Source: an uncultured Bacteroidales bacterium (GTDB lineage: Bacteria; Bacteroidota; Bacteroidia; Bacteroidales; F082). From it: a stretch of DNA of 64,000 bases. The stretch spans positions 1 to 64,000 of the forward strand of contig CAJOEZ010000002.1 in NCBI GenBank assembly GCA_905233685.1. The letters are read 5' to 3'. The notes below the pieces were generated by a model that did not search any database, was not told the DNA's origin, and worked only from the letters and a program-made list of their open reading frames with translations. Below, one piece after another: positions 1 to 64,000 of the stretch (position 1 is the stretch's first letter; each line of letters begins with the position of its first letter). The translations under genes were made by a program, and so were the position numbers.

Positions 1-380
1 GCACGGGTATATCCTTTTGCTTTGGGCACATTGAAGCCATGCTCGGTGAGGAAAGAACGAAACTTGTCCTTGTTCTGCAATATCTCCACCGACTCGAACG
101 GGCCAAACGAAGGCAAGCCCATCTGGTTCTGCACATAGCTGGCCGACACCACACCCGGGTCAACACCAAACGACATGATACCGTCAATCTGTTTTTCACG
201 GGCCACACGCAACACAGCTTCCTTGTCAATAATACTCACATTCACGTATTCATCGCTGAATTTGTGGGCAATATTGTCAGGGATGTAATCGGCAGTGATC
301 ACATAGTAGCCCTGCTCATGAGCAGCCTTGATAACTGGCAGCAGGTAGCGGATGCCCCCAAGGAGCATTAACTTTTTCAT
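1..380 (-). CDS. ATP-grasp carboxylate-amine ligase family protein, partial
   Basis: Only the first ~126 residues lie in the window; the C-terminus is beyond base 1. The N-terminus begins MKKLMLLGGIRYLLPVIKAA and continues with the pre-ATP-grasp Rossmann-like fold, a DPGVVSASYVQNQMGLP segment and then NKDKFRSFLTEHGF, the usual lead-in to the ATP-grasp domain of carbamoyl-phosphate-synthase-like ligases. The ATG at 378-380 is the natural start, because the hydrophobic first strand starts directly after it. The family joins a carboxylate to an amine using ATP. Within this polysaccharide operon it may decorate an amino sugar (inference). It resembles the complete ATP-grasp gene at 8815-10014 in arrangement but is clearly a different protein. 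Confidence 0.8.
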   Translation of the reverse strand, partial: MKKLMLLGGIRYLLPVIKAAHEQGYYVITADYIPDNIAHKFSDEYVNVSIIDKEAVLRVAREKQIDGIMSFGVDPGVVSASYVQNQMGLPSFGPFESVEILQNKDKFRSFLTEHGFNVPKAKGYTR

Positions 381-399
381 AACGGTTAAGGGTTAATGG

Positions 400-1512
400 T
401 TAACGGTTAACGATGTGATTTAATACTCTTTCAATATCGGCATCGGTAAGTTCGTGGTGCATTGGCAAGCAGATTACCTCATTAGCCACCTTAGTAGCCA
501 CTGGCAGGTTCTCTGCACCGGCACTTGGTAGGCTGCGATAGGTGCTGAAAGTACTAATCAAAGGATAGAAGTAACGACGACCAAGAATGCCATCAGCTCT
601 CATCTTGAAGTACAGTTCATCCCTCGTCATGCCAAACTCCTCGGCATTGATGAAGATGGGGAAGTAACTGTAATTATGACGCACATCAGGCATATCGTCG
701 AAGAAACGGATGCCAGGAACGTTACGCAAAGCTTCACGATACTTGATGGCCACCTGATGACGCTTTTTGATAGCCTCATCCACTTGTTTCAAGTTCAGCA
801 AACCGTAAGCGGCACGTACCTCATCCATCTTGCTGTTGATACCAGGAGCAACCACCTCGGTTTCGCCAGCGAAACCAAAGTTCTTCAAGAAATCGACACG
901 CTTCTTGGTGGCCTCGTCGTGCATCACCATAGCACCACCTTCAAGAGTGTTGTACACCTTGGTGGCATGGAACGAGAGGGAAATCAAATCGCCCTTGCTC
1001 ACCCAACTCTCACCATTAACCTCCACACCAAAGGCATGGGCCGCATCGTGAATCACTTTCAAGCCATACTTATCAGCAATAGCCTGAATCTCGTTCATCT
1101 TGCAAGGCTTGCCGTAACAGCTTACCGGCATGATGGCCGTGGTCTTGGGGGTGATGGCAGCCTCTATCTTTTCGGGGTCAATGCCACAGGTTTCCTCCTC
1201 TATGTCCACAAAAACCGGGCGACAGCCATTCCACCAAATGCTATGGGTGGTAGCCACAAAGCTATATGGCGTGGTAATAACCTCGCCAGTAATTCTTAAT
1301 GCCTGTAAAGCTGTCAATAGCGGCAAAGTACCATTGGTAAACAAGCTTATGTAAGGTACTTTCAAATACTCTGCCAATGCCTTTTCCAACTGCTGATGGA
1401 ACTGGCCATTATTAGTAATCCATTTGCTCGCCCAAATCTCCTTAAGCATCGCATTAAACTCGTCGAGGTTAGGCAACAACGGCGAGGTGACGGTAATTTG
1501 TTTGTCAGCCAT
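400..1512 (-). CDS. DegT/DnrJ/EryC1/StrS aminotransferase (PLP sugar aminotransferase)
   Basis: A 370-residue PLP-dependent aminotransferase of the nucleotide-sugar family. The likely Schiff-base lysine is K185 in SLSFHATKVYNTLEGGA, the pattern typical of FdtB/QdtB- and VioA-like enzymes acting on dTDP-keto sugars. HDAAHAFG (155-162) supplies the cofactor-ring aspartate. It transfers an amino group, usually from glutamate, to a keto sugar in the cytoplasm. It lies 5 bp downstream of rfbA (dTDP-glucose synthase), so a dTDP-linked substrate is plausible, although the exact sugar cannot be read from sequence. The gene is complete at the family's usual length. It is one of three DegT-family genes in this operon; the others are at 10563 and 12256. 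Confidence 0.88.
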   Translation of the reverse strand: MADKQITVTSPLLPNLDEFNAMLKEIWASKWITNNGQFHQQLEKALAEYLKVPYISLFTNGTLPLLTALQALRITGEVITTPYSFVATTHSIWWNGCRPVFVDIEEETCGIDPEKIEAAITPKTTAIMPVSCYGKPCKMNEIQAIADKYGLKVIHDAAHAFGVEVNGESWVSKGDLISLSFHATKVYNTLEGGAMVMHDEATKKRVDFLKNFGFAGETEVVAPGINSKMDEVRAAYGLLNLKQVDEAIKKRHQVAIKYREALRNVPGIRFFDDMPDVRHNYSYFPIFINAEEFGMTRDELYFKMRADGILGRRYFYPLISTFSTYRSLPSAGAENLPVATKVANEVICLPMHHELTDADIERVLNHIVNR

Positions 1513-1517
1513 AATGA

Positions 1518-2453
1518 TTATTCTTTCGGTCCTGTCATCCCAGGATGAGTTAATGTATCAGAGGTAATTTCCTCTTTCATTTCGTCAATCACTTTAAGTA
1601 GGTATTGACCATACTGGTTTTTGAGCATAGGCTTGGCTAGTTCGCGCATCTTCTCTTCGGTAATCCAGCCATTACGGTAGGCGATGCCTTCGAGGCAGGC
1701 CACCTTTAGGCCTTGACGTTTCTCAATAACCTCTACGAACGTTGAAGCCTCACTTAAGCTATCGTGTGTGCCTGTATCGAGCCAAGCGAAACCACGGCCA
1801 AACACCTGCACTTTCAGCTCGCCGTCTTTTAGGAACTCTTGATTCACGGTAGTGATTTCCAATTCGCCACGGGCGGAGGGCTTGATAGTCTTGGCCACAT
1901 TGACCACCTTGTTGGGGTAGAAATAAAGACCGACAACGGCATAATTGCTCTTAGGCTCTTTGGGCTTCTCCTCAATGGAGAGGCAATTGCCGTTTTTGTC
2001 GAACTCTGCCACACCATATCTTTCAGGGTCAGATACCCAGTAGCCAAAGACAGTAGCTTTTTTGTTCTCCTCGGCATCTTTTACTGCATTCCTTAATAAT
2101 GCAGTGAAACCGCTACCGTAGAAGATATTATCACCGAGAACCAAGCAAGCACTGTCGTTACCAATGAACTTCTCACCGATGATGAAAGCCTGTGCCAGGC
2201 CGTCAGGAGAGGGTTGCTCGGCGTACTCGAAGTGTACACCATAGTCACTGCCATCCCCCAGCAGACGTTTAAAACCAGGCAGGTCGTATGGTGTGCTTAT
2301 GATGAGAATGTCTCTGATGCCTGCCAGCATTAAAGCCGATATGGGATAATAGACCATCGGTTTGTCATATATTGGCAGCAACTGCTTACTAACACCCTTT
2401 GTAATGGGGTAAAGGCGGGTACCTGAGCCGCCGGCTAACACTATACCTTTCAT
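1518..2453 (-). CDS. rfbA: glucose-1-phosphate thymidylyltransferase
   Basis: A 311-residue nucleotidyltransferase that makes dTDP-glucose from dTTP and glucose-1-phosphate, the first step to dTDP-rhamnose and other dTDP-deoxysugars. The N-terminal signature is [20 protein letters not shown], followed by [15 protein letters not shown] (23-37) and the GDNIFYG motif near 108-114. The length is slightly above the usual ~290-300 because of a short C-terminal tail ending in [17 protein letters not shown] second complete copy is at 44218-45132, and two N-terminal remnants are at 32043 and 34505. This copy lacks the in-frame repeat insertion found in the 44-kb copy, which makes it a useful internal reference. 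Confidence 0.95.
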
Positions 2454-2474
2454 AATTTTTGATAATTATTCTTT

Positions 2475-3530
2475 TTACAATTTATTTATAGATATTACTT
2501 TTATCGGTTTTGTTTTCAAAACCATCGTACCCCAAGTTAAACCTAAACCAAAAGCAGAGCATACCAGTGTCAATGGTCTTGTCTGCAATTCATCAGCGAG
2601 GTTGTAGGTCATCAACATCGGTATGGAAGCACCACCGAGGTTGCCAAACTCTTGAAGGTCGTATGGTACTTTCTCCAATGGTAGTTTCAACTTCTTGACA
2701 ATACGGTCAACTATCAACTTATTGGCTTGATGTATAAGGAAAAAATCTACATTGTCTGTATTTAACTGATATTTGTCCATCACATTCTTGATACTGATGG
2801 GTGGTCTTGAAATAGCAAACGAAAGGACATCCATACCATTAATCAGAGTATCTTTTGGAGCACGGATGATACCATTGCCAAAATCCTCTTCAATATAAGA
2901 CTCCTTTGTAATCGGATGCCTAAATCCGCCATGAGGGGTCATCAGAGCCTGAAACTTTTCACCTAATGTATTGAAGTCAATAATGACATCATCTGCCGAG
3001 GGGTCGTATTCCAAAGCCATAGCCGTGCCACAGTCTCCAAACAGAGGTACTCGGCTCTTATCCTTCATGGAGCCCATTCTAAGAGCCGTATCACCCACAA
3101 GAAGTAAGGCTCGTTTTACTGAGCCAGCACTCAACAGATTACCTGCCACATTGATGGCATACACGCTGCCACAGCAGCCCATAGGAACATCAAGGACAAA
3201 GGTACTGTTAGGGAGACCCAGTCGATGTTGCAGTATGCCGGAAGTAGGCGGTGTTTTATAATCACCCGTCACAGATGCAAACAGCAGCACGTCAATACTA
3301 TTTTTCTCCCAGCCAAGAGCCTCAATAAGACGTTCAGCAGCATCAAAACACAAATCAGAAGCACATAGATTATCCGGTCCGATATAACGGTTTTTGATAC
3401 CTACGGTATTGTCGAAAACATCGGCCTCTTCTTGCGTGAAGATGTCATAATCGGCAGTCTTCACTACATGATTTGGCACAGTTCCCGTCACACCACGCAA
3501 GGCTACATTTTTTATTTCCCAGAGTGCCAT
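2475..3530 (-). CDS. 3-oxoacyl-ACP synthase III family protein (KAS III/FabH-like)
   Basis: A 351-residue thiolase-fold condensing enzyme. The KAS III triad is visible: Cys119 in DVPMGCCGSVYA, His in FLIHQANKLIVDRI and Asn in FGNLGGASIP. Enzymes of this family condense an acyl thioester with an ACP-bound malonyl unit or transfer an acyl group. The start codon overlaps the stop of the acyl carrier protein gene by one base (TAATG), so the two are translationally coupled. With an AMP-ligase, two SDRs and a second ACP nearby, it probably belongs to a dedicated acyl-building set for the polysaccharide rather than to housekeeping fatty-acid synthesis (inference from context). Confidence 0.85.
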   Translation of the reverse strand: MALWEIKNVALRGVTGTVPNHVVKTADYDIFTQEEADVFDNTVGIKNRYIGPDNLCASDLCFDAAERLIEALGWEKNSIDVLLFASVTGDYKTPPTSGILQHRLGLPNSTFVLDVPMGCCGSVYAINVAGNLLSAGSVKRALLLVGDTALRMGSMKDKSRVPLFGDCGTAMALEYDPSADDVIIDFNTLGEKFQALMTPHGGFRHPITKESYIEEDFGNGIIRAPKDTLINGMDVLSFAISRPPISIKNVMDKYQLNTDNVDFFLIHQANKLIVDRIVKKLKLPLEKVPYDLQEFGNLGGASIPMLMTYNLADELQTRPLTLVCSAFGLGLTWGTMVLKTKPIKVISINKL

Positions 3531-3769
3531 TATAGTTCGATTTCGTATTTTGCAAGAATAGATTTTGCATCGTTGTATGATGTGAACCCAAGAATATCCT
3601 CTGGGTCAAGCATGATGTCGAAGGTATCTTCCACAGCAGAGGTTAAACTTAACTGACGAACGGAATCCCAGCCTTCTACATTTTTACTATCAAATTCACT
3701 GTTAAGGACTGCTTCTTCTACCGAAAACACTTCACAGAAAATGTGGTTTAATTTTTCAATGTTTGTCAT
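3530..3769 (-). CDS. acyl carrier protein
   Basis: A 79-residue acidic helical protein. The phosphopantetheine attachment serine is probably Ser36 in EGWDSVRQLSL, a good match to the carrier-protein DSL motif at the start of helix II. It would hold a growing or starter acyl chain as a thioester. It overlaps the upstream glycosyltransferase gene by 14 bp and the downstream KAS III gene by one base, indicating a tightly packed operon. It is separate from the second carrier protein at 7894-8124, whose motif differs, so the two may serve different partners. Confidence 0.85.
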   Translation of the reverse strand: MTNIEKLNHIFCEVFSVEEAVLNSEFDSKNVEGWDSVRQLSLTSAVEDTFDIMLDPEDILGFTSYNDAKSILAKYEIEL

Positions 3770-4958
3770 GTTTATAATCTTTTAAAATATTATCAAATTG
3801 TTGCTGATCTGTACCATAAGAATTATCATATATGGAATACAAATAATTGTGGTTGTTAGCAGCCTGCTCTATAGTCAGCGGCTCTTGAATACTTAAGTCA
3901 TTCAAATCGTCTTCAATAGAATAGACATAACAACCGTTAGCTTTGAATTGTTTGTACAGAATACTATCTTTAAAGAAAAAGACCTTTATTCCTTTCCTAA
4001 AACATAGATATATATTTCCCAAACCCGACTGGCGAATCATTCCAAATATGGCATGTGTGCAGCCACCCATCATTTCTTTATATTCGTTAAAGGGGAGCGC
4101 TTCCATTAGACAATGTACATTTGCGCCATCAAACCTTGCCTCGTTTTTTACACGTTCGGCAAATCTCTCATCTCCATAACCTAATGGCACATAAATGTCA
4201 CGATCTTGTAAGTCAAGCTTTTTACTTTTTATTGCCGCAATGATATCAAGATGATTATCCGATATATTGGCTGAATGTTCTAATAGAATATTCCCTGTGT
4301 CTTTATGAATGACCAAAGGTTCTTTTGTTGAATACCCTCTTAAAACGTATGGCTTCGCCTTTATATAAGGGTGCTTCTTCTTAAGCTCTTGCAATTCCAT
4401 CTCTAAAGGAGTGAAAGCAAAATCTATCCGAGATAACATCTTTTCTAACTTAATTTCTGGTTTCCGATGTATATAGTTCAAGATTTTGTTCAACAGCAAA
4501 TATATCTTGGGATGACGGTGGAGAAGAATAAAAAATACTCTATGACGAAAACCTCCCAACGATTCAAGATATTTAAATGTTCTGGGTTTGTATATATTTA
4601 TTTCCATTAATGGTGGTAATCCAAAACAGTTTTCGTAAATCTCCATTCCATAGCACCACCACATCACCACCACTTCATCACGAATATAATCTACTGCTTT
4701 TAAATAATCTGGCCACAAACCATGCATGTAAATAACATCCACTTTGGAGTCAGACACGATTTGTCCCCATTTTTCCAGCGAATCTGTGCGGATCAGTTTT
4801 TCCGTATTCTTAATATACTTTATTTCCTTATCTGTATTAAGGCTACCGAACAGATACCTGTTCTCATAATGCTCCATCTTCTCAAAACGAGAATACATAC
4901 GGTCGAATAATATTCCATCGAAAATGAGATGGAGTATTACTTTTTTATTGCCATTCAT
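3756..4958 (-). CDS. glycosyltransferase, WecF/TDP-Fuc4NAc transferase-like
   Basis: A 400-residue protein with a Rossmann-like N-terminus (KKVILHLIFDGILFDRMYSRFE) and a segment VIYMHGLWPDYLKAVDYI followed by VVVMWWCYGMEIYE. This pattern recalls the 4-acetamido-4,6-dideoxygalactosyltransferase (WecF-like) family, which transfers a dTDP-linked amino sugar to a lipid carrier. The C-terminal half contains DIYVPLGYGDERFAERV and a GGCTHAIFGMIRQSGLGN donor-site-like stretch. It is the only clear glycosyltransferase in the first 15 kb, so other transferases and the flippase/polymerase of the locus probably lie to the left. Family assignment is by eye; the donor sugar is not established. Confidence 0.6.
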   Translation of the reverse strand: MNGNKKVILHLIFDGILFDRMYSRFEKMEHYENRYLFGSLNTDKEIKYIKNTEKLIRTDSLEKWGQIVSDSKVDVIYMHGLWPDYLKAVDYIRDEVVVMWWCYGMEIYENCFGLPPLMEINIYKPRTFKYLESLGGFRHRVFFILLHRHPKIYLLLNKILNYIHRKPEIKLEKMLSRIDFAFTPLEMELQELKKKHPYIKAKPYVLRGYSTKEPLVIHKDTGNILLEHSANISDNHLDIIAAIKSKKLDLQDRDIYVPLGYGDERFAERVKNEARFDGANVHCLMEALPFNEYKEMMGGCTHAIFGMIRQSGLGNIYLCFRKGIKVFFFKDSILYKQFKANGCYVYSIEDDLNDLSIQEPLTIEQAANNHNYLYSIYDNSYGTDQQQFDNILKDYKHDKH

Positions 4959-4966
4959 ATCTATGT

Positions 4967-6340
4967 CTACTGATTTATCACCTTTCCGGATTCGTTGCGT
5001 AATATCTCTTTCACTACCTGCACTTCCACTTTTTGGTGGAACAGGTGGGTCTTTTCTTCTATATATTTAGGCAGTACATCCTGCAATTTGGGGTCAGTGA
5101 CCAACACTATCAACTTCTCGTCATTGCCCTTGCAGTAGCAGTCTGTCTTGTATTCTTCTTTAATCATTCGCTCCACTTCATCCAGTCCGATGCGCAACCC
5201 GTAGATTTTCAGGAATCGTTTCAAACGGCCAATGATGAAGTAGCAGCCGTCGGCATCGCGTCGGGCAAGATCGCCCGTTTTCATAACCCCATGGTTTTCA
5301 TCACCTTTCAGCAGGTCTTCACGACAGGTGGCGTATCCGAGAGTGACGTTCTCACCACGATATACCATCTCACCCTGGGCTTCGCCCTCAAAGGTTTCAT
5401 TGCCATTTTCGTCCACAATAGAGAGCTGTCCACCAGGTTCGGCTATTCCGATGCTGCAGGTCTTCTCCAAAGCTAACTCTGCGGGCAGGTAAGCCATACG
5501 GGCAGTACATTCACTCTGGCCGTAAGTGGCGATGAACTGCTTGCCCTTATCCTTTGCATATTGCGCCAAGGTATTCCACATGGCTTCTGTCAGCTTGCCA
5601 CCACCTTGGTTGATGACCTTCAGATTGGGCAAGTCCATGCGGGTGAAGCGCATCTTGGTGAGGATTTCGTAGCTGTAAGGCACACCCGTAAAACTTGTGG
5701 CCTCCTTTAGTGTTGCCCAGAAGCCCTTATCAAGCAAAGAACGATTGCTCAGCAAGAGGGTTGCCCCAGCCAAAAGATGAGAAGCTATCACCGAAAGGCC
5801 CATGGTATAGTGCATAGGAAGGATGGCCATGGCCTTTTCAGTGCCGTCCAGTTTGAACATCTGCCGCACATTGTCGGCATTGGCCTCAATGTTGCGGTAG
5901 CTGTGGCGCACCAATTTGGGGCTGCCAGTGGAGCCGCTGGTAGGCAGCAACAGCGAAAGCTCGTCATACATTGGTGTGGGCTGGTTGCCTGTCTTCACCA
6001 AGCAATAATCCCAGGCGGAGAAGACAATCTCCTTCCCCTCCGCTTTAGCCTGCGGCATCCATAGGTATTCGGGTTGATACAACTCATAAAGGTGGTTATA
6101 CAAACTCTCTTCGGTAGCGGCACTGATGATGAGCGGCACAATGCAATTGCTCAACGCAGCGGTATAGCCCAGCAGCGAACCTATACAGTTTTCCGACAGG
6201 ATGAATATCAGCGACCGCTGCGGCAGCTGCTTTGCAAACACCGCAGCAAAGTCACATATTTCACCGTAGGTAATTGAGCGTTCACTATCGTCGATAGCCG
6301 CTACCTTGTCTTTTGGCTTCTTGTCTAAATCTAAAAACAC
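4967..6340 (-). CDS. AMP-binding acyl-CoA/acyl-ACP ligase
   Basis: A 457-residue ANL-superfamily adenylating enzyme that activates a carboxylic acid as acyl-AMP and passes it to CoA or an ACP. Visible motifs are the phosphate-binding loop LLPTSGSTGSPKLV (131-144), TYGQSECTARM, the TGDLARRD/GRLKRFLKIYG hinge region and the catalytic lysine in ESGKVINQ at the extreme C-terminus. It is shorter than long-chain acyl-CoA synthetases, in line with small carboxylic-acid activators in biosynthetic loci. Sitting between the KAS III/ACP pair and two short-chain reductases, it probably loads the starter or acyl group for this local assembly line (inference). Confidence 0.85.
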   Translation of the reverse strand: MFLDLDKKPKDKVAAIDDSERSITYGEICDFAAVFAKQLPQRSLIFILSENCIGSLLGYTAALSNCIVPLIISAATEESLYNHLYELYQPEYLWMPQAKAEGKEIVFSAWDYCLVKTGNQPTPMYDELSLLLPTSGSTGSPKLVRHSYRNIEANADNVRQMFKLDGTEKAMAILPMHYTMGLSVIASHLLAGATLLLSNRSLLDKGFWATLKEATSFTGVPYSYEILTKMRFTRMDLPNLKVINQGGGKLTEAMWNTLAQYAKDKGKQFIATYGQSECTARMAYLPAELALEKTCSIGIAEPGGQLSIVDENGNETFEGEAQGEMVYRGENVTLGYATCREDLLKGDENHGVMKTGDLARRDADGCYFIIGRLKRFLKIYGLRIGLDEVERMIKEEYKTDCYCKGNDEKLIVLVTDPKLQDVLPKYIEEKTHLFHQKVEVQVVKEILRNESGKVINQ

Positions 6341-6414
6341 GCTTCTTGTAAAGGTTAAAGGTTAGAGTTTAACGGTTAAAGAACAATTGTCAATTATCAA
6401 TTGTCAACTGTCAA
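6341..6414. repeat. intergenic heptad-type repeats
   Basis: A short non-coding gap made of degenerate direct repeats of the AAAGGTTA/GTTTAACGG type, followed by alternating CAATTGTCAA/TCAATTATCA units that are partly palindromic. Similar material fills most gaps in the window (for example 381-399, 17290-17364 and 23387-23453). No gene or clear promoter is seen. Confidence 0.6.
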
Positions 6415-7134
6415 TTAGATTGTGGCACATCCATCCACGCCAAGGATCTGGCCGCTGATGTAGCTGGCGCGGTCGGAGGCGAGGAACGAAACGGCATTGG
6501 CAATGTCCTGAGGAGTACCTAAGCGTCCAAGAGCTATTTTCTCGATACGCTCGTTGATTTTGTCGCCTGTAGCCTCATAGAGTTCCTCAAAACGTTCTGT
6601 ACGGACGATGCCTGGAGCCACTGCGTTCACACGGATGTTCATTGGAGCCAGTTCCTTGGCTGCCGACTTGGTGAGTGAAATCACCGCACCCTTTGAGGCC
6701 GAGTAGGCCACCTGTCCTGGGGAACCCACCACACCTGTCACCGAAGCCATGTTCACAAAGCAGCCGCCACCTGTACGGGCCATGAGGCGTGAGGCAATCT
6801 GAATCATGTCGATGACTGCAAACACGTTGACGGCATACATTTTTTCGAGCAGGGGCTTTGTCACCATGCCCAGTTTCTGGTTCTGGATAATGGCAGCATT
6901 ATTAACAATGCAGTCAATACGGCCTTCAGCCTTGTAGATTTGCATCAGTCCTGCCTTCAATGCCGCACTGTCGGTGACATCGAAACAGATGGGCTTGGCA
7001 CCTTCAACTTCTGGCTCTTTAAGGTCGTTGACATATACAATCGCTCCATCGGCAATGAATTGCTCGGCAATCACCTTGCCGATGCCTCGACCTGCGCCCG
7101 TAATGAGGACGACTTTGTTCTCTAATAACTTCAT
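6415..7134 (-). CDS. SDR family NAD(P)-dependent oxidoreductase (FabG-like)
   Basis: A short-chain dehydrogenase/reductase with the TGAGRGIG cofactor motif near its N-terminus, VNNAA, and the catalytic YSASK (in VAYSASKGAVISLTK). The C-terminal LGVDGCATI resembles FabG 3-ketoacyl-ACP reductases. The ATG at 7134 is preferred over a TTG two codons upstream; either start lies just after the stop of the next SDR gene. It probably reduces a keto group on the ACP-bound acyl intermediate (inference). It is the second of two adjacent SDRs that differ in sequence and so may act on successive intermediates. Confidence 0.85.
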   Translation of the reverse strand: MKLLENKVVLITGAGRGIGKVIAEQFIADGAIVYVNDLKEPEVEGAKPICFDVTDSAALKAGLMQIYKAEGRIDCIVNNAAIIQNQKLGMVTKPLLEKMYAVNVFAVIDMIQIASRLMARTGGGCFVNMASVTGVVGSPGQVAYSASKGAVISLTKSAAKELAPMNIRVNAVAPGIVRTERFEELYEATGDKINERIEKIALGRLGTPQDIANAVSFLASDRASYISGQILGVDGCATI

Positions 7135-7141
7135 ACTCAAA

Positions 7142-7894
7142 CTAACTTAATGTCATGCCACCATCGATTTTCAAAGCAGTACCCGTCACAAACGAGGAAG
7201 CATCGGAAAGCAGAAAAGCAATACCCTGTGCAATATCTTCTGGCTGCGCAAATCTCCTTAAAGGATAATTCAACTTTTCCTTCTCTTTTTGCTCTTCGGT
7301 AAAGGTACCAATCAAGGCAGTTTCCACCATGCCGGGATTCACACTATTGCAGCGAATACCCTTAGGGCCATATTCCAACGCTACGGTACGCATAAACGCA
7401 TCAATGCCGCATTTGGTAGTAGCATAGATGGCATTACCCATCGACACACGGAAAACACCTGCAGCAGAGGCAGTAAAAACAATAGAACCACCTTTTCTGA
7501 TTTTCTTCTTTTTCAGCAAGGCTTTTGTAAGCAGAATGGGTGCATTAAGATTGATGCTTTGAATACGGGTAAGTTCCTCTTCGGTGATAAACTGAGTAAG
7601 AACCAATTTCATCACCCCCGCATTGCATACAAAGCCGTCAATTTCTGGAATCTGGTCAACAAGGGCGTTCAATTCGTCAGCATTGGTCAAATCTGCATTG
7701 ACGGCCAAATGCTCACCACCATCCACTTTCACAAGTGATGACAGAGCTGACTGGAGCGCATCCTCACGATTATCTGTCAGGACAATTCTGGCGCCCAATT
7801 TTGAGCACACACGCCCCACTTCACTGCCAATACCCCCTGCACCGCCTGTGACGAGGATAGTTTTTCCTTCAAGTGAATATGGATTGTATTCCAT
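7142..7894 (-). CDS. SDR family oxidoreductase
   Basis: A 250-residue short-chain dehydrogenase/reductase. It has VTGGAGGIGSE for NAD(P) binding (16-26), VCNAG in the fold-stabilising position, and the catalytic pair in IYATTKCGIDAF (YxxxK). The C-terminal FVTGTALKIDGGMTLS is typical of the family. The start codon overlaps the stop of the upstream ACP gene by one base (TAATG). Neighbouring ACP, KAS III and ligase genes suggest an acyl-ACP or acyl-derived substrate, but a keto-sugar substrate cannot be excluded. Confidence 0.85.
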   Translation of the reverse strand: MEYNPYSLEGKTILVTGGAGGIGSEVGRVCSKLGARIVLTDNREDALQSALSSLVKVDGGEHLAVNADLTNADELNALVDQIPEIDGFVCNAGVMKLVLTQFITEEELTRIQSINLNAPILLTKALLKKKKIRKGGSIVFTASAAGVFRVSMGNAIYATTKCGIDAFMRTVALEYGPKGIRCNSVNPGMVETALIGTFTEEQKEKEKLNYPLRRFAQPEDIAQGIAFLLSDASSFVTGTALKIDGGMTLS

Positions 7895-8124
7895 TACGCC
7901 TTGGCTTGAACGATGTTAAACAATTCCCCAATGGTTTCGGCCTGCTTCATATCATCAGCATCAATAGTGATGCCATATTCCTCATCGACCATCAGGATGA
8001 TAGACAAACCAATAATGGAAGACCATTCTTCAAAATCACGGAATTTGGTTTCGGGAGTAAACATTTCAGCATCAGTTTCGTCAAACTGATTGGCAAAATT
8101 CTGAACAAAATCTTTTAATTCCAT
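7894..8124 (-). CDS. acyl carrier protein, second copy (divergent DSL motif)
   Basis: A 76-residue acidic helical protein with carrier-protein features. The expected attachment site reads EEWSSIIGLSIILM, so the usual Asp-Ser-Leu appears as Ser-Ser-Ile, with Ser36 the likely phosphopantetheine site. Helices flanking the site (SIILMVDEEYGITIDADDMKQAETIGEL) fit the ACP fold. It overlaps the next SDR gene by one base. Having two different ACPs in one operon suggests two loading or condensation partners. The altered motif could affect which transferase modifies it. Confidence 0.75.
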   Translation of the reverse strand: MELKDFVQNFANQFDETDAEMFTPETKFRDFEEWSSIIGLSIILMVDEEYGITIDADDMKQAETIGELFNIVQAKA

Positions 8125-8159
8125 TTCTAATATATTATTTGATTAACACTAAATTACAT

Positions 8160-8798
8160 CTATTTGACATTTACAAGCCTTGCAGCTGCCGACAAGTACT
8201 GTCCTGACTTCTTTATATCTGACACCACTATTGATCCAGGCGAGAGCCACACATCATCACAGATGGTGATACCATCAGAAATAACCACACCTACTCCAAC
8301 AAAACACCTTTCTCCAATAGTCACATTGCCTGCTGTGGTCACTCTCGTAGAGAAAAACGTGTGTTTTTTTACAAGACCACCATGATTCACAATAGATTGC
8401 AATGTAATAAGAACATTATCCTCTACCGTAGCATGTTGGCCAATATAGACCCCGTCTGATAGTTGGACGCCCTCACCAAGTGTAGCAGTAGGATGGACAT
8501 AAGCAGTTGGGGAAATAATATTAGCAAAGGGTACAATACCTTTAAACCGGTTGTATAACTTTTCTCGTATTTGGAATTTCAAATAACCGATGGCGATATA
8601 AATACAGTCAAACACTCCACTCTTAAATAAATCAACAACATCGTCATCATTTCCCAAAACAGGGAAACCGCTGATCACCGACCCTTTTTCGCAATTGCCA
8701 TCAATAAAACCGGCCACGTCATATTGGTTCCACAATTGAACCCGCTCGCATAAATCAATTGCCAAAGAACCTGAACCTAAAAATGCTATTTTCTTCAT
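8160..8798 (-). CDS. PglD/NeuD-like sugar acetyltransferase
   Basis: A 212-residue left-handed beta-helix transferase. The N-terminus (KKIAFLGSGSLAIDLCERV) is a small Rossmann-like domain and the C-terminal half carries hexapeptide repeats (NIISPTAYVHPTATLGEGV, then VTTAGNVTIGERCFVG). This is the layout of PglD and NeuD enzymes, which acetylate an amino sugar from acetyl-CoA. The same operon holds a PglF-like 4,6-dehydratase (13884) and a PglE-like aminotransferase (12256). Together these would give a UDP-4-amino-4,6-dideoxy-GlcNAc that is then N-acylated, as in the bacillosamine route (inference). Confidence 0.75.
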   Translation of the reverse strand: MKKIAFLGSGSLAIDLCERVQLWNQYDVAGFIDGNCEKGSVISGFPVLGNDDDVVDLFKSGVFDCIYIAIGYLKFQIREKLYNRFKGIVPFANIISPTAYVHPTATLGEGVQLSDGVYIGQHATVEDNVLITLQSIVNHGGLVKKHTFFSTRVTTAGNVTIGERCFVGVGVVISDGITICDDVWLSPGSIVVSDIKKSGQYLSAAARLVNVK

Positions 8799-8814
8799 TT
8801 TGATATCGCATTTA

Positions 8815-10014
8815 TTATTTACTTTGCTCTATTTCAACCTTATTATTAATCTGTTCTTCATATTTGCCGATAATCAGGTCGACTTCTTTCCTATTTTCAG
8901 CTTGCACAATAAACTGACCATAGCGATTAAGGCTGCTGGTTATAGGATGGACTTCATCACCGACCTTCAAAGAGATAGAAAACTCCTTAACATTAGGCCA
9001 AGTGCCCACTTCTTTTATTGCATCATCAATAGCCGTCACTTTTCCACAAGGCAGATTCAGGAAGCAAACGCCAGATGCTTTCTCAATGCGCCCCGTGACT
9101 GTATCAACCTTTTCGCCCAAAGCAATATGCAGCAACTGGTCTTCCATATTGATACCCGTGGAAAGCGGCACCAAAGTAGAAGTGATATAATCCCCACCCA
9201 AACGCGGGCTGGTCTCTATGATAAATATTCCACGTTCGTTAATCTTCAACTCAGTATGCGAAGGACAGTTCTCGAAATGCATACACTTTGCAATCTTCGA
9301 AACCAGCTCCCTTATGTCATTCTTCTGATTCTCTGTTAGGTTTGCTGGTTGCTTGTGTGCCAATTCCACATTATAGGGGAATTCCGTAGTGGTCTTTTCA
9401 GTAAATTGAATCACTTCGCTCTTCCCATTATAATGCAAGCCTTCGATACTATATTCTTGCCCTTCGATATATTCCTCCACCAACACGGTGTCAAGATGGG
9501 AATACTGCAAAGCCTCTTGCATGGCTTCCTGTAGCTCCTCCTTGTTTCGGCATAGTTTCACACCTCGGCTACCTGAGTTGTCGCGAGGCTTCACAATGAG
9601 CGGATAATACAAATCATCGGCTTCTTCCGCTTTGGCGATAAGACGCCCACGGGCACAAGGCACACCGCCTTCCAAGAAACGTTGCTTCATCTGGTACTTG
9701 TCCGTGGACCATTGCGCCGTCTCTACGGAATAGAATGGGAAGCCATACTTCTCCGCAATGCGAGCCATCATCACAAGGGGCTTATCGGTAGCAGCGGTCA
9801 CAATGGCATCAATGCCATACTTCTCCACCACAGCACAAGTACCCTCATAGTCCTGACCACCCACCACCTCAAAGGCATCCACCACATCACGGCAAGTGGC
9901 ATTGGCCACTGGGTCAATACCTACTGTGTAAAACCCCATCAGCTTGGCACGTTTGATGATGGACTCTTGCAAAGGCCCAACACCGAAAATTAATACCGAT
10001 TTTTTATCTTTCAT
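8815..10014 (-). CDS. ATP-grasp domain protein (carbamoyl-phosphate-synthase-like ligase)
   Basis: A 399-residue ATP-grasp ligase. It has an N-terminal GVGPLQESIIKRAKLMGF domain, the ATP-binding PLIVKPRDNSGSRGVKL loop, VLVEEYIEGQEYSIEG, and the metal-binding IETSPRLGGDYITSTLVPL segment. The family forms acyl-phosphates from a carboxylate and couples them to an amine or similar nucleophile. As a second ATP-grasp gene in this operon (the other is cut at base 1), it may attach an amino acid or short acid to an amino sugar. No substrate can be named from the sequence. Confidence 0.82.
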   Translation of the reverse strand: MKDKKSVLIFGVGPLQESIIKRAKLMGFYTVGIDPVANATCRDVVDAFEVVGGQDYEGTCAVVEKYGIDAIVTAATDKPLVMMARIAEKYGFPFYSVETAQWSTDKYQMKQRFLEGGVPCARGRLIAKAEEADDLYYPLIVKPRDNSGSRGVKLCRNKEELQEAMQEALQYSHLDTVLVEEYIEGQEYSIEGLHYNGKSEVIQFTEKTTTEFPYNVELAHKQPANLTENQKNDIRELVSKIAKCMHFENCPSHTELKINERGIFIIETSPRLGGDYITSTLVPLSTGINMEDQLLHIALGEKVDTVTGRIEKASGVCFLNLPCGKVTAIDDAIKEVGTWPNVKEFSISLKVGDEVHPITSSLNRYGQFIVQAENRKEVDLIIGKYEEQINNKVEIEQSK

Positions 10015-10077
10015 TTCTTCAATTAGTTTGGTCGGCCTCTGGCCTCAAAATCTATAGAAAATCTTTTTAAAAATCTC

Positions 10078-10500
10078 TCAAAACAGTCTTATCTTATCAA
10101 TCTCTCCGTTAGAGTCTCGTTCATACCATTCAGAGAATAAACCTTTAGGGCCGAAGTTAATCAGCATACCGTAAGGCATGTGAGTAAGATTCATATAATT
10201 GAACAGTTGCTTACGATGCTCTTTATCTGCAAAACTCACTGCTTTCAACTCAAGGATGATATTATCATTCACAACAAGATCCATCCTATAAGTCTGGTCA
10301 AGTTGAACATCTTTCCAATAGATAGGAAGATGCACTTGTCTTTCCACCTTATATCCTTGCTGCTCCAACAAGTATTTCAGTGCCGCTTCACAAGCAGATT
10401 CCAGCAAACCTGGGCGGTATTCGTTATAAACCTTCATGGCAACACCTGTGATTTCCCTGAAGAAATTATACTTCTTGTTATGTTCTTCTATCAAATTCAT
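10078..10500 (-). CDS. GxxExxY family protein
   Basis: A 140-residue protein of the GxxExxY family, common in Bacteroidetes and often set among polysaccharide genes. The name-giving region appears as RPGLLESACEAALKYLLEQQG, followed by QVHLPIYWKDVQLDQTYRMD and IILELKAVSFADKEHRKQL. The D-x(n)-ExK arrangement (MDLVVNDNIILELKA) resembles a PD-(D/E)XK nuclease core, but no activity is proven for the family. It is inserted between the ATP-grasp and aminotransferase genes with small gaps on both sides and is probably a bystander rather than a polysaccharide enzyme. Confidence 0.8.
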   Translation of the reverse strand: MNLIEEHNKKYNFFREITGVAMKVYNEYRPGLLESACEAALKYLLEQQGYKVERQVHLPIYWKDVQLDQTYRMDLVVNDNIILELKAVSFADKEHRKQLFNYMNLTHMPYGMLINFGPKGLFSEWYERDSNGEIDKIRLF

Positions 10501-10562
10501 ACAGGTGCAGGTTGAAAGATTTTATATTAGATTTTTGACAGATTTTGAGCGATGCGACCCTT

Positions 10563-11702
10563 TTACTTAATCTCCTTAATAGCTGCTTCAAGAGTGTCGC
10601 AGATGAAGTCAACCTGCACGGAGGTCAGGGCTGCATACATCGGGAGGGTAATCTCGTTGTCAGTTACATAATCCGTCTGCGGCAGCACGGCACCTAACTC
10701 CTTGTAGGTGGAGAAATGATGTACAGCAGGATAGTGCACACTGGTTTGAATGCCAGCAGCATGGATATACTCACGAATCTTGTTGCGACGCTCCTTGTTG
10801 GAGTTGAGCAACACGACCGGGAAGATATAGTTGCTCACAAACTCGGTGTTGTCAGCAAACGGCACCACCACGCCTTCCACCTTGCTCAGACGGTCAACAT
10901 ACTGCTTCCGAACCTTGATACGGGTGTCCAAATCACCAGGCAGTTTTTTCAGCTGCTCTATGGCAATAGAAGCACGGATGTCGTCCATGCGGAAGTTGTA
11001 GCCCAAGCAGGTGATGTCGTACTCGGTGGCGTGGCCGCTGGCACGCTGGTAGCTCATCGTGCTCATGCCATGGCTGCGGATGAGACGGGCTTTCTTCTCC
11101 ATCTCCTCGTTGTTGGTGATGAACATACCGCCCTCACCAGTGCTGATGTTCTTGTTTGAAAAGAAACTGAACGCAGCACAGTCACCAATGGTACCGAGCT
11201 TTTTGCCTTTATATTCCGACAGCGGACCGTGGCAAGCATCCTCAACCACTTTGAGGTTATGCTTGCGGGCGATGGTCATAATCTCGTCCATACGAGCAGG
11301 GAAACCAGCCATGTGGACGATGACGATGCCCTTGGTCTTGGGCGTAATCTTACGCTCAAGGTCGGCAGGATCCATATTGATGTGGTCGGGGCCTACGATG
11401 TCGGCAAACACCGGTGTGGCACCCACATAACGTATGCAGTTGACGCTGGCTGCGAAGGTGAGTGAAGGCACAATTACCTCGTCGCCAGGGCCGAAGTCAC
11501 ACACCATGCAGCACACATGGAGGGCATCCGTGCAGTTGCTCATCGAGACCGCATATTTCACCTTCCACATATCAATAAACATCTGTTCCAATTCAGCGTT
11601 CTTGGGGCCTGTGGAAATCCAGCCCGACTTAATAGTGTCATACGCTGCCTGAGCTTCACGCTCGTCGAAGTTCAGATTAAAAAGAGGAATTTTGTATGCC
11701 AT
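10563..11702 (-). CDS. DegT/DnrJ/EryC1/StrS aminotransferase
   Basis: A 379-residue PLP aminotransferase of nucleotide-sugar metabolism. Lys184 in FSFFSNKNISTGEGGM is the likely Schiff-base residue, and EDACHGPL (154-161) supplies the cofactor-contacting aspartate. The N-terminal YDTIKSGWISTGPKNAELE matches the PglE/ArnB-like substrate-site region. It follows the NUDIX gene by 12 bp. It differs substantially from the aminotransferases at 400 and 12256, so the locus probably makes more than one amino sugar, or amino groups at different carbons. Confidence 0.88.
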   Translation of the reverse strand: MAYKIPLFNLNFDEREAQAAYDTIKSGWISTGPKNAELEQMFIDMWKVKYAVSMSNCTDALHVCCMVCDFGPGDEVIVPSLTFAASVNCIRYVGATPVFADIVGPDHINMDPADLERKITPKTKGIVIVHMAGFPARMDEIMTIARKHNLKVVEDACHGPLSEYKGKKLGTIGDCAAFSFFSNKNISTGEGGMFITNNEEMEKKARLIRSHGMSTMSYQRASGHATEYDITCLGYNFRMDDIRASIAIEQLKKLPGDLDTRIKVRKQYVDRLSKVEGVVVPFADNTEFVSNYIFPVVLLNSNKERRNKIREYIHAAGIQTSVHYPAVHHFSTYKELGAVLPQTDYVTDNEITLPMYAALTSVQVDFICDTLEAAIKEIK

Positions 11703-11714
11703 AATATTCTCAAA

Positions 11715-12245
11715 TTATTTATTTGCTAAGTATCGCCAGAGCGGAGCCAGCATCACAGCCTCTGCAATGCGTCCGTCAAGCATGATTTGTTTTAATGCTT
11801 GTTCTGTCAATAAGTGTATTTTAATGTCTTCTGTTTTTTCGGGGTTTGGTTTTTGTATGTGTTCAACGTTGGTTGCCAAAAAGTGGTAGCACTGGGTGGT
11901 TGACCCGCTTGCATTGGGAACGCTCATGCCGTATTCTATCCATTCACCTCCCGAATAACCTGTCTCTTCCAATAGTTCTCGTTTTGCCGCCTCCATAGGG
12001 GTTTCTCCCTCATCCACCATACCAGCACATAACTCGAAGCAAACCTTTTGTATGCCGTGACGGTATTGCTCTTCCATGATGAACTTTCCCTCTTTGGTGA
12101 TAGCAATTACGTTGACCCAATCTGGAGCCTCAGTAACATAGAAGTCAGGCACTACCACCCCATTGGAAAGTTTGACAATATCTTTCCTGACCTTTAGCCA
12201 GGGACAGACGAATGGGTATGAGCTATCGAGGATTTGCCAGTTCAC
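11715..12245 (-). CDS. NUDIX hydrolase
   Basis: A 176-residue NUDIX protein. The box is complete: GMVDEGETPMEAAKRELLEE followed by TGY, fitting GX5EX7REUXEEXGU. NUDIX enzymes cleave nucleoside diphosphates linked to another group, such as ADP-ribose or nucleotide sugars. The layout (upstream strand pattern VPDFYVTEAPDWVNVIAIT, box near residues 94-116) is like ADP-ribose pyrophosphatase-type members. It lies between two aminotransferase genes in the polysaccharide operon. It could regulate nucleotide-sugar pools or be a housekeeping passenger; sequence alone does not decide. Confidence 0.85.
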   Translation of the reverse strand: MNWQILDSSYPFVCPWLKVRKDIVKLSNGVVVPDFYVTEAPDWVNVIAITKEGKFIMEEQYRHGIQKVCFELCAGMVDEGETPMEAAKRELLEETGYSGGEWIEYGMSVPNASGSTTQCYHFLATNVEHIQKPNPEKTEDIKIHLLTEQALKQIMLDGRIAEAVMLAPLWRYLANK

Positions 12246-12255
12246 AATGCCGTTG

Positions 12256-13530
12256 TTAAGCTATGGCGTTCTTAATGGTATCAACAATGTACCTGATTTC
12301 CTCTTCAGAAACACATGGACCTGCAGGCAGGCACATACTCACTTTAAACATTGCCTCACTTACACCATTCACATACGCTGGGCAATTATTATAGACGGGT
12401 TGCTTATGCATTGGCTTCCACACAGGGCGTGCTTCGATTTCTGCAGCATCCATAAACACACGCAAGGCTTCTACGTTATCGTTAGGCTGACAGTCGGTAG
12501 TAGCACTGTCTGCCATGTGTATTACTCCTGCTGCTCCACCCACAGCTCCTTGTACTATGGTCTTATAGGCATTCTCCTGCCCCTTGATCTTCAAATCCGG
12601 GTCAAGGGTGATTGTGCAAAGCCAAAAGTTGGAGTCGTATTCACCAGTGGCTGGCTGTGCGTGGACATGGATACCCGGTACATCGGCCAATAGCTCTTCA
12701 TACATACGTTGTACCTTTTTGTGATGGGCAATATGGTCATTGACGATAGTCATCTGACCTCGGCCAATACCAGCACAAATGTTGCTTAAACGGTAGTTAA
12801 AGCCTATCTTTTCGTGCTGGTAGTATGGATAACTCTCACGATACTGCGTGGCATACATCATAATCTCACGCCATTCATCCTCGTTGTTTGTGATGAGCGC
12901 ACCGCCTCCAGAGGTGGTAATCATCTTGTTGCCGTTAAATGAAAGAACACCAAACTTACCGAAAGTACCCAAGACTTGACCTTTATATTTTGAACCAAAT
13001 CCTTCAGCTGCATCTTCAATCACTGGAATATCATAGCGGTTGGCAATCTCTATAATGCGGTCAATCTTATAAGGCATACCATACAGTGCAACAGGAACGA
13101 TAGCTTTCGGTTTTTTGCCTGTCTTGGCTATTCTATCTTTGATGGCTTCTTCCAATAGGTCAGGATCCATATTCCAAGTATCCTTTTCGCTATCAACAAA
13201 GACTGGCGTAGCACCAAGGTAGGTTATCGGGTGAGAAGAGGCGCAGAAAGTGAAGCTCTGCACGCACACTTCATCACCAACCTTCACGCCACAATTAATC
13301 AAAGCCAAGTGAACAGCGGCAGTACCACTTGAAAGAGCAACGACCCGCTTTGTGAGCTTTTCGTTTTGGTTTTCATTAACGAAATTTTCCAAGTCCTTTT
13401 CGAATGCATTAACATTCGGGCCAAGAGGCACAACCCAATTGGTGTCGAAAGCCTCCTGGATATATTTTTGTTCCAAACCAGCCTCGCTCATATGAGCCAG
13501 ACAAAGGTAAATACGTTTTTTCGGAGTCAT
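12256..13530 (-). CDS. DegT/DnrJ/EryC1/StrS aminotransferase, PglE-like
   Basis: A 424-residue PLP aminotransferase with the likely Schiff-base lysine K202 in VLSFNGNKMITTSGGGAL and IEDAAEGFGSKYKG before it. The N-terminal YLCLAHMSEAGLEQKYIQEA and the NGNKMITTSGGG segment are typical of UDP-4-amino-4,6-dideoxy-GlcNAc aminotransferases (PglE group). It accompanies a PglF-like dehydratase (13884) and a PglD-like acetyltransferase (8160). The three together match the UDP-bacillosamine pathway order dehydration, amination, acetylation. A stretch around residues 328-346 (QGAVGGAAGVIHMADSATT) looks unusually small-residue-rich. It could be a loop insertion. Confidence 0.85.
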   Translation of the reverse strand: MTPKKRIYLCLAHMSEAGLEQKYIQEAFDTNWVVPLGPNVNAFEKDLENFVNENQNEKLTKRVVALSSGTAAVHLALINCGVKVGDEVCVQSFTFCASSHPITYLGATPVFVDSEKDTWNMDPDLLEEAIKDRIAKTGKKPKAIVPVALYGMPYKIDRIIEIANRYDIPVIEDAAEGFGSKYKGQVLGTFGKFGVLSFNGNKMITTSGGGALITNNEDEWREIMMYATQYRESYPYYQHEKIGFNYRLSNICAGIGRGQMTIVNDHIAHHKKVQRMYEELLADVPGIHVHAQPATGEYDSNFWLCTITLDPDLKIKGQENAYKTIVQGAVGGAAGVIHMADSATTDCQPNDNVEALRVFMDAAEIEARPVWKPMHKQPVYNNCPAYVNGVSEAMFKVSMCLPAGPCVSEEEIRYIVDTIKNAIA

Positions 13531-13561
13531 AATGATTATGTTTTATATCGTTATTTATGTA

Positions 13562-13867
13562 TTATTCTCTTGTTTTAGTGAACAGCGTGTTGTCGGCAAA
13601 AGGCTCCGCATTGCTCGTAAGTCTTCCTTCTTTGATAATCTTTCGTAAAATTACACTTATTCTTTCACAATCGGCAACTTCAAGCTGGTTGCTTTCATAT
13701 AGGCCAGTATTGGCAGTCTTCCCCTCTTCCTTTGCCCAATAGAGGACATAGGAGCAAAGATCTTTAAAAGAGAATTCATGCTTCTGCATGGTGATATATT
13801 CCTCAACGAGAATACGGAGCTTCGAGTCGGAGTAAGTGACGGATATGGTGTTGGAGGTAGTATTCAT
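13562..13867 (-). CDS. hypothetical protein, 101 aa
   Basis: I do not recognise this small protein. It begins MNTTSNTISVTYSDSKLRIL and is predicted mostly helical with mixed charge; no signal peptide, membrane segment or metal motif is seen. It lies between the 4,6-dehydratase (16 bp) and the PglE-like aminotransferase (31 bp) on the same strand, so it is probably cotranscribed with the polysaccharide genes. Similar small unknown genes are common in Bacteroidales capsule loci. It is accepted as coding because of its position and length, and because no better frame exists there. Confidence 0.55.
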   Translation of the reverse strand: MNTTSNTISVTYSDSKLRILVEEYITMQKHEFSFKDLCSYVLYWAKEEGKTANTGLYESNQLEVADCERISVILRKIIKEGRLTSNAEPFADNTLFTKTRE

Positions 13868-13883
13868 AGCCGAAAAATATATT

Positions 13884-15092
13884 TTACATCTTTTGATCTA
13901 AATTCTTACCTTTTTCTTCATGCTCAAAATTAGGTATAAACTCCTTAATGGCATCAACCACTTGAGCTTTGGTGAAATCTTCCTTAGCAAAAAGAGTTTC
14001 TAACTTTTCAAAGAATGTATTTACCTCTAGCATTGGCCTACGGGTTGTTTCTTCCACCACTCCCAAAGCCATAAAGCGATCCATATTGATTTTCTCGCCT
14101 GGGATGTAGAACTCTTCGTAAGCTTTCTCACCAGTCGTATCTGATTTGAAATACACAACAGGATAGGTGTCGCTGTTGTAACTCATTTGGGATGCAAATA
14201 GCTTAGCTTCAGCATCACTTTCACATTCCTTTTTCACAAAGCCTTCTGTTTTTACAAAGCTGTCACAAATCGAGCTGAAAGTAAGCATCTGGTCTTCACC
14301 TAACTTCGGGAAGAACACCTCGCCACCGTTGCCGAGGATGCAAGCCAACATACATATCTGTCCGCTCTCTTCGGGGCTGACGAAGTAACGCTTCACATCG
14401 TTTGGTGCGGCCAACGGTTGCTTCTTTTGCAAACGGTGCAGCCAGCCATCAGGCAATGAGCCATTGCTGAAAGCCACGTTGGCAAAGCGTGCCGTAGTAA
14501 CCTTGAATTTGCCATTGTAAGCCATCACCAAATCTTCCATAATACGTTTGGATGCACCCATGATATTTACAGGGTTAGCGGCTTTGTCAGTCGAGACGCA
14601 AAAGAAATGCTTTGGTGGAAATTCGCAGAGTAAGTCCATCAATTTCTTAGCTTTTATATCATTGTTCTCGATAAGAGCCTGTACACTGTATTTATCCTTC
14701 TCTGAGCGCACATGCTTGTGAGCACTGAAGTTAGCTACAATATCAAAACCTTTCTCCTCACGGAAGATGCGGGTGAAGATAGGGTCAGCAAAGTTCAAGG
14801 TGTAGGCTCGGTATTCTTCTGGCACAAAGAGGCCTTCGGTGCTACGAATATCTCTTGTTAATTCAGCTAGTCCGTTTTCATTAAGGTCAATCACCACCAA
14901 TTTACCCGGTCTGAAACGAAGTACAGCTTTAATAAACGACGAGCCAATGCTGCCAGCTCCGCCAATCACACACACCGATTTCCCCTCAATCTCACGGGTC
15001 AAGGTTGCTGCATTAGCCTGTATATCGGGCTCAAACATACTGACTGGGCGGAACGTTACCGAGTCAGCGATAAATTTATCTAAATTGAACAT
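13884..15092 (-). CDS. UDP-GlcNAc 4,6-dehydratase-like polysaccharide biosynthesis protein (PglF/FlaA1 type)
   Basis: A 402-residue extended-SDR enzyme of the Polysacc_synt_2 family. It has VIGGAGSIGSSF (43-54) for NAD binding, STDKAANPVNIMGASKR with Met in place of the usual catalytic Tyr (a hallmark of the FlaA1/PglF/WbpM inverting dehydratases), and TARFANVAFSNGSLPDGWL. It lacks the N-terminal membrane helices of full-length PglF/WbpM, so it is a soluble short form. It would convert UDP-GlcNAc to a 4-keto-6-deoxy sugar, the substrate for the PglE-like aminotransferase downstream. It is the first gene of the polysaccharide operon in transcription order within this window. Confidence 0.88.
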   Translation of the reverse strand: MFNLDKFIADSVTFRPVSMFEPDIQANAATLTREIEGKSVCVIGGAGSIGSSFIKAVLRFRPGKLVVIDLNENGLAELTRDIRSTEGLFVPEEYRAYTLNFADPIFTRIFREEKGFDIVANFSAHKHVRSEKDKYSVQALIENNDIKAKKLMDLLCEFPPKHFFCVSTDKAANPVNIMGASKRIMEDLVMAYNGKFKVTTARFANVAFSNGSLPDGWLHRLQKKQPLAAPNDVKRYFVSPEESGQICMLACILGNGGEVFFPKLGEDQMLTFSSICDSFVKTEGFVKKECESDAEAKLFASQMSYNSDTYPVVYFKSDTTGEKAYEEFYIPGEKINMDRFMALGVVEETTRRPMLEVNTFFEKLETLFAKEDFTKAQVVDAIKEFIPNFEHEEKGKNLDQKM

Positions 15093-15386
15093 ATATTGTT
15101 GTTTTTGTTCTTCTGATTTCTAACCAATATGAATTGAATCTATTCGGGTCGTGGAAGTCCGCTGGGAATTGAACCATATTTGAGAGACCAGCGGACTGCC
15201 CACTACCTTTATATGTGGGGCTTTCAGGCTGTGCGGAAGACCCTCCTGCCCCTTCGAGCGGCTCCGGCTGCGCGATACTTATGGTTCAAGGTTCATGATT
15301 ATTGGTTCATGGTTCCTAAACCATTCAGAAAACGTAGCCATTATGAGAAACAGACTGCGCGTAAGATCTGTTGACTCAATTGCCGC
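15093..15386. other. leader/intergenic region with inverted repeats upstream of polysaccharide operon
   Basis: No gene is seen in these 294 bp. On the minus strand it forms the leader of the polysaccharide operon. It holds a 9-bp perfect inverted repeat (15157-15196), a GGGGC/GCCCC pair in the next ~50 bp, and the block AGGCTGTGCGGAAGACCCTC near 15228-15247. A relative of that block (AGGCTGTGTGGAGGATCTTC) occurs near 35108. Heptad-like GGTTCATG/GGTTCAAGG repeats lie around 15280-15315. A transcript-level control function is possible but unproven. Confidence 0.4.
15157..15196. repeat. perfect 9-bp inverted repeat (possible RNA hairpin)
   Basis: GTCCGCTGG at 15157-15165 is repeated in reverse complement as CCAGCGGAC at 15188-15196, with a 22-base spacer. 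It lies 65 bp before the start of the 4,6-dehydratase gene. There is no T-tract after either arm, so it is not a classical terminator. Confidence 0.6.
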
Positions 15387-15728
15387 TTATTTTTCTTTTA
15401 AACCTTTGTTTGTTGAATCATACTTCAGAAAACGAGATCCAATCTTTGTGGCCTTTTTAGTATTTGAGACTGAAACAGATGCTAGATAGAATATTTGCAC
15501 AAAGTCATCTGAAGAAATATTCTCATTTTTACTCCATGCCACTATGGCATCGGCAACTTCTTTTGATTGTATCGATTCACTATATGGAAGCACATAAGTC
15601 GACTGATCTTCAGCCTCAACGTAACCCATTCCTTCTACTAATTCTTTGAATGATTCTCTTGTTTCATCTTCTGAAAAATCGTATGTCAATACGTGTTTGT
15701 AATACATATTCATTATTTTCAAGTTCAT
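15387..15728 (-). CDS. hypothetical protein, 113 aa, possible ferredoxin-like fold
   Basis: Not recognised as a named family. After MNLKIMN the sequence YYKHVLTYDFSEDETRESFK reads as a strand then helix, followed by STYVLPYS, a helix (SKEVADAIVAWSKNENI) and DDFVQIFYLASVSVS. This strand-helix-strand-helix-strand order and length are reminiscent of small Cas2/VapD-like ferredoxin-fold proteins, but no catalytic residues can be matched with confidence. Alternative starts at 15713 or 15707 would shorten the N-terminus slightly. It is 10 bp downstream of the membrane protein gene at 15739 and on the same strand, so the two are probably cotranscribed. Confidence 0.55.
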   Translation of the reverse strand: MNLKIMNMYYKHVLTYDFSEDETRESFKELVEGMGYVEAEDQSTYVLPYSESIQSKEVADAIVAWSKNENISSDDFVQIFYLASVSVSNTKKATKIGSRFLKYDSTNKGLKEK

Positions 15729-15738
15729 TTTTTACAGA

Positions 15739-16281
15739 TTAATTGTTATCGCTTCTCATTGATTGTTTCTTTAATATCAACTCAGATTCAATCTGATTTT
15801 TGATTTTGTATTCATCCACTCTTCTAATATGATTGGGGCATCCTTGGTGAGGGCACATACCGTTCTGCATCCTGACTGGTTGATGTTGTTCGTTCAGGCA
15901 AAATAGTTGCAAGTTCGTGATAAACGGATTATCGTCCAACAGTCCTTCTGTGACCACCTCCCATGTTGCACGTATCTTGTAATCCTGAAAATACATACTA
16001 TTGAACTTCTTTAGTTCCGACTGTATTTTCTGTTCCTTTCTTTTACGTCTATTACCAGGTGTTAGATACCATACCCAAACTATTAATCCTACAACTGCAA
16101 GAAAGAGAACGATGAAAATGACAACATACAACAACGAAAAACGATTGTCAAGTAGCCAGCCCAAACTCACAGTGCTTTCCTCGGAAAACTGTCTCTTAAC
16201 AAAGTCAGTTAACGGCTGGGCCAAAAATCCAGAAAACGCAAAATTGACCAAACTCCAAATTATTATCCAAATTTTCTTCAT
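15739..16281 (-). CDS. membrane-anchored hypothetical protein with CPHQGC motif
   Basis: A 180-residue protein with an N-terminal hydrophobic segment (KKIWIIIWSLVNFAFSGFLA) and a second strong membrane helix near residues 49-73 (LLYVVIFIVLFLAVVGLIVW). A lysine/arginine-rich stretch follows (TPGNRRKRKEQKIQ). The C-terminal ~100 residues are soluble and contain LFCLNEQHQPVRMQNGMCPH and QGCPNH, a possible Cys/His metal-binding cluster. Two TMs plus a soluble domain is a common layout for effector or sensor proteins beside defence cassettes, but no function is claimed. It follows an 11-bp tandem repeat (16313-16367). Confidence 0.6.
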   Translation of the reverse strand: MKKIWIIIWSLVNFAFSGFLAQPLTDFVKRQFSEESTVSLGWLLDNRFSLLYVVIFIVLFLAVVGLIVWVWYLTPGNRRKRKEQKIQSELKKFNSMYFQDYKIRATWEVVTEGLLDDNPFITNLQLFCLNEQHQPVRMQNGMCPHQGCPNHIRRVDEYKIKNQIESELILKKQSMRSDNN

Positions 16282-16312
16282 GTTTATTCTTTTTAAACAT
16301 CAAATTTTCCTT

Positions 16313-16367
16313 TTGGCAAGGTGTTGGCAAGGACTTCGCAAGGTGTTGGCAAGGTGTTAGCAAGGAT
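16313..16367. repeat. five tandem copies of an 11-bp repeat
   Basis: Five consecutive 11-mers of consensus TTGGCAAGGTG (variants TTGGCAAGGAC, TTCGCAAGGTG, TTAGCAAGGAT) occupy exactly 55 bp. They lie between the PfkB gene stop (16405) and the start of the 180-aa membrane protein (16281), so they fall in that gene's leader on the minus strand. Partial inverted units (CCTTGCCA, GCTTGCCA) follow at about 16383-16401. Another 11-bp-period array is at 29298-29393. Confidence 0.85.
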
Positions 16368-16404
16368 AAACGGCATGTGCGACCTTGCCAGATGCTTGCC
16401 AATG

Positions 16405-17289
16405 CTACTGCATCATGCCTCTTGCTCCCTCATAGGAGCAACTTTGGGCCCCTATGCGTTGGGCTGCGTTAAGGGCATCTGCAATGGCAGCGGGCATGAA
16501 ATTGAATATCTCCTGTTTTTCTTTGTCTTTATATAGTTCGTTAATCAAGGCCGCAGCCGTCCAGTCACCTGCGCCAGCGGTGTCAACCACATTGTCATTA
16601 TGAACGGGTTCAAGATGATTCCAATCGGAATTGAGGCGGTAAATCAGCCCTTCGGCACCCTGGGTCTGTATGAAGAGTTTGTCGGCCACGCCGTCGAACT
16701 GACGATAGTCCTTAATCCTCTGGTCGGAAAACTTGACCACATCGGCCACCTCAACACATTTATTGAACGTCTTCACATCGCCTCCACGGCTGGAAGGTTC
16801 GAAGAAGACGACGGAGCCTTTCCCCTTGAAAGTAGTGGCCAGTTTCAGTATGGCCGGGGCAACGCGGTCGAAGAAGAACACCTTGGGCACGAAGTCGATG
16901 CGTTCGATAACGGCATCGGCCTGTTTCTTGGTCAGGGGCTTGAAGTCGAGATAGAAATGGCCGTGGCCGTGGCGCGACTCGAAGCGATGGGTAGGCACAC
17001 CGTCTTTGTTGATGAAGTTGCGCTGCACGATGACCGGGGTCTTGCCGTCGTTGGTGGTGATATAGTCGGTATGCACACGGTGCTTGTTCATATCGTCGAG
17101 CACACGTCGGGTATCCTTGGTCTGGTCCAGCCGCGCAATGGGATAAGACTCCCAACCCATGTGCGAGAGAATCATCATCACATTGCCGCACGTACCCCCC
17201 ACATAATAGGACACTGGAAGGTTTTCGCCATCCCAAATCAGGACATCAAGGCTGATGAGGCCAGCTCCGAGGACTTTGTTGTCTGTCAT
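16405..17289 (-). CDS. PfkB family carbohydrate/nucleoside kinase
   Basis: A 294-residue ribokinase-fold enzyme. The C-terminal signature DNVVDTAGAGDWTAAAL contains the DTxGAGD anion hole and catalytic Asp. The N-terminal VLGAGLISLDVLI and YYVGGTCGNVMMIL regions match the family's substrate lid. It phosphorylates a sugar or nucleoside hydroxyl using ATP. It is the last gene of the cassette running from 24935, 75 bp after the 369-aa gene, with heptad repeats in the gap. Its neighbours handle phosphosugars (SIS-HAD) and probably PRPP, so a ribose- or nucleoside-type substrate is a reasonable guess only. Confidence 0.88.
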   Translation of the reverse strand: MTDNKVLGAGLISLDVLIWDGENLPVSYYVGGTCGNVMMILSHMGWESYPIARLDQTKDTRRVLDDMNKHRVHTDYITTNDGKTPVIVQRNFINKDGVPTHRFESRHGHGHFYLDFKPLTKKQADAVIERIDFVPKVFFFDRVAPAILKLATTFKGKGSVVFFEPSSRGGDVKTFNKCVEVADVVKFSDQRIKDYRQFDGVADKLFIQTQGAEGLIYRLNSDWNHLEPVHNDNVVDTAGAGDWTAAALINELYKDKEKQEIFNFMPAAIADALNAAQRIGAQSCSYEGARGMMQ

Positions 17290-17364
17290 AAAGTTTATAG
17301 TTTAAAGTGTATGGTTTATAGTCAGTTGAAAGTGTATGGTTTAAGAGTTCAAGAATTTAAGGGG
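17290..17364. repeat. heptad-type repeats between cassette genes
   Basis: The gap is built from AGTTTAT/AGTTTAA/AGTGTATGGTTTA units, the same repeat class as 23387-23453 and 24936-25030. These repeats occur at both ends of the six-gene cassette and inside its SIS-HAD gene. Confidence 0.6.
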
Positions 17365-18474
17365 TTAAGACTCGCTGTAGGCTTCGCCTGTGATCCAGAG
17401 AAGGAAGGGTTCGCTTGTTGTGTTGAGTGCTTTCAGGGCATTGGCGTTCTGGATGGTGTAGTCGGTTGAACTCACATTGTAGATGGCTACACAGTCGTTG
17501 AATTCCAATCCAATCAGAAGTCCGCCCAGCGATAATAGTTTGCTAGTCAGCAACGCAATGCCGAAGCATACATTTTCGCTGATGGGTTTCAAGGTCTTCT
17601 TGTGTTCTCGTATCATCTTCGACACGATGCGGTACAGCTCGAAAGGATTCTGTTCATCGGCATACGTGATGCTCAGCGGGTCATGGAACAGCTTCTCCTC
17701 AAAGAACTGATGGTACTCCTGCATCAAGTCATCGGCTCTGCGAGGACTGTTCATGGAAGGGAACGGAAGCACAGGAAACATATCGGAAGGTTTGAAACTC
17801 TCATAGATACCCCTTAACAGTTTCACATGCTTTTCTCCAATCAAAGGAATGAGGATACATATTCTGTCAAGAATAGATTCCACACTCAGCATGGACTTGA
17901 AACCAGGCAGAGCCTCTACGTTGTCGGTAGCCACATTCGTTTCTATACCTTTGTCGATTTCCACGTTCTCTGACACCGTGAAGAACAGATTCTTCGTATC
18001 GTCATTCTTCAATTTGGTAAACAGTGCCTTGGCTATGTTGAAATAAAAGGCTCTAGGCAGAGAACTCACATCCAAAATCACATCTCGATACTGACTCAAA
18101 TCGCGTTCTGCCACCTGACGGCTCATCACAGCAATCCGCTTCTCCCAACTCTGAGTGGTATCTATAGGTATCTCGGAGAGAGAGAATCCATATTTCTTCT
18201 GTAGGGCTTCAAGTGCCTTGACATTGTCTTTGTATAGTTTACGGCTTTCGGTATTGCCGCCGCTATCCGGGAAGTCAAATGTCAGACAGTCCAAACTAAG
18301 ACCCTTTACATTCTCCAGTAATAGAGTTAATGTATTGTTCATACGGGGATCGAAACCTTTGCCCAATAGAAACAAGACTTTCACTTGGGGATTTTCGCCA
18401 TAGAACTCCTTACAGAATTTCGCCAGCTCATTCTTGCCGTGATACTTTACGTATGATTCCCATCTATACTTCAT
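17365..18474 (-). CDS. hypothetical protein, 369 aa (candidate system component)
   Basis: No named family is recognised. The N-terminal part looks Rossmann-like: VKVLFLLGKGFDPRMNN (31-47), LSLDCLTFDFPDSGG (59-73) and a conserved-looking DVILDVSSLPRAFYFNIAKA (131-150). The last segment resembles a ligand-binding or nuclease-like strand-loop. The C-terminus (NVCFGIALLTSKLLSLGGLL) is hydrophobic but too polar overall to call a membrane helix with confidence. It follows the AAA ATPase gene by 9 bp and precedes the PfkB gene, so it belongs to the six-gene cassette. It may be a sensor or effector for the ATPase; nothing in the sequence proves this. Confidence 0.75.
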   Translation of the reverse strand: MKYRWESYVKYHGKNELAKFCKEFYGENPQVKVLFLLGKGFDPRMNNTLTLLLENVKGLSLDCLTFDFPDSGGNTESRKLYKDNVKALEALQKKYGFSLSEIPIDTTQSWEKRIAVMSRQVAERDLSQYRDVILDVSSLPRAFYFNIAKALFTKLKNDDTKNLFFTVSENVEIDKGIETNVATDNVEALPGFKSMLSVESILDRICILIPLIGEKHVKLLRGIYESFKPSDMFPVLPFPSMNSPRRADDLMQEYHQFFEEKLFHDPLSITYADEQNPFELYRIVSKMIREHKKTLKPISENVCFGIALLTSKLLSLGGLLIGLEFNDCVAIYNVSSTDYTIQNANALKALNTTSEPFLLWITGEAYSES

Positions 18475-18483
18475 TTCTGTGTC

Positions 18484-20334
18484 CTATTTTGTAGATTTAG
18501 CCCATTGATTCAACCGATATAATGACAACTTGCGCCATCCACCGCGACGCAGTGGCAGATGGGCGTAAGCGCATAACCATTCATTGAGATAGAATACAGC
18601 CCAATTCTGGTCTTTCTTGCCCTGTGTGCGCGGCACTTTATAGAGCAAATTGTAGGCCAAGCAGTCTTTCAACAAGGTTGCCAGCTCTTCGTTGGCAGCA
18701 TCCTGGAACCAAAATCCATCTTGCCCATATTGTCCCGAGTTTTCTTCCTTGACCGCGAATCCGCTCACGGTACGGTAGGAATATGAAGGGCTGAATGTCT
18801 GCTCGCGGCAGAAATCAATAAGGTTCATCAGGAATGCATAAATTCTGTTACCCCTTTTCATCTGCTTCACGTCTTCAAGATGGCTCTTACAATAGTCACT
18901 CACAATCTTGTCCTGATCTTCCGGAGTCAGGTCATAGCGAGCCGTATCCATAATCTTTTTGGAGAGCAACATTTCATACATCTTAGAAGAAATGCTGAGA
19001 AACTGTTCGATATTGCCCGAGGCCAAGTCTATCAGCGTCTGTTGGCCGTAGTACTGAGGCAACCTGGTGTTTTCGCCAGGCAGCAATTCCTCTGCGTAGT
19101 CATTATAATCCTTGCTCAGGATGGCCATCATCTCCTCATAGTCGTAGTCGAACAGCCTTGGGGTATTGTTTTCGCGCGAAGCATAAATCAGCATGGCTTT
19201 GATGTGCTTGGCACGATCGTATGGGTCTTCCTTGATGATGGCTTTTGCACATGCTTCATAGTTAGGATAGGTTGGCAGATCCTCAAGTTGGGCAAAATAC
19301 CTCTTGCTGGCCTCATTGTAAACTGCGTTATAGTTCACTGTAGAAATCTCTGACAGATAGGTGAAGAGGTCGGTGCCATCGTAAGACACCTTAGAACGCA
19401 TGGAAGCGATACCCTTGGCCATCTTATTGAACAGACCCTGAGACAGATTCTCCAATTTGATAACCTGATAGTCCCTACCTTGAATATTATTGTCGCTCAA
19501 TATATCCTCGGTGCTAAGCGTTTCCAAGCGCTCAGCGACCCACAATGTGGCATGGACGCGACGTTCGGCCACCTCACCGCGTATGATTTTTTTCTGTCGC
19601 TCGGTAAGTTTGTGCGCATCGTCTATCTGGAAGATGAACTCTTTGCATAACGGTCGGTTCTCGAAAGTGAACCATTCTGCCTTCATTGCGTCTAGGGCAA
19701 ACAGGTCGTCGTTGCCGTCGATACCGTCTGCTGGCACCACAAAGCTGTCGAGGAACTCACAAACCTTCCGTTCCTGACGGGTAGCCCAGTCAAGCAGTTC
19801 CTTGCCAGTGTAACTCTCTTTTATCTCCCCTAACTGATTAACAGGTACTTCGGGTGTGTAAGTAATTCTCTGAAGATTGGTATATTTGATACCTGCCAGT
19901 GTCATGCATGACTTGAGGGTTGCCAGCACGATTCTTGCGTTGAGCAATGACAAGAAATAGCGTCTTTGTTCACGACGGCCAAACAGTTCATCATCTTCGA
20001 GAAACTCATAGTCGCGACCCATCTGGAGATAGACACCGCACTTCAGGATTTGCTCTTCGCCGTCCTTCACACCCAACTTATGCAATTTACGGAAAATAAG
20101 GTTGGTTCCCTTTGCAGTCACTCTTTTGAGCACTGAAGGCGAGAAGAGGCGCAGCAAAGTGGTCTTGCCTGCCCCGGGCGAACTCAATATATAGGTCATT
20201 GTACCCCAAAGCGAATCGTTCGCATGGTTATCTTCCAGGTATGAGAGAGGCTCGACAGAAAACAGTTCAAGGAACCGTTCATCGGTCTCTATACGTTCGG
20301 AAGCTCGTATGGCAAAAGGATTCTTGTAGTTCAT
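18484..20334 (-). CDS. ORC/CDC6-like AAA ATPase (candidate system component)
   Basis: About 616 residues. Residue numbers here count from an upstream TTG at 20346 that overlaps the previous stop; the ATG at 20334 is preferred as the start. Walker A is YILSSPGAGKTTLLRLF (52-68) and Walker B is FIFQIDDAHKL (237-247), followed by a sensor-like ATLWVAERLE. The overall order resembles ORC-CDC6-type AAA ATPases annotated in bacterial conflict systems. The C-terminal half is helical with no recognised domain. In the cassette it follows the PRTase-like gene by only a few bases and precedes the 369-aa gene by 9 bp. It is probably the ATP-driven switch of the system (inference). Confidence 0.8.
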   Translation of the reverse strand: MNYKNPFAIRASERIETDERFLELFSVEPLSYLEDNHANDSLWGTMTYILSSPGAGKTTLLRLFSPSVLKRVTAKGTNLIFRKLHKLGVKDGEEQILKCGVYLQMGRDYEFLEDDELFGRREQRRYFLSLLNARIVLATLKSCMTLAGIKYTNLQRITYTPEVPVNQLGEIKESYTGKELLDWATRQERKVCEFLDSFVVPADGIDGNDDLFALDAMKAEWFTFENRPLCKEFIFQIDDAHKLTERQKKIIRGEVAERRVHATLWVAERLETLSTEDILSDNNIQGRDYQVIKLENLSQGLFNKMAKGIASMRSKVSYDGTDLFTYLSEISTVNYNAVYNEASKRYFAQLEDLPTYPNYEACAKAIIKEDPYDRAKHIKAMLIYASRENNTPRLFDYDYEEMMAILSKDYNDYAEELLPGENTRLPQYYGQQTLIDLASGNIEQFLSISSKMYEMLLSKKIMDTARYDLTPEDQDKIVSDYCKSHLEDVKQMKRGNRIYAFLMNLIDFCREQTFSPSYSYRTVSGFAVKEENSGQYGQDGFWFQDAANEELATLLKDCLAYNLLYKVPRTQGKKDQNWAVFYLNEWLCAYAHLPLRRGGWRKLSLYRLNQWAKSTK

Positions 20335-20342
20335 AATGTCAA

Positions 20343-21506
20343 TCAATGACGGCTGATTCGGGGAAACAGACCTTTAAATTGTTTATCATCGTCAGCATCC
20401 TGCCATAAGATAGGCAGTGAGTTGTTAGGGGTGTTATGAGAAAGCACCACGGGCAAGGCACATTCGTCGAATCCCAAGTAGGGTCTGACAGTGCTGCCTA
20501 CGTTATAGGCTTTGTCATCCTTTAATTCCTGATGAAGATATTGCGGTTTCTCCAATACTTTCATCAAGTCTGGATTTTCGGTAATCCCTTTACTCAAAGA
20601 TTCGTCCAAGGGCTGAACAACATGAATGTGGTACTTCACATTGTTATAACCACGTTTTTCCAAGAAGTCGTCAAGACTTTTACGGATGTTTTCTTCTGCT
20701 TTGTGTGTGGCCATGCAGAAAAGGATGTCAATATGAATCATTTGCTGTTCGGGATCCAAAAGATAGCTTAGGTGCAGCTCTTCTTTCTTGCCCTCTGCCA
20801 ATTCCTCTTTTGTGCGTTCAATATTCTTGGCACAAAGTTGGTCAATTATCTTGGAGAGTTTTCCTTTGAATCTTTTTTCCTTATCGTCGTAGCGCACGAA
20901 ACTCTTGCCGCTGGCTGTGAAATCGTCAATCAAGAATATACTGCGGAAATAAGGTTTTTCTATTCCCTTGAGCTTCTTGTCCTTTTTCAAATCATCAAGC
21001 ATATCCTTCAGCTTTTTCTCGTCAGGATAATAGTTGGTGAGTACCTGCTCGTTGCTGAAACCTGCGCTGCGGCGCAAAATGTCGGTATGGGCACCGTCGC
21101 TAAGACCGACAACCAGAGAAGAACGTTTCTCAATCTCGAACTGCTTCTGCACCTCTTTGTTGCACAACATGTAGGATGGTTTGCCTGTGTTTTCCGTGGA
21201 TTTTTTCAGTAGTATCGGGCGGATTTTCAGGTCGTACAATAGGCCAACCAGATAATTCATCTGGGTGGAAGAGATAAACACCAGTTTCTTCTTGACAAAC
21301 TCAAGGACGGTGGCCCTGTCTTCCTCATCAAACTGGCTCAGCCATTGTACCAAGCTACTCATGAAGCGCGTACCAGGCATAAAGCGGTCATAGGCATCGT
21401 ATTTCATGCTGCCCATGAATTCAAGCTCGGGACGCTCGGAGTTTAATCCCGCATAGTCCCAGCCCATTACGTTTGACAATAGCTGACTGGCTAAATTACT
21501 GTTCAT
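20343..21506 (-). CDS. phosphoribosyltransferase-like protein (PRTase-CE-type candidate)
   Basis: A 387-residue protein with a PRPP-loop-like motif SIFLIDDFTASGKSFVRY (189-206), the form DDxxxxGxS seen in type I phosphoribosyltransferases. GLSDGAHTDILRRSAGF (134-150) is a likely second substrate-loop segment. The N-terminal ~100 residues are helical. Classical PRTases swap PRPP's pyrophosphate for a base. Divergent relatives occur in bacterial conflict systems, and I recall the name PRTase-CE for them but cannot check it here. The start overlaps the SIS-HAD stop (ATGA), showing translational coupling. C-terminal KKLVFISSTQMNYLVG-type strands early in the protein suggest an added recognition domain. 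Confidence 0.75.
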   Translation of the reverse strand: MNSNLASQLLSNVMGWDYAGLNSERPELEFMGSMKYDAYDRFMPGTRFMSSLVQWLSQFDEEDRATVLEFVKKKLVFISSTQMNYLVGLLYDLKIRPILLKKSTENTGKPSYMLCNKEVQKQFEIEKRSSLVVGLSDGAHTDILRRSAGFSNEQVLTNYYPDEKKLKDMLDDLKKDKKLKGIEKPYFRSIFLIDDFTASGKSFVRYDDKEKRFKGKLSKIIDQLCAKNIERTKEELAEGKKEELHLSYLLDPEQQMIHIDILFCMATHKAEENIRKSLDDFLEKRGYNNVKYHIHVVQPLDESLSKGITENPDLMKVLEKPQYLHQELKDDKAYNVGSTVRPYLGFDECALPVVLSHNTPNNSLPILWQDADDDKQFKGLFPRISRH

Positions 21507-23386
21507 ACGTTGAATTTACATTTGATAACTCCATCGGTCACAGTGAGGTGGTTTATATAATAGAGCGTTGCGTCGAGGCCGGTTACGCCCGATGGAGCGA
21601 TGTTCCAGCAACAATCGGCATTCTTAGAGACTCTGTCAACACTGAGCGAGGCAGGGCTGGTGAGCATCTCGTAGTCGTTGCCCTCAACGCTGCCGTAGTC
21701 GCCAATGCAAAGGGTATGGTTTTTGTCTTCTATCACCTGCAATTTGCTCACCTCACGGTACACCACAATATCCATGCTGTGGCTGCTACGCCACACACGG
21801 ATGCCTTTCAGTTGTTTGTCCCAGATAATTTCGCGGCAGATATCATATACCATCTGAGACTCTTCAGGGGTCATTTTACCCTCTATCGATAGTTGAAGGC
21901 TCCGCTCCTCGAACTGATATTGCACACAGGTTTCGGGTAGGCGGTGTTTCAGTTCCTCCTCCAACTGTTTCAACTCAGGATCGAAAGGCATCTTCTTCCA
22001 TGCTTTCAGCTTGTCTTCTTCACCAAGGGTCAAAGGACAAGCACCGTTGTAATAACCTATCTTTATCTGCTGCCAATACTTACGGTCGAAAGAGTTTTTG
22101 AAGGAGTCGCCTACAGATTTGCCCCGGCCAGTAGCAACAACAATCTGCACACCATTGTCCAACAATTGCAGCAAGGCATCCCTGATGTCGTCGCACAAAC
22201 CATTCTTGAATCTGCTCTTATGGTCTTTGGCGGAGAGGGTTCCGTCGTAATCGAATGCTATTTTGGAATAGCTGCCTCGGTTGATACGCTGAACAAAACG
22301 CTTGCATGCCTTTGAATAATACTCCCACAAAGAAGTGTTTTCCTTGGCTGCGATGCCTAACTTGCGAAGCACCGCTACATCGAGGGTTTTCTCATTGGGC
22401 AATATGCGATTGGTGAGCTTGAAATAGTCCAAGTTGTAGAGCAATCGGCCATACGAAGGAACACCAGGACGGCCAGGGTCGATACCACGGGCTTCGCCTA
22501 AGGCGTTCACAAAACCGAAAACCTTCAGCAGCAGGTCGATTGACGCTTGGGGCGTATCCAATTCTGTTTCAATATAAATTACCGGCACATCGGCAGGCAT
22601 ACATGCCAGGGTCTTGTCGGCCAACTCCTTCTCCACGGGAGTCACCAGTGCGATAATGCACGAATTGTTCTTGTTCTTGGCAAACCAATGATGCCTTCCG
22701 TGACCGAAGTTGCGGTAGTCGCTCAACAAAGCAGAACCCAAGGCCGCCTCGGTCAGCTTCGACTCGATATCCCACGCAACAGGTTCGCCCAAAGCTCCGT
22801 AGAGGACGAGGAAGTTCCATGGTTCAAGGTTCAAGGGTTCAAGGTTCAAGGGTTTAGAACTTTGAACTTTGAACTTTGAGCCAACCGCAGCTTTGCAGAG
22901 CAGCGTGAAGGTGGCGACGAGTGAGTTGGTGGCTAAGAAGCCATCCTTCTCGGTGGGGATGTCTTCGCACCAGCGTTGCACCTTGGGGTACTGCTGGAGG
23001 AGTTCCTCGGTGGGGTTGCCCTTGCGGAGGGTGAGGCTCATCATACCGACCTCGTTATATTTCACACCATATTTGATGGCGTTCAGAATGTCTTTGTTCT
23101 TTCCGCTGGCACTGAGGAAAAGCAGTTTGCTGCCACGGATGATTTCCTTGCCCGCATACATCAACTGCAGCGGTGTCATAGCCTCAGCCAACACTCCGTT
23201 GCGCTGCCGCGACAGCATGGCCGCATAATGGCAGGCACTGAGCGACCCCCCCGAACCGATACAAATCAGCGGGGTTTCCTTATTCTCGGAGAATAGGAAA
23301 TTTGACAGGCTGTTTACATCCTGCTGCTCTGCCCACTGGATAGTGGAGGGGATGTTTGTTAGTTCGTCTTTAAAAGGCTTGCCCAT
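21503..23386 (-). CDS. SIS domain-HAD hydrolase fusion (candidate system component)
   Basis: A 627-residue fusion. The N-terminal part (about 35-340) is a SIS phosphosugar-binding domain: LICIGSGGSLSACHYAAMLS (40-59) and LLFLSASGKNKDI (88-100). The C-terminal part (about 370-627) is a Cof-type HAD phosphatase: FDYDGTLS (378-385) with the nucleophile Asp, VVATGRGKS motif II, and IGDYGSVEGNDYEML for Mg binding. It would bind and dephosphorylate, or isomerise, a phosphosugar. Residues 171-190 (KFKVQSSKPLNLEPLNLEPW) are encoded by intergenic-type heptad repeats inserted in frame. It overlaps the downstream PRTase gene by ATGA. Confidence 0.85.
   Translation of the reverse strand: MGKPFKDELTNIPSTIQWAEQQDVNSLSNFLFSENKETPLICIGSGGSLSACHYAAMLSRQRNGVLAEAMTPLQLMYAGKEIIRGSKLLFLSASGKNKDILNAIKYGVKYNEVGMMSLTLRKGNPTEELLQQYPKVQRWCEDIPTEKDGFLATNSLVATFTLLCKAAVGSKFKVQSSKPLNLEPLNLEPWNFLVLYGALGEPVAWDIESKLTEAALGSALLSDYRNFGHGRHHWFAKNKNNSCIIALVTPVEKELADKTLACMPADVPVIYIETELDTPQASIDLLLKVFGFVNALGEARGIDPGRPGVPSYGRLLYNLDYFKLTNRILPNEKTLDVAVLRKLGIAAKENTSLWEYYSKACKRFVQRINRGSYSKIAFDYDGTLSAKDHKSRFKNGLCDDIRDALLQLLDNGVQIVVATGRGKSVGDSFKNSFDRKYWQQIKIGYYNGACPLTLGEEDKLKAWKKMPFDPELKQLEEELKHRLPETCVQYQFEERSLQLSIEGKMTPEESQMVYDICREIIWDKQLKGIRVWRSSHSMDIVVYREVSKLQVIEDKNHTLCIGDYGSVEGNDYEMLTSPASLSVDRVSKNADCCWNIAPSGVTGLDATLYYINHLTVTDGVIKCKFNV
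22817..22876. repeat. in-frame heptad repeat insertion inside the SIS-HAD gene
   Basis: Direct repeats of GTTCAAGG (22-23 kb strand order: GGTTCAAGGGTTCAAGGTTC, then inverted TTTGAACTTTGAACTTTGA) encode residues 171-190 of the SIS-HAD protein. The same units fill the gap just upstream of the gene (23387-23453). The frame is kept, so the inserted peptide probably forms a tolerated surface loop. Confidence 0.75.
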
Positions 23387-23453
23387 TTTTAGTTTAGAGT
23401 TTATGGTTTATAGTTTAGAGTCAGTTGAAAGTTGATAGTTTATAGTTCAAAGT
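23387..23453. repeat. heptad repeats between unknown 493-aa and SIS-HAD genes
   Basis: This non-coding gap consists of AGTTTAG/AGTTTATGGTTTATAG/TTCAAAGTTCAAGG units. The heptads run a few bases past the stop codon of the 493-aa gene at 23454. No promoter motif is clear. Confidence 0.65.
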
Positions 23454-24935
23454 TCAAGGTTCAAGGTTTAAGTATTCCTTGCGGAGGGACTTAAGGACTT
23501 TGGAGGCTTCGTGCCACTTGGGGTCTTTGGTGAAGTCGGGGTTGCGGAAGTATTTGTTGAACGAGGGCTTCGCTATGGGAAAGGCCTCATCGTCGCGGTT
23601 TTCTACTTTCGACAGGGCTTCGTACAACTTGTCGCTGAAGGGTCTGAGCTTCTTGAAGAGGTTCATCTCGGATGCCTCGCGCAGCAGGTGTACGTAGGTT
23701 TCCATCCTGATATTATCAAGGCCCTCCTCCATCAGTTTTAGCAGTTCCACTTGGGGTTCTCTCAACGATACATCCACCTTTGGCGAGAACCATTGGGCAA
23801 AGAGGCCGTTGAGGTCGGCAAGGGTCTTGCCCGTGGCCATGCAGGGCAACAGGCGTGCATTGTAGGTTTCAACGTGCTGAAGCACACGGTTGATGCGCTG
23901 CTGGATGTCGTCGGAATGACGGGCAGTGTTGTCGAAACGGGTCTGCAAAGTGCCTTCAAGCTGCTGGCACATGGCCTCCATCAGGAGGAAGAGGGTTTGG
24001 AGGTGTTCCTCCTCGCCGTCGCTCAGGGTCACGTCCTTACGCACGAGGAAATCGACAATGCTGTCCTCGTCAAGCACCTGAAAATGCTGACCAGCATTGA
24101 GATTGACAAAGTTTAAGACCTTTGAGAAAAGTTCGTCGTTGGCCCAGGGCTTGGCTTTGGCCGGAATCTGCTTGGGGGCGGGGTTGATTTCGTCCTCCTC
24201 GAAGATGTTCTTCAACTGGTTGAGCAACTCGTGCCGCTCGCTCTCGGAAATATCCAAATCGGATAGCTCGTCCTTGCCCACGAGGGCTTGGATGCGCTGG
24301 CGCAGATATAGCAACTGGCGGATGACCGAGGTGTTGCGCTTGTTGCTGCAATAGTAAACATAGTCCTGAAGCTCGGTCTGGATGGACTCCTTCCGGGACG
24401 CATTGTCGAGATAGGTTCGCAAAGCCTTGCCGCGCTTGTCGCCAGAGACGCGCAGGGGCAGCATGGCAAGGTTGCCGAGGTTGGTTTTGAGCGAATCGAG
24501 AGCCATTTCCAACTCCTCGATGGCCTGGTGGTAGGGCTTGCGGGCGATGCTGTCGTAAGGATGCTCCAGCTTGACCTTGCTGTTGGGGACGGCATTGCGG
24601 TCGCACAACTTCTCCATGAGTATTTGCAGACGTGCGGCACGTCCCTTGCCGATGGCCGTATCATGTTCCAACTGGAATTCGGGGTTGGACAGCTTCTCCT
24701 TCCAGTTCTGGATTTTGCGCAACCACTCGTCGAAGGGGAAACTGACGTAGAAACTGATATCCAGACGCTCCTCCATGAGTCGATACTGCGTAGTGACCCC
24801 CTCCGCCGCATTCTGGGCATACATCACAAAAAGGAGTATGTCAGTGTGGCGGAACAGGTCGGCAAGGTTGGCTTGGGTCATCAGAAACTCAAGCACTTGC
24901 AGACGAGCGGTGATATGTTTTGTTTCTTCGTACAT
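23454..24935 (-). CDS. hypothetical helical protein, 493 aa (candidate system component)
   Basis: Not recognised. The protein is largely helical and charged, with repeated leucine/glutamate-rich segments such as LLFVMYAQNAAEGVTTQYRL near the N-terminus and EEHLQTLFLLMEAMCQQLEG around 320-340. No Walker, zinc-finger or nuclease motif is seen. KQIPAKAKPWANDELFSKVL suggests a proline-rich linker near residue 260 separating two helical halves. It is the first gene of the six-gene cassette in transcription order, 67 bp upstream of SIS-HAD. It is probably a scaffold or recognition component; this is inferred only from position and composition. Confidence 0.75.
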   Translation of the reverse strand: MYEETKHITARLQVLEFLMTQANLADLFRHTDILLFVMYAQNAAEGVTTQYRLMEERLDISFYVSFPFDEWLRKIQNWKEKLSNPEFQLEHDTAIGKGRAARLQILMEKLCDRNAVPNSKVKLEHPYDSIARKPYHQAIEELEMALDSLKTNLGNLAMLPLRVSGDKRGKALRTYLDNASRKESIQTELQDYVYYCSNKRNTSVIRQLLYLRQRIQALVGKDELSDLDISESERHELLNQLKNIFEEDEINPAPKQIPAKAKPWANDELFSKVLNFVNLNAGQHFQVLDEDSIVDFLVRKDVTLSDGEEEHLQTLFLLMEAMCQQLEGTLQTRFDNTARHSDDIQQRINRVLQHVETYNARLLPCMATGKTLADLNGLFAQWFSPKVDVSLREPQVELLKLMEEGLDNIRMETYVHLLREASEMNLFKKLRPFSDKLYEALSKVENRDDEAFPIAKPSFNKYFRNPDFTKDPKWHEASKVLKSLRKEYLNLEP

Positions 24936-25274
24936 GACTTATTTAGTTGATAGTGTATGGTTTATAGTTTATAGTCAGTTGGAAGTTGATAGTTTAAAAG
25001 TTTAAAAGTTTAAGGGTTTGAGGTGATGGTTTAGGTGATTGAACGTCGGGGTGGGGTTCTAAAAAGTGATTTGGAATCACCCATCCTTGTTTTTATCTGT
25101 ATATCAATAGATTAAAAATACTTTCCGAAGTGATGAAAGAAGATTTTTAAGAGGGTTTGTCTTGCTCTATTGTTGCAAATCGAAATCAGTCGGGAGTGCA
25201 TCCCGGGTAAGTCACGAACCGACCGCTTTCACGAGTAAATCACCAATTGTTTCACCTTTTAATAATTAACGCTT
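24936..25274. other. intergenic region with heptad repeats, divergent gene starts
   Basis: No gene is found in these 339 bp. The left third is heptad-type repeat (AGTTGATAGTGTATGG..., AAAAGTTTAAAAG). The right part is AT-rich DNA between the minus-strand cassette and the plus-strand M15 gene and should hold promoters for both. I see no convincing Bacteroidetes TTTG/TAnnTTTG pair with normal spacing. Confidence 0.45.
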
Positions 25275-25787
25275 ATGAAAGACAACACTGTTTTGACACC
25301 GCACTTTAAGCTGCGGGAGTTCACCGAGAGCGCCACGGCCATGAAGCACGGCATCGACAACCGGCCTACGCCCGAGGTGGTGGAGAACCTGCAGAGGCTC
25401 TGCACCCACACCCTCGAACCGCTGCGCGAGAAACTGGGGCTGCCCATCGTCATCACCAGCGGCTTCCGCACCAAGGAGCTGAACGAGATCATCGTCCACG
25501 CTGCCCGCAAGTCTCAGCATCTTGTTGGGTGCGCTGCCGACTTCTATGTTTCAGGTCAAACAGATAACACAGATATTTCTGGTTTGAGTGCTCGCAAACG
25601 TCTTGTCAAGGCTTTCAGACTCATCATCGAGGATGAAGACATCGACTTCGATCAGCTCATCATCTACCCCTCGTTCATCCACGTGAGCTACGTGAGCCAA
25701 GAGCGTAACCGACATCAAATCACCAAGGCCAACGGTAACGGAACTTACTGCGCTCTGAGTCGCGCTCAAGCCCCGGCCTTAGTGTAG
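25275..25787 (+). CDS. M15-family D-Ala-D-Ala carboxypeptidase-like (Peptidase_M15A)
   Basis: A 170-residue peptidoglycan peptidase of the M15 family. The zinc region is SQHLVGCAADFYVS (H, then D within HxxGxAxD) and IHVSYVS near the C-terminus supplies the last His. TSGFRTKELNEIIV (about 62-75) matches the family's SGYRS-like loop. It has no signal peptide and is close to phage-type endopeptidases. A short block (about 25555-25586) encoding SGQTDNTDISGL looks like an in-frame copy of the ACAGATA repeat also found at 27219-27398. It starts the plus-strand module that also holds the Chb-tailed protein and a smalltalk protein. Confidence 0.85.
   Translation: MKDNTVLTPHFKLREFTESATAMKHGIDNRPTPEVVENLQRLCTHTLEPLREKLGLPIVITSGFRTKELNEIIVHAARKSQHLVGCAADFYVSGQTDNTDISGLSARKRLVKAFRLIIEDEDIDFDQLIIYPSFIHVSYVSQERNRHQITKANGNGTYCALSRAQAPALV
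25555..25586. repeat. ACAGATA-type repeat unit inside the M15 gene
   Basis: GTCAAACAGATAACACAGAT and the following ATTTCTGGTTTG resemble the intergenic GTCACACAGATATCACGGAT unit at 27219. It falls between the conserved zinc loop and the SARKRLVKAF helix, where related proteins probably have a short loop. The insertion model is inferred from this single comparison. Confidence 0.5.
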
Positions 25788-25836
25788 AGTGTAGAGATTA
25801 GAGTGTAAAGTCAGTAGGATAGTGTAGAGTTGTAAG

Positions 25837-26214
25837 TTACGGCTTCTGTTCTGTTGACGGCTTGAATGAATTAAGTAGGCCTGACAATATGCGAGCTTCT
25901 TCTTCAATCAGATTGTCCATACTCATCCTGTCTTCAGTAGTAATATAGCCAAGTTCCTCGGCAATCTCAAACTGAGACGAGACTTCCAACAATGAGCCGT
26001 ATGACATCTCGATAAAGTGGGCTTTATCTTTCACCGAGAAACGGGTTATGCCTTCTGCGATGTTTGACGTAATAGAAACCGATGCCCTGCGTAACTGGTC
26101 GCACATAGCGAAACGCTCCTCAGCAGGGAACTTTTTCAAGAGTTTGTAGGTTCTCTTTACTACTTCCTTCGCTTTCTGATAAGCTATCAACTTACGGTAT
26201 CCGAATACTTCCAT
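25837..26214 (-). CDS. four helix bundle protein (S23/IVP family)
   Basis: A 125-residue four-helix-bundle protein of the group derived from 23S rRNA intervening sequences. The family look is clear: FGYRKLIAYQKAKEVVKRTY, then CDQLRRASVSITSNIAEGIT and GSLLEVSSQFEIAEELGYI. Its function is unknown; such genes are abundant in Bacteroidetes and often lie in variable regions. It runs opposite to its neighbours and is flanked by heptad repeats. A second, clearly different member is at 53525-53884. Confidence 0.9.
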   Translation of the reverse strand: MEVFGYRKLIAYQKAKEVVKRTYKLLKKFPAEERFAMCDQLRRASVSITSNIAEGITRFSVKDKAHFIEMSYGSLLEVSSQFEIAEELGYITTEDRMSMDNLIEEEARILSGLLNSFKPSTEQKP

Positions 26215-26313
26215 ACTTTTTAACTATCAACTTTTTAACTGTCTCTAAACTCTCAACTCTAAACTCTCAACTTTCCAAAATCAATCAACTTAAAATCTTT
26301 AAAACTTAACAAC

Positions 26314-27204
26314 ATGGCTCAAATCAAACAAATCGGTCCTGGCCGTAAAACCAGCGGTACCATCGACGGTATCACCTATGTAACCCGTAACGGAAAGACT
26401 TACGTCCGTTCCACTCCCACCATGCCCATCAAGGCTTATCGCACCCCTGCCGCGCTGAAGCGCCAGGCTATCTTCAAGATGGTGCAGATGCACATGAAGT
26501 ATCACCTGCGCACCATCCGCCAGACTTTCACTCCCAAGGGCAACGGCAGCGCCGTGAACCGCTACTATTCGGTGAACGGCAAGGCTCTGACCAAGGCCCT
26601 CGAAGCGCTGGCCGACCGCCTGGTGGCTGGCGAGGACATCACCCTCACCGAGGTGGAGGCCGCCATCGCAGCCTACGCCACCGAACATCCTGAAGCCATC
26701 CGCATCGGCAAGCTGAGCGGCTATGGCGAGGTGTTCCTCACCGGTGCCTGGCCCGACACCATCACCCTCAACGCCAACGGAGGCGACAGCACCATCATCG
26801 TCATCGTGGCGGAGAACGGCTCCACCACCACGATCACCCCTGCCGAGGGTGGCAGCACCACGGTTATCAGTGGTGGTAATGGTTCAAGCGGTTCAAGCGG
26901 TAGCGGGTCCGGCTCTGGCTCGGGTTCCGAGACCCCGACTGTGGCAGCCCCTGTGATCAGCGGTACCACTCCGTTCGCTGAAAGCACTTCGGCCACCATC
27001 AGCTGCGCCACTGCAGGAGCCTCGATCTACTACACCGTTGACGGCTCCACTCCTACCTCTGCAAGCACCGCCTACTCTGGTGCCATCGCTCTGACCGACA
27101 CTACTACCGTGAAAGCAATCGCCATCAAGGACGGTGTATCGAGCTCAGTGACCACCAAGGTCTTCACGAAGGGTTCTGGTGGCGGCGAGACGGAAACGGA
27201 GTAA
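26314..27204 (+). CDS. conserved Bacteroidales protein with C-terminal chitobiase/hexosaminidase-type (CHB_HEX_C) domain
   Basis: A 296-residue protein. Residues 1-155 form a conserved domain (MAQIKQIGPGRKTSGTIDGI, then YVRSTPTMP, RTPAALKRQAIFKMVQMHMK) shared almost intact with the 179-aa protein at 30574. A low-complexity Gly/Ser linker follows (near 190-210). Residues ~215-290 look like a CHB_HEX_C_1 domain (APVISGTTPFAESTSATISC, YYTVDGSTPTSAS, TVKAIAIKDGVSS). No signal peptide is visible. The function is unknown. The smalltalk gene follows, separated by a 235-bp gap that is absent from the second copy of the module. Confidence 0.75.
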   Translation: MAQIKQIGPGRKTSGTIDGITYVTRNGKTYVRSTPTMPIKAYRTPAALKRQAIFKMVQMHMKYHLRTIRQTFTPKGNGSAVNRYYSVNGKALTKALEALADRLVAGEDITLTEVEAAIAAYATEHPEAIRIGKLSGYGEVFLTGAWPDTITLNANGGDSTIIVIVAENGSTTTITPAEGGSTTVISGGNGSSGSSGSGSGSGSGSETPTVAAPVISGTTPFAESTSATISCATAGASIYYTVDGSTPTSASTAYSGAIALTDTTTVKAIAIKDGVSSSVTTKVFTKGSGGGETETE

Positions 27205-27439
27205 CGCTGCGCTCTTAGGTCACACAGATATCACGGATAGCACAGATATTCTTTTTCAACGTTAATGCCCGTTAATTGACCGTGTAATTATTCATTAATT
27301 ATAACTCTGCCAAGCAATTAATGGTCAAATCATATGGCTAATTCGTGGCAATTACATGTCCAACCTTCTTTCAGTGATTTCTGTGGTTTCTGTGTGACTT
27401 CTTTAAATCAATTTATTCACTTTCAAAAAAATCAGTATC
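27205..27439. repeat. 235-bp gap bounded by 10-bp inverted repeats
   Basis: GTCACACAGA at 27219-27228 has its exact reverse complement TCTGTGTGAC at 27389-27398. Between them lie AT-rich sequences with internal repeats (TTAATTGACC, TTAATGGTCAA). The equivalent gap in the second module (31114-31131) is only 18 bp, so about 200 bp has been gained here or lost there. No ORF is inside. It looks like a miniature inverted-repeat element. Confidence 0.55.
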
Positions 27440-27637
27440 ATGAAGATTAAACTTTCAAAAACTCAAATCGAAGAAATCATTGCCGACCCTGAAAAAGCTC
27501 AGGAGATTGGCATCAAGACCAACGACCCGTGGTGGGTTATCGTCCTGAAGGTCATCGCCTACCTCATCGGTCTCATCCTGGCCGGTGCCGTGACTACCAG
27601 CTGCGCTGCGGCCGCCTGCGCGAGCTTCTTAGTGTAG
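27440..27637 (+). CDS. smalltalk protein
   Basis: A 65-residue microprotein of the Bacteroidetes 'smalltalk' type. It begins MKIKLSKTQIEEIIADPEKA, then a DPWWVIVLKVIAYLIGLIL membrane helix, and ends TTSCAAAACASFLV. The single TM lies at about residues 30-55. A near-identical second copy is at 31132-31323. Its role is unknown. In both modules it follows the same conserved protein and precedes an amidase or amidase-like gene. Confidence 0.88.
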   Translation: MKIKLSKTQIEEIIADPEKAQEIGIKTNDPWWVIVLKVIAYLIGLILAGAVTTSCAAAACASFLV

Positions 27638-27913
<276 letters not shown>

Positions 27914-28267
27914 ATGAGACAGATCAAATATATCCTTATCGATGACAGCGGGCGGAAGAACCGCGAGCATCATTACAGCATCAGCAGCAAAGGCTGCATC
28001 ACCGAAAGCACCGACATCCGCAAGGCGGTGAAGGTCATCGACCGACAGGTGGACCCCGATGGGTACAACGCGAACTCCATCGTAATTCTGTTTAAGGAGT
28101 TTAAGGGTTCAAGTAGTTCAAGGGATTCCTTGAAAGACTTGCTTGTGGAGCTTCGGCAGCATTTCCCGGAGGCGATGATTTTCGGCATCAGGGAGATTGG
28201 CGACTACTTCATCAAGGTGTCGGACGAGATGAACCAGCTTCGCTTGGAGCTCTCCGAGCTCAATTAG
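27914..28267 (+). CDS. degenerate N-acetylmuramoyl-L-alanine amidase-like protein, probably non-catalytic
   Basis: A 117-residue protein in the position that the amidase occupies in the second module. Its segments line up with the amidase at 31380: KYILIDDSG against TLIIIHCSA, HHYSISSKGCI against GYHFVVRRDGSV, NANSIVILF against NRHSIGICYE, and LVELRQHFPEAMIFGI against IEQLHAQYPKALIMGH. The first zinc-ligand position is Asp instead of His, and the C-terminal His/Cys ligands are absent. LFKEFKGSSSSRDSLKD is encoded by heptad-type repeat DNA (GTTCAAGTAGTTCAAGGG). A catalytically dead paralogue is the best reading; a distinct small domain cannot be excluded. Confidence 0.55.
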   Translation: MRQIKYILIDDSGRKNREHHYSISSKGCITESTDIRKAVKVIDRQVDPDGYNANSIVILFKEFKGSSSSRDSLKDLLVELRQHFPEAMIFGIREIGDYFIKVSDEMNQLRLELSELN

Positions 28268-28439
28268 TGTAGAGTTTAGAGTTTAGAGTCAGTGGTTGGT
28301 TTAGAGTAGCAAGTTTGGAGTTTCTTTTTTACTCCGCCACAGGCGGCACTATCAACTTCAAAACTGTCTCTCAACCCTAAACTCTAAACTCTAAACTATT
28401 TCAACTGTCTCTCAACACTAAACTCTCAACTCTCAACTA
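28268..28439. repeat. intergenic heptad repeats
   Basis: GTGTAGAGTTTAGAGTTTAG units at the left pass into the complementary CTAAACTCTAAACTCTAAAC units at the right, forming a potential long hairpin between two convergent genes. It may work as a bidirectional terminator-like structure, although no T-tract is evident. Confidence 0.5.
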
Positions 28440-29195
28440 TTAAATATGTTCTTCGAAGCCTCTGAAATGAACATTCAATTCATGCAGATGCTCTAACAGC
28501 GTGCCAAGCGGTGTACCAGCTGTCATTTGGGCAAAAGCATTGACATCTTTCGGGAAACATTTACCACCATAACCGAATTTGCCGTCGGGGCCGGGCACGT
28601 AGGTGTGCGTGTCGTTGATGTAGCCCGAAAGCAGTATGCCGGTGTGCACCTTGCGCCAGTCGGCTCCCATCTGCTCGCAGTATTCGCGGCAGGCGTTGAA
28701 GTAGGTGACCTTGTAGGCACCAAACACGTTGTGCATATATTTGGTGAGCTCGGCCTCAAGCGGGGTCATGACGGTGAACTTTTTGCCGACAAAAATTTTG
28801 GTCAATAGCTCGTGGGCACCGGTGAAGACCATGGTTTGCTTCTTGAAGTCCTCGATATGAGTACGCTCGGTAAGGAACTCGGGCATGTAGCAAACTTGGT
28901 GGCCAGTTTCTTTGGAAAGCCTATCGCTGGTGCCAGGCAGGATAGTTGTACGTACGAAAACAGGCACATCGGGCAGTTTTTTGATAAGTTCTGTCATGAG
29001 GCGCAGGTCCTGTGTTCCGTCGTCCTCTGTAGGCACATGAATCTGAAGGAAAGCGATGTCGATATTGCTCAGGTCATCGTTATAACCCTTAGGGGGGTCG
29101 CTGATGAAGAGTTTGCACTCGGGGTTGTTGTGTTCTAACCAATCTTTGAGGGCTCCGCCTACGAAGCCACAGCCGATAATTCCGACGTTAATCAT
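28440..29195 (-). CDS. short UDP-glucose/GDP-mannose dehydrogenase family protein
   Basis: A 251-residue protein related to nucleotide-sugar dehydrogenases but lacking the C-terminal UDP-binding domain of the ~430-aa enzymes (compare the full gene at 45425). The N-terminal MINVGIIGCGFVGGALKDWL binds NAD. The catalytic-Cys region FGYGGKCFPKDVNAFAQM is present, as is YMHNVFGAYKVTYFNACREY from the central helix. The missing third domain means substrate binding differs from Ugd, or a partner supplies it. It sits among repeats, opposite to the flanking modules. Confidence 0.75.
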   Translation of the reverse strand: MINVGIIGCGFVGGALKDWLEHNNPECKLFISDPPKGYNDDLSNIDIAFLQIHVPTEDDGTQDLRLMTELIKKLPDVPVFVRTTILPGTSDRLSKETGHQVCYMPEFLTERTHIEDFKKQTMVFTGAHELLTKIFVGKKFTVMTPLEAELTKYMHNVFGAYKVTYFNACREYCEQMGADWRKVHTGILLSGYINDTHTYVPGPDGKFGYGGKCFPKDVNAFAQMTAGTPLGTLLEHLHELNVHFRGFEEHI

Positions 29196-29481
29196 GTTGT
29201 AAAGTTTTAAAAGTTTTAAGTTTATAGTTTGTAGATTAAAGACAGTTTAGAGTTAAAATTGCAAGCTAAAAGGAGCTTCGTTTCAAGTTTCAGGGAGTCC
29301 TACCCGAGTAGCTTCCAAGCCCTACTCAAATCTTACCCAAGTAGTAGCCAAGTCCGAAGGGCTTGTTTGGACTTGGGTAGGGCTTGGGCATGGATGCTTT
29401 GGTTTAAGCCTGCAGTTTGGATAGTTGATAATCGTTGCCTTTTCCATAATTATCAACTTTCAATTGTCAACTATCAACTGT
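29196..29481. other. intergenic region with an 11-bp-period array
   Basis: No gene is seen. Heptad-type repeats occupy about 29200-29270 and 29420-29480, and the centre holds an 11-bp-period array (29298-29393). Confidence 0.5.
29298..29393. repeat. 96-bp array of 11-bp period with palindromic halves
   Basis: Units read TCCTACCCGAG, TAGCTTCCAAG, CCCTACTCAAA, TCTTACCCAAG, TAGTAGCCAAG, then continue in the opposite sense (TGTTTGGACTT, GGGTAGGGCTT, GGGCATGG) with the same 11-bp step. CCAAGTCC near 29348 pairs with GGACTTGG near 29369. It resembles the 16313-16367 array in period and in its CCAAG/CTTGG core. Confidence 0.75.
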
Positions 29482-29676
29482 CTAATTCTCTATGATTTTT
29501 ACTGCAACCGTTTTCTTTGTCATCCCTTCTATCTCGGCTCTGATATGCTCATGGATGATGTTGACAATTTGTTGAGGGTTGGTATTTAGCTGCGTCACCA
29601 CTTCGGCGGCGATATAGACATTCAGATTATGAATATTGTAAATTACGCGCTCGTCATCTCTTTTTGAACGGGCCAT
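29482..29676 (-). CDS. hypothetical protein, 64 aa
   Basis: Not recognised. The sequence MARSKRDDERVIYNIHNLNV is followed by a helical EVVTQLNTNPQQIVNIIHEH segment. There is no membrane helix or signal. It is 73 bp downstream of the 177-aa gene on the same strand, and both contain an asparagine-rich I-x-N-Y/L-N phrase (IHNLNVYI here, VQNYNPNATTV there), so they may be functionally linked. Confidence 0.5.
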   Translation of the reverse strand: MARSKRDDERVIYNIHNLNVYIAAEVVTQLNTNPQQIVNIIHEHIRAEIEGMTKKTVAVKIIEN

Positions 29677-29749
29677 CCTTTCTTGTCTTGTTTTCTAGTA
29701 CTTCCTTTTTCATCATCGCGTCAATAGCGAGGGTTGCCTTCTGGTTGCT

Positions 29750-30283
29750 TCAGGTGTATTTTTTGTCTTTTAGCAGATAGCGGATGGCATCCCTGATTAC
29801 AGCTTCAGGTTGTGAGCCAAGTTCTGTCCGCGTGGAGCAATCGGTACGCCCTTCAAGTTCTTTCACTATGGGTGTGGGGCTATAAGCTCCATACATTCCA
29901 ACGTCTTTTGAGCGGAAATTGCCAAGACAGCAGATGATATTGGCCACGAGTTTGCGGTTGAAGACGGTGCCCTTTTGGCGGCCACGGTTATAGACCTCGG
30001 CTGCCACCACATCAAGGTCGAGTATCGCGTTCCATAAATCCATATAGCCATCCTGCCACTTTTTCTCCACCAATTTGAGCGTTTTGCCCACATAATTAAT
30101 GATCTCCTGACGTATGGCTGAGCGATCAACACCACCTAAAATTTCTTCCTTCGATTTGGGATAAGCACCATAATTATTGTTGATTACGGTGGTAGCGTTG
30201 GGATTGTAGTTCTGGACCGTGCCAATTTTGATCTCCTGGAAGGTGTTTCCTGTGCCTGGATTGCCTTCTATCTTAATCTCCAT
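29750..30283 (-). CDS. hypothetical protein, 177 aa
   Basis: Not recognised. The N-terminus MEIKIEGNPGTGNTFQEIKI leads into VQNYNPNATTVINNNYGAYP, an Asn-rich beta-type segment seen at the front of many Bacteroidetes accessory proteins. Residues ~50-177 form a helical domain with NYVGKTLKLVEKKWQDGYMD and VIRDAIRYLLKDKKYT. No catalytic motif is seen. It lies between the two plus-strand modules and is transcribed in the opposite direction. Confidence 0.6.
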   Translation of the reverse strand: MEIKIEGNPGTGNTFQEIKIGTVQNYNPNATTVINNNYGAYPKSKEEILGGVDRSAIRQEIINYVGKTLKLVEKKWQDGYMDLWNAILDLDVVAAEVYNRGRQKGTVFNRKLVANIICCLGNFRSKDVGMYGAYSPTPIVKELEGRTDCSTRTELGSQPEAVIRDAIRYLLKDKKYT

Positions 30284-30573
30284 AACTTTCTTTTTTGAAC
30301 ATTAAATCCTTAGCTATCAGGGTGAATGTTGAAAGTAAGTTTCATGAAGTTTCTTTCTATCATGCCTTTTTGTGGTGGTTGTAGTTTTGCGGTCGGAATC
30401 AGTTCTGGAAACGGTTTCAAGCGTTCTTTGAGACTTCGTCTCGAAAAACGGCATCGCCTCAGCAAAGCTCAAACAAGTTTGACTCTGCGTTCGGCTCGCT
30501 CGTTCTTTGACATCTTGGATTTGGCTCATTTATTAACTATCAACTTTCAATTATCAATTAAAACAAAAACAAC
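30284..30573. other. intergenic promoter region with hairpin
   Basis: No gene is seen in these 290 bp. They separate the divergent 177-aa gene (minus) and the second module (plus). They include an imperfect hairpin at 30422-30450 and, at about 30511-30522, the phrase CGTTCTTTGACA, which often precedes Bacteroidetes transcription units. This is a plausible promoter region for the 30574 gene, but no complete -33/-7 pair can be assigned. Confidence 0.45.
30422..30450. repeat. imperfect inverted repeat (hairpin)
   Basis: CGTTCTTTGAGAC pairs with GTCTCGAAAAACG around a TTC loop, with two mismatched positions. It lies upstream of the plus-strand module and has no following T-tract, so a regulatory rather than terminator role is more likely. 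Confidence 0.5.
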
Positions 30574-31113
30574 ATGGCTAAAATCAAACAAATCGGCCTT
30601 GGCCGTAAAACAACCGGTACCATCGACGGTATCACTTATGTCACACGAAACGGCGTCACTTACGCCCGTGCAACCCCTGTAATGCCCGAAAGGGTGTTCA
30701 AAACCCCTGCTGCCCTGAAGCGTCAAGCCATCTTCAAGATGGTGCAGATGCACATGAAGTTTCACTTGCGCACCATCAAGCAGACCTTCACCCCGAAGGG
30801 CAATGGCACCGCTTCGAACCGTTACTACACGGTGAACGGCAAGCATCTCACCAAAGCCCTCGACTCGTTGGCCGACCTGTGGGTGGCTGGCGAGGCGGTG
30901 ACCCTCAACGACATCGAGGAGGCCATCTGCGCCTACGCCACGGAGAACCCTGAGGCTATCGTCATCGCTCAGAAGAGCGGCTACGGTATTGTCTATCTCT
31001 CTGGCGAATGGCCTGCCACCATCACCCTTCGTGCCTCTGCCGGCGACAGCACCGTAATCATCATCGTGGCTGAGAATGGCGCCACTACTACTATCAACCC
31101 TTCCAACAATTAA
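30574..31113 (+). CDS. conserved Bacteroidales protein (paralogue of 26314 gene, without Chb domain)
   Basis: A 179-residue protein closely matching residues 1-175 of the 296-aa protein at 26314: MAKIKQIGLGRKTTGTIDGI, RTIKQTFTPKGNGTASNRYY, and a C-terminal STVIIIVAENGATTTINP. It ends where the longer paralogue begins its Gly/Ser linker and CHB_HEX_C_1-like tail, so it represents the short ancestral form or a truncated copy. It is followed after 18 bp by a smalltalk gene and then a true amidase. Confidence 0.75.
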   Translation: MAKIKQIGLGRKTTGTIDGITYVTRNGVTYARATPVMPERVFKTPAALKRQAIFKMVQMHMKFHLRTIKQTFTPKGNGTASNRYYTVNGKHLTKALDSLADLWVAGEAVTLNDIEEAICAYATENPEAIVIAQKSGYGIVYLSGEWPATITLRASAGDSTVIIIVAENGATTTINPSNN

Positions 31114-31131
31114 CCATTAATTCCACAAAAC

Positions 31132-31323
31132 ATGAAAATCAAACTATCCAAACAACAGATTGAAAAAATCTTGGCCGACCCTGAGCAGGCTCAGAAGGCT
31201 GGCATTCAAGCCAACGACCCTTGGTGGGTTATCGTGCTCAAAGTATTGGCTTATCTTATTGGCTTGCTCCTTGCTGGAGCGGTCACTACGAGCTGCGCTG
31301 TAGCGGCTGTCGCCGCGTTTTAG
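31132..31323 (+). CDS. smalltalk protein, second copy
   Basis: A 63-residue microprotein nearly identical in layout to the one at 27440: MKIKLSKQQIEKILADPEQA, an NDPWWVIVLKVLAYLIGLLL membrane helix, and a C-terminal TTSCAVAAVAAF. It is placed exactly as in the first module, between the conserved protein and the amidase-type gene. Confidence 0.88.
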   Translation: MKIKLSKQQIEKILADPEQAQKAGIQANDPWWVIVLKVLAYLIGLLLAGAVTTSCAVAAVAAF

Positions 31324-31379
31324 TGTAGAGTTTAGAGTGTAGAGTTTAGAGTTTTTAATAATAAAAAATCCAATTAAAA

Positions 31380-31796
31380 ATGCGAATAATCACACTAATC
31401 ATCATCCACTGCTCCGCAGTAAGACCATGGCAACAAAGCTCTGTCGAAGACATCGACCGTTGGCATCGCGCCCATGGCTGGAAAGGTTGCGGCTACCACT
31501 TCGTTGTGCGCCGCGACGGTAGCGTTGAGACCGGTCGTCCCGTAGAGGTCATCGGCTCACATTGCCAGAACCACAACCGCCACTCCATCGGCATCTGTTA
31601 TGAAGGTGGGTTGGACAACGAAGGCCGTACTACCGACACCCGCACCGAAGCCCAGAAAACCGCTATGCGGCAGCTGATAGAACAGCTACATGCGCAGTAC
31701 CCGAAGGCTTTGATTATGGGTCATAACGTGTTCAACCCTATGAAGGCTTGCCCCTGCTTCAACGCGGCTGACGAGTATCGTGACCTTCAGCCCTGA
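31380..31796 (+). CDS. N-acetylmuramoyl-L-alanine amidase (Amidase_2)
   Basis: A 138-residue zinc amidase that cuts the amide between MurNAc and L-Ala in peptidoglycan. The zinc ligands are visible: IIIHCSAV (His), IMGHNVFNPMKACPCFNAAD (His and Cys), with GYHFVVRRDGSVETGRPVEV, IGSHCQNHNRHSIGICYEGG and EAQKTAMRQLIEQL as family landmarks. There is no signal peptide, which fits phage-like or intracellularly released enzymes. Its likely dead paralogue is at 27914. In Bacteroidales such amidases often accompany smalltalk proteins near capsule loci (recalled, not checked). Confidence 0.9.
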   Translation: MRIITLIIIHCSAVRPWQQSSVEDIDRWHRAHGWKGCGYHFVVRRDGSVETGRPVEVIGSHCQNHNRHSIGICYEGGLDNEGRTTDTRTEAQKTAMRQLIEQLHAQYPKALIMGHNVFNPMKACPCFNAADEYRDLQP

Positions 31797-32042
31797 GTTT
31801 AGTTTAGAGTTTAGGGTGTAGAGTGTAGAGTCAGTGGTGAGTGTAGAGTTGTTAGTATAGAAGTTAGCTTCGCGGAGGCTGTCCGCATCATCGGTCAAAT
31901 AAAATACACTTACAACTTATATACTTTCCACTTACAACTACTCTCAACACTAAACTCTCAACAGAGCCAAAATCCGGATGTCAAACCAAATCCCTGCGTA
32001 TCTCGCAAATATGCGGGGACTTTTTATTTACAACTAAATCCG
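31797..32042. repeat. intergenic heptad repeats
   Basis: No gene is seen. The left part is AGTTTAGAGTTTAGGGTGTA type, and the right part contains the GCTTCGCGGAGGCTGTCCGC block also present near 27732, followed by complementary CAACTCTCAAC-type units. Confidence 0.5.
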
Positions 32043-32174
32043 CTACTCTTTTGAAACGCTGATGGGGTAATACACCATCGGCTTGTCGTAGATGGGGAGC
32101 AGTTGTTTGCTCACGCCCTTGGTGATGGGGTATAATCGGGTGCCGTTGCCGCCAGATAGGACGATGCCTTTCAT
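32043..32174 (-). pseudogene. rfbA 5' remnant (first copy)
   Basis: Translates as [20 protein letters not shown], then [17 protein letters not shown], then stops after VSKE, so only the first ~39 codons of RfbA remain (44 codons to the TAG). The sequence is nearly identical to the start of the complete rfbA at 44218-45132, differing at SGGNGT versus AGGSGT. It lies at one end of the accessory region that ends at the full rfbA. Confidence 0.85.
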
Positions 32175-32342
32175 GGTTTAGAGTTGAGAAATGCGAAGCA
32201 TTCGACGGAGTCAATTTAGAGTTTAGGGTTGTGGAGAGTTTAGAGTGGAAAGTTCAAAGGGTTTAAGGAGTTCAAGAGGTTTAAGAGTCGGGGCGGTGTG
32301 GAAGGTCTGCCCCAGAGTGGAGCTGACTGTCTTCAAGGGGAG
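32175..32342. repeat. intergenic heptad repeats upstream of rfbA remnant
   Basis: No gene is seen. AGTTTAGGGTTG and GTTTAAGGAGTTC type units fill the gap, like the DNA upstream of the second remnant (34637-34720) and of the full rfbA (45133-45210). Confidence 0.5.
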
Positions 32343-32774
32343 CTATTTCTTCTTAAAGTAATTGTTTATCTCGTCCACAGTCAGGGTACCGCTGGCTATG
32401 ATGCGCTGCTGGACCTGGCTAAGGTCGGCTTCGTTCAGTATGCCACAATATCTCCGCTCGTCCTCCATAAACACATCGATCTTGGCACGGATGGGCTGAG
32501 CACAGTTGGCGTAGGAGTCGTGGCTTAAAAAGTCGTAATCGGCTGCCTTGAGAGACACTTGGCAGGAGAGCATTCTCGGACGGCACTGAATATAGGGGTT
32601 AATCTCTGAATTAATCATCACCGAACACACCAAAATGCGGTCTTCGGCCACTCCGGCAACGATGAGGAACTTCTCGTGGTCGATGCCTGTCCATGGGCCA
32701 ATGAACACGGCTCCTGGTGCTATGGACAGGTCACGCAGGCCTTCGAAAGCAGACAACGTTTTTTTACTTGTCAT
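32343..32774 (-). CDS. probable toxin of Panacea-type TA pair (MazF/PemK-like barrel candidate)
   Basis: A 143-residue protein directly downstream (6 bp) of the Panacea antitoxin gene, the usual order for such pairs. The core GAVFIGPWTGIDHEKFLIVA and KAADYDFLSHDSYANCAQPI give a strand-rich pattern compatible with the CcdB/MazF/PemK SH3-like barrel, ending in a helical tail (GTLTVDEINNYFKKK). No catalytic residue is assigned with confidence. Panacea domains neutralise many unrelated toxins, so its position is the strongest evidence. Confidence 0.6.
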   Translation of the reverse strand: MTSKKTLSAFEGLRDLSIAPGAVFIGPWTGIDHEKFLIVAGVAEDRILVCSVMINSEINPYIQCRPRMLSCQVSLKAADYDFLSHDSYANCAQPIRAKIDVFMEDERRYCGILNEADLSQVQQRIIASGTLTVDEINNYFKKK

Positions 32775-32780
32775 AATCCG

Positions 32781-33317
32781 TTAGCTAAGTGCTGCCTCCA
32801 GGCGCGAGAAATCGTTAACATACTCCAGTTCCTCGCTGTCGAGTCCAGCCTCGCGGGCGATGTTATCCCAGCTAATGGAAAAATCGCGGGCTGTGCTGCG
32901 CCAAGCCACGTCATGCGACTTCTCTTTGATTTCGTCGTAGGAGAGCGAAGCATACTTGGCGATAGCCCCGGACAATGCCTCCTGCTCGTTGGCCGAAAGC
33001 TTGTTAAGATTGGCATCCTGTAACGGTTTGACATACATCCAGTTTTCGACTTGAAAGTACCTGCCAAGTCCCTCGACGTCAGGCAGGTAAGAGTCGCCAC
33101 GGACAATCTTGAGCATGTCGTACAGGCGCGACGGCACGGGGCCGGCCTCCATGGCAATGTAGGTGTCGCCCGTGATGGGGCGGCCCCAGTCGGCCAGATG
33201 CTGCCGGTCGGCAAAGTAGATGATCTTGAAGATCTTGTGGAAATCCTTGCGCTGCACACGGTTGGCCACATAAAGCAATGCATTGAGAGCCTTCTCCTTA
33301 TCAAACTGTACATTCAT
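32781..33317 (-). CDS. Panacea domain (DUF4065/SocA-like) antitoxin
   Basis: From the ATG at 33317 the protein (about 178 aa) starts MNVQFDKEKALNALLYVANR and continues KIFKIIYFADRQHLADWGRP and ITGDTYIAMEAGPVPSRLYD. This is the characteristic Panacea/DUF4065 core (KLLYFAD...H...G.PITGD.Y.A...GPV). An upstream ATG at 33362 would add MKKIIILRHNNRQET and is less likely, because the family normally starts at the chosen position. Panacea proteins are antitoxins paired with diverse toxins. It overlaps or abuts the toxin gene downstream. Confidence 0.8.
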   Translation of the reverse strand: MNVQFDKEKALNALLYVANRVQRKDFHKIFKIIYFADRQHLADWGRPITGDTYIAMEAGPVPSRLYDMLKIVRGDSYLPDVEGLGRYFQVENWMYVKPLQDANLNKLSANEQEALSGAIAKYASLSYDEIKEKSHDVAWRSTARDFSISWDNIAREAGLDSEELEYVNDFSRLEAALS

Positions 33318-33364
33318 AGTTTCTTGTCTATTATTGTGCCGTAGAATTATTATTTTTTTCAAAC

Positions 33365-33711
33365 ATAGTACTCTTTACACCACTCCGCAAACTTCCTCAA
33401 CCCTTCCCGCAGCGTTATCTTCGGAGTAAAGCCAAAGTCTCTTTCGATTGCTTATGCGCTTCGAAGTCGTAGTCTTCGGGCAGCACCTTGGCTCTGACCA
33501 ACTCCTCCTGCAAGGTCTGCACGAAGTCCAAGAGGTTCTCCGGCTGACCACCACCTATGTTATATACCTTGTAGGGAGGTATCGGCAGGCCATCTTCTCC
33601 GTTACGCTTCTCAGGGGCTTTCTGCATTACTCGAAACACACCCTCAACAATGTCATCCACGTAGGTGAAGTCGCGGCGGCAGTTGCCGTAGTTGTAAATC
33701 TGATTGGCTAT
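33365..33711 (-). pseudogene. NAD-dependent epimerase (UDP-glucuronate 4-epimerase-like), C-terminal remnant
   Basis: Frames together read IANQIYNYGNCRRDFTYVDD, VYNIGGGQPENLLDFVQTLQ and, after a frameshift, DFGFTPKITLREGLRKFAEW ending CKEYYV. This is the C-terminal third of a CapI/UDP-glucuronate epimerase. The N-terminal two thirds, with the Rossmann motif and YxxxK, are missing. A deletion has also removed the segment between EAHKQ and DFGFT. It lies between the Panacea and DUF4160 genes as a relic of an older polysaccharide locus. Confidence 0.8.
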
Positions 33712-33986
33712 TTTTCGTAGTAACCTTTATGGCTATATTGCGACCAGCGCAGGTACATTTCCTGATAGTGCTCTTTGATGAACTCTGAAATTCTGGCAAT
33801 CTCGCGGTCGCTAAGAATACCACGGTTGTTCACTACGGTGTCGCCGTTGCTCTTGACAAAGAACTTGGCAGAACCACCTTCTGTCAGTTTGCTGTCGCTG
33901 GCATGGACGTGCATGCACTCAACTACGCAAAATGAGGTAAAATACAAATAATAACCCACTACCTTGAAATCGTAATATTTCGGCAT
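33708..33986 (-). CDS. DUF4160 family protein
   Basis: A 92-residue protein. MPKYYDFKVVGYYLYFTSFC followed by CMHVHASDSK and AKFFVKSNGDTV matches the DUF4160 pattern (F..Y...F.S.D..P.HVHV......AKF). DUF4160 genes are often found next to DUF2442 genes and have been suggested to form toxin-antitoxin-like pairs. Here the downstream-to-upstream order is 34204 gene, 33990 gene, 33708 gene with 3-bp or overlapping junctions. Its 3' end overlaps the epimerase remnant by 4 bp. Confidence 0.75.
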   Translation of the reverse strand: MPKYYDFKVVGYYLYFTSFCVVECMHVHASDSKLTEGGSAKFFVKSNGDTVVNNRGILSDREIARISEFIKEHYQEMYLRWSQYSHKGYYEK

Positions 33987-33989
33987 GGT

Positions 33990-34226
33990 TCAGTCCTCCA
34001 TATATTTCAAATTCTGATGAAGGTAGCGGCTGGCTATGGAGAGTTCAATGTTGTCCATCGTGGTTTCTAGAACTTCGCCGTCCAAGCTGAACACAACGGC
34101 CTTGTCTGGGCGGTTCAGGTTGAGCACGTGGATGCAGTCTCCCTCGCGCGTGAATGCGTATCCATTTACAATAAAGTCGGCCTTATCGGCCACGGTTTTT
34201 ATATCAGGCATAAGCAATTCGTACAC
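33990..34226 (-). CDS. DUF2442-like/small unknown protein, 78 aa
   Basis: The sequence MYELLMPDIKTVADKADFIV, then YAFTREGDCIHVLNLNRPDK and AVVFSLDGEVLETTMDNIEL, has the strand-rich, D-rich look of small accessory proteins paired with DUF4160. It ends with SIASRYLHQNLKYMED. It overlaps the 99-aa gene by 23 bp and is 3 bp from the DUF4160 gene, so all three are one unit. The DUF2442 assignment is tentative. Confidence 0.5.
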   Translation of the reverse strand: MYELLMPDIKTVADKADFIVNGYAFTREGDCIHVLNLNRPDKAVVFSLDGEVLETTMDNIELSIASRYLHQNLKYMED

Positions 34227-34503
34227 TTTTGATGGGTTTCAAGAATGATGCGGGGTCGATATAGAGGCCTTCGAGAATGGGCTTGAGGTCGATGTAATCC
34301 TCCTCGGGCTGGGTGTTGTGGCTATATTTGGCCATGACGACCAGATAACCGTCGTCCCAACGCACCACGTCAACATACCTTTCCAGGCTATAAGGCGCCC
34401 GGAAGCGGATATGATACCCACCAAAGCTGAAGGCTGTAAAACCCTCTGCGCTGCTGAGCACCGCCTCACTCGATGATTGGTTATTACTACGGTTATTCAT
34501 CAT
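34204..34503 (-). CDS. DUF2442-like protein, 99 aa
   Basis: After a variable N-terminus (MMNNRSNNQSSSEAVLSSAE) the core YHIRFRAPYSLERYVDVVRW, DDGYLVVMAKYSHNTQPEED and YIDLKPILEGLYIDPASFLK resembles DUF2442, where a D-x-x-P-x-L segment precedes a short 'F-K' ending. It is the first gene of the DUF4160-linked trio and starts directly at the stop of the rfbA remnant region (34505). Confidence 0.5.
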   Translation of the reverse strand: MMNNRSNNQSSSEAVLSSAEGFTAFSFGGYHIRFRAPYSLERYVDVVRWDDGYLVVMAKYSHNTQPEEDYIDLKPILEGLYIDPASFLKPIKSVRIAYA

Positions 34504-34504
34504 T

Positions 34505-34636
34505 TTATTGTTTTATGCAAATGATGGGGTAATACACCATCGGCTTGTCGTAGATGGGGAGCAGTTGTTTGCTCACGCCCTTGGTGATGGGGTATAATCT
34601 TGTGCCGTTGCCGCCGGATAGGACGATGCCTTTCAT
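34505..34636 (-). pseudogene. rfbA 5' remnant (second copy)
   Basis: Encodes [20 protein letters not shown] and [16 protein letters not shown], then ICIKQ and stop: again only ~38 rfbA codons, with a break within one or two codons of the first remnant's. The junction leads directly into the DUF2442/DUF4160 trio. Upstream it retains a promoter-leader segment (34733-34852) that matches the one ahead of ugd. Confidence 0.85.
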
Positions 34637-35206
34637 AGTTTAGAGTTGAGAGTTGAGAGTTTAGGGTTGTGGAGAGTGGAGGGTTTAAAGAGTTCAAAGA
34701 GTTCATGATTTTTCAAAACATGTTGTTTTTCACAGCTCCGCCCCGTCAGTCACATCCCGTTCCGACAAGGGCTTGGTTTCAAGTGCTTTAAAGCATGGCA
34801 ATCCTATTATGATAGTGCCACATAATCGCACTTTATTCCGAATGCAATATTAGGAAAAATACTAATACACATAGGGGAGGGCTTTCAAATTTTCAACTCT
34901 AAACCTCAACCATGATACTCCTTGTACCACTCAATTAAAGTTTAGGGTTCATGAGTTCAAGGGGTTCAAAAGTTTAAGGGGGTTAAGAGTTCGATGGTTT
35001 AGAGTTAATATCTTCTAACTTTGTTCTATTCAAATAGTTGCCACATCCGCGGGTTTTGTACTTTGACTGAGGGTTTTGCTCCTCTATAATAATGTTGGAC
35101 GGTCGAGGCTGTGTGGAGGATCTTCCTGCCTTAAAATAGAACTGGTTGCGGGTAAAGACCGGAAAGAGCCGCTTTAAAAGTTTGATGTATGAACTTTCTT
35201 AGATTA
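34637..35206. other. 570-bp intergenic region with leader repeat and heptads
   Basis: No gene is seen. Left to right it contains heptads (34637-34705), the leader repeat shared with ugd (34733-34775), AT-rich DNA with a -7-like CAATATTA (minus strand TAATATTG) at 34845-34852, more heptads (34895-35000), and a GC-richer block near 35100-35135 (AGGCTGTGTGGAGGATCTTC) similar to one at 15228. Confidence 0.5.
34733..34775 (-). repeat. leader element shared with ugd upstream region (copy 1)
   Basis: CAGCTCCGCCCCGTCAGTCA followed by CGTTCCGACAAGGGCTTG matches 46745-46788 with few changes. In both places it is ~20-100 bp upstream of a minus-strand polysaccharide gene start (rfbA remnant here, ugd there) and is followed further upstream by a -7-like box. 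Confidence 0.7.
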
Positions 35207-35833
35207 TCACCCAACCTCAATATCATCAAACACAACAGGTATCAACTTCTGAAACTCTTTCAAAAGCGGTATGGCCACTTCTCGCATCTGTGGATGGGCC
35301 GCTGGCGACGTCCGCAAAGTGAAGAAATGTCGCCATTCGCGCAAATTCATAGTTATCACGATTTCAGTTTTCAATGAATTGGGCAGAATGCTTCTTGCTT
35401 CTTGCGGCGTTGCTCCAAGTTCAATCAGTTTGTTGTAACCGGCCTCAATCTGTTCGATGGTCTGCTTCCAAACTTGATACTTTTCATCATCAGGCGACCA
35501 AAAGCAAGGTTCTATCACAGTGATTTCGCTCCCAAACTTACCCTTTGTATAGTTGCAATAACGGGTTGATTCTTGCGTGTAGCTTGCAAGGCGGTGGCGT
35601 ACAATCTCGTGGGAAACTCCTCTATCGCAAATGATGCGCACTGTAACAGACTGATGTTCGATTACCGACAAATGACCGCGATTGTGTATCATTTTGACAA
35701 AATCCTTTGCCGAATCGGGCGTGATTTTGTCTTCGCTTTTGTAAGCTGTACGACCCGCCAATTCAATTTGTTTTAAGATGTAGTCGCCATCCACATGTGA
35801 TTGGATGATGAATGTTGGTTTTATTGTTCTCAT
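35207..35833 (-). CDS. thyX: FAD-dependent thymidylate synthase
   Basis: A 208-residue ThyX, which converts dUMP to dTMP using methylene-tetrahydrofolate with flavin as reductant. The signature RHRxxSxxxxSxR is present as RHRLASYTQESTRY, with GRTAYKSEDKITPDSAKDFV and the C-terminal LPNSLKTEIVITMNLREWRH region. It begins only 10 bp after the stop of the metallophosphoesterase gene and is probably cotranscribed with the STAS-ATPase/PRTase cassette. That placement, away from a folate or DNA-replication cluster, suggests it belongs to the accessory region. Confidence 0.92.
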   Translation of the reverse strand: MRTIKPTFIIQSHVDGDYILKQIELAGRTAYKSEDKITPDSAKDFVKMIHNRGHLSVIEHQSVTVRIICDRGVSHEIVRHRLASYTQESTRYCNYTKGKFGSEITVIEPCFWSPDDEKYQVWKQTIEQIEAGYNKLIELGATPQEARSILPNSLKTEIVITMNLREWRHFFTLRTSPAAHPQMREVAIPLLKEFQKLIPVVFDDIEVG

Positions 35834-35843
35834 AATAAATCAA

Positions 35844-37517
35844 TTAGCATCTATAGATGGTTTGTAATTTGTTCTTAATGATAGGACACTCTGATTCTGA
35901 CACATTGCATCGTGGAATTTCGATGTCGTCAATAAGAGAGTAGAAATGAGCTTTTTCCTTACCTGAGAGAATGTCCTTTTTTTCTCCTTTCTTTCCACAA
36001 TAAAACAACGAAATTAAATGGATGTTCTTTTTGGGGAACTGATCTTCAATGATTTCAACAACTTCTTCGGCATCAAATGTAATGTCTTTTATGATAATTA
36101 CTGTGTTATAATTAGAAAAACCAATATCAGTTTCTATATCATTATGATCATTCACTTCACGTTTCCGAGGCATATAACTGAAATCAAAGGCGGGAAACAA
36201 CACCGACAATCTTGCACCCACTACAGTACATTCCAAACCAATCGACACCATTAATGTTTTATTGAGAGTTGTTTCCCTTTGTATTTCTTCTATCTTTTCC
36301 TTATATAATTGAGTTATTGTTTCCAACGATTCGATATGGGATACGAGATAATTGATGTCGATATATCCATGAGATTTAAATTTGCTATTTTCGCCTCTCT
36401 TGTCTGTATTCCAATGAAAATGTCCTGAATAATATAATTGTTGGTCTTTTATTACATCAAGAATACTTTTATGAGAGCCTGTAATATTTGAGTCTTTTTG
36501 AACTTGTTTTCGTGGATTTTCTAGTTCCTGTTCTCTTAATTCATTACTATCAGACGATATACTATTCCAAACACTATTATTCTTTAACACTATTTTTTTT
36601 CTGAACGGAGAGTCTGTTTGCTCCTGCCAGTAATGCTTGGAAAAAGATGTGTCTTCTTCATAATTGTAATACTTTATTTGTAAATCGAAAGAATCATTTG
36701 AGATAGTATATATATTGCATTTCCCAATAGCATCTTTTTTCAACAAACTTCCGACTGAAATAAAATGAATGGTATCATTTTCGCCACCAAACACTTCACT
36801 TTCTCCATCTGAACTATGAATATGCCCACAAAACACAACAAATGGCTTTCCGAGATTTTTAAAATCTAATTCCCTCCAATTTCTAAACTCATGTTTTTCC
36901 TTTGCCAAATCTTTAGGATTATGATGCATCACTAAGCATTTAACATAGTCTTTATATTTGGAATCTAGTTTGCGAAAATATGTCTCAAAACTATTTTTAT
37001 CAACATATCCATAGTGATCTTCCGTCTGATTACTTTCATGATAACAGGTATTTACACCTAAAAACAATATTTCATGTACATCATCTGGAATTTCAACGAA
37101 TATTGCATCTGTTTTAAATTGTCGAATTTGATTGTCTCCCTCTTTATAAAAGTCATTATAGAACTTTTTGAAGTTATCATACTTTTCTTTTTTCAAATGC
37201 AAATCTTTCGTTCCGCTCTTGTCTGCAATCTTTCCAAGTTTTTCCCAAGAAACATCATGGTTACCCATACAAATCAGAACCTTCTCCTTGGGAAGTCCCA
37301 ACTCTGACACAATTTTGTTCAAGAAAACCGATGCTTTATTATATTCTATTGTTTTAGACTCATTGGCTATGTCACCACTGACAATCAGATAATTTATATC
37401 TGCATTCTTAAACCTTGCAACGAATTCCTCAACAAATGAATCACTATAACGTGTTTTATCTTCATTTTTCTTCGTTCCAAAATGCAGATCTGAAATATGC
37501 AATATATTTAAGCTCAT
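35844..37517 (-). CDS. calcineurin-like metallophosphoesterase with C-terminal PRTase-like domain (candidate system component)
   Basis: A 557-residue protein. The N-terminal phosphoesterase has all core motifs: ILHISDLHFG (D10, H12), YLIVSGDIANE (48-49), LICMGNHDVSWE (85-88), CLVMHHNP and VVFCGHIHSSD. The C-terminal ~200 residues resemble an orotate-PRTase-type fold: YYSGHFHWNTDKRG then SHGYIDINYLVSHI (in the position of the substrate segment) and TVIIIKDITFDAEEV (in the position of the PRPP loop, degenerate). It overlaps the upstream PRTase-like gene by ATGA. It may hydrolyse a nucleotide or phospho-ribosyl product; this is inferred from domains. Confidence 0.75.
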   Translation of the reverse strand: MSLNILHISDLHFGTKKNEDKTRYSDSFVEEFVARFKNADINYLIVSGDIANESKTIEYNKASVFLNKIVSELGLPKEKVLICMGNHDVSWEKLGKIADKSGTKDLHLKKEKYDNFKKFYNDFYKEGDNQIRQFKTDAIFVEIPDDVHEILFLGVNTCYHESNQTEDHYGYVDKNSFETYFRKLDSKYKDYVKCLVMHHNPKDLAKEKHEFRNWRELDFKNLGKPFVVFCGHIHSSDGESEVFGGENDTIHFISVGSLLKKDAIGKCNIYTISNDSFDLQIKYYNYEEDTSFSKHYWQEQTDSPFRKKIVLKNNSVWNSISSDSNELREQELENPRKQVQKDSNITGSHKSILDVIKDQQLYYSGHFHWNTDKRGENSKFKSHGYIDINYLVSHIESLETITQLYKEKIEEIQRETTLNKTLMVSIGLECTVVGARLSVLFPAFDFSYMPRKREVNDHNDIETDIGFSNYNTVIIIKDITFDAEEVVEIIEDQFPKKNIHLISLFYCGKKGEKKDILSGKEKAHFYSLIDDIEIPRCNVSESECPIIKNKLQTIYRC

Positions 37518-38584
37518 TTAATATCAGATTTAATTTCAGGAAAGTCGGTTATTATTTGATAATCAATAGGATTGTAGCCTTTTTTAAGTGTTAACAAGGC
37601 GACTTTTTCAATTTCACTCTCTATTTTAGGCCGTTCCGAAACGACCTCCACTAATACAACCGAGAGTATTCCTTTCAGATTACCTCCAGCATGTTCAATT
37701 AATGTTTTAGCCCGTTCAACTTCAGCACCTAAGCAAACCACGTCTGAAATAATTAGATAATCTCTATCAGCCAACAATTGCTCTTTATGAAGTTCGTGGT
37801 AGAGTTTTTTCTTTGGTCCCAAATGGTTTAAGAAGACCATATCAACACAAGCCAGCTTAGAAAACACAGAAGCTAAGTAAGATCCGGCAATTGAATTAAA
37901 AAACAGAAGAGGTCGCTTTTCGCCTACTGTTAGCCCATCAATTAGTTTTTTACTAATGGCCTTTTTGCATAATAGATATAATCCCAAAAATAATATATCT
38001 TTTTGTTCAATATAGGCTTTCACATTAATGTATCTTGGTAATTGAACATTGCTGGAATGGCTATAACTTGCTTCTCCTGTCCTTTCTATCACAAAAAAAT
38101 TATTAGGATTTGATTCTAATATGGATGCATTTTGATTCTGATACTTAACATAAATCTCATCATCCGTGATGCTGTTGTTCAAACAACCACAGTTAAAAAC
38201 ATTGTAAGTTTTGTTGTCGTTTTTATTTTCGGACAAACCGTTTTTATGAATTTTCGCGTCCCCATATAATCTTTCACTCATTCTACAAAACACCAAGCTC
38301 TTATTCTGTTCTTTACAGAAATCAATAATCTTTTCAATCCATTCTGCAACGTTGTGAGCCTCTTCTGCTTCGGCACAATCTATGACAATACTATTAATTC
38401 CTGATGTATTATCATGAATATAATTATATATGTCACTTACTGTACGTTCAGCTATTTCATGACTGAAATACCCCAACTTGTTATTACACAGGCTAAAATT
38501 GCGATAAACCTGTTCTGCATGAAGAAACACATATAAGGTATCGTCTATTTCTAGTTTAGCGTAAAGTGTTTGTTTTGATTTCAT
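37514..38584 (-). CDS. phosphoribosyltransferase-like protein (candidate system component)
   Basis: A 356-residue protein. The C-terminal half is PRTase-like: YSHSSNVQLPRYINVKAYIE (174-193), LLFFNSIAGSYLASVFSKLA (226-245) and a PRPP-loop-like DYLIISDVVCLGAEVERAKT (275-294). The N-terminal ~110 residues (GINSIVIDCAEAEEAHNVAE, then KSLVFCRMSERL) could be a STAS-like domain. Its gene overlaps the ATPase gene by 29 bp and the phosphoesterase by 4 bp. The nucleophile base and product are unknown. It is the second PRPP-loop protein in the accessory region after the one at 20343. Confidence 0.7.
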   Translation of the reverse strand: MKSKQTLYAKLEIDDTLYVFLHAEQVYRNFSLCNNKLGYFSHEIAERTVSDIYNYIHDNTSGINSIVIDCAEAEEAHNVAEWIEKIIDFCKEQNKSLVFCRMSERLYGDAKIHKNGLSENKNDNKTYNVFNCGCLNNSITDDEIYVKYQNQNASILESNPNNFFVIERTGEASYSHSSNVQLPRYINVKAYIEQKDILFLGLYLLCKKAISKKLIDGLTVGEKRPLLFFNSIAGSYLASVFSKLACVDMVFLNHLGPKKKLYHELHKEQLLADRDYLIISDVVCLGAEVERAKTLIEHAGGNLKGILSVVLVEVVSERPKIESEIEKVALLTLKKGYNPIDYQIITDFPEIKSDIK

Positions 38585-39776
38585 AGTCTTTAAATTTTAT
38601 TTCAACCTCAACATGAATGCCGCTAAATCTACCATCAAAGAACCGCAAATTCGATGTCGATACCTCATTGGCTGGATTATAATGACTTAACAAACATTTT
38701 GCACACACATCAGGTGCAAATTTGTTGCATTTAAGGCATCTTTTTGATGTCATAATAACTTGTGTGTCATTGTAATGAATCCTAATTGTCCCTTCTTCGA
38801 TACCATAGTTATCATTCTTTCTTAATACAACCGCCACCAAAGTGTATAAATTATCTCTTGCAACACTTTTTTCCTTTGAATATTGTAACGCCTCAAATAT
38901 ATATAGGAAATTCTTATACTTTTCTTGTTCTTCTGAACTGAACTTTTTGAACACTTTTGTGTAATCTCCTCCAAACTTTCCTTGTCTCTTCTTAAAAGAA
39001 TACTCAAAACCAACGCCACAATCAGAAATTGATATTTTTGTTATGTTATCTTTTGTCTGTAACATTGCCGAACAATGCGAACCACTATACAGCACAGCAT
39101 TAGTTATAATCTCGGTCAAGATGTCTAATATAGTACATCTATTATTGTCACTCAATGTTTTGAGGATATTCCAATATCTTTTCTCAACAATTGGCTTCAG
39201 CTCTTGATATTTTTCTGAACGAATAATACCCAGTTCTTCTTCGGAAACATCCTTTTGAATGAATTTACTATAATATGAATATGAATCCTCATTATAAACA
39301 TACACGCGGTGGTCAGGGTTATACGGTTTACTCACATTGGAAAAATTGTAAAAGCCCAACATTTTTGGTTCGAAGTCGTATAGTTCGTAACCCGTTGCTT
39401 GTTTAATCGTATGTACTATTCCTGACCCGTCAATATCTAACTCTTCACTGTAGACACTCTTCGAGCCAACGGCTTTAAAAAACCAACCATTATCCAAAAA
39501 TTTAGTGGCATTTGTACTTGCTATTTCCAAGCATGTAGAATTTTTATGAATACTCTTCAAAATAAACCCTAAGCTAATCAAATTCGGAACAACCAAAGGA
39601 TCAAAGCGAACAACATGAACAAATGAGAAAATAGGAGCTACTGAAACACCATTTACTCTGTAATGTTCTCTGAGTGCAGTGAATAGTTGGTTATAGAACA
39701 CAAAAGAGGTAATATTTCCTGCGAAATAGATTTTCTTTGCCTCATCGTCGTATTGGATAATATTGTCTTCTATCAT
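38556..39776 (-). CDS. STAS-like/GHKL ATPase fusion protein (candidate system component)
   Basis: A 406-residue protein. The N-terminal ~110 residues (KKIYFAGNITSFVFYNQLFT, RFDPLVVPNLISLGFILKSI, LEIASTNATKFLDNGWFF) look like a STAS (anti-anti-sigma type) domain. The central part is a GHKL/HATPase_c domain: DILTEIITNAVLYSGSHCSA (N-box, 218-237) and ISDCGVGFEYS (G1 box, 250-260). The C-terminus has a Cys cluster, RCLKCNKFAPDVCAKCLLSH, probably binding zinc. It lies first in the three-gene unit and may act as the regulator or sensor ATPase. Confidence 0.7.
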   Translation of the reverse strand: MIEDNIIQYDDEAKKIYFAGNITSFVFYNQLFTALREHYRVNGVSVAPIFSFVHVVRFDPLVVPNLISLGFILKSIHKNSTCLEIASTNATKFLDNGWFFKAVGSKSVYSEELDIDGSGIVHTIKQATGYELYDFEPKMLGFYNFSNVSKPYNPDHRVYVYNEDSYSYYSKFIQKDVSEEELGIIRSEKYQELKPIVEKRYWNILKTLSDNNRCTILDILTEIITNAVLYSGSHCSAMLQTKDNITKISISDCGVGFEYSFKKRQGKFGGDYTKVFKKFSSEEQEKYKNFLYIFEALQYSKEKSVARDNLYTLVAVVLRKNDNYGIEEGTIRIHYNDTQVIMTSKRCLKCNKFAPDVCAKCLLSHYNPANEVSTSNLRFFDGRFSGIHVEVEIKFKDYEIKTNTLR

Positions 39777-39899
39777 CTTAATAACCGTAATAATAAATGT
39801 TGATAATTCAAGTCTGTCAGATCACTTCCCTACATCATACCATCTTATTCTTTTACCACATAACTTTCTACAAAATCTTTCATGTTAGAATCCCTGTCA
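39777..39899. other. 123-bp gap between candidate system and STAND gene
   Basis: No gene is seen. AT-rich DNA upstream of the STAS-ATPase gene should contain its promoter, but no TAnnTTTG box with correct spacing is visible on the minus strand. Confidence 0.35.
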
Positions 39900-42194
39900 T
39901 CAAAAACCTCTAATCGTGGCAAACAAGTTGTCTATCTCCTGTGTCTCTGAATCCGCATACTCATCGGGCCCGTATCTGTAATCATCTTGATATGCCTCAA
40001 CTTGGGCATCAATGTAATTAAGGTATTCATCCTTACGCTCCCTGATTTCGTATACCACGGATTCCGACCCTAACAAAGAAACCTGTTGGCACAATTCATC
40101 AACCGTGGAATCAAGATCTTCCAAATCGGTGTCCTTGGTGTTCCTAAGATCGTTCTGAAGACAACCTGCTACAATAGAACAAAACTCTTTCGATTCCAAA
40201 CAATCACTATGGTTTGGAAATACCTTACTGATTGATGAAACCAATTCCAAACAATCATCACCATAATACAACCTTGAAAGGTAGTTCGAAAAAAGGGAAT
40301 CAAGATCCAGTGTTGTCTTACTCACATCCATATGCTCCAGAAGCTTCAGCTGGAAATAGATGCTAACACCAGTATCTGTCATGATTTGCTCCGTTACCTT
40401 CTGTTCCACATAACCGGGCCGCGTTTTCACTAATTCTTCATGATATACGAGAAGATTATACAACACTTCGGCTCGGGTTCGTGGGTCACTATTTATATAC
40501 CTATTATTTGTCGAATCTACAAAGGTCACCGTCCTGCAACTCCTACAATCATTCCACAACCGATCAAACACCTTAAAGAATTGGTTTGCCATTTTGGAAG
40601 AAAAAGACATATCCCAAGGAGGTCGCCTAAACTCACGAAGAGCGCCAAATGCTTGCTCAACAAAGCAGGCACTCTCAAGTAGCACTTCCTTCACGTGTTC
40701 GTTTTCTCCAATGTATCGCACAAGAACATCAAACACCCCAGGATTATGAAAATCGACATGCGTTCCTCCTCGATCTTTACCTATAGTGATGAAGTTATCC
40801 TCCAAAACCTTTACCGCCTTTTTCCAATCCACATCGTTCAGATAACCTTTCTCTTTATATACCTTCTCAAAAAAATAGGTATATGCCTCCTTCCACTTGT
40901 CGTACATGACTGGCGTTCCCATGGTAGCCAACACCAACAAGGCTTCTTGCTCAATGGTCGAAAGACGGTCGAATGCTTCAAGCCACACACTGTCAGGATG
41001 GTCAAAGAAACCTTTTATCTTATCAAAATACACTTCAAGTTTACACTGCTCATGCGTCTTCTGTGTAAGGAAAGTCTCAATGATACGGGGACTGAAATGC
41101 GGATGATCGATAATTTTCAAGTAGTTTTTATCCTTGAGAATAGCGTTGATGTATTCCTGGGGTATTTGGTTTGCAACAAGATGGTTATATAGAATCTGAG
41201 CTCTTACAAAGCGGGTGTATTTCCCCATATCCACCACGCACTTCGACATCTCTATGCCCCTACCCTCCTTGAGCCGTCCATAGCGAGCCAGTCCTTGCTG
41301 AAGGATGTATTCTCGAGTGGTCAAAATAAACAACTTGTCCTTTTCTCGCTGGCAAGCATTTATAAACTTTACAATCCGGCTGTCAAAGTTCTTTTCACCT
41401 TCCTCAAAAGTGATTTGACCCATGAAATCGTCGTAGAAGAAGACCTGGCGCTTTCCCGTTTGCAACACCTTCACCAAATCATCAATACTACTATTGGTGT
41501 AATAGAACTCTTCGAAATTGGTGAAACTCAAGGTATCGGTAAACTTATCTGAAAGGAGATGCATCACAAGCACCCGTGCCAAAGTAGTCTTTCCAATACC
41601 TGGCTCGCCCGAGATAACCACATAACGGTTCTCCAACAGTTTACTCAATGCCTCGTTGAAGCTATCGTTCATTACATAGGTACGAATAGTTTCCTGCATC
41701 TCATCCTTTTCAAAACTTGTCCAATTGACAATGTTTTTGTTCAGTATGGAATTAAGTACATTGGTACTAGCCAGCCACAGTTTATAATACTGCCGTTCCA
41801 CATCGGGATGTAAAGCCAATATTTTGTTTAAATCCTGTTTAGCCCAGATGTCTCCCTCTTTTTTAATATACGGGGCGAACAACCCCATAATCTCATTTTT
41901 GTTGGCAGGAGTGAGGTCGACCGAGGTAACGAGCATATAGCGATCAGGATTCAACGCTTTCACCTTGTCAGCCTCTTTCTTCAATTCTGGTTTTAGCTCT
42001 TTATAATCAATGTATCGTTTAGCCTGTACAATAACCGTTTTCCCTTTTCCATAGGAACAGCGAAGGTCAACACCTCCATCCCTTCCCTCGGCAAAGTTCG
42101 CCAAGTCGAGTTTCTCGTGCGAGTTAATCAAATCTCGGGCAAAACATTCAAACTCGAATGCACTTAGCAAGTTTCGGAAATCATAGTTCAGCAT
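39900..42194 (-). CDS. Mrr-like nuclease fused to STAND NTPase (nSTAND3-type), probable defence protein
   Basis: A 764-residue protein. The N-terminal ~120 residues are a PD-(D/E)XK domain like Mrr: FEFECFARDLI (13-23), AEGRDGGVDLRCSY (36-49, catalytic Asp43) and TVIVQAKRY (53-61, QxK). Walker A is YVVISGEPGIGKTTLARVLV (191-210), Walker B-like VFFYDDFMGQITFEEGEK, and the sensor segment is KLFILTTREYILQQG. C-terminal residues are helical repeats probably used for recognition. Nuclease-STAND proteins are known phage-defence effectors; the specific trigger is not evident. It stands alone upstream of the STAS-ATPase gene. Confidence 0.85.
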   Translation of the reverse strand: MLNYDFRNLLSAFEFECFARDLINSHEKLDLANFAEGRDGGVDLRCSYGKGKTVIVQAKRYIDYKELKPELKKEADKVKALNPDRYMLVTSVDLTPANKNEIMGLFAPYIKKEGDIWAKQDLNKILALHPDVERQYYKLWLASTNVLNSILNKNIVNWTSFEKDEMQETIRTYVMNDSFNEALSKLLENRYVVISGEPGIGKTTLARVLVMHLLSDKFTDTLSFTNFEEFYYTNSSIDDLVKVLQTGKRQVFFYDDFMGQITFEEGEKNFDSRIVKFINACQREKDKLFILTTREYILQQGLARYGRLKEGRGIEMSKCVVDMGKYTRFVRAQILYNHLVANQIPQEYINAILKDKNYLKIIDHPHFSPRIIETFLTQKTHEQCKLEVYFDKIKGFFDHPDSVWLEAFDRLSTIEQEALLVLATMGTPVMYDKWKEAYTYFFEKVYKEKGYLNDVDWKKAVKVLEDNFITIGKDRGGTHVDFHNPGVFDVLVRYIGENEHVKEVLLESACFVEQAFGALREFRRPPWDMSFSSKMANQFFKVFDRLWNDCRSCRTVTFVDSTNNRYINSDPRTRAEVLYNLLVYHEELVKTRPGYVEQKVTEQIMTDTGVSIYFQLKLLEHMDVSKTTLDLDSLFSNYLSRLYYGDDCLELVSSISKVFPNHSDCLESKEFCSIVAGCLQNDLRNTKDTDLEDLDSTVDELCQQVSLLGSESVVYEIRERKDEYLNYIDAQVEAYQDDYRYGPDEYADSETQEIDNLFATIRGF

Positions 42195-42246
42195 AAAAAA
42201 AACCTAAACACTCTGTTTTTCACAAAAATTCAGATTGTTATACACA
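42195..42246. other. short gap between STAND and ATPase-nuclease genes
   Basis: 52 bp of AT-rich DNA; no gene and no clear signal. Confidence 0.3.
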
Positions 42247-42861
42247 CTATTTCCTTAAATAAACCCTTTTGATACTTTTTATGGTAGCAAAATTTGTTGC
42301 TCGGATGAGAATCTTATCATTGGTAAGAATATCTTCTACCGATTCTGTTGTTCCATCTTCGTAAGTAACTGGAAAACACCAACTTTCAAATCCATCTTCC
42401 AAAGTAGGGTACGAAACAATAGCATTGACTCTTTTGTCTTGCGAAATAATATTCTTTGCTCTGAAATACCCTACGGTCTTCTTAATTTGAGTAACCATCA
42501 ATTGAGGATATCCATAGTCCTTCTTTTGTGCATTTTCAAGACTATTCACATACTTGGTCTCAATAAACAGTATCCATTCCAATTCATCGGCACCTTCAGG
42601 AAACAACACGCATTCACATTGCTTTTCGTACAATCCAACACCTATAGGCAATGCGTTTTCAGGAAAAGCATCAAAGTCAACTGTCAACGATGAGGGGTTG
42701 TTCAATTCCACCGCCGCCACACCACCTTCTACGCTGTCAATGGTTGCACGTCCGCCATTAATCGGTTTCATGTCCCTAACAAACAGCGTTGTACCTTGAA
42801 TGTTGATAAAGCATTCCTCGTGCGTCGGCAGAACTGATATTATTCTTTCCTTTAGATTCAT
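42247..42861 (-). CDS. PD-(D/E)XK nuclease-like protein of ATPase pair (putative effector)
   Basis: A 204-residue protein translationally coupled (ATGA overlap) to the AAA ATPase upstream. The segment ECVLFPEGADELEWILFIET followed by KYVNSL fits a PD-(D/E)XK core: an acidic position near 90-93 and E101-x-K103 in FIETKYV. YGYPQLMVTQIKKTVGYFRA then gives the helix expected after the active site. No DNA-binding domain is recognised. It is probably the nuclease arm of a two-gene ATPase-nuclease system, but the fold call needs a structure-based check. Confidence 0.6.
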   Translation of the reverse strand: MNLKERIISVLPTHEECFINIQGTTLFVRDMKPINGGRATIDSVEGGVAAVELNNPSSLTVDFDAFPENALPIGVGLYEKQCECVLFPEGADELEWILFIETKYVNSLENAQKKDYGYPQLMVTQIKKTVGYFRAKNIISQDKRVNAIVSYPTLEDGFESWCFPVTYEDGTTESVEDILTNDKILIRATNFATIKSIKRVYLRK

Positions 42862-44129
42862 TCTGTATAACCCAGCATTGTATGATACTCGTTAAGAATA
42901 TCGTTCATCACTTCGTTGAAATAATGCTTGCCTATCAACCCCAGCGGCGATGTCTTAATATCACTAAGCGTTCCGTTTTCATTTGTTTGCCATACCGATA
43001 CCAATTGAGGGTCAATACGCGACGAATAACTTAACAACGACTCTTTGTCACTTTCATCCATCTCATCTGCAACCTTATAACTCAACATACAATTATTGAT
43101 AGCATAAAGGGTATAGGGACTATGGGTGGTTAACAGCATCATGTCGCGATTGAAATCTGTCTCTCTAAGCATAGCATAAATCAAACGCACCTGGGTTTGA
43201 GGGAACAAATTAAGTTCGGGTTCTTCAATAATCAATTTGGCATAGTGTGGTTTTTCCAATCTTTCCATCAAATCAGTCACCGAAGTCAATTCTGTGTCTT
43301 GAATACTCTCTTTCGTAGCCTTTCGCAGGATGGAGAGGCTTTCCTGCAATTTCTGTTGAAGGGCAGGAAAGTCAAGTGCTTTTTTAACCTCTTCTTCATC
43401 GGCATTGTGCATTATTTCTCTAATTAAAGCCTTTTGAATGACAGAATATTTGTCATATGAGGTTTCTTCATCATTCTCAAATACCCACTTGGTAACATAA
43501 TTAAAATAGACGTACAATGGTATCACCGATTGAATGCCGCTGGAAGCTTCGTCAATATCAAGTTCCTTTTTGTTGGGAAGTATGATTTTGTCGCGTTTTG
43601 ATTCTTCGTCATAGTAATATCTGACATTCAAGTCAACAATTGGCATTCCCTCGTTTTTTGCATATTTTGAGTGAATTGACAACCAATTGAACAAGAAGTC
43701 CCTCACATAGCTCTTGTCCATAGGCAGGCTTGAGATATTATTCAACATCACCAGATTACGCTCAGATGGGATATAAGCCACTTTGCCATTTTCGGCACTA
43801 CCAAAGCCGTCGGCCAATGTAATGCTGAAATGCTCCAAATCATAATAATCAAAAGAGATATAATCACCATCGTAATGGATATATGCTCCTTCGTTAAAAT
43901 AATTGGCTATTTTATGATAGTTAAGCAATTCCCTTTTTAATAGTTCACCATCAACATAATCTTTATCCTGATGCGCAATTATATCTTTCTCAAGCCAAAG
44001 ACAAAAGCTGAGCAGCTTTGCAATAGTGCTTTTACCACTGCTCTGTTTGCCTATGATTACATTGACTCTATTAATAGGGATGTTCACATAGCTAATAGGA
44101 CCTATGTTTTTTATTATTAATCTATTCAT
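42858..44129 (-). CDS. AAA family ATPase, OLD/ABC-like
   Basis: A 423-residue ATPase with an ABC-type architecture: NRLIIKNIGPISYVNIPINR, Walker A VIIGKQSSGKSTIAKLLSF (25-43), and Walker B in KLIIEEPELNLFPQTQVRLI with the following LLTTHSPYTLYAINN H-loop. The long middle region with DIDEASSGIQSVIPLYVYF carries a signature-like segment. There is no Toprim domain, unlike classical OLD nucleases; the separate 204-aa gene probably supplies the nuclease. Such ATPase-plus-small-protein pairs are common in defence islands. Confidence 0.82.
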   Translation of the reverse strand: MNRLIIKNIGPISYVNIPINRVNVIIGKQSSGKSTIAKLLSFCLWLEKDIIAHQDKDYVDGELLKRELLNYHKIANYFNEGAYIHYDGDYISFDYYDLEHFSITLADGFGSAENGKVAYIPSERNLVMLNNISSLPMDKSYVRDFLFNWLSIHSKYAKNEGMPIVDLNVRYYYDEESKRDKIILPNKKELDIDEASSGIQSVIPLYVYFNYVTKWVFENDEETSYDKYSVIQKALIREIMHNADEEEVKKALDFPALQQKLQESLSILRKATKESIQDTELTSVTDLMERLEKPHYAKLIIEEPELNLFPQTQVRLIYAMLRETDFNRDMMLLTTHSPYTLYAINNCMLSYKVADEMDESDKESLLSYSSRIDPQLVSVWQTNENGTLSDIKTSPLGLIGKHYFNEVMNDILNEYHTMLGYTE

Positions 44130-44217
44130 ATCATATTATAAACTTCTTTTTCAACGACTTTTGCCGCAAAAGATTGAATGGAATCTCCAAACTACAAAAC
44201 CAAAGACTAAACATCGA
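44130..44217. other. short gap before rfbA 3' end
   Basis: 88 bp between the ATPase start and the rfbA stop. No gene or clear motif is seen. Confidence 0.3.
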
Positions 44218-45132
44218 CTACTTCAACTCCTCAATCACTTTCAGCAGATACTGCCCGTACTGGTTCTTTAGCATGGGCTGGGCAAGGTCGCGCATTTTGG
44301 CCTCGCTAATCCAGCCGTGACGGTAGGCTATGCCTTCCAAACAGCCAATCTTCAAGCCCGTGCGCTTCTCTATGACTTCCACGAAGGTAGAGGCCTCGGC
44401 CAGACTGTCGTGTGTGCCCGTGTCAAGCCAAGCGAAGCCACGGCCCAGCGTCTGAACCTTTAGTGCTCCTTCCTTAAGGAAGCGTTGATTGACACTGGTA
44501 ATCTCCAACTCACCCCTCGCTGAAGGCTTGATGTTTTTGGCCACTTCCACCACCTTATTAGGATAGAAATAAAGGCCCACCACGGCATAGTTGCTCTTGG
44601 GATGCTGTGGCTTCTCCTCGATGCTGAGACACTTACCGCTCTTGTCGAACTCTGCCACACCGTAACGCTCGGGGTCGGCCACCCAATAGCCGAACACCGT
44701 GGCTTGAGGGGTAAAAGATCCCTGAGCCTGTCGAAGGGTCGCACCTCCCTCGGCATTCTTCACGGCATTGAGGAGCATCGTAGTGAAGCCGTTGCCATAG
44801 AAAATGTTATCACCCAATACGAGGCAGACGCTGTCATCGCCGATGAACTTCTCTCCTATGATGAAAGCCTGCGCCAAACCGTCGGGGCTAGGCTGTTCGG
44901 CATACTCGAAGCGCACACCGAAATCGCTGCCGTCGCCCAAGAGTCGCTTAAAGGCGGGGAGGTCGTAAGGCGTGGAGATAATCAGTATCTCCCTGATGCC
45001 CGCCAACATCAGCACGCTGATGGGGTAATACACCATTGGCTTGTCGTAGATGGGGAGCAGTTGTTTGCTCACGCCCTTAGTGATGGGGTATAATCGGGTG
45101 CCGGAGCCACCGGCGAGGACGATGCCTTTCAT
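44218..45132 (-). CDS. rfbA: glucose-1-phosphate thymidylyltransferase (second full copy, with in-frame repeat insertion)
   Basis: A 304-residue RfbA making dTDP-glucose. It has [54 protein letters not shown] and the C-terminal [17 protein letters not shown]. Compared with the copy at 1518, it carries an extra ~12-15 residues after [22 protein letters not shown] (129-143), encoded by a repeat element (44704-44748). The frame is kept and catalytic residues are intact, so the enzyme is probably active. It marks one end of the accessory region, while two 5' remnants of an rfbA-like sequence lie at 32043 and 34505. Confidence 0.92.
44704..44748. repeat. in-frame LRQAQG-type repeat insertion in rfbA
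   Basis: The core CCCTGAGCCTGTCGAAGGG (44720-44738) is a near-palindrome found again at 48794-48812 and, in split form, at 58072-58132 and 62158-62211. In rfbA it encodes [10 protein letters not shown] within a loop that the paralogue at 1518 lacks. Confidence 0.85.
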
Positions 45133-45424
45133 AGTGTAGAGTTTAGGGTTGAGAGTTTAGAGTTGTGGAAAGTTTAGAGTTTAAAGTGGAGAGTGGAGAG
45201 TTGAAGGGTTTATGTGTTCTTCTTTAGCCGCCGCCCATAGATTTCTTCGGCTTGAGCCTCGAAATGACATGGCCGGCTGGGTCTCTGCAGGGCTCAGAAA
45301 GCATGTCATACCGAGGCGCAGCCGAGTGTATCTATGCTTTCTGAGGCCGTCCTATCTTCATGCCGCCGCCCATAGATTCCTTGCTTACCCACAAACCTCC
45401 CTGGGAATGACATGTGCGGCTTGG
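45133..45424. repeat. intergenic repeats incl. CTTTCTGAGG/GATTTCTTCGG element
   Basis: Heptads (45133-45210) are followed by a long repeat (from about 45228) containing CATAGATTTCTTCGGCTTGA, CCTCGAAATGACATG and CAGAAAGCATGTCATACCGA, which recurs at 47624, 48052, 49733 and 63480. A partial second unit starts near 45360. No gene is seen in these 292 bp. Confidence 0.7.
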
Positions 45425-46723
45425 TTAATCTCTTTTAAAAATATCCCTCGTATAAACCTTCTCCTTCACGTCATCCAGGCAGGAATCATAGCGGTTGGCG
45501 ATGATGGCTTGGCTCTGTTCCTTGAACTTGGCCAAGTCGTTGACGACAAGGCTGCCGAAGAAGGTGCTGCCGTCTTCTAAAGTCGGCTCGTAGATGATGA
45601 CCTCTGCGCCTTTGGCCTTCACGCGCTTCATCACGCCTTGGATGCTGCTCTGGCGGAAGTTGTCGCTGTTCGACTTCATCGTCAGGCGGAACACGCCAAT
45701 CACGCAGCGGCGTTCCTTGGCCGCATTGTACTGGCCTTGGTCGTAGTAATCGTAATAGCCCGCCATCTTCAGCACCTGGTCGGCGATGAAGTCCTTGCGG
45801 GTGCGGTTGCTCTCCACGATGGCGCTCATCATGTTTTGCGGCACGTCGGCGTAGTTGGCCAGGAGCTGCTTGGTGTCCTTGGGCAGGCAATACCCGCCAT
45901 AGCCGAAGCTCGGGTTGTTGTAATGCGAGCCGATACGCGGGTCGAGGCAGATGCCGTCGATGATGGCTTGGGTGTCGAGGCCCTTCACCTCGGCGTAGGT
46001 GTCGAGTTCGTTGAAGTAGCTCACGCGAAGCGCCAAATACGTGTTGGCAAACAGCTTCACCGCCTCGGCTTCCTTCATACCCATGAAGAGTATCGGCACG
46101 TCTTGCTTGATGGCGCCTTGTTGCAGCAGGCTGGCGAAGACCTTGGCTTTCTCTTCCAGATCCACGGTCACCACCTTGCGGATGGCCTCGTTTTCCTCGT
46201 CGAAGCCGTCGATTTGCTTGGGATAGCCCACGATGATGCGGCTGGGATAGAGGTTGTCGTAAAGGGCCTTGCTCTCGCGCAAAAACTCGGGCGAGAACAG
46301 CAGGTTGAACTTTGTGACGCCCTTGGCAGCGTATTTCACATACAGGCCACGGGTGTAACCCACCGGAATGGTCGATTTGATCACCATCACCGCATCGGGG
46401 TTGACGCTCAGAACCAGGTCAATGACCTCCTCCACGTGACTTGTGTCGAAGAAGTTTTTCTGCGGGTCGTAGTTGGTTGGTGCGGCGATAACGACAAACT
46501 CGGCATCTTTGTAGGCCGATGCACCGTCTAAGGTGGCCGTAAGGTCCAGTTCCTTCTCGGCTAAGTATTTCTCGATGTACTCGTCCTGGATGGGCGACTT
46601 GCGGTGGTTGATGAGTTCGACTTTCTCGGGCACCACATCGACGGCGGTGACATGGTTGTGTTGCGCCAGCAAGGTGGCGATACTCAGGCCGACATAGCCT
46701 GTTCCTGCTACTGCGATATTCAT
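45425..46723 (-). CDS. ugd: UDP-glucose 6-dehydrogenase
   Basis: A 432-residue nucleotide-sugar dehydrogenase oxidising UDP-glucose to UDP-glucuronate with NAD. The N-terminal [20 protein letters not shown] binds NAD, and the catalytic Cys is in [20 protein letters not shown]. The C-terminal UDP-binding part ([31 protein letters not shown]-like [18 protein letters not shown]) is complete, unlike the short gene at 28440. It has a probable promoter at 46858 and a leader (46724-46857) containing the element shared with the rfbA remnant. The product would feed glucuronic-acid-derived sugars. Confidence 0.92.
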
Positions 46724-46744
46724 TTTCGTGGTTGTTTTTTCTTA

Positions 46745-46788
46745 CAGCTCCGCCCCGTCAGTCACAGTATCGTTCTGACAAGGGCTTG
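46745..46788 (-). repeat. leader element shared with rfbA remnant region (copy 2)
   Basis: CAGCTCCGCCCCGTCAGTCA, then CGTTCTGACAAGGGCTTG, closely matching 34733-34775. It lies in the 5' leader of ugd, about 22-65 bases before the start codon. Confidence 0.7.
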
Positions 46789-46857
46789 ATTATAAACATA
46801 TTACGGACAAAAGTGCTCGCTTGCAAAAGCGACACTTGACCGCATATTTTTCCGAAG

Positions 46858-46865
46858 CAAATGTA
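46858..46865 (-). promoter_or_regulatory. candidate -7 promoter box of ugd
   Basis: CAAATGTA on the plus strand is TACATTTG on the minus strand, an exact TAnnTTTG match. A TTTG (plus-strand CAAA) at 46882-46885 is a possible -33 box, although the 16-bp spacing is shorter than the usual ~19-20. Confidence 0.5.
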
Positions 46866-46898
46866 GTAAAAAATAATAATACAAATCTGCGTTTCGGA

Positions 46899-47492
46899 TT
46901 ATTTTTCAACAGGTTTTTTTTCAATTAACATCATCTGCTTCCATTTGAAGTAACCCATCACCGCGATGACCACATAAAGCGCATAAAGCGAGGCCTTGAA
47001 CGGGATGTCCTTGTAGAAATACAGCACGCAAGTCACCACATCCACCACAATCCATACAAACCACTGTTCCAAGTACTTACGCGCCAAAGCCCAGATACCC
47101 ACGATGCTGAAAGCCGTGGTGAAGGCATCAGCGACGGGGACGGTGGAGTTGGTGAAGTTTTTCAAAAGGAGGTAAATAATCAACCAGGCGGCAAGGCCGA
47201 CTCCGAGCCAGGCCAAGGCGGTTTTTTTCGGCATGTGGCGTATGGGCAGGTCAGAGGTTTTCTGCTTGTGGCGCGTCCAGGCGACGAAGCCATAGACGGT
47301 CATGGCGAGGTAGTAGAACTCCATGCCGCAGTCGGCGTAAAGGCCTTTCTGATAGTATAATACGATGCCCAAGGCCTGCATCATGAAGCCCACGACCCAC
47401 ATCCAGACGCTGGCTTTGTATTCCAAGAGGATGTAGGCTAAGCCTAAGGCTGTGGTGGTGATGTCTAGCCAGTGGTTTGAGAGGAAGTCCAT
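46899..47492 (-). CDS. pnuC: nicotinamide riboside transporter PnuC family
   Basis: A 197-residue membrane protein with six to seven predicted helices. Family landmarks are LAYILLEYKASVWMWVVGFM, FYYLAMTVYGFVAWTRHKQK and KYLEQWFVWIVVDVVTCVLY (W-x-W and the aromatic-rich transport site). PnuC imports nicotinamide riboside for NAD synthesis. It is separated from ugd by 175 bp. With thyX and two PRPP-loop cassettes in the same region it adds to a nucleotide theme, although it may be unrelated. Confidence 0.88.
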   Translation of the reverse strand: MDFLSNHWLDITTTALGLAYILLEYKASVWMWVVGFMMQALGIVLYYQKGLYADCGMEFYYLAMTVYGFVAWTRHKQKTSDLPIRHMPKKTALAWLGVGLAAWLIIYLLLKNFTNSTVPVADAFTTAFSIVGIWALARKYLEQWFVWIVVDVVTCVLYFYKDIPFKASLYALYVVIAVMGYFKWKQMMLIEKKPVEK

Positions 47493-47749
47493 TTTTTGTC
47501 TTATCAGGCTTTTGAAGCCATGTCATCCCTGCGGTTGGCCGTGCGTGAGCATGGAAATCGAAGATTCGACGAAGTCAATCTATGGCTTCAAAAGACGTCG
47601 TTAGGCGTATTACTCTTCTTGTCGCCGTCTATAGATTTCTTCGGCTTAGAGCCTCGAAATGACATGTGCGGCTTGGTCTCTGCAGGGCTCAGAAAGCATG
47701 TCATACCGAGGCGCAGCCGAGTGTATCTATGCTTTCTGAGGCCGTCCTA
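47493..47749. repeat. intergenic repeats with TTTTGAAGCCAT inverted ends
   Basis: Contains the inverted-repeat element 47510-47593 and a unit of the GATTTCTTCGG/CTTTCTGAGG repeat from about 47624. No gene is seen. Confidence 0.65.
47510..47593. repeat. 84-bp element bounded by 12-bp inverted repeats
   Basis: TTTTGAAGCCAT (47510-47521) and its exact reverse complement ATGGCTTCAAAA (47582-47593) bound an 84-bp unit. A shorter relative with the same ends is at 49645-49706. Confidence 0.8.
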
Positions 47750-48034
47750 TTATTGTTGTTCAAGCAAATCTATCCTTTGTGGATTCATCGCATTAATTAG
47801 CTTTTCCTTATTTGCTCGAGATAGCTTCTTTAGCTTTTTCTCTCTGAGTATAGCTTGGTCTATCAGCCCAAATTCCTCGTAATACACCAACTTATGACAC
47901 TTATACTTTGCTGTGAATACAGATCCACCGCCTTCTTTGTGTTCACATACCCGTCTGACCAAATCATTGGTCACTCCTGTATATAGTGCTCTACCATTAG
48001 TGCTTTGCATCATATAGACCCAGTAGGTTTTCAT
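47750..48034 (-). CDS. GIY-YIG nuclease family protein
   Basis: About 94 residues from the ATG at 48034: MKTYWVYMMQSTNGRALYTG, then VTNDLVRRVCEHKEGGGSVF and YKCHKLVYYEEFGLIDQAIL. This is the GIY-YIG core: the GIY/YIG pair is VYMM and LYTG, with a following R and a late E. The upstream in-frame extension is entirely inside the CTTTCTGAGG repeat and so is not part of the gene. Such small GIY-YIG proteins are frequent in Bacteroidetes; their role is unknown. Confidence 0.85.
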   Translation of the reverse strand: MKTYWVYMMQSTNGRALYTGVTNDLVRRVCEHKEGGGSVFTAKYKCHKLVYYEEFGLIDQAILREKKLKKLSRANKEKLINAMNPQRIDLLEQQ

Positions 48035-48243
48035 CGGTATTTCTTCTTTGACCGCCGCCCATAGATTTCTTCGGCTTGAGCCTCGAAATGACATGGCCAG
48101 CTGGGTCTCTGCAGGGCTCAGAAAGCATGTCATACCGAGGCACAGCCGAGTGTATCTATGCTTTCTGAGGCCGTCCTATCTTCACGCTGCCGCCCATAGA
48201 TTTCTTCGGCTTGGGGCCTCGAAATGACATGGCCGGCTTGGTA
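48035..48243. repeat. CTTTCTGAGG/GATTTCTTCGG repeat block
   Basis: This gap contains the repeat block at 48052-48240 (GATTTCTTCGGCTTGAGCCT, CAGAAAGCATGTCATACCGA, ATCTATGCTTTCTGAGGCCG). No gene is seen. Confidence 0.7.
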
Positions 48244-49605
48244 TTACATATTGTTTTTCATCTCTTCCGCAAAGCCGACAAACCCCTCCGCCGTCATCTG
48301 CTTCAGAAAAATCAATCCATGCGTAGCCCTAATAAGCGGATGCGCATTCTCATAGAAGTAATTCTTCCCTAAAATCAGTTGGATGTCTTTCAGTTGCTTC
48401 ACCCAAATGCTCTCCGCCAACTCGCTGAAGGGACCGTCAAAGTCGGGGTTGGGGAACTCGGCCTTGACTTGCGTCAAGTAGCTGTCCTTGAAGGCTTTCT
48501 CAAACACGGCAATGGCGTTGAGCGACACCGGCACATACACATTGGCCTCGGCCGGATGGAACGTCGACCAGACATTGCGGTAGCCGAAAATCTTCAAATC
48601 CATGAGGTTGGTCTCCTTGCCCCAAAGCCTGACGGCCTCGGCGATGCTTTGCATGACCTTGTAGTGCGTATTGGGCCCCAAACCCGCTGAATCGATGGCC
48701 ACGGTGATGACGGAAGGTCTTAGCTCGCGCAGTTGGTTGAGGATGGGCATGACGTCGCGCTCGCGATCGGGAACCCAGGGGCCCTGAGTCGGTCCCTGAG
48801 CCTGTCGAAGGGCCGACCCTCCATCATTGTAAAGCCCCAACCGCAAATGGTGAATATGACTCAAAGCCGTGCCCGTATAAGCCCAAACCAACTCTTCCTC
48901 AAACTCCCTAATCTCACCTTTAAGTTTTTGAATCTCAGGGCTATTGGTTTCGTTATTTTGAATGTTTTTTATCTCAGTTTCAAACCTGTTTATTACCTCT
49001 TCGACGCTCTTCAGTTGCCACAGTCCCACGGCGTCGCGCAGGATACGGTGACAGAAGCCGCGTCGCATCTCGTCTTGGTTCTTGCGGGCCACGTTGTCGA
49101 GGTAATGGTAAACATCCTTTTCCTGCTTGTAGCGGTAGCCTTGCTCGAAGAAATCGGGATAATGCACCATCTGGATGCGGTCTTGGCGCAGATAGGCCAA
49201 AGTGTCTTCCAAAGCACCCTTCAGGAACTCATCGGTGACCGAATGGAAACCCGAGGTCATAATGGCGAAATGCACCTGATTCGACGGGCTGCGCAACTGT
49301 CTGTTAATGAACGGCATGATACCTAACATGATGTCGTCGTGGTGCGGACCGGTATGGTAGATGACCTCGTTGACAAAGGGCTTGACACCACGCAAGAGCT
49401 TGGCTTCCGTATCACGGATGACTTGCTGCACGACATCAAGGCTCAAGTTGGGGATTCTTGAGCAGCGGGGGTCGTTTTGGAGCTCCTCCAAAGTCAGTTT
49501 ATGGGCGTATCTGTCAAGGATTTTGCAGAGGCCCAAAACGGCGTGTTCGGTCTTCTCGAAGTTCCATTCGCCGTCGAAATAGGATGGGTCGGTTTTGTTA
49601 AACAT
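48244..49605 (-). CDS. PIG-L/LmbE-like deacetylase family protein with in-frame repeat
   Basis: A 453-residue protein. The zinc motif reads YHTGPHHDDIMLGIMPFI (HHDD at 88-91, where PHPDD is usual), with SHIHHLRLGLYNDGG supplying the third ligand. It matches the C-terminal part of the fused NagB/PIG-L proteins I recall from some Bacteroides, and here a separate nagB gene lies at 53979. Residues ~258-272 (GGSALRQAQGPTQGPWV) are a repeat insertion in frame, coded by 48788-48817. It would deacetylate an amino-sugar compound; the substrate is not known. Confidence 0.75.
   Translation of the reverse strand: MFNKTDPSYFDGEWNFEKTEHAVLGLCKILDRYAHKLTLEELQNDPRCSRIPNLSLDVVQQVIRDTEAKLLRGVKPFVNEVIYHTGPHHDDIMLGIMPFINRQLRSPSNQVHFAIMTSGFHSVTDEFLKGALEDTLAYLRQDRIQMVHYPDFFEQGYRYKQEKDVYHYLDNVARKNQDEMRRGFCHRILRDAVGLWQLKSVEEVINRFETEIKNIQNNETNSPEIQKLKGEIREFEEELVWAYTGTALSHIHHLRLGLYNDGGSALRQAQGPTQGPWVPDRERDVMPILNQLRELRPSVITVAIDSAGLGPNTHYKVMQSIAEAVRLWGKETNLMDLKIFGYRNVWSTFHPAEANVYVPVSLNAIAVFEKAFKDSYLTQVKAEFPNPDFDGPFSELAESIWVKQLKDIQLILGKNYFYENAHPLIRATHGLIFLKQMTAEGFVGFAEEMKNNM
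48788..48817. repeat. in-frame LRQAQG-type repeat in the PIG-L gene
   Basis: GTCGGTCCCTGAGCCTGTCG followed by AAGGGCCGAC forms a near-perfect palindrome around the core CCCTGAGCCTGTCGAAGGG (48794-48812). It codes ALRQAQGPTQG in the PIG-L protein. Confidence 0.85.
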
Positions 49606-49790
49606 ACCTTAATTATATAGGGTTGTATATTTTTGAAAGCGGGCTTTTGAAGCCATGTCATCCCTGCGGCTGGCTGTGCGCGAGCATGGGATCTATGGCT
49701 TCAAAAGACGGCTTTTATGTGTTTTTCTTCATGCCGCCGCCCATAGATTTCTTCGGCTTGGAGCCTCGAAATGACATGTGCGGCTTTACT
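49606..49790. repeat. intergenic repeat block
   Basis: Holds the TTTTGAAGCCAT inverted-repeat element (49645-49706) and one GATTTCTTCGG unit (49733-49786). No gene is seen. Confidence 0.65.
49645..49706. repeat. 62-bp element bounded by 12-bp inverted repeats
   Basis: TTTTGAAGCCAT at 49645-49656 and ATGGCTTCAAAA at 49695-49706 are exact inverted repeats; the interior AGCCATGTCATCCCTGCGG matches the 47510-47593 copy. Confidence 0.8.
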
Positions 49791-50525
49791 TTATTCCGAA
49801 AGACTTACCGTCTGGAGCAAAGAAGTCGAAACCAGCTGCTCCGACGACTCCATGCGGCCGTCAAGGAAAAACGTGTCGTGACGAATGATACCGTAACCTA
49901 TTGCGTACCAAGTGAGTGTGATTCTGTCGTTTTTGTAGAACGGCCTCCTCTCGAGCTTGCGTTCCTGCACCACGATGCAGTTGAACGTCCCGGCAGGGAC
50001 GCAGATGGTCTCCTCGCGCAGCACCTTGCGTTCGGTACAGTCGATGGTGTAGCGGAAGGCACTCCACGACACGACGGCGTGGATGTCTTGCAGCAGGTCG
50101 CCAGGCGCAGCCATGGATTTCAGGGTCGAGAGCCCGCCCTCCGACTTGAACTTAAAAATCTTGAACATCTTTTTCACGGCCGAGGCAGCCGTGGCGGCCA
50201 CATCAACTTGCACGTCACCAGTGGTCAACACCGTTGCCCAAGCGGGCAGAAGGCCTTCGATGGGCGACTTGACCTGCTCCGACTGGAAATGCGTCGAAAA
50301 GGCGACGTCCAAGGCACCGTCGGGGCGCTCTGTGACCTCGTTGATGCGCATCGTGTGCTTCCACCAAAGCTCCCCCGACGAGGGCGCCCGACGCTCATAC
50401 CTGAGCGTCGCGCCTTTCGTGGTGCAAAAATAGCCTTCTGGACGGTTTTGCGCCTTACCGGCAGGCCATAAAAACAGAATAAATAAGAGATTCAGTATGA
50501 GTGCTTTAGTTGATGTTCCGTTCAT
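49791..50525 (-). CDS. secreted TapB/DUF3108-like protein
   Basis: About 244 residues from the ATG at 50525: MNGTSTKALILNLLFILFLW followed by PAGKAQN gives a signal peptide. The mature part is beta-rich (PEGYFCTTKGATLRYERRAP, then RINEVTERPDGALDVAFSTH) and ends with LSWYAIGYG-type strands (ITLTWYAIGYGIIRHDTFF). Two upstream start codons at 50540 and 50552 overlap the previous gene and would shift the signal peptide, so they are less likely. It lies just downstream of the RHS-like gene; no immunity function is claimed. Confidence 0.65.
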   Translation of the reverse strand: MNGTSTKALILNLLFILFLWPAGKAQNRPEGYFCTTKGATLRYERRAPSSGELWWKHTMRINEVTERPDGALDVAFSTHFQSEQVKSPIEGLLPAWATVLTTGDVQVDVAATAASAVKKMFKIFKFKSEGGLSTLKSMAAPGDLLQDIHAVVSWSAFRYTIDCTERKVLREETICVPAGTFNCIVVQERKLERRPFYKNDRITLTWYAIGYGIIRHDTFFLDGRMESSEQLVSTSLLQTVSLSE

Positions 50526-50536
50526 GGTTTTTGCTG

Positions 50537-52486
50537 TCATTTTTTGTCCCAATGGTAGCCCGCCCGGATGGAGAGAATGTCGTCGCGGGAGTCGAAGCTG
50601 CCAAAGCTATAAGGAGAGAAGAAAGCGTTCAGGTGCGAGCCCAGAAGCGCGATCCACTGCGGGACGCCCACCTCAAAGGCGGCGGCGCCCCAAAGGAAGT
50701 TTCCGTAGTTGTAGTTGTCGTGGGCGATGACCCCCATAGGGCAGGCATCGGTCACGTATAGGGTGTTAGGGTAAATGTCGTAGGCGCTGTTGGTGGCAAA
50801 ATCCAGGCGGTGGCCGAACTGGCTCTCTTGCAAGAGGAACCACATGCCACGGATAAGCCCCCGGTTTCGGAGCTCAAAGGCCCCAGATTTAGAGAGGTCG
50901 GAGGCCATGGCTTGGATGGAAACGACCTCCAAAGTCGTGTTTGGGTTGAGCTGCAAAGGTGTCCTTTCAGTGTCGGCAAACTGAGCCGAGAGCGGGGTTT
51001 CTCCGAAGCCTCGGTCGGCAATAATCCTGCCCGCAGGACCTTCGGTCTCCACCTTGCCGAGATAGGTGCCCGTGCCGTCGAAGAGAAAGCTCTCGCCACA
51101 TTCCGCGTTGGGGACCACATCGGGCCAGGCTGCACAGAGGTCGTGGGAAAGCTGCTCCCGCAGGAGCTCCGTCAGCGGGTCGGTGGCCGTCCAGCGGAAG
51201 GTCTCGGGCGGCAGGCGGTCGGCATTGTGCTTGTTGAGCGTCATCGCACGGTCAGAGTGCAGCCCCAAGGTGTCGTAAGACGTGTATTTGAAGCAAACTT
51301 CCGGCTTGCATTCGGCATCCGAATAGACGATGGCCGAAGGCCGGTACATCATCCCCGCTGGCGCGTTGGGTGCTGCAAATGCGTCATAAAGAACCGCTGT
51401 GGAATCCACAAACTGCCCATCCTTCCATCGCGAGGCGGTAAGCACCGTCCCCGTCATCCCGCGGGCAAGAAGGGAATCAGCGACCGGACCGTAATCGGGT
51501 CTGTGATAGAAAGGATAGGTATAGAAAAGCTGCTCGTTCGTGCCGTCCCCACCGTCGATTTCCACCTCAACGGGATAAGGGTTGGTAGGCCCTACGGCAT
51601 AAGTGTAACGGCGAACGCTTGTTCGGGGCGGAGACAGGCTGTCCTCGGGATAGCACAAGGTCGTCACGCTCTGGAGACGGCCCTCTTTGTTGCCGTCGGC
51701 GTATTGGTACAACGTACTGCGTGTCAAGCGGTTATCTCCAGAAAACTCTTCCTTTTTCATGAGACGACCCTCCGCAAAACGTCGTACGGTTTTTCGCAAA
51801 GTGTCCTTTCCGTCTGTAACGGTTTCGGTGATGTCTTGCCCTAAGCTGTCGCTACTGTAAGCGTATTCCGAGACGCCCGTCACTTGGCCTTCCGCGTCTT
51901 TTCGGCAGACGGAGCGTTTCAGCAGACGGTTCCCTGCCGGAGCGAAGGAAAAGTCCACCGAACCGCCAGCGATGCGCGTGATGCTTTGCAGCCTTGCTTG
52001 AGCCGTGTAATCCATTCTGAGCTCTTGCACCTCCGAGCCGTCACGCCCTTGTATCCGGACGGATTTCAGTTCCGGATTCGCTTCCAAGGTGACTTTGCAT
52101 ACCGTGGCGCTATCCGCATCCAAGACGGTGAAGCCTTTTACAAGACCTTCGGAAACAGCGAAATACACCGAACCTCGGGGCCAGAAAATGCCTTCGGGCA
52201 AAACCACAATACGGTTGCCCGCGTCGTCTTGCACTTGCCTCAGCAGGCCATGAGGACCATACCAGAAGTGCGTCCCGTCGCCTCGGAGGGTATCGCCTTC
52301 CCGACCAAAAGCCGCTTCTCCTATCCTCAAGGTCCAGCCGGGAGCCACGGGCATACCGCAACTGTCTGCCTCGGTCTGGTAATGCAGTACCAAGGGCACG
52401 GTCATCCTGCCGTAGTGGACCGTATGAAGCGGAAGGGTAACCCCCGCAAGGAGCTGAAGTATGAAAAAAAGAAACAACCTCGACAT
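50537..52486 (-). CDS. secreted RHS-like protein with possible C-terminal toxin domain
   Basis: A 649-residue protein with a signal peptide (MSRLFLFFILQLLAGVTLPL). The N-terminal region (HYGRMTVPLVLHYQTEADSC, GWTLRIGEAAFGREGDTL, HFWYGPHGLLRQVQDDAGNR) is typical of the start of Bacteroidetes RHS/YD-type proteins, and YD-like strand repeats follow. The last ~100 residues (AYDIYPNTLYVTDACPMGVI, DNYNYGNFLWGAAAFEVGVP) differ in style and resemble a polymorphic-toxin C-terminal domain, possibly the type-44 group. No immunity gene is evident next to it. The toxin assignment is tentative. Confidence 0.6.
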   Translation of the reverse strand: MSRLFLFFILQLLAGVTLPLHTVHYGRMTVPLVLHYQTEADSCGMPVAPGWTLRIGEAAFGREGDTLRGDGTHFWYGPHGLLRQVQDDAGNRIVVLPEGIFWPRGSVYFAVSEGLVKGFTVLDADSATVCKVTLEANPELKSVRIQGRDGSEVQELRMDYTAQARLQSITRIAGGSVDFSFAPAGNRLLKRSVCRKDAEGQVTGVSEYAYSSDSLGQDITETVTDGKDTLRKTVRRFAEGRLMKKEEFSGDNRLTRSTLYQYADGNKEGRLQSVTTLCYPEDSLSPPRTSVRRYTYAVGPTNPYPVEVEIDGGDGTNEQLFYTYPFYHRPDYGPVADSLLARGMTGTVLTASRWKDGQFVDSTAVLYDAFAAPNAPAGMMYRPSAIVYSDAECKPEVCFKYTSYDTLGLHSDRAMTLNKHNADRLPPETFRWTATDPLTELLREQLSHDLCAAWPDVVPNAECGESFLFDGTGTYLGKVETEGPAGRIIADRGFGETPLSAQFADTERTPLQLNPNTTLEVVSIQAMASDLSKSGAFELRNRGLIRGMWFLLQESQFGHRLDFATNSAYDIYPNTLYVTDACPMGVIAHDNYNYGNFLWGAAAFEVGVPQWIALLGSHLNAFFSPYSFGSFDSRDDILSIRAGYHWDKK

Positions 52487-52494
52487 AAAAGGCT

Positions 52495-53463
52495 TTATTT
52501 CCAGCCGAAAGGATGCTCCGTCAGCGGGAGTTTGGCCATGGGGTGATAGTCACCCTTCAGGCCGATAGGCGTGGCATTGCGGATGTCGTAGACGATATTG
52601 ATGCAGCGACGCGCCTCCTCGATGCCGAAACCGCGTCCGGCAAGGATTTCCTGATAGCTCTTGGTGTGCAGCTCGGTGAAGCCCACGCTGAACTCAAACT
52701 CCTCGCCGTCAATCAGGATGGTGCGGAAGGTGCGTTTCTCGCCTTCCACGGCATTGGGCGGAAGGGTGTCGGCATTGATACTGAGGAAATAGCGCACACG
52801 GGCTCGTTCCAATTCGAGATAGCCTGCCACACGGTCGTGGGAGGCCACATGGACGATGTTCTTTTTCACATCACCGAAAATCCAGCTCAGCATATCGTAG
52901 AAATGCACACCGATGTTGGTGGCGATGCCTCCGCTCTTGTTATTGTCGCCCTTCCACGAGGCGTAGTACCAGTTGCCACGTGAGGTGATGTAAGTCAGGT
53001 CCACGTCATAAATTTTGTCCTTCGGGCCTTCCTCGACTTTCTTTTTCAGGGCTTGGATCTTGTCGTGAAGGCGCAGCTGGAGAATGGTGTAGGCCTTGTG
53101 GCCCGTGCGCTGTTGCACATGTTCAAGGGCGTCGATGTTCCACGGGTTAAGCACAAGGGGCTTTTCGCAGATGACGTCGGAGCCATAACGCAAGGCGTAG
53201 CGCGTGTGGGCATCGTGCAGGTAGTTGGGCGTGCAGATGCTCATATAGTCGATGGTGTGGCCTTGGTCTTTCAGCTTGGTGTTGTGGCGGTCGAAGAGCT
53301 CCTGCTCCGTGAAGAAGGCCGCTTGTGGGAAATAGCTGTCGATGATGCCTACGCTGTCATTTTTGTCGTAGGCCGAAATGAGCACATTGCCTGTGTCTTT
53401 GATGGCTTTAAGGTGTCTGGGGGCTACGTAGCCCCCGACACCGATGATTGCAAAGGTTTTCAT
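52495..53463 (-). CDS. Gfo/Idh/MocA oxidoreductase, WbpB/WlbA-like
   Basis: About 322 residues from the ATG at 53463: MKTFAIIGVGGYVAPRHLKA binds NAD, CEKPLVLNPWNIDAL contains the EKP motif, and GNWYYASWKGDNNKSGGIAT plus NIGVHFYDMLSWIF match the WbpB/WlbA group, which oxidises UDP-GlcNAcA at C3. An in-frame upstream extension (MELPKARGQKPEAKN) is coded by TGGCTTCTGGC repeats and is unlikely to be genuine. Glucuronic-acid-type sugars from Ugd would be fitting substrates in the same region. Confidence 0.8.
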   Translation of the reverse strand: MKTFAIIGVGGYVAPRHLKAIKDTGNVLISAYDKNDSVGIIDSYFPQAAFFTEQELFDRHNTKLKDQGHTIDYMSICTPNYLHDAHTRYALRYGSDVICEKPLVLNPWNIDALEHVQQRTGHKAYTILQLRLHDKIQALKKKVEEGPKDKIYDVDLTYITSRGNWYYASWKGDNNKSGGIATNIGVHFYDMLSWIFGDVKKNIVHVASHDRVAGYLELERARVRYFLSINADTLPPNAVEGEKRTFRTILIDGEEFEFSVGFTELHTKSYQEILAGRGFGIEEARRCINIVYDIRNATPIGLKGDYHPMAKLPLTEHPFGWK

Positions 53464-53510
53464 GTTTTTGGCTTCTGGCTTCTGGCCTCTGGCTTTTGGC
53501 AGCTCCAACG
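53464..53510. repeat. TGGCTTCTGGCCTCTGGC-type repeats (copy 1)
   Basis: CTTCTGGCTTCTGGCCTCTGG and CTTTTGGCAGC units sit just upstream of the WbpB-like gene. Complementary or related units occur near 53943-53978 and 54810-54919. Confidence 0.7.
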
Positions 53511-53524
53511 CAGGCCAGCAGCCA

Positions 53525-53884
53525 TTACTTTTTTTCTGTTAGTGTTACTATAAAAGAGCCAATTCTTTTTTGGAGGCTCATAATGCTTTCGTCTGTAGAC
53601 TGGAATAATTCTTCAGAAATGTATTTCCTTCTTCGTGCTATGATAAGCTGTGTTTCCAGTTCGTATGCAGAACCCAAAGCAATGTCAAGAAAACGTGCAA
53701 ACTCCACGTCTGACCTTCTTCCAGCACCTTCTGCAATGTTCGAAGGAATGGAAACAACAGCCCTTTCCATCTGACTCCCTAATTGATAAAGCTCGTTTTT
53801 CGGAAAAGCATCACAAATATCATAAATGACATCTGTAAGTTCAATGGAATCAATCCAAATCTCGTAATTCTTAAAGTTTCTCAT
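53525..53884 (-). CDS. four helix bundle protein (second member)
   Basis: About 119 residues from the ATG at 53884 (MRNFKNYEIWIDSIELTDVI). QLGSQMERAVVSIPSNIAEG and SAYELETQLIIARRRKYISE are the family's conserved helices. The upstream extension (MASGLWQLERCFEVRSHELG) is repeat DNA in frame and is excluded. It is unlike the copy at 25837 in detail, so the two are not a recent duplicate. Confidence 0.88.
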   Translation of the reverse strand: MRNFKNYEIWIDSIELTDVIYDICDAFPKNELYQLGSQMERAVVSIPSNIAEGAGRRSDVEFARFLDIALGSAYELETQLIIARRRKYISEELFQSTDESIMSLQKRIGSFIVTLTEKK

Positions 53885-53978
53885 AAACTTATTGTTTTTC
53901 ACAAGCCCAAGCTCATGGCTTCTGACCTCAAAACAACGTTCAAGTTGCCAGAGGCCAGAAGCCAATAGCCAGAAGCCA

Positions 53979-54770
53979 TCACAAATTACTCTTCTCGATA
54001 TCCTTAAAGTACTTAACAGTCTGATACTTCAGCTCATCGCAGGCCGCGTCGTCGCAAACAATAATACCTTTCGGATGCATCTGTAGCACGCTCACCGTCC
54101 ACATTTGGCTGACAGAACCCTCGATGGCATGAGCCAAAGCACGAGCCTTATTATGGCCGTTGGCCAAGATCATCACCTCGCGGCTGTCCATGACGGTACC
54201 TACACCTACGGTGAGAGCCGTCTTCGGCACCTTATTAATATCGTTCTCGAAGAAACGCGAATTGGCGATGATGGTGTCGGAGGTCAAAGTCTTCACGCGG
54301 GTGCGCGAGGTCAGGCTGCTGCCGGGCTCGTTGAAGGCGATGTGGCCGTCGGGACCGATGCCGCCCATGAAGAGGTCGATGCCACCATAGCTCTTGATTT
54401 TGGCTTCGTAGCGGGCGCACTCGGCCTCAAGGTCTTCGGCGTTGCCGTTCAGGATGTTGACGTTTTCCTTCTTGATGTCGATGTGCTTGAAGAAGTTGTT
54501 CCACATGAAGCTGTGGTAGCTCTCAGGGTGGTCTTCAGGGATGCGGACGTATTCGTCCATGTTGAAGGTCACCACGTTCTTGAAGGAGACCTTGCCCTTC
54601 TTGTAAAGCTTCACCAGTTCCTTGTAGGTGCCGATGGGTGTTGAGCCCGTGGGCAGACCCAGGATGAAGGGCTTCTTGGCCGTGGGCTTGAAGGCGTTGA
54701 TGCGTTCGACGATATGATTGGCGGCCCAACGCGACATGGCGTCGTAGTTTTTTTCTATGATTACTCTCAT
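53979..54770 (-). CDS. nagB: glucosamine-6-phosphate deaminase
   Basis: A 263-residue NagB that converts glucosamine-6-phosphate to fructose-6-phosphate and ammonia. Landmarks are [20 protein letters not shown], the catalytic region [40 protein letters not shown] and [20 protein letters not shown]. In some Bacteroidetes this domain is fused to a PIG-L domain (recalled); here the PIG-L-type gene is separate at 48244. It controls amino-sugar entry into glycolysis and so also the supply for polysaccharide synthesis. Confidence 0.95.
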
Positions 54771-54919
54771 TTTATTAAGTTGTTAGTTGTTCAGTTGTTT
54801 AGTTGTTTAGTTTGGCTGCTGGCTACTGGCCTCTGGCTATTGGCAGCTTTTTGATAAGCGTTGGACTTACCTCTCTTGAAAAAGCTGCCAAAAGCCAGGA
54901 GCCAAGAGCCAAAAGCACA
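54771..54919. repeat. intergenic TGGCTACTGGC/GCCAAAAGCC repeats
   Basis: GTTGTTTAGTTG units and the TGGC-type repeats (GGCTGCTGGCTACTGGCCTC, then AAAGCTGCCAAAAGCCAGG) can pair with each other, forming a hairpin between nagB and DUF4954. No gene is seen. Confidence 0.6.
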
Positions 54920-57130
54920 TTAATGTGTGTTCCTGTATTTTTGGATTAACGCGACAAACTCCTCCGTCTCCTTGCGGATTTGCTGGACAAACGACACGTC
55001 GTCGATGCTGCCGATGACGGCCAATTTCTCGGCTTCGTTGCGGAAGGTGGCGTTGCGGAATTCGTTCTCGTAGTCTTTCTTGCGGCTTTCGTAGACTTGG
55101 TCGCAGATGAAGTGCTGGATGCGGATGGCCTTGTCGAGGTTCTCGTGCCACATCTCCTCGGTCATCACATCGGTTTCGTCCTTGTAGAGGAACATCAGCG
55201 AGAAATAGGCGTGACGCAGTTTCTCATGCTGGTAGTTCTCCCAAAGCTCGTCGTAGCGGTGATGGATTTCGTCCCAGGTGTTAAGCTTGCCGTCGCGGAT
55301 GTCGGCACGGAGCTGGTCGACATCTTCTTCAGGCATCGTCTGACCACCGAGGTTAATCCATTTGCGGAGGCGTTTGCCTTTCATGCTGGCCGCGATATGC
55401 TCCATGTCCGTTTCGGGATGGGCTTCGAGATAACGCAGGCAAGTGGTCATGGCATAATAGGTAATCATGTCGCCGTAAGCGTGATAGGCGTCCAACGGCT
55501 TGAGAATGCGTACTTTGCGTTTGCCTTTCTCCATGTGTTCGCCAAAGACTTCTAAAGACTTCACCGTTTCGGGTTCGTTGTCCAAGAGGTTCTTGCCGCA
55601 CTCACGGAGATCGTAGTACTCGTATTTCTCCGGATTTTCGCCTTGCTTGCGGAGATAGGCCTGAGCCACCCAAACTTCGAGCAGCTTGCGGCCTTCGATG
55701 ATTTCCTCAACGGTATCGGGCGCAAGGGTCTCAAACTCAATGTTTTGAATCTTGCGCTTTCGTTTGTCGCGCTTCACATATTTTGAAGTGTTGCGTGCGA
55801 TGGCGTACATGTTGTACATCCACCAATAGGCGGGCATGACTTCCAACTCGTTTTTGGCCGTGTTGTTGTTCACCAAGCAGAACGGCAACATAATGTTCAG
55901 CTCGCTCGGGTAGTCGGCCTTGCTGAGCAAGGTGAAGGAAGCAAACCTTGACGAGTGCTTCACGCTGGAGCAAAGTCCGGGCCAGAAGCCTCGCGAGGCC
56001 ACGATTTCGCCATCGGTGGCGCGACTGTTGTGGTTGGAGCCGATGGTCGCACCGGCGGCCATGTTGCTTTGTCCCATCACGCAGGCGGAGATGAGGAAGG
56101 AGTTGTTGTGGTGCTGCTCGTGCGAGGGGAAAATCAGGTTGTTCAAGACCTCGCAGCAGGAAATGGTGGAGTTGTCGCCCAGCACCGAGTGGATGAGTCG
56201 CGCACCGTATTTCAGGTTGCAGTTGTCGCCCAACACAAAGCGCGTGGCCACCACTGAATAGAAAATGCGGCAGCCGTAGCCCGTCACGCCGTTCACGAGG
56301 ATGACGCCTTCACCGATTTGCGAAGGCTCCTCTTCCGACGAGTTGATGGTGACGTTTTTCAGCTTGCTTGCACCTTTAATATAACAGTGCGGCCCAACCT
56401 TGGCGTCTTTCAGGATCCAGCAGTTCTTGATGACGCACGACTCACCGATGGTGCCATAGTAGCCACGGTGGAAATCAACGCTGGCTTGGGTGATTTCCTT
56501 GAGGCGTTCTTGAAGCTTGGTGTCGTCGGTGTATTTGGCCCAAAGGTAAGCATCGGCGGTAATCATGCCATCGAAAGGCATAATCATACGGGTTCCGATT
56601 TCGTTCATCACTTCGAGCCACACACGCACGTCCTCCAGCTCGCCTTCCTTGATGGTGCCGTTGCCGAACTTGGAGTGGTCGGTGGTGGAGATTTCCTGGA
56701 TGTTGAACAGGATGCTGCGGTCGCCGATGATGTAATTGGCCATGTAGTGCACATCGTGGATGGCCACATCATCACCGATGTCGCATGAGATGATGCTGCT
56801 GTCGGTGATGCCAATAGGCACACGAAGGTCGTGGTATTGCAGCACTTTGTTGGTCACCCTTCCGATGCGCACCATGCCAAAGAAGTGGTTGTTGCGGACC
56901 ATGTTGGTGTCGAACTCGTCGGTCACCCAAATGTCGTCCCAATTGGTGGCCGAGTTGCTGTTTTTCACCAAGCCTTCGATTTCATCGGAGCGCAAGTGCC
57001 GCCAACCGCCTGTCGGCTTTTTTACCTGCATGTTGCGGTAGTAGTATTCGTCGTGACCGTCATGCAAATACTTCTCATCTATGAAGTTTTTGTATATCCG
57101 GTCGTAGTCTATGATTGTTACTTTATCCAT
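54920..57130 (-). CDS. DUF4954 family protein (hexapeptide-rich)
   Basis: A 736-residue protein of the Bacteroidetes DUF4954 family. Residues ~115-420 contain left-handed beta-helix repeats (SIISCDIGDDVAIHDVHYMA, IGESCVIKNCWILKDAKVGP, ISCCEVLNNLIFPSHEQHHN). The C-terminal ~300 residues are helical (KKDYENEFRNATFRNEAEKL). It may act on a nucleotide sugar or related phosphate, but no reaction is known to me. It sits with nagB and rfbB among amino-sugar genes. Confidence 0.8.
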   Translation of the reverse strand: MDKVTIIDYDRIYKNFIDEKYLHDGHDEYYYRNMQVKKPTGGWRHLRSDEIEGLVKNSNSATNWDDIWVTDEFDTNMVRNNHFFGMVRIGRVTNKVLQYHDLRVPIGITDSSIISCDIGDDVAIHDVHYMANYIIGDRSILFNIQEISTTDHSKFGNGTIKEGELEDVRVWLEVMNEIGTRMIMPFDGMITADAYLWAKYTDDTKLQERLKEITQASVDFHRGYYGTIGESCVIKNCWILKDAKVGPHCYIKGASKLKNVTINSSEEEPSQIGEGVILVNGVTGYGCRIFYSVVATRFVLGDNCNLKYGARLIHSVLGDNSTISCCEVLNNLIFPSHEQHHNNSFLISACVMGQSNMAAGATIGSNHNSRATDGEIVASRGFWPGLCSSVKHSSRFASFTLLSKADYPSELNIMLPFCLVNNNTAKNELEVMPAYWWMYNMYAIARNTSKYVKRDKRKRKIQNIEFETLAPDTVEEIIEGRKLLEVWVAQAYLRKQGENPEKYEYYDLRECGKNLLDNEPETVKSLEVFGEHMEKGKRKVRILKPLDAYHAYGDMITYYAMTTCLRYLEAHPETDMEHIAASMKGKRLRKWINLGGQTMPEEDVDQLRADIRDGKLNTWDEIHHRYDELWENYQHEKLRHAYFSLMFLYKDETDVMTEEMWHENLDKAIRIQHFICDQVYESRKKDYENEFRNATFRNEAEKLAVIGSIDDVSFVQQIRKETEEFVALIQKYRNTH

Positions 57131-57306
57131 TTATTTCGTTTTTGATTATCAATATTTTATCTGTTCTGTGATTTGCGACTGAGTTCGGGTTATGCCCGTC
57201 GCCTCAGTCTGGAGTCACGGAAAGGGTTTCACTACCTTGCCGTAGCGAACTCCGCTTTTCTTGATAAAAACGAAACTTTTTACGCGCATTTTGTTTTGTT
57301 TTAGAA
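57131..57306. other. intergenic region with hairpin
   Basis: No gene is seen. A stem at 57177-57209 (see separate entry) lies between the rfbB stop and the DUF4954 start. Confidence 0.4.
57177..57209. repeat. hairpin GACTGAG...CTCAGTC
   Basis: GACTGAG (57177-57183) pairs exactly with CTCAGTC (57203-57209), and an inner CGGG/CCCG pair extends the stem. There is no T-tract on the minus strand after it, so it may be a leader structure rather than a terminator. Confidence 0.55.
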
Positions 57307-58515
57307 TTATCTTCCTTTGTACATGTCATCGTAATACTTCTGGTAGTCGCCAGAAGTCACATTGTCCATCCACTCCTGGTTGTCCAAATACCAGCGGACG
57401 GTCTTCTCGATGCCTTCCTCAAACTGCAAACTCGGCTCCCAGCCCAATTCCCTCTGCAATTTGGTCGAGTCGATGGCATAACGTAGGTCGTGGCCGGCAC
57501 GGTCGGTGACGTAAGTAATGAGGTCCATATCGGCACCCTCGGGACGGCCCAACAAGCGGTCAACGGTGTTAATCAGCACCTTGATCAAGTCGATGTTTTT
57601 CCACTCATTGAATCCGCCGATGTTGTAAGTCTCGGCCGTCTTGCCCTTGTGGAAAATCAGGTCGATGGCACGGGCATGGTCTTCTACAAAGAGCCAGTCG
57701 CGCACGTTCTCGCCCTTGCCATACACTGGCAACGGCTTGCGATGGCGTATATTGTTGATGAACAGCGGTATCAGCTTCTCTGGGAACTGGTACGGGCCGT
57801 AATTGTTGGAGCAGTTGGTGACGATGGTCGGGAGGCCGTAGGTGTCGTGGAAAGCACGCACAAAATGGTCGGAGCTGGCTTTGGCTGCGCTGTAAGGGCT
57901 GTGTGGTTGGTACTTCAAATCCTCGGTGAAGAACTTGCTGCCGTAAGCCAGATGATGCTGTCCTGAAGAAGCCTTGGTGGTGAAGGGTGGCATGATGCCC
58001 TCGGGGTCGGTGAGTTCCAACGCACCGTAGACTTCGTCGGTGGAGATGTGGTAGAAACGGCATGGAACGCAGGTCGTTGAGCCTGTCGAAACGCCGTCTT
58101 TGGGGCTCGGCCCTTCGACAAGCTCAGGGACCTTATACGGCACAGGCAGGCTCTCCCAATACAACTTGGCAGCCTGCAAGAGGCTCAGTGTGCCCATCAC
58201 ATTGGTCTGCGCAAAAGTGAACGGGTCTTTAATGGAGCGGTCCACATGGCTCTCGGCAGCAAGGTGGATGATGCCGTCCACATGCTCGTCCTGCATGAGC
58301 TTGTAAATCGTCTCGAAGTCGCAGATGTCGGCTTTGACGAACTTGTAATTCGGCTTGCCTTCGATGTCCTTGAGGTTAGCGAGGTTGCCGGCGTAGGTCA
58401 GCTTGTCGAGGTTGATGATTTTGTATTCGGGATACTTGTTCACGAATAGGCGCACAACGTGGCTCCCGATGAAGCCTGCGCCACCAGTAATGATGATTGA
58501 GCGTTTGTAGTTCAT
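57307..58515 (-). CDS. rfbB: dTDP-glucose 4,6-dehydratase (with in-frame repeat insertion)
   Basis: A 402-residue extended SDR, longer than the usual ~350. It has [40 protein letters not shown], the catalytic PYSAAKASSDHFVRAF and VTNCSNNYGPYQFPEKLIPL. Residues ~128-152 (KVPELVEGPSPKDGVSTGST then TCVPC) have no counterpart in typical RfbB and are encoded by two arms of the LRQAQG-type repeat (58060-58134). The insertion precedes the FYHISTDEVYG strand. It acts after RfbA to form dTDP-4-keto-6-deoxyglucose. It is probably still active because the motifs are intact. Confidence 0.92.
   Translation of the reverse strand: MNYKRSIIITGGAGFIGSHVVRLFVNKYPEYKIINLDKLTYAGNLANLKDIEGKPNYKFVKADICDFETIYKLMQDEHVDGIIHLAAESHVDRSIKDPFTFAQTNVMGTLSLLQAAKLYWESLPVPYKVPELVEGPSPKDGVSTGSTTCVPCRFYHISTDEVYGALELTDPEGIMPPFTTKASSGQHHLAYGSKFFTEDLKYQPHSPYSAAKASSDHFVRAFHDTYGLPTIVTNCSNNYGPYQFPEKLIPLFINNIRHRKPLPVYGKGENVRDWLFVEDHARAIDLIFHKGKTAETYNIGGFNEWKNIDLIKVLINTVDRLLGRPEGADMDLITYVTDRAGHDLRYAIDSTKLQRELGWEPSLQFEEGIEKTVRWYLDNQEWMDNVTSGDYQKYYDDMYKGR
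58060..58134. repeat. in-frame double-arm repeat in rfbB
   Basis: The arms GGTCGTTGAGCCTGTCGAAA (58072-) and CCCTTCGACAAGCTCAGGGA (58111-) face each other; the same two arms occur in the opposite order at 62158-62211. It encodes residues 128-152 of RfbB. Confidence 0.85.
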
Positions 58516-58541
58516 AGTTGTTTGTATGTTTTATTGTTGTT

Positions 58542-59555
58542 TTAATATCCGTTAGGGTTGTTTCTTTGCCAGTTCCATGAGTCGCGGCACATCTCTTCGA
58601 GGCCATATTGTGCCTTCCAGCCCAATTCGCGTTCCGCCTTGGCAGGATTGGAATAACAAGTGGCAATATCGCCCGCGCGACGCGGCTTGATGCTATATGG
58701 AATCTTGATGCCATTCACCTTTTCGAAGGTCTTCACCACATCCAACACCGAATAGCCTTGTCCCGTGCCAAGGTTGTAGATGGCAATACCGCACTTTCTT
58801 TCGATGGCCTTTAATGCCGCCACATGACCCCGAGCCAAATCCACGACATGAATGTAGTCGCGGACCCCTGTGCCATCGGGCGTGGGATAGTCATTGCCGA
58901 ACACGCCCAACTCGGGACGTTTGCCCACGGCCACCTGAGTGATATAAGGCATGAGGTTGTTCGGGATGCCGTTGGGGTTCTCCCCTATCCTGCCGCTCGG
59001 GTGCGCTCCCACGGGGTTGAAGTAGCGCAGCAACACCACGTTCCACTCCGGGTCGGCCTTCTGAATGTCGATGAGCACTTGTTCCAACATGCTCTTGGTC
59101 CAGCCGTAGGGGTTGGTGCATTGTCCTTTGGGGCAGTTTTCCGTAATCGGTATCTCGGCAGGGTCGCCATAAATCGTGGCACTCGAACTGAAGATGATGT
59201 TCTTGCAGCCGTGCTTCCGCATCACGTCCACCAGCACCAAGGTGCCACCGATGTTGTTTTCGTAATACTCCCATGGCTTCTCCACGCTCTCGCCCACGGC
59301 TTTCAGTCCGGCGAAGTGGATGCAGGCATCGAAGTGATGTTCGGCAAAGACCTTTTCGAGACCCACGCGGTCGCGGATATCGACCTGGTAGAAAGGAATC
59401 TCTGGGACATCGATAATCTCGGCAACGCGTTTCAATGCAACCGGGTTGCTGTTGCTGAGGTTATCGATGACCACGGCGGTATGTCCAGCCGCGTAGAGTT
59501 CAATTAAAGTATGCGAGCCGATGAATCCGGCCCCGCCAGTGACTAGGATGTTCAT
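58542..59555 (-). CDS. galE: UDP-glucose 4-epimerase
   Basis: A 337-residue extended SDR interconverting UDP-glucose and UDP-galactose. It has [20 protein letters not shown], the catalytic region [14 protein letters not shown] (YxxxK), and [20 protein letters not shown] with the substrate loop. The C-terminal [20 protein letters not shown] is typical. It overlaps the methylase gene end by 4 bp (59552-59555). It supplies galactose-type donors for the polysaccharide. Confidence 0.92.
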
Positions 59556-61258
59556 GGTTTGATCATGTTTATCTCTTCAGAATCAAGTTCAAAGAGCGAA
59601 AATACTAACGTATCAATTTCTGTTTGGGATTCCAAGTCGCCATGCAAGGCACGGTCGACGAGGGCTGATAGTTGTTGGTCTTGCTCAGGCGTAACTTTCG
59701 GGAATGGTAAAGCCGAGAGATTGCCCTTCAGTATCTTCAAGTCACCGAAGCGCTTGACGTAAAGGAAGTTGAACAGCGACGAGTTGAGAAAAGCCAGAAC
59801 GGTTTTGGTACTCATACCCTCCACTTCCGGGATGAGGATATTCGCGCTGTTGAGGAAAAGACGCTGTTTGTCGTCGTAGGTGAAACAAAGCTGGTTCGAG
59901 ACGAACTTATACACCAATTTCTCCTTGGCGCGATAGAACTCGTCCTTCGCACACTGCTGAAAATCAGCGCGATTGTATTTGATATAACGCGAAGCGGGCT
60001 TCAAACTGTACTTCCCGATGTCCTTGCCGGTGAAGATAGGTTCCAGGCCTTTATGAGGCCTGTCTTTCAGCACTTTGGCGTTGTTTCCGGTGATGATGCC
60101 CAAGGCCCAGCGGCTGTGTGAGAGGTCGTCGTGGCGCAAACGTTCTGCTTTGGCGAGAATGGCCTCGTCACGATCACTGAGGATGGGAATGGGGCAAAAA
60201 GCGTCGTCCGTCACTTTGACTTCCTTCAGCGACACCTCGTTATTGACCCCAATGACCTTGTAATTCTGCTCACCAAAGACCTTTTTCTTACTGACTTTCA
60301 AGCTGATAAAGTCTGTAAATACGCCTTTGAAACGCTCATGATAGCATTTCACACTTTCCAAGCGTGTTTCGTGCATCACAAAGCGACGGAAGTCAGAATG
60401 AACTTTGATTTTCAGTAATGAGGTAGGCAGCAAAAAATGCTGTATTCCGTTGTTTTTCAAATACTTGAAGGATTCCGTGAAAAACAGCGAGGCTTTCTCG
60501 TGCGAGGTAATCACATCAGAATCGTGCTGCTTGCCTTTCTCGGTGCCCCATGGCGGGTTGGTGACGATGTAATCGAACTTCAGACTATTCAAGGCCGAGG
60601 CCGCATGAAGCAGGAAATCCAATTGGTAAATCTGAGGATAAATGTTCGATTCATTGTATTTTACAATCAGATTGGCCTTGGCAATCATCACCGCCAACGG
60701 GTCGTTATCGATGCCGTAAAGCTGTTCCATCCGCGCGTGTTCCACATTCAGCAAGAAGATACCGCTACCACAACAAGGATCCAAAAACGTCTCTCCCATG
60801 ACCATGTGGATGTCGGAAAGCATTTCATTGACAACCACAGGTTTGGTGTAATACAACCCTTTGAGGATGCGCTTGCCTTCGGTCATCAGCGACTGATAAA
60901 TGAAACCAAGCCAGTCGTCCTGGCGGTTTTTCAGGATTTGTCTTGGCACGGACAAGTCCATCCGCTGACAATGCGCATATTCCTCAAAAAAGCGCTTTCG
61001 GTTGTCCTCGTTGACCTTGTTGGATTCCAAAAACAAAGCGCAAAGACTGAAAATCAGTTCGTTGATGGGATAATCCGCAGCTTTCAGGTCTTCCACAAAA
61101 CGAGGCAAACTTCCCGCCATCACATACCCTTCTGGCGTGATGATTTTCTGCGAACGGCTCTTGTTGGCACGCCTTGTCAGGCGGTCACGACCGTTGTTTT
61201 GCAGCTTGTCCCAATTCCTTCGGGTGGCGTCAGAAATGAAAATAGTGGATTTCGACAT
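59552..61258 (-). CDS. N-6 adenine DNA methyltransferase, TaqI-like (orphan)
   Basis: About 568 residues from the ATG at 61258 ([20 protein letters not shown]); an in-frame upstream start at 61291 would add MLLGLSRRSCN and looks less likely. SAM motif I is [20 protein letters not shown], and the catalytic motif is [18 protein letters not shown] (NPPW). The C-terminal third resembles the TaqI-type specificity domain ([40 protein letters not shown]). No restriction gene is adjacent, so it is probably a solitary methylase. A divergent -7 box at 61355 may drive it. Confidence 0.82.
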
Positions 61259-61354
61259 ATTACAGCTTCGCCTACTAAGTCCCAATAACATTTGTTAAGG
61301 AACTGAATTTCAATTAATTAAGAAATTTGCACACTTCGGCAAAATAAATTTCCG

Positions 61355-61362
61355 CAAAAGTA
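61355..61362 (-). promoter_or_regulatory. candidate -7 box of the methylase gene
   Basis: CAAAAGTA on the plus strand is TACTTTTG on the minus strand, matching TAnnTTTG. No good -33 TTTG is found at the normal distance, so the call is weak. Confidence 0.4.
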
Positions 61363-61425
61363 ATGTTTTTTTATTTTGATTTTGTTTATTAATTAATAAA
61401 TTTTCATCAAACCAATCATTTTTTG

Positions 61426-61433
61426 TACTTTTG
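61426..61433 (+). promoter_or_regulatory. candidate -7 box of tsaB
   Basis: TACTTTTG matches TAnnTTTG and ends 21 bp before the tsaB start codon at 61455. The upstream -33 position is not clearly TTTG. Confidence 0.5.
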
Positions 61434-61454
61434 CTGCATAAAAAACAGAAAACG

Positions 61455-62150
61455 ATGATACTTTGTTTGGAAACGGCCACACCCGTTTGCTCAGTAGTGC
61501 TCAATGATGGATGTTGCACTTTGGCTTTGCGCGAGACGGAAGGGCAAAACGCTCATTCCGAGAAGATTACCAACTTTATCCGCGAGGTGATGGAGACGGC
61601 GGGAATTGACTACAGCCGGTTAGATGCAGTTGCCGTTAGCAAAGGACCCGGCTCTTATACAGGCCTTCGCATCGGTGTGAGTACAGCCAAAGGCATCTGC
61701 TACGCCGCTGACCTGCCTTTGATGGCCATTGATACCTTGGAAGCCATGGCGCACGGCATGAAGGCCAAACTAGGAAGCCAAATCACTGAAAACGACCTGC
61801 TTATCCCCATGATTGACGCACGCCGGATGGAGGTTTATGCTGCTGTTTTCGACGCCAATTTGAATAAAATCCATGACACGGCAGCCTTGGTCATCGACGA
61901 GAACTCCTTTGGGGATTTGCGGAAAGCACACCGGCTTTGGCTCTTTGGCGATGGTGCGCCAAAGTTGGGTAAACTCTTTGAAAACCAACCCAATATCAAC
62001 ATTATTGACGGCTTCAGACCTTCAGCGGCCTATATGCGACCTTTAGCCGAGAAAGCGCTTCGGGAGCGTGATTTTGTGGATGTGGCTTATTTTGAGCCGT
62101 TTTATTTAAAAGATTTCATCGCTGGAAAACCACATGTGAAGGGGTTGTAA
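61455..62150 (+). CDS. tsaB: tRNA threonylcarbamoyladenosine biosynthesis protein TsaB
   Basis: About 232 residues from the ATG at 61455 (MILCLETATPVCSVVLNDGC); an earlier in-frame ATG would add MLHKKQKT and lies too close to the promoter. VSKGPGSYTGLRIGVSTAKG and AMAHGMKAKL are TsaB landmarks. It partners TsaD in forming t6A at position 37 of ANN-decoding tRNAs. It has a divergent promoter with the methylase gene. Confidence 0.92.
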   Translation: MILCLETATPVCSVVLNDGCCTLALRETEGQNAHSEKITNFIREVMETAGIDYSRLDAVAVSKGPGSYTGLRIGVSTAKGICYAADLPLMAIDTLEAMAHGMKAKLGSQITENDLLIPMIDARRMEVYAAVFDANLNKIHDTAALVIDENSFGDLRKAHRLWLFGDGAPKLGKLFENQPNINIIDGFRPSAAYMRPLAEKALRERDFVDVAYFEPFYLKDFIAGKPHVKGL

Positions 62151-62157
62151 ATTCAAG

Positions 62158-62211
62158 CCGGCCCTTCGACAAGCTCAGGGACCTAAGGTCGTTGAGCCTG
62201 TCGAAACGCCG
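62158..62211. repeat. intergenic double-arm CTTCGACA/TGTCGAA repeat
   Basis: CCCTTCGACAAGCTCAGGGA (62162-) and GGTCGTTGAGCCTGTCGAAA (62187-) are the same two arms found in rfbB but in the opposite order, here between tsaB and the M28 gene. This is the intergenic form of the element that is inserted in frame in three genes. Confidence 0.85.
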
Positions 62212-62234
62212 ATAACGCTATAATAGCTATCGTT

Positions 62235-63461
62235 ATGAAAAAATATCTATTTCTTGCATTGATTTTATCGTTAGGTGTTGACACTTTTGCACAAGCACCA
62301 CACCTTTTCGAGCATGATTATCCTTCCGTCACGGAGGAAAACCCGACCATTCGCGCTTTGATGGATTCTGTTTCGGTAGACGGCATCGAAGCTACCATCG
62401 CGCATCTTTGCTCGTATTACAACCGACGCTGTGACAGTCGCCACATCTATGACGTACAAGATTGGCTTGTAGCGCGTTACAACAGCCTTGAAGGCATTGA
62501 TACGGTGGTGCTACACGACTTCAAAATCCACAAGGAGGGTTATCCCGAAGAGACCGCAGACAACGTCTTAGCCATCCAATGGGGCACAACAACGCCCGAA
62601 GAATTTGTGATTTGCGGCGCACATTACGACTCGTGGAACGGCGACACCACCGACCCCGACACCGTTCGCGCTCCTGGTGCCGACGATAACGCCACGGGTG
62701 TTGCAGGTATCTGGGAGACAGCACGTTTGCTCAGTCGCCACAAGTTTGACCGAACCATCATCTATGCGAACTGGAACGCAGAAGAACTCGGTCTGATTGG
62801 AAGTGCGGTCTACGCCAAGGAATGCGCTGATAATCTGATGGATATCGTGGGATATTTCAACATGGATATGAACGGCTATCTACGGGAGGGTTCAGAAATT
62901 CACATGGATGTGGTTTACGTCAACCAGGACTCGCTGTTGGCCAAGATGTTCTTCGAAGTGTGCCACATTTATTTTCCCGATATGCCCGTCCGCCAAAACT
63001 GGATGCCTCATGGCGACAGCGACTTTTCGTCCTTCAACCGCAACGGTTATGCGGCACTGCATCCTTTCGAGGACGTTTGGGCTAGCTCGCCTTACATCCA
63101 CACTCGTCAGGATGTTTTGGGACTTAGTGTCAACAACTTGGCACAATCACGGCAATTTGCGCAAATCAATTTAGGTGCCGTGGCGCATTTGGCTGGACTA
63201 AACAACACCGCCGTTGAGGAGAATAAAACGACGTCCGTGGCAATGTATCCGAATCCTACTAAAGACGTAGTCCAAATCTTGGCCGAGGATGGTTTGCGGC
63301 ACGTTGTAATTTACAACCTTTTGGGACAGCAAATCGAGGCAAAATCCCTCAACGGGGAAAACCGCTGCACAATATGCACAAGTGGTTTTGCACCAGGGGT
63401 TTATTTGGTAAAAGTAAGCACTATAAAGGGTGTTTCCAACCAACGATTGGTTATTAAGTAA
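62235..63461 (+). CDS. secreted M28 family metallopeptidase with T9SS sorting domain
   Basis: A 408-residue protein. A signal peptide (MKKYLFLALILSLGVDTFAQ) is followed by an M28 aminopeptidase-type domain: CGAHYDSWNGDTTDPDTVRA (first His and Asp), APGADDNATGVAGIWETARL, NWNAEELGLIGSAVYAKE (catalytic Glu) and FNMDMNGYL, with the last His in the ALHPFEDVW region. The C-terminal ~75 residues (VAMYPNPTKDVVQILAEDGL, GVYLVKVSTIKGVSNQRLVI) are a type IX secretion sorting domain. It is therefore exported to the cell surface or medium. It shows the host uses T9SS. Confidence 0.92.
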   Translation: MKKYLFLALILSLGVDTFAQAPHLFEHDYPSVTEENPTIRALMDSVSVDGIEATIAHLCSYYNRRCDSRHIYDVQDWLVARYNSLEGIDTVVLHDFKIHKEGYPEETADNVLAIQWGTTTPEEFVICGAHYDSWNGDTTDPDTVRAPGADDNATGVAGIWETARLLSRHKFDRTIIYANWNAEELGLIGSAVYAKECADNLMDIVGYFNMDMNGYLREGSEIHMDVVYVNQDSLLAKMFFEVCHIYFPDMPVRQNWMPHGDSDFSSFNRNGYAALHPFEDVWASSPYIHTRQDVLGLSVNNLAQSRQFAQINLGAVAHLAGLNNTAVEENKTTSVAMYPNPTKDVVQILAEDGLRHVVIYNLLGQQIEAKSLNGENRCTICTSGFAPGVYLVKVSTIKGVSNQRLVIK

Positions 63462-63611
63462 CTGCTGTCTGTGTCATACCAGCCGTCCATGTCATTTCGA
63501 GGCCTAAAGCCGAAGAAATCTATGGGCGGCGTCCTGTTACGGACGGCCTCAGAAAGCATAGATACTCTCGGCTTCGCCTCGGTATGACATGCTTTCTGAC
63601 CCTGCTTCACT
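63462..63611. repeat. GATTTCTTCGG/CTTTCTGAGG repeat between M28 and gltX
   Basis: From 63480 to 63603 the same element as at 45228 and 48052 is present in the opposite orientation (CATTTCGAGGC, then CTCAGAAAGCATAGATACTC). It lies between convergent genes. No gene is seen. Confidence 0.7.
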
Positions 63612-64000
63612 TTATCCCAAAGCCTTCACTCCAGCGTCGATGCGCTTGAGGGTTTCTTCCTTGCCGAGAAGTTCAAGGATTTCACCGATGTGCGGGCCTT
63701 TGCCGGCACCGACCACCATCAGTCGGAGGCCGTTCATCACGAGACCCATATTCAGCTCGTTACTTGTAATCCAAGTGTTTAGGGTTTCGTCAATATGGGC
63801 CAAATCAAAGGGTTCAATGCCCTTGATTACCTCTTTCACTTTGAGCATCGTTTCAGCCGAGTTTTCTTTCCAGCGCTTCTTGACGGTTACAGGATCGTAT
63901 TCCGTCGGAGCCTCGAAGAAGAAAAAGCTTTGGTCCCAAATTTCCTTCACGAAGTTGACTCTATCTTTCACCAAACCAGCCACTTTCACAGCGAAATCAA
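63612..64000 (-). CDS. gltX: glutamyl-tRNA synthetase, C-terminal part (partial)
   Basis: The frame stays open to the window edge, reading DFAVKVAGLVKDRVNFVKEI and on to AHIDETLNTWITSNELNMGL and IGEILELLGKEETLKRIDAG. This is the C-terminal anticodon-binding part of GltX, which charges tRNA-Glu. The N-terminal catalytic domain with HIGH and KMSKS lies outside the window. It is convergent with the M28 gene. Confidence 0.85.
   Translation of the reverse strand, partial: DFAVKVAGLVKDRVNFVKEIWDQSFFFFEAPTEYDPVTVKKRWKENSAETMLKVKEVIKGIEPFDLAHIDETLNTWITSNELNMGLVMNGLRLMVVGAGKGPHIGEILELLGKEETLKRIDAGVKALG

Follow-up and report, generated by a model that had tools for sequence, protein, structure and literature searches.

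Five of the six adjacent genes described here form an uncharacterised system whose role is probably defence against invading DNA. Sequence comparison indicates that three of them, a core akin to the signal sensors of CRISPR that encodes a PRTase-CE protein, an ORC-CDC6-like ATPase and a tandem CARF protein, are exchanged together, as a unit, between sugar-phosphate enzyme genes that are more constant. The best reading of this arrangement is a nucleotide-signalling defence, for which we infer both the defence activity and the ligand, and in which an exchangeable sensor-effector trio would be served by a ribose or ADP-ribose enzyme module. The genes lie in the window, a 64,000-nucleotide stretch of DNA from an uncultured Bacteroidales bacterium, where the original prediction had described six co-directional genes with two tight junctions. 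All six are present, on the minus strand, together with the motifs listed here:

16405 to 17289, minus strand: PfkB-family sugar kinase, 294 aa; constant flank of the trio
17365 to 18474, minus strand: tandem CARF (CARF6-type) protein, 369 aa; gene 3 of the trio, with no visible attached effector domain
18058 to 18084, minus strand: conserved stretch of the CARF protein, residues 131-139; D135 and S137 invariant in 19/19 aligned rows
18484 to 20334, minus strand: ORC-CDC6-like AAA+ ATPase, gene 2 of the trio; a 620-aa ORF from TTG 20346, with a probable ATG start at 20334
20161 to 20181, minus strand: Walker A motif, residues 56-62 of the ATPase ORF; G58, G60 and K61 invariant in 19/19 rows
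20343 to 21506, minus strand: PRTase-CE protein, 387 aa; gene 1 of the exchangeable trio
20898 to 20939, minus strand: PRPP-loop motif, PRTase residues 190-203; D195 and G200 invariant in 19/19 aligned rows
21503 to 23386, minus strand: SIS-HAD fusion, 627 aa, with an N-terminal GlmS/NagB-II-type sugar-isomerase half and a C-terminal HAD (Cof-type) phosphatase half; usually a constant flank of the trio
23454 to 24935, minus strand: 493-aa protein with no family found; a neighbour gene outside the core set

The first of the two junctions holds: SIS-HAD, which stops at 21503, and PRTase, which starts at 21506, share the four bases ATGA. The second, between PRTase (stop 20343) and the ATPase, is a four-base overlap only if the ATPase starts at the listed TTG (20346), and the proteins of most relatives start at the point that corresponds to the window's next in-frame ATG (20334). 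Intergenic gaps measure 9 bases between ATPase and CARF, 75 between CARF and PfkB, and 67 between the 493-aa gene and SIS-HAD. The 493-aa, SIS-HAD and PfkB genes share a leader of 24 bases on their upstream side, which was rejected as the mark of a regulon, since similar AAACTATAAACT units are found across the window, and was treated as a common spacer repeat. Separately, a 113-aa protein gives a weak Cas2-like score in PADLOC (E 0.003).

Block exchange is documented by two genomes of the window's genus, in which SIS-HAD and PfkB are 97% identical and the PRTase, ATPase and CARF proteins only 33-39%, with identity borders that fall at gene junctions; sharp borders are joined by tree conflict as signs of trio replacement. 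Chimeric assembly is an unlikely source of the pattern, because several pairs show the swap and the reading frames are intact. The sugar-phosphate pair, as judged from sequence, usually stays constant. Locus L098 is the exception, with a SIS-HAD fragment 42-46% identical to the others and a PfkB 98% identical to that of L011, and it weakens the claim of a constant pair, because its inclusion drops the SIS-HAD/PfkB correlation from 0.87 to 0.12. Exchange of the trio as a block suggests that recognition or effector specificity resides in these three genes, and that they are under diversifying selection.

Co-occurrence of all six genes in other genomes had been set beforehand as one test able to refute the original prediction, and five of them do recur together, so that their grouping exceeds chance. 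The set is present in three phyla, occurring in distant bacteria on chromosomes as well as plasmids, and is patchily distributed (one positive among 295 sampled genomes of the window's order); the PRTase was matched in 18 of 72,556 plasmids, 17 of which also match SIS-HAD. The 493-aa gene neighbours the cassette in the window and three more genomes from its genus, and likewise in L014, but its profile matches only the window and L014 among the loci scanned (16 plasmid stretches included), which places it outside the conserved unit. The earlier interpretation is thereby supported in part: the five-gene set and its motifs stand, and the 493-aa gene falls away as a core component.

Half of the matched plasmid records (9/18) are predicted to be conjugative or mobilizable, and plasmid rep or transfer genes lie near some loci. 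These findings would suit an unlikely alternative in which the cassette maintains plasmids or islands through addiction or entry-exclusion, the trio blocking rival plasmids or killing cells that lose the element, and SIS-HAD and PfkB detoxifying the trio's product. ORC-CDC6-like ATPases are similar to replication initiators, locus L045 has a single SIS-HAD/PfkB pair for two trios, the second with a fragmented PRTase, and L054 has the start of a second PRTase-ATPase, all of which accords with maintenance. Such a role fits less well with the cassette's rarity on plasmids and its presence on Bacteroidales contigs too, in the window beside capsule genes; nor do we know of any addiction module with a comparable five-gene composition. 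As to phages, CARF and SIS-HAD queries returned zero matches in 50,697 phage records. The IMG/VR contigs L069, L071 and L072 carry SIS-HAD together with the trio, and L070 carries the PRTase, ATPase and PfkB plus a CARF match by search; phage genes comprise a Mu portal gene on L072 and a terminase on L069, the terminase match of L071 being below cut-off and none being found on the L070 contig. These loci are not taken as proof of phage cargo, as the cassettes could sit in flanking host DNA or in phage.

The PRPP-loop, Walker, SIS, HAD and PfkB motifs are real and conserved. The PRTase-CE assignment (PF24390, E 3e-21, 77 bits against a cut-off of 27) is accompanied by a PRPP loop and a type I PRTase fold, for which phosphoribosyltransferases top the fold comparison; in alignment against PDB sequences the sole match is an orotate PRTase (E 0.12). 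It is not recognised as the anti-phage PRTase of DS32 (DS32_1, NCBIfam NF053875), for which its score is 14.7 bits, where the cut-off is 250, over residues 53-125 only. The ATPase matches the ORC-CDC6-like family (PF24389, E 4e-36, 125 bits against 27), and its Walker A and B residues G58, G60, K61 and D242 are invariant in 19/19 rows; it also has a weak PADLOC match to mad8 (E 0.008). The HAD half of SIS-HAD matches PF08282 (E 4e-5), and the N-terminal half, for which no Pfam match was found, matches glucosamine-6-phosphate deaminase/GlmS-type proteins in the PDB when used as a profile. PfkB matches PF00294 (E 2e-14), and the best Pfam value for the 493-aa protein is E 0.051.

Both proteins of unassigned family had been proposed as sensor, effector or scaffold; the 369-aa protein is now a predicted CARF sensor, and its 493-aa counterpart is no core part. 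PADLOC assigns the 369-aa protein to CARF6 (E 6.7e-103), as it does the relatives tested, and Pfam gave it no match up to E 1. Its model has a CARF Rossmann-type fold, and rows 1-31 of a second aligner, all of which we take to be CARF proteins, hold CRISPR ring nucleases, Csm6/Csx1, Can1, Can2, Card1, Cdn1, Cam1, Csa3 and Cad1, lower rows being mixed. Foldseek's top rows were transporter and desulfhydrase chains (rmsd near 19), and alignment against PDB sequences found no CARF protein. Residues 131-139 resemble the CARF DxTGGTK-type motif. The closest fold, 6sce (Can1), is that of a type III CRISPR DNA nuclease which cA4 activates and, together with the PADLOC names PRTase_III-A and CARF6, would fit an accessory set that answers cyclic oligoadenylate made elsewhere. 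We consider this very improbable: the window's own MAG (86% complete) yielded no Cas10 (PF22335, 0/1), genes annotated cas are absent from the 16 opened plasmid stretches, and related CARF6 proteins partner ORC-like ATPases. Unlike 6sce, the cassette protein has no visible nuclease domain. The SMODS CD-NTase of CBASS (PF18144) was likewise absent from this MAG (0/1), so both enzymes were dismissed as ligand makers there; no messenger synthase was recognised within the cassette, and Pfam named neither TIR nor SLOG (Thoeris) in the nine proteins scanned.

The cassette may be linked to ADP-ribose. SIS-only and PfkB relatives adjoin NADAR-type genes in three genomes (ADP-ribosyl hydrolase domains in both of two tested); these sister operons contain ADP-ribosyl hydrolase genes, and ART-like genes also adjoin. 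About half of the plasmid loci opened have NADAR in the vicinity; it was not found in the window's own MAG, so that this link rests on relatives. Together with the CARF identity, these neighbourhoods strengthen the original suggestion of a ribose or nucleotide signal under ATPase control, which is a reasonable reading. Alternatively, the cassette could encode a pathway that metabolises or salvages a modified (phospho)ribosyl or Amadori-type compound under the control of CARF and ATPase, and play no part in defence. The GlmS/NagB-II-like SIS half with its aligned F-x-HG stretch, a fructokinase as PfkB's best PDB match, and the capsule-sugar and sugar-nucleotide genes adjoining the cassette in the window accord with this pathway, which is nonetheless quite unlikely given the patchiness, mobile-element location and block replacement already described. 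Further, AbiEi/AbiEii or AAA+RloB genes fill an accessory slot between CARF and PfkB in some loci, and DNA methyltransferase or calcineurin-type enzymes accompany related ATPase-CARF6 sets in stretches where no SIS-HAD/PfkB profile match is present. A related PRTase-ORC-CARF6 trio adjoins a DNA methyltransferase, and a type I R-M methylase lies near the cassette in L069.

Pfam and PADLOC already list the protein families of the cassette; the literature titles and passages listed contain no description of this gene set. PRTase-CE and ORC-CDC6-like proteins are conflict families predicted to act as nucleotide-targeting effector and AAA+ regulator, and reportedly stem from a 2023 NAR study by Nicastro and colleagues; a 2020 study by Makarova and colleagues is said to be the source of the CARF6 clade, including CARF with kinase-AAA, and these two, with Shmakov's of 2018, probably treat the families at hand. 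Both cassette genes exceed the Pfam cut-offs of the conflict families, to which the cassette adds tandem CARF6, SIS-HAD, PfkB and the observed block exchange. It resembles the CARF6 clade in its strong profile match (E near 7e-103) and in related loci that pair CARF6 with ORC-like ATPases, and departs from it in lacking a visible fused effector and in its SIS-HAD and PfkB partners. NADAR/ADP-ribose-processing neighbourhoods (PMC9503650) recall the SIS-only/PfkB relatives with their NADAR, ADP-ribosyl hydrolase and ART-like genes, unlike the window's NADAR-free MAG; and a Ter-associated module (PMC7824862) shares the predicted synthesis of a nucleoside-type signal by PRTase and HAD, but names TerB, TerC, TerD, TelA and TerF parts, none of which is recognised in the cassette. 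As for PRTases that may be of the same family, a pair of DprA and PRTase confers protection from T7 and lambda (PMC9122126), and a figure legend places PRTase among domains of validated defence systems (PMC13092281).

On balance we lean towards a two-module anti-invader system, directed against phage or a rival mobile element. The ORC-like ATPase would detect the invader or the state of its DNA and switch the complex by means of ATP; a threshold-sensor role would fall to the tandem CARF protein, binding a putative nucleotide-type ligand; the PRTase would be the catalytic effector, attacking nucleotide glycosidic bonds or transferring phosphoribose; and SIS-HAD and PfkB, with NADAR where present, may make, recycle or clear a ribose- or ADP-ribose-derived metabolite used by the trio. 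Defence is supported by patchy mobile spread, trio replacement, the company of AbiE, RloB and methyltransferase genes, and the NADAR sister operons, as well as by the CARF and PRTase folds, the three-phylum distribution and the plasmids shared by PRTase and SIS-HAD. Against it stand the unrecognised synthase, the MAG's lack of NADAR, the unmatched phage records, the DS32_1 score, L098 and the capsule-sugar neighbours, as exchange of a specificity module in metabolism or surface-sugar synthesis could yield a similar swap pattern. The natural allele pair, with its near-identical flanks (97%) and divergent trios (33-39%), makes specificity directly testable by trio swap in a fixed background. More speculatively, and with considerable doubt, SIS-HAD/PfkB (with NADAR) might make a ribose- or ADP-ribose-derived messenger, not a cyclic oligonucleotide, that is read by the tandem CARF protein, the trio serving as an allelic cassette for specificity that homologous recombination exchanges via its flanking genes, like restriction-modification specificity genes. 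If so, CARF sensing would operate outside CRISPR, on a ligand from sugar-phosphate or ADP-ribose enzymes, and a messenger class would be added to those of bacterial immunity.

All six open reading frames of the original prediction are present on the minus strand as it described them:

16405-17289, minus strand, PfkB
17365-18474, minus strand, 369-aa CARF protein
start probably at ATG 20334, minus strand, ORC-CDC6-like ATPase
20343-21506, minus strand, PRTase
21503-23386, minus strand, SIS-HAD
23454-24935, minus strand, 493-aa protein

Pfam scores exceed the cut-off for four domains (HAD, PRTase-CE, ORC-CDC6-like, PfkB), and the scan yields no convincing match for the 493-aa and 369-aa proteins. 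The latter, previously called unknown, is CARF6 by PADLOC (6.7e-103), which also assigns the PRTase to PRTase_III-A (3e-19); folds are shown by prediction. The SIS-HAD and PRTase genes overlap by four bases, and PfkB comes 75 bases after CARF.

A scan with the CARF protein returned 12 loci in assemblies of Prevotellaceae, Bacteroidaceae, Porphyromonadaceae and further Bacteroidales. In every one the gene order is PRTase, ATPase, CARF (the trio), with SIS-HAD ahead, whole or truncated by the contig end. Seven of them (L003-L008, L011) are 89% identical to the window CARF and mutually close, and are thus not independent. Among 72,556 plasmids, protein searches matched the PRTase in 18 and SIS-HAD in 17, all within the 18 by accession. 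Fifteen of the 16 PRTase-matched records examined, from alphaproteobacteria, betaproteobacteria and one actinobacterium, hold the ordered trio with SIS-HAD, three genes being fragmented in one (L063); the sixteenth (L066) has the PRTase alone. PfkB lies within the examined stretch of 14 of these 15 loci (exception, L046), and SIS-HAD directly precedes the trio in seven, follows it in four, and precedes it together with PfkB in three. On a Sinorhizobium plasmid (L045, 1-12134) two trios, the second with a fragmented PRTase, surround one SIS-HAD/PfkB/NADAR group. A Rhizobium plasmid (L054, 14339-17095) also has a second PRTase-ATPase start, and an annotated nucleoside 2-deoxyribosyltransferase gene lies upstream of the cassette in L050 (2320-3195). 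The proposed cassette therefore recurs in five of its six genes; the 493-aa gene, found in the window, L014 and three more genomes of the window's genus, is on that account a neighbour and not a core part.

The cassette is sparsely distributed. At E up to 1e-10, CARF or SIS-HAD was found in the window's own genome alone among 295 sampled genomes of the order. Within the family, the SIS-HAD profile matches 9 of 173 genomes and the ATPase profile 5, all among those 9; the other four SIS-HAD matches cover the SIS half alone. Across the phylum, 17 of 296 genomes exceed the ORC-CDC6-like cut-off. Five strong loci were opened (L055-L059; L057 and L059 as ORF lists only): L055 encodes a DNA methyltransferase, PRTase-CE, ATPase and CARF6; L056 a calcineurin-type phosphoesterase, ATPase and CARF6; and L058 a CARF6-like protein (1e-13), a fused ATPase with an N-terminus kinase-like by eye, and, also by eye, a methyltransferase-like gene. 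ATPase plus CARF6 thus recurs at least in these three loci, with varying enzymatic partners.

The trio is replaced as a block between related loci. In L078 and L079, both from the window's genus (genomes G691 and G681), the 493-aa, SIS-HAD and PfkB proteins are 98.2, 97.3 and 97.3% identical and the accessory genes adjoining CARF 97-98%, yet PRTase, ATPase and CARF share only 38.5, 33.9 and 33.1%. Nucleotide identity holds at 94.6% until 16 bases past the PRTase start, breaks, and resumes 28 bases after the CARF stop at 97.1% (blastn). L013 and L014 show the reverse (SIS-HAD 87%, trio 99%), and L078 and L080 have flanks at 77-79% and trios at 79-86%. Over 36 pairs from nine loci with five uncut genes (L012 and L014 excluded because their contigs end ahead of PfkB, L098 because its SIS-HAD is cut at a contig end), identities correlate at 0.99 or more within the trio, at 0.87 between SIS-HAD and PfkB, and at -0.10 to -0.20 between modules. 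AU tests on ATPase data reject the clades window+L078+L079 (p 9e-9) and L078+L079 (p 3e-4), and on SIS-HAD data L078+L080 (p 7e-5) and window+L008+L009+L010+L011 (p 3e-4), p-values which are optimistic, as the groups were chosen after data inspection and the ATPase tree places L079 on a long branch.

L098 speaks against a strictly constant SIS-HAD/PfkB pair. In this Bacteroidales locus the trio matches that of L079 at 71-78% identity and PfkB that of L011 at 98%, but the SIS-HAD piece (401 aa) reaches only 42-46% against the other Bacteroidales copies. With L098 added (45 pairs, 10 loci), the within-trio correlation is still 0.99, SIS-HAD/PfkB falls to 0.12, SIS-HAD versus trio rises to 0.20-0.26 and PfkB versus trio remains at -0.20 to -0.24. 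Hence SIS-HAD is sometimes exchanged too, PfkB evolves separately from the trio across the whole 10-locus set, and the exchange border may sometimes lie ahead of SIS-HAD.

A 24-base repeat occupies spacers of the window (6 matches, none in 100 shuffles):

17306-17329, 23405-23428, 24959-24982, 27850-27905 and 28273-28296: 24-base spacer repeat

The 493-aa, SIS-HAD and PfkB genes each have a copy immediately upstream; no trio gene does. Residues about 170-192 of the window SIS-HAD form a repeat-like peptide (FKVQSSKPLNLEPLNLEPWNF) within a loop of the SIS half that varies among relatives, as if a spacer repeat had been inserted in frame.

Genes of the AbiE, RloB and AAA_14/DUF4143 types are frequent company of defence systems. 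Following CARF in 16 Bacteroidales loci are AbiEi/AbiEii-type genes, whole or truncated at a contig end, in ten (L003-L008, L011, L012, L080, L098), AAA_21 plus RloB in two (L078, L079), and an AAA_14/DUF4143 protein in two (L013, L014); L009 and L010 lack all of these. Pfam names come from L008, L078 and L013. Elsewhere in the window, 35844-44129, which lies in part within a low-GC stretch, encodes a metallophosphoesterase, nSTAND3 with an Mrr nuclease domain, an AAA_15 ATPase and products that Pfam does not match, and is likely a second defence cluster. A 113-aa protein at 15387-15728 scores weakly as Cas2-like (PADLOC E 0.003, NCBIfam E 0.05).

An annotated NADAR gene lies near 8 of the 15 plasmid cassettes (L045, L046, L049, L050, L051, L054, L062, L063), and Pfam confirms NADAR in both cassette loci checked (L049 and viral contig L070). 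The four loci with SIS-only relatives were opened (L094-L097). In three, from genomes of the window's genus (L095-L097), PfkB adjoins NADAR-type and ART-like genes and reaches 184-191 bits against the profile of the cassette PfkB, compared with 74 bits for the best PDB sequence, a fructokinase, with a profile from a different alignment (A4); a PfkB profile search of L094 gave no match. Pfam scans covered L095, where the SIS gene is split (microbial PARG 2e-32, NADAR 1e-13), and L096 (ADP-ribosylglycohydrolase 9e-32, NADAR 4e-19, ART-PolyVal 4e-5, under its cut-off). These neighbourhoods suggest, short of proof, that the compound handled by SIS and PfkB derives from ribose or ADP-ribose; the gene set of L095-L097, in which a SIS-only isomerase and PfkB accompany NADAR-type, ADP-ribosyl hydrolase and ART-like genes, is possibly a separate ADP-ribose system.

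The component protein families are already catalogued; their combination and block exchange are not described in the literature passages covered, a scope outside which the key papers fall. We infer that the cassette would serve in defence, with the ATPase and CARF as putative sensing parts and the PRTase as candidate effector, and that the SIS-HAD/PfkB pair may have a metabolite role.
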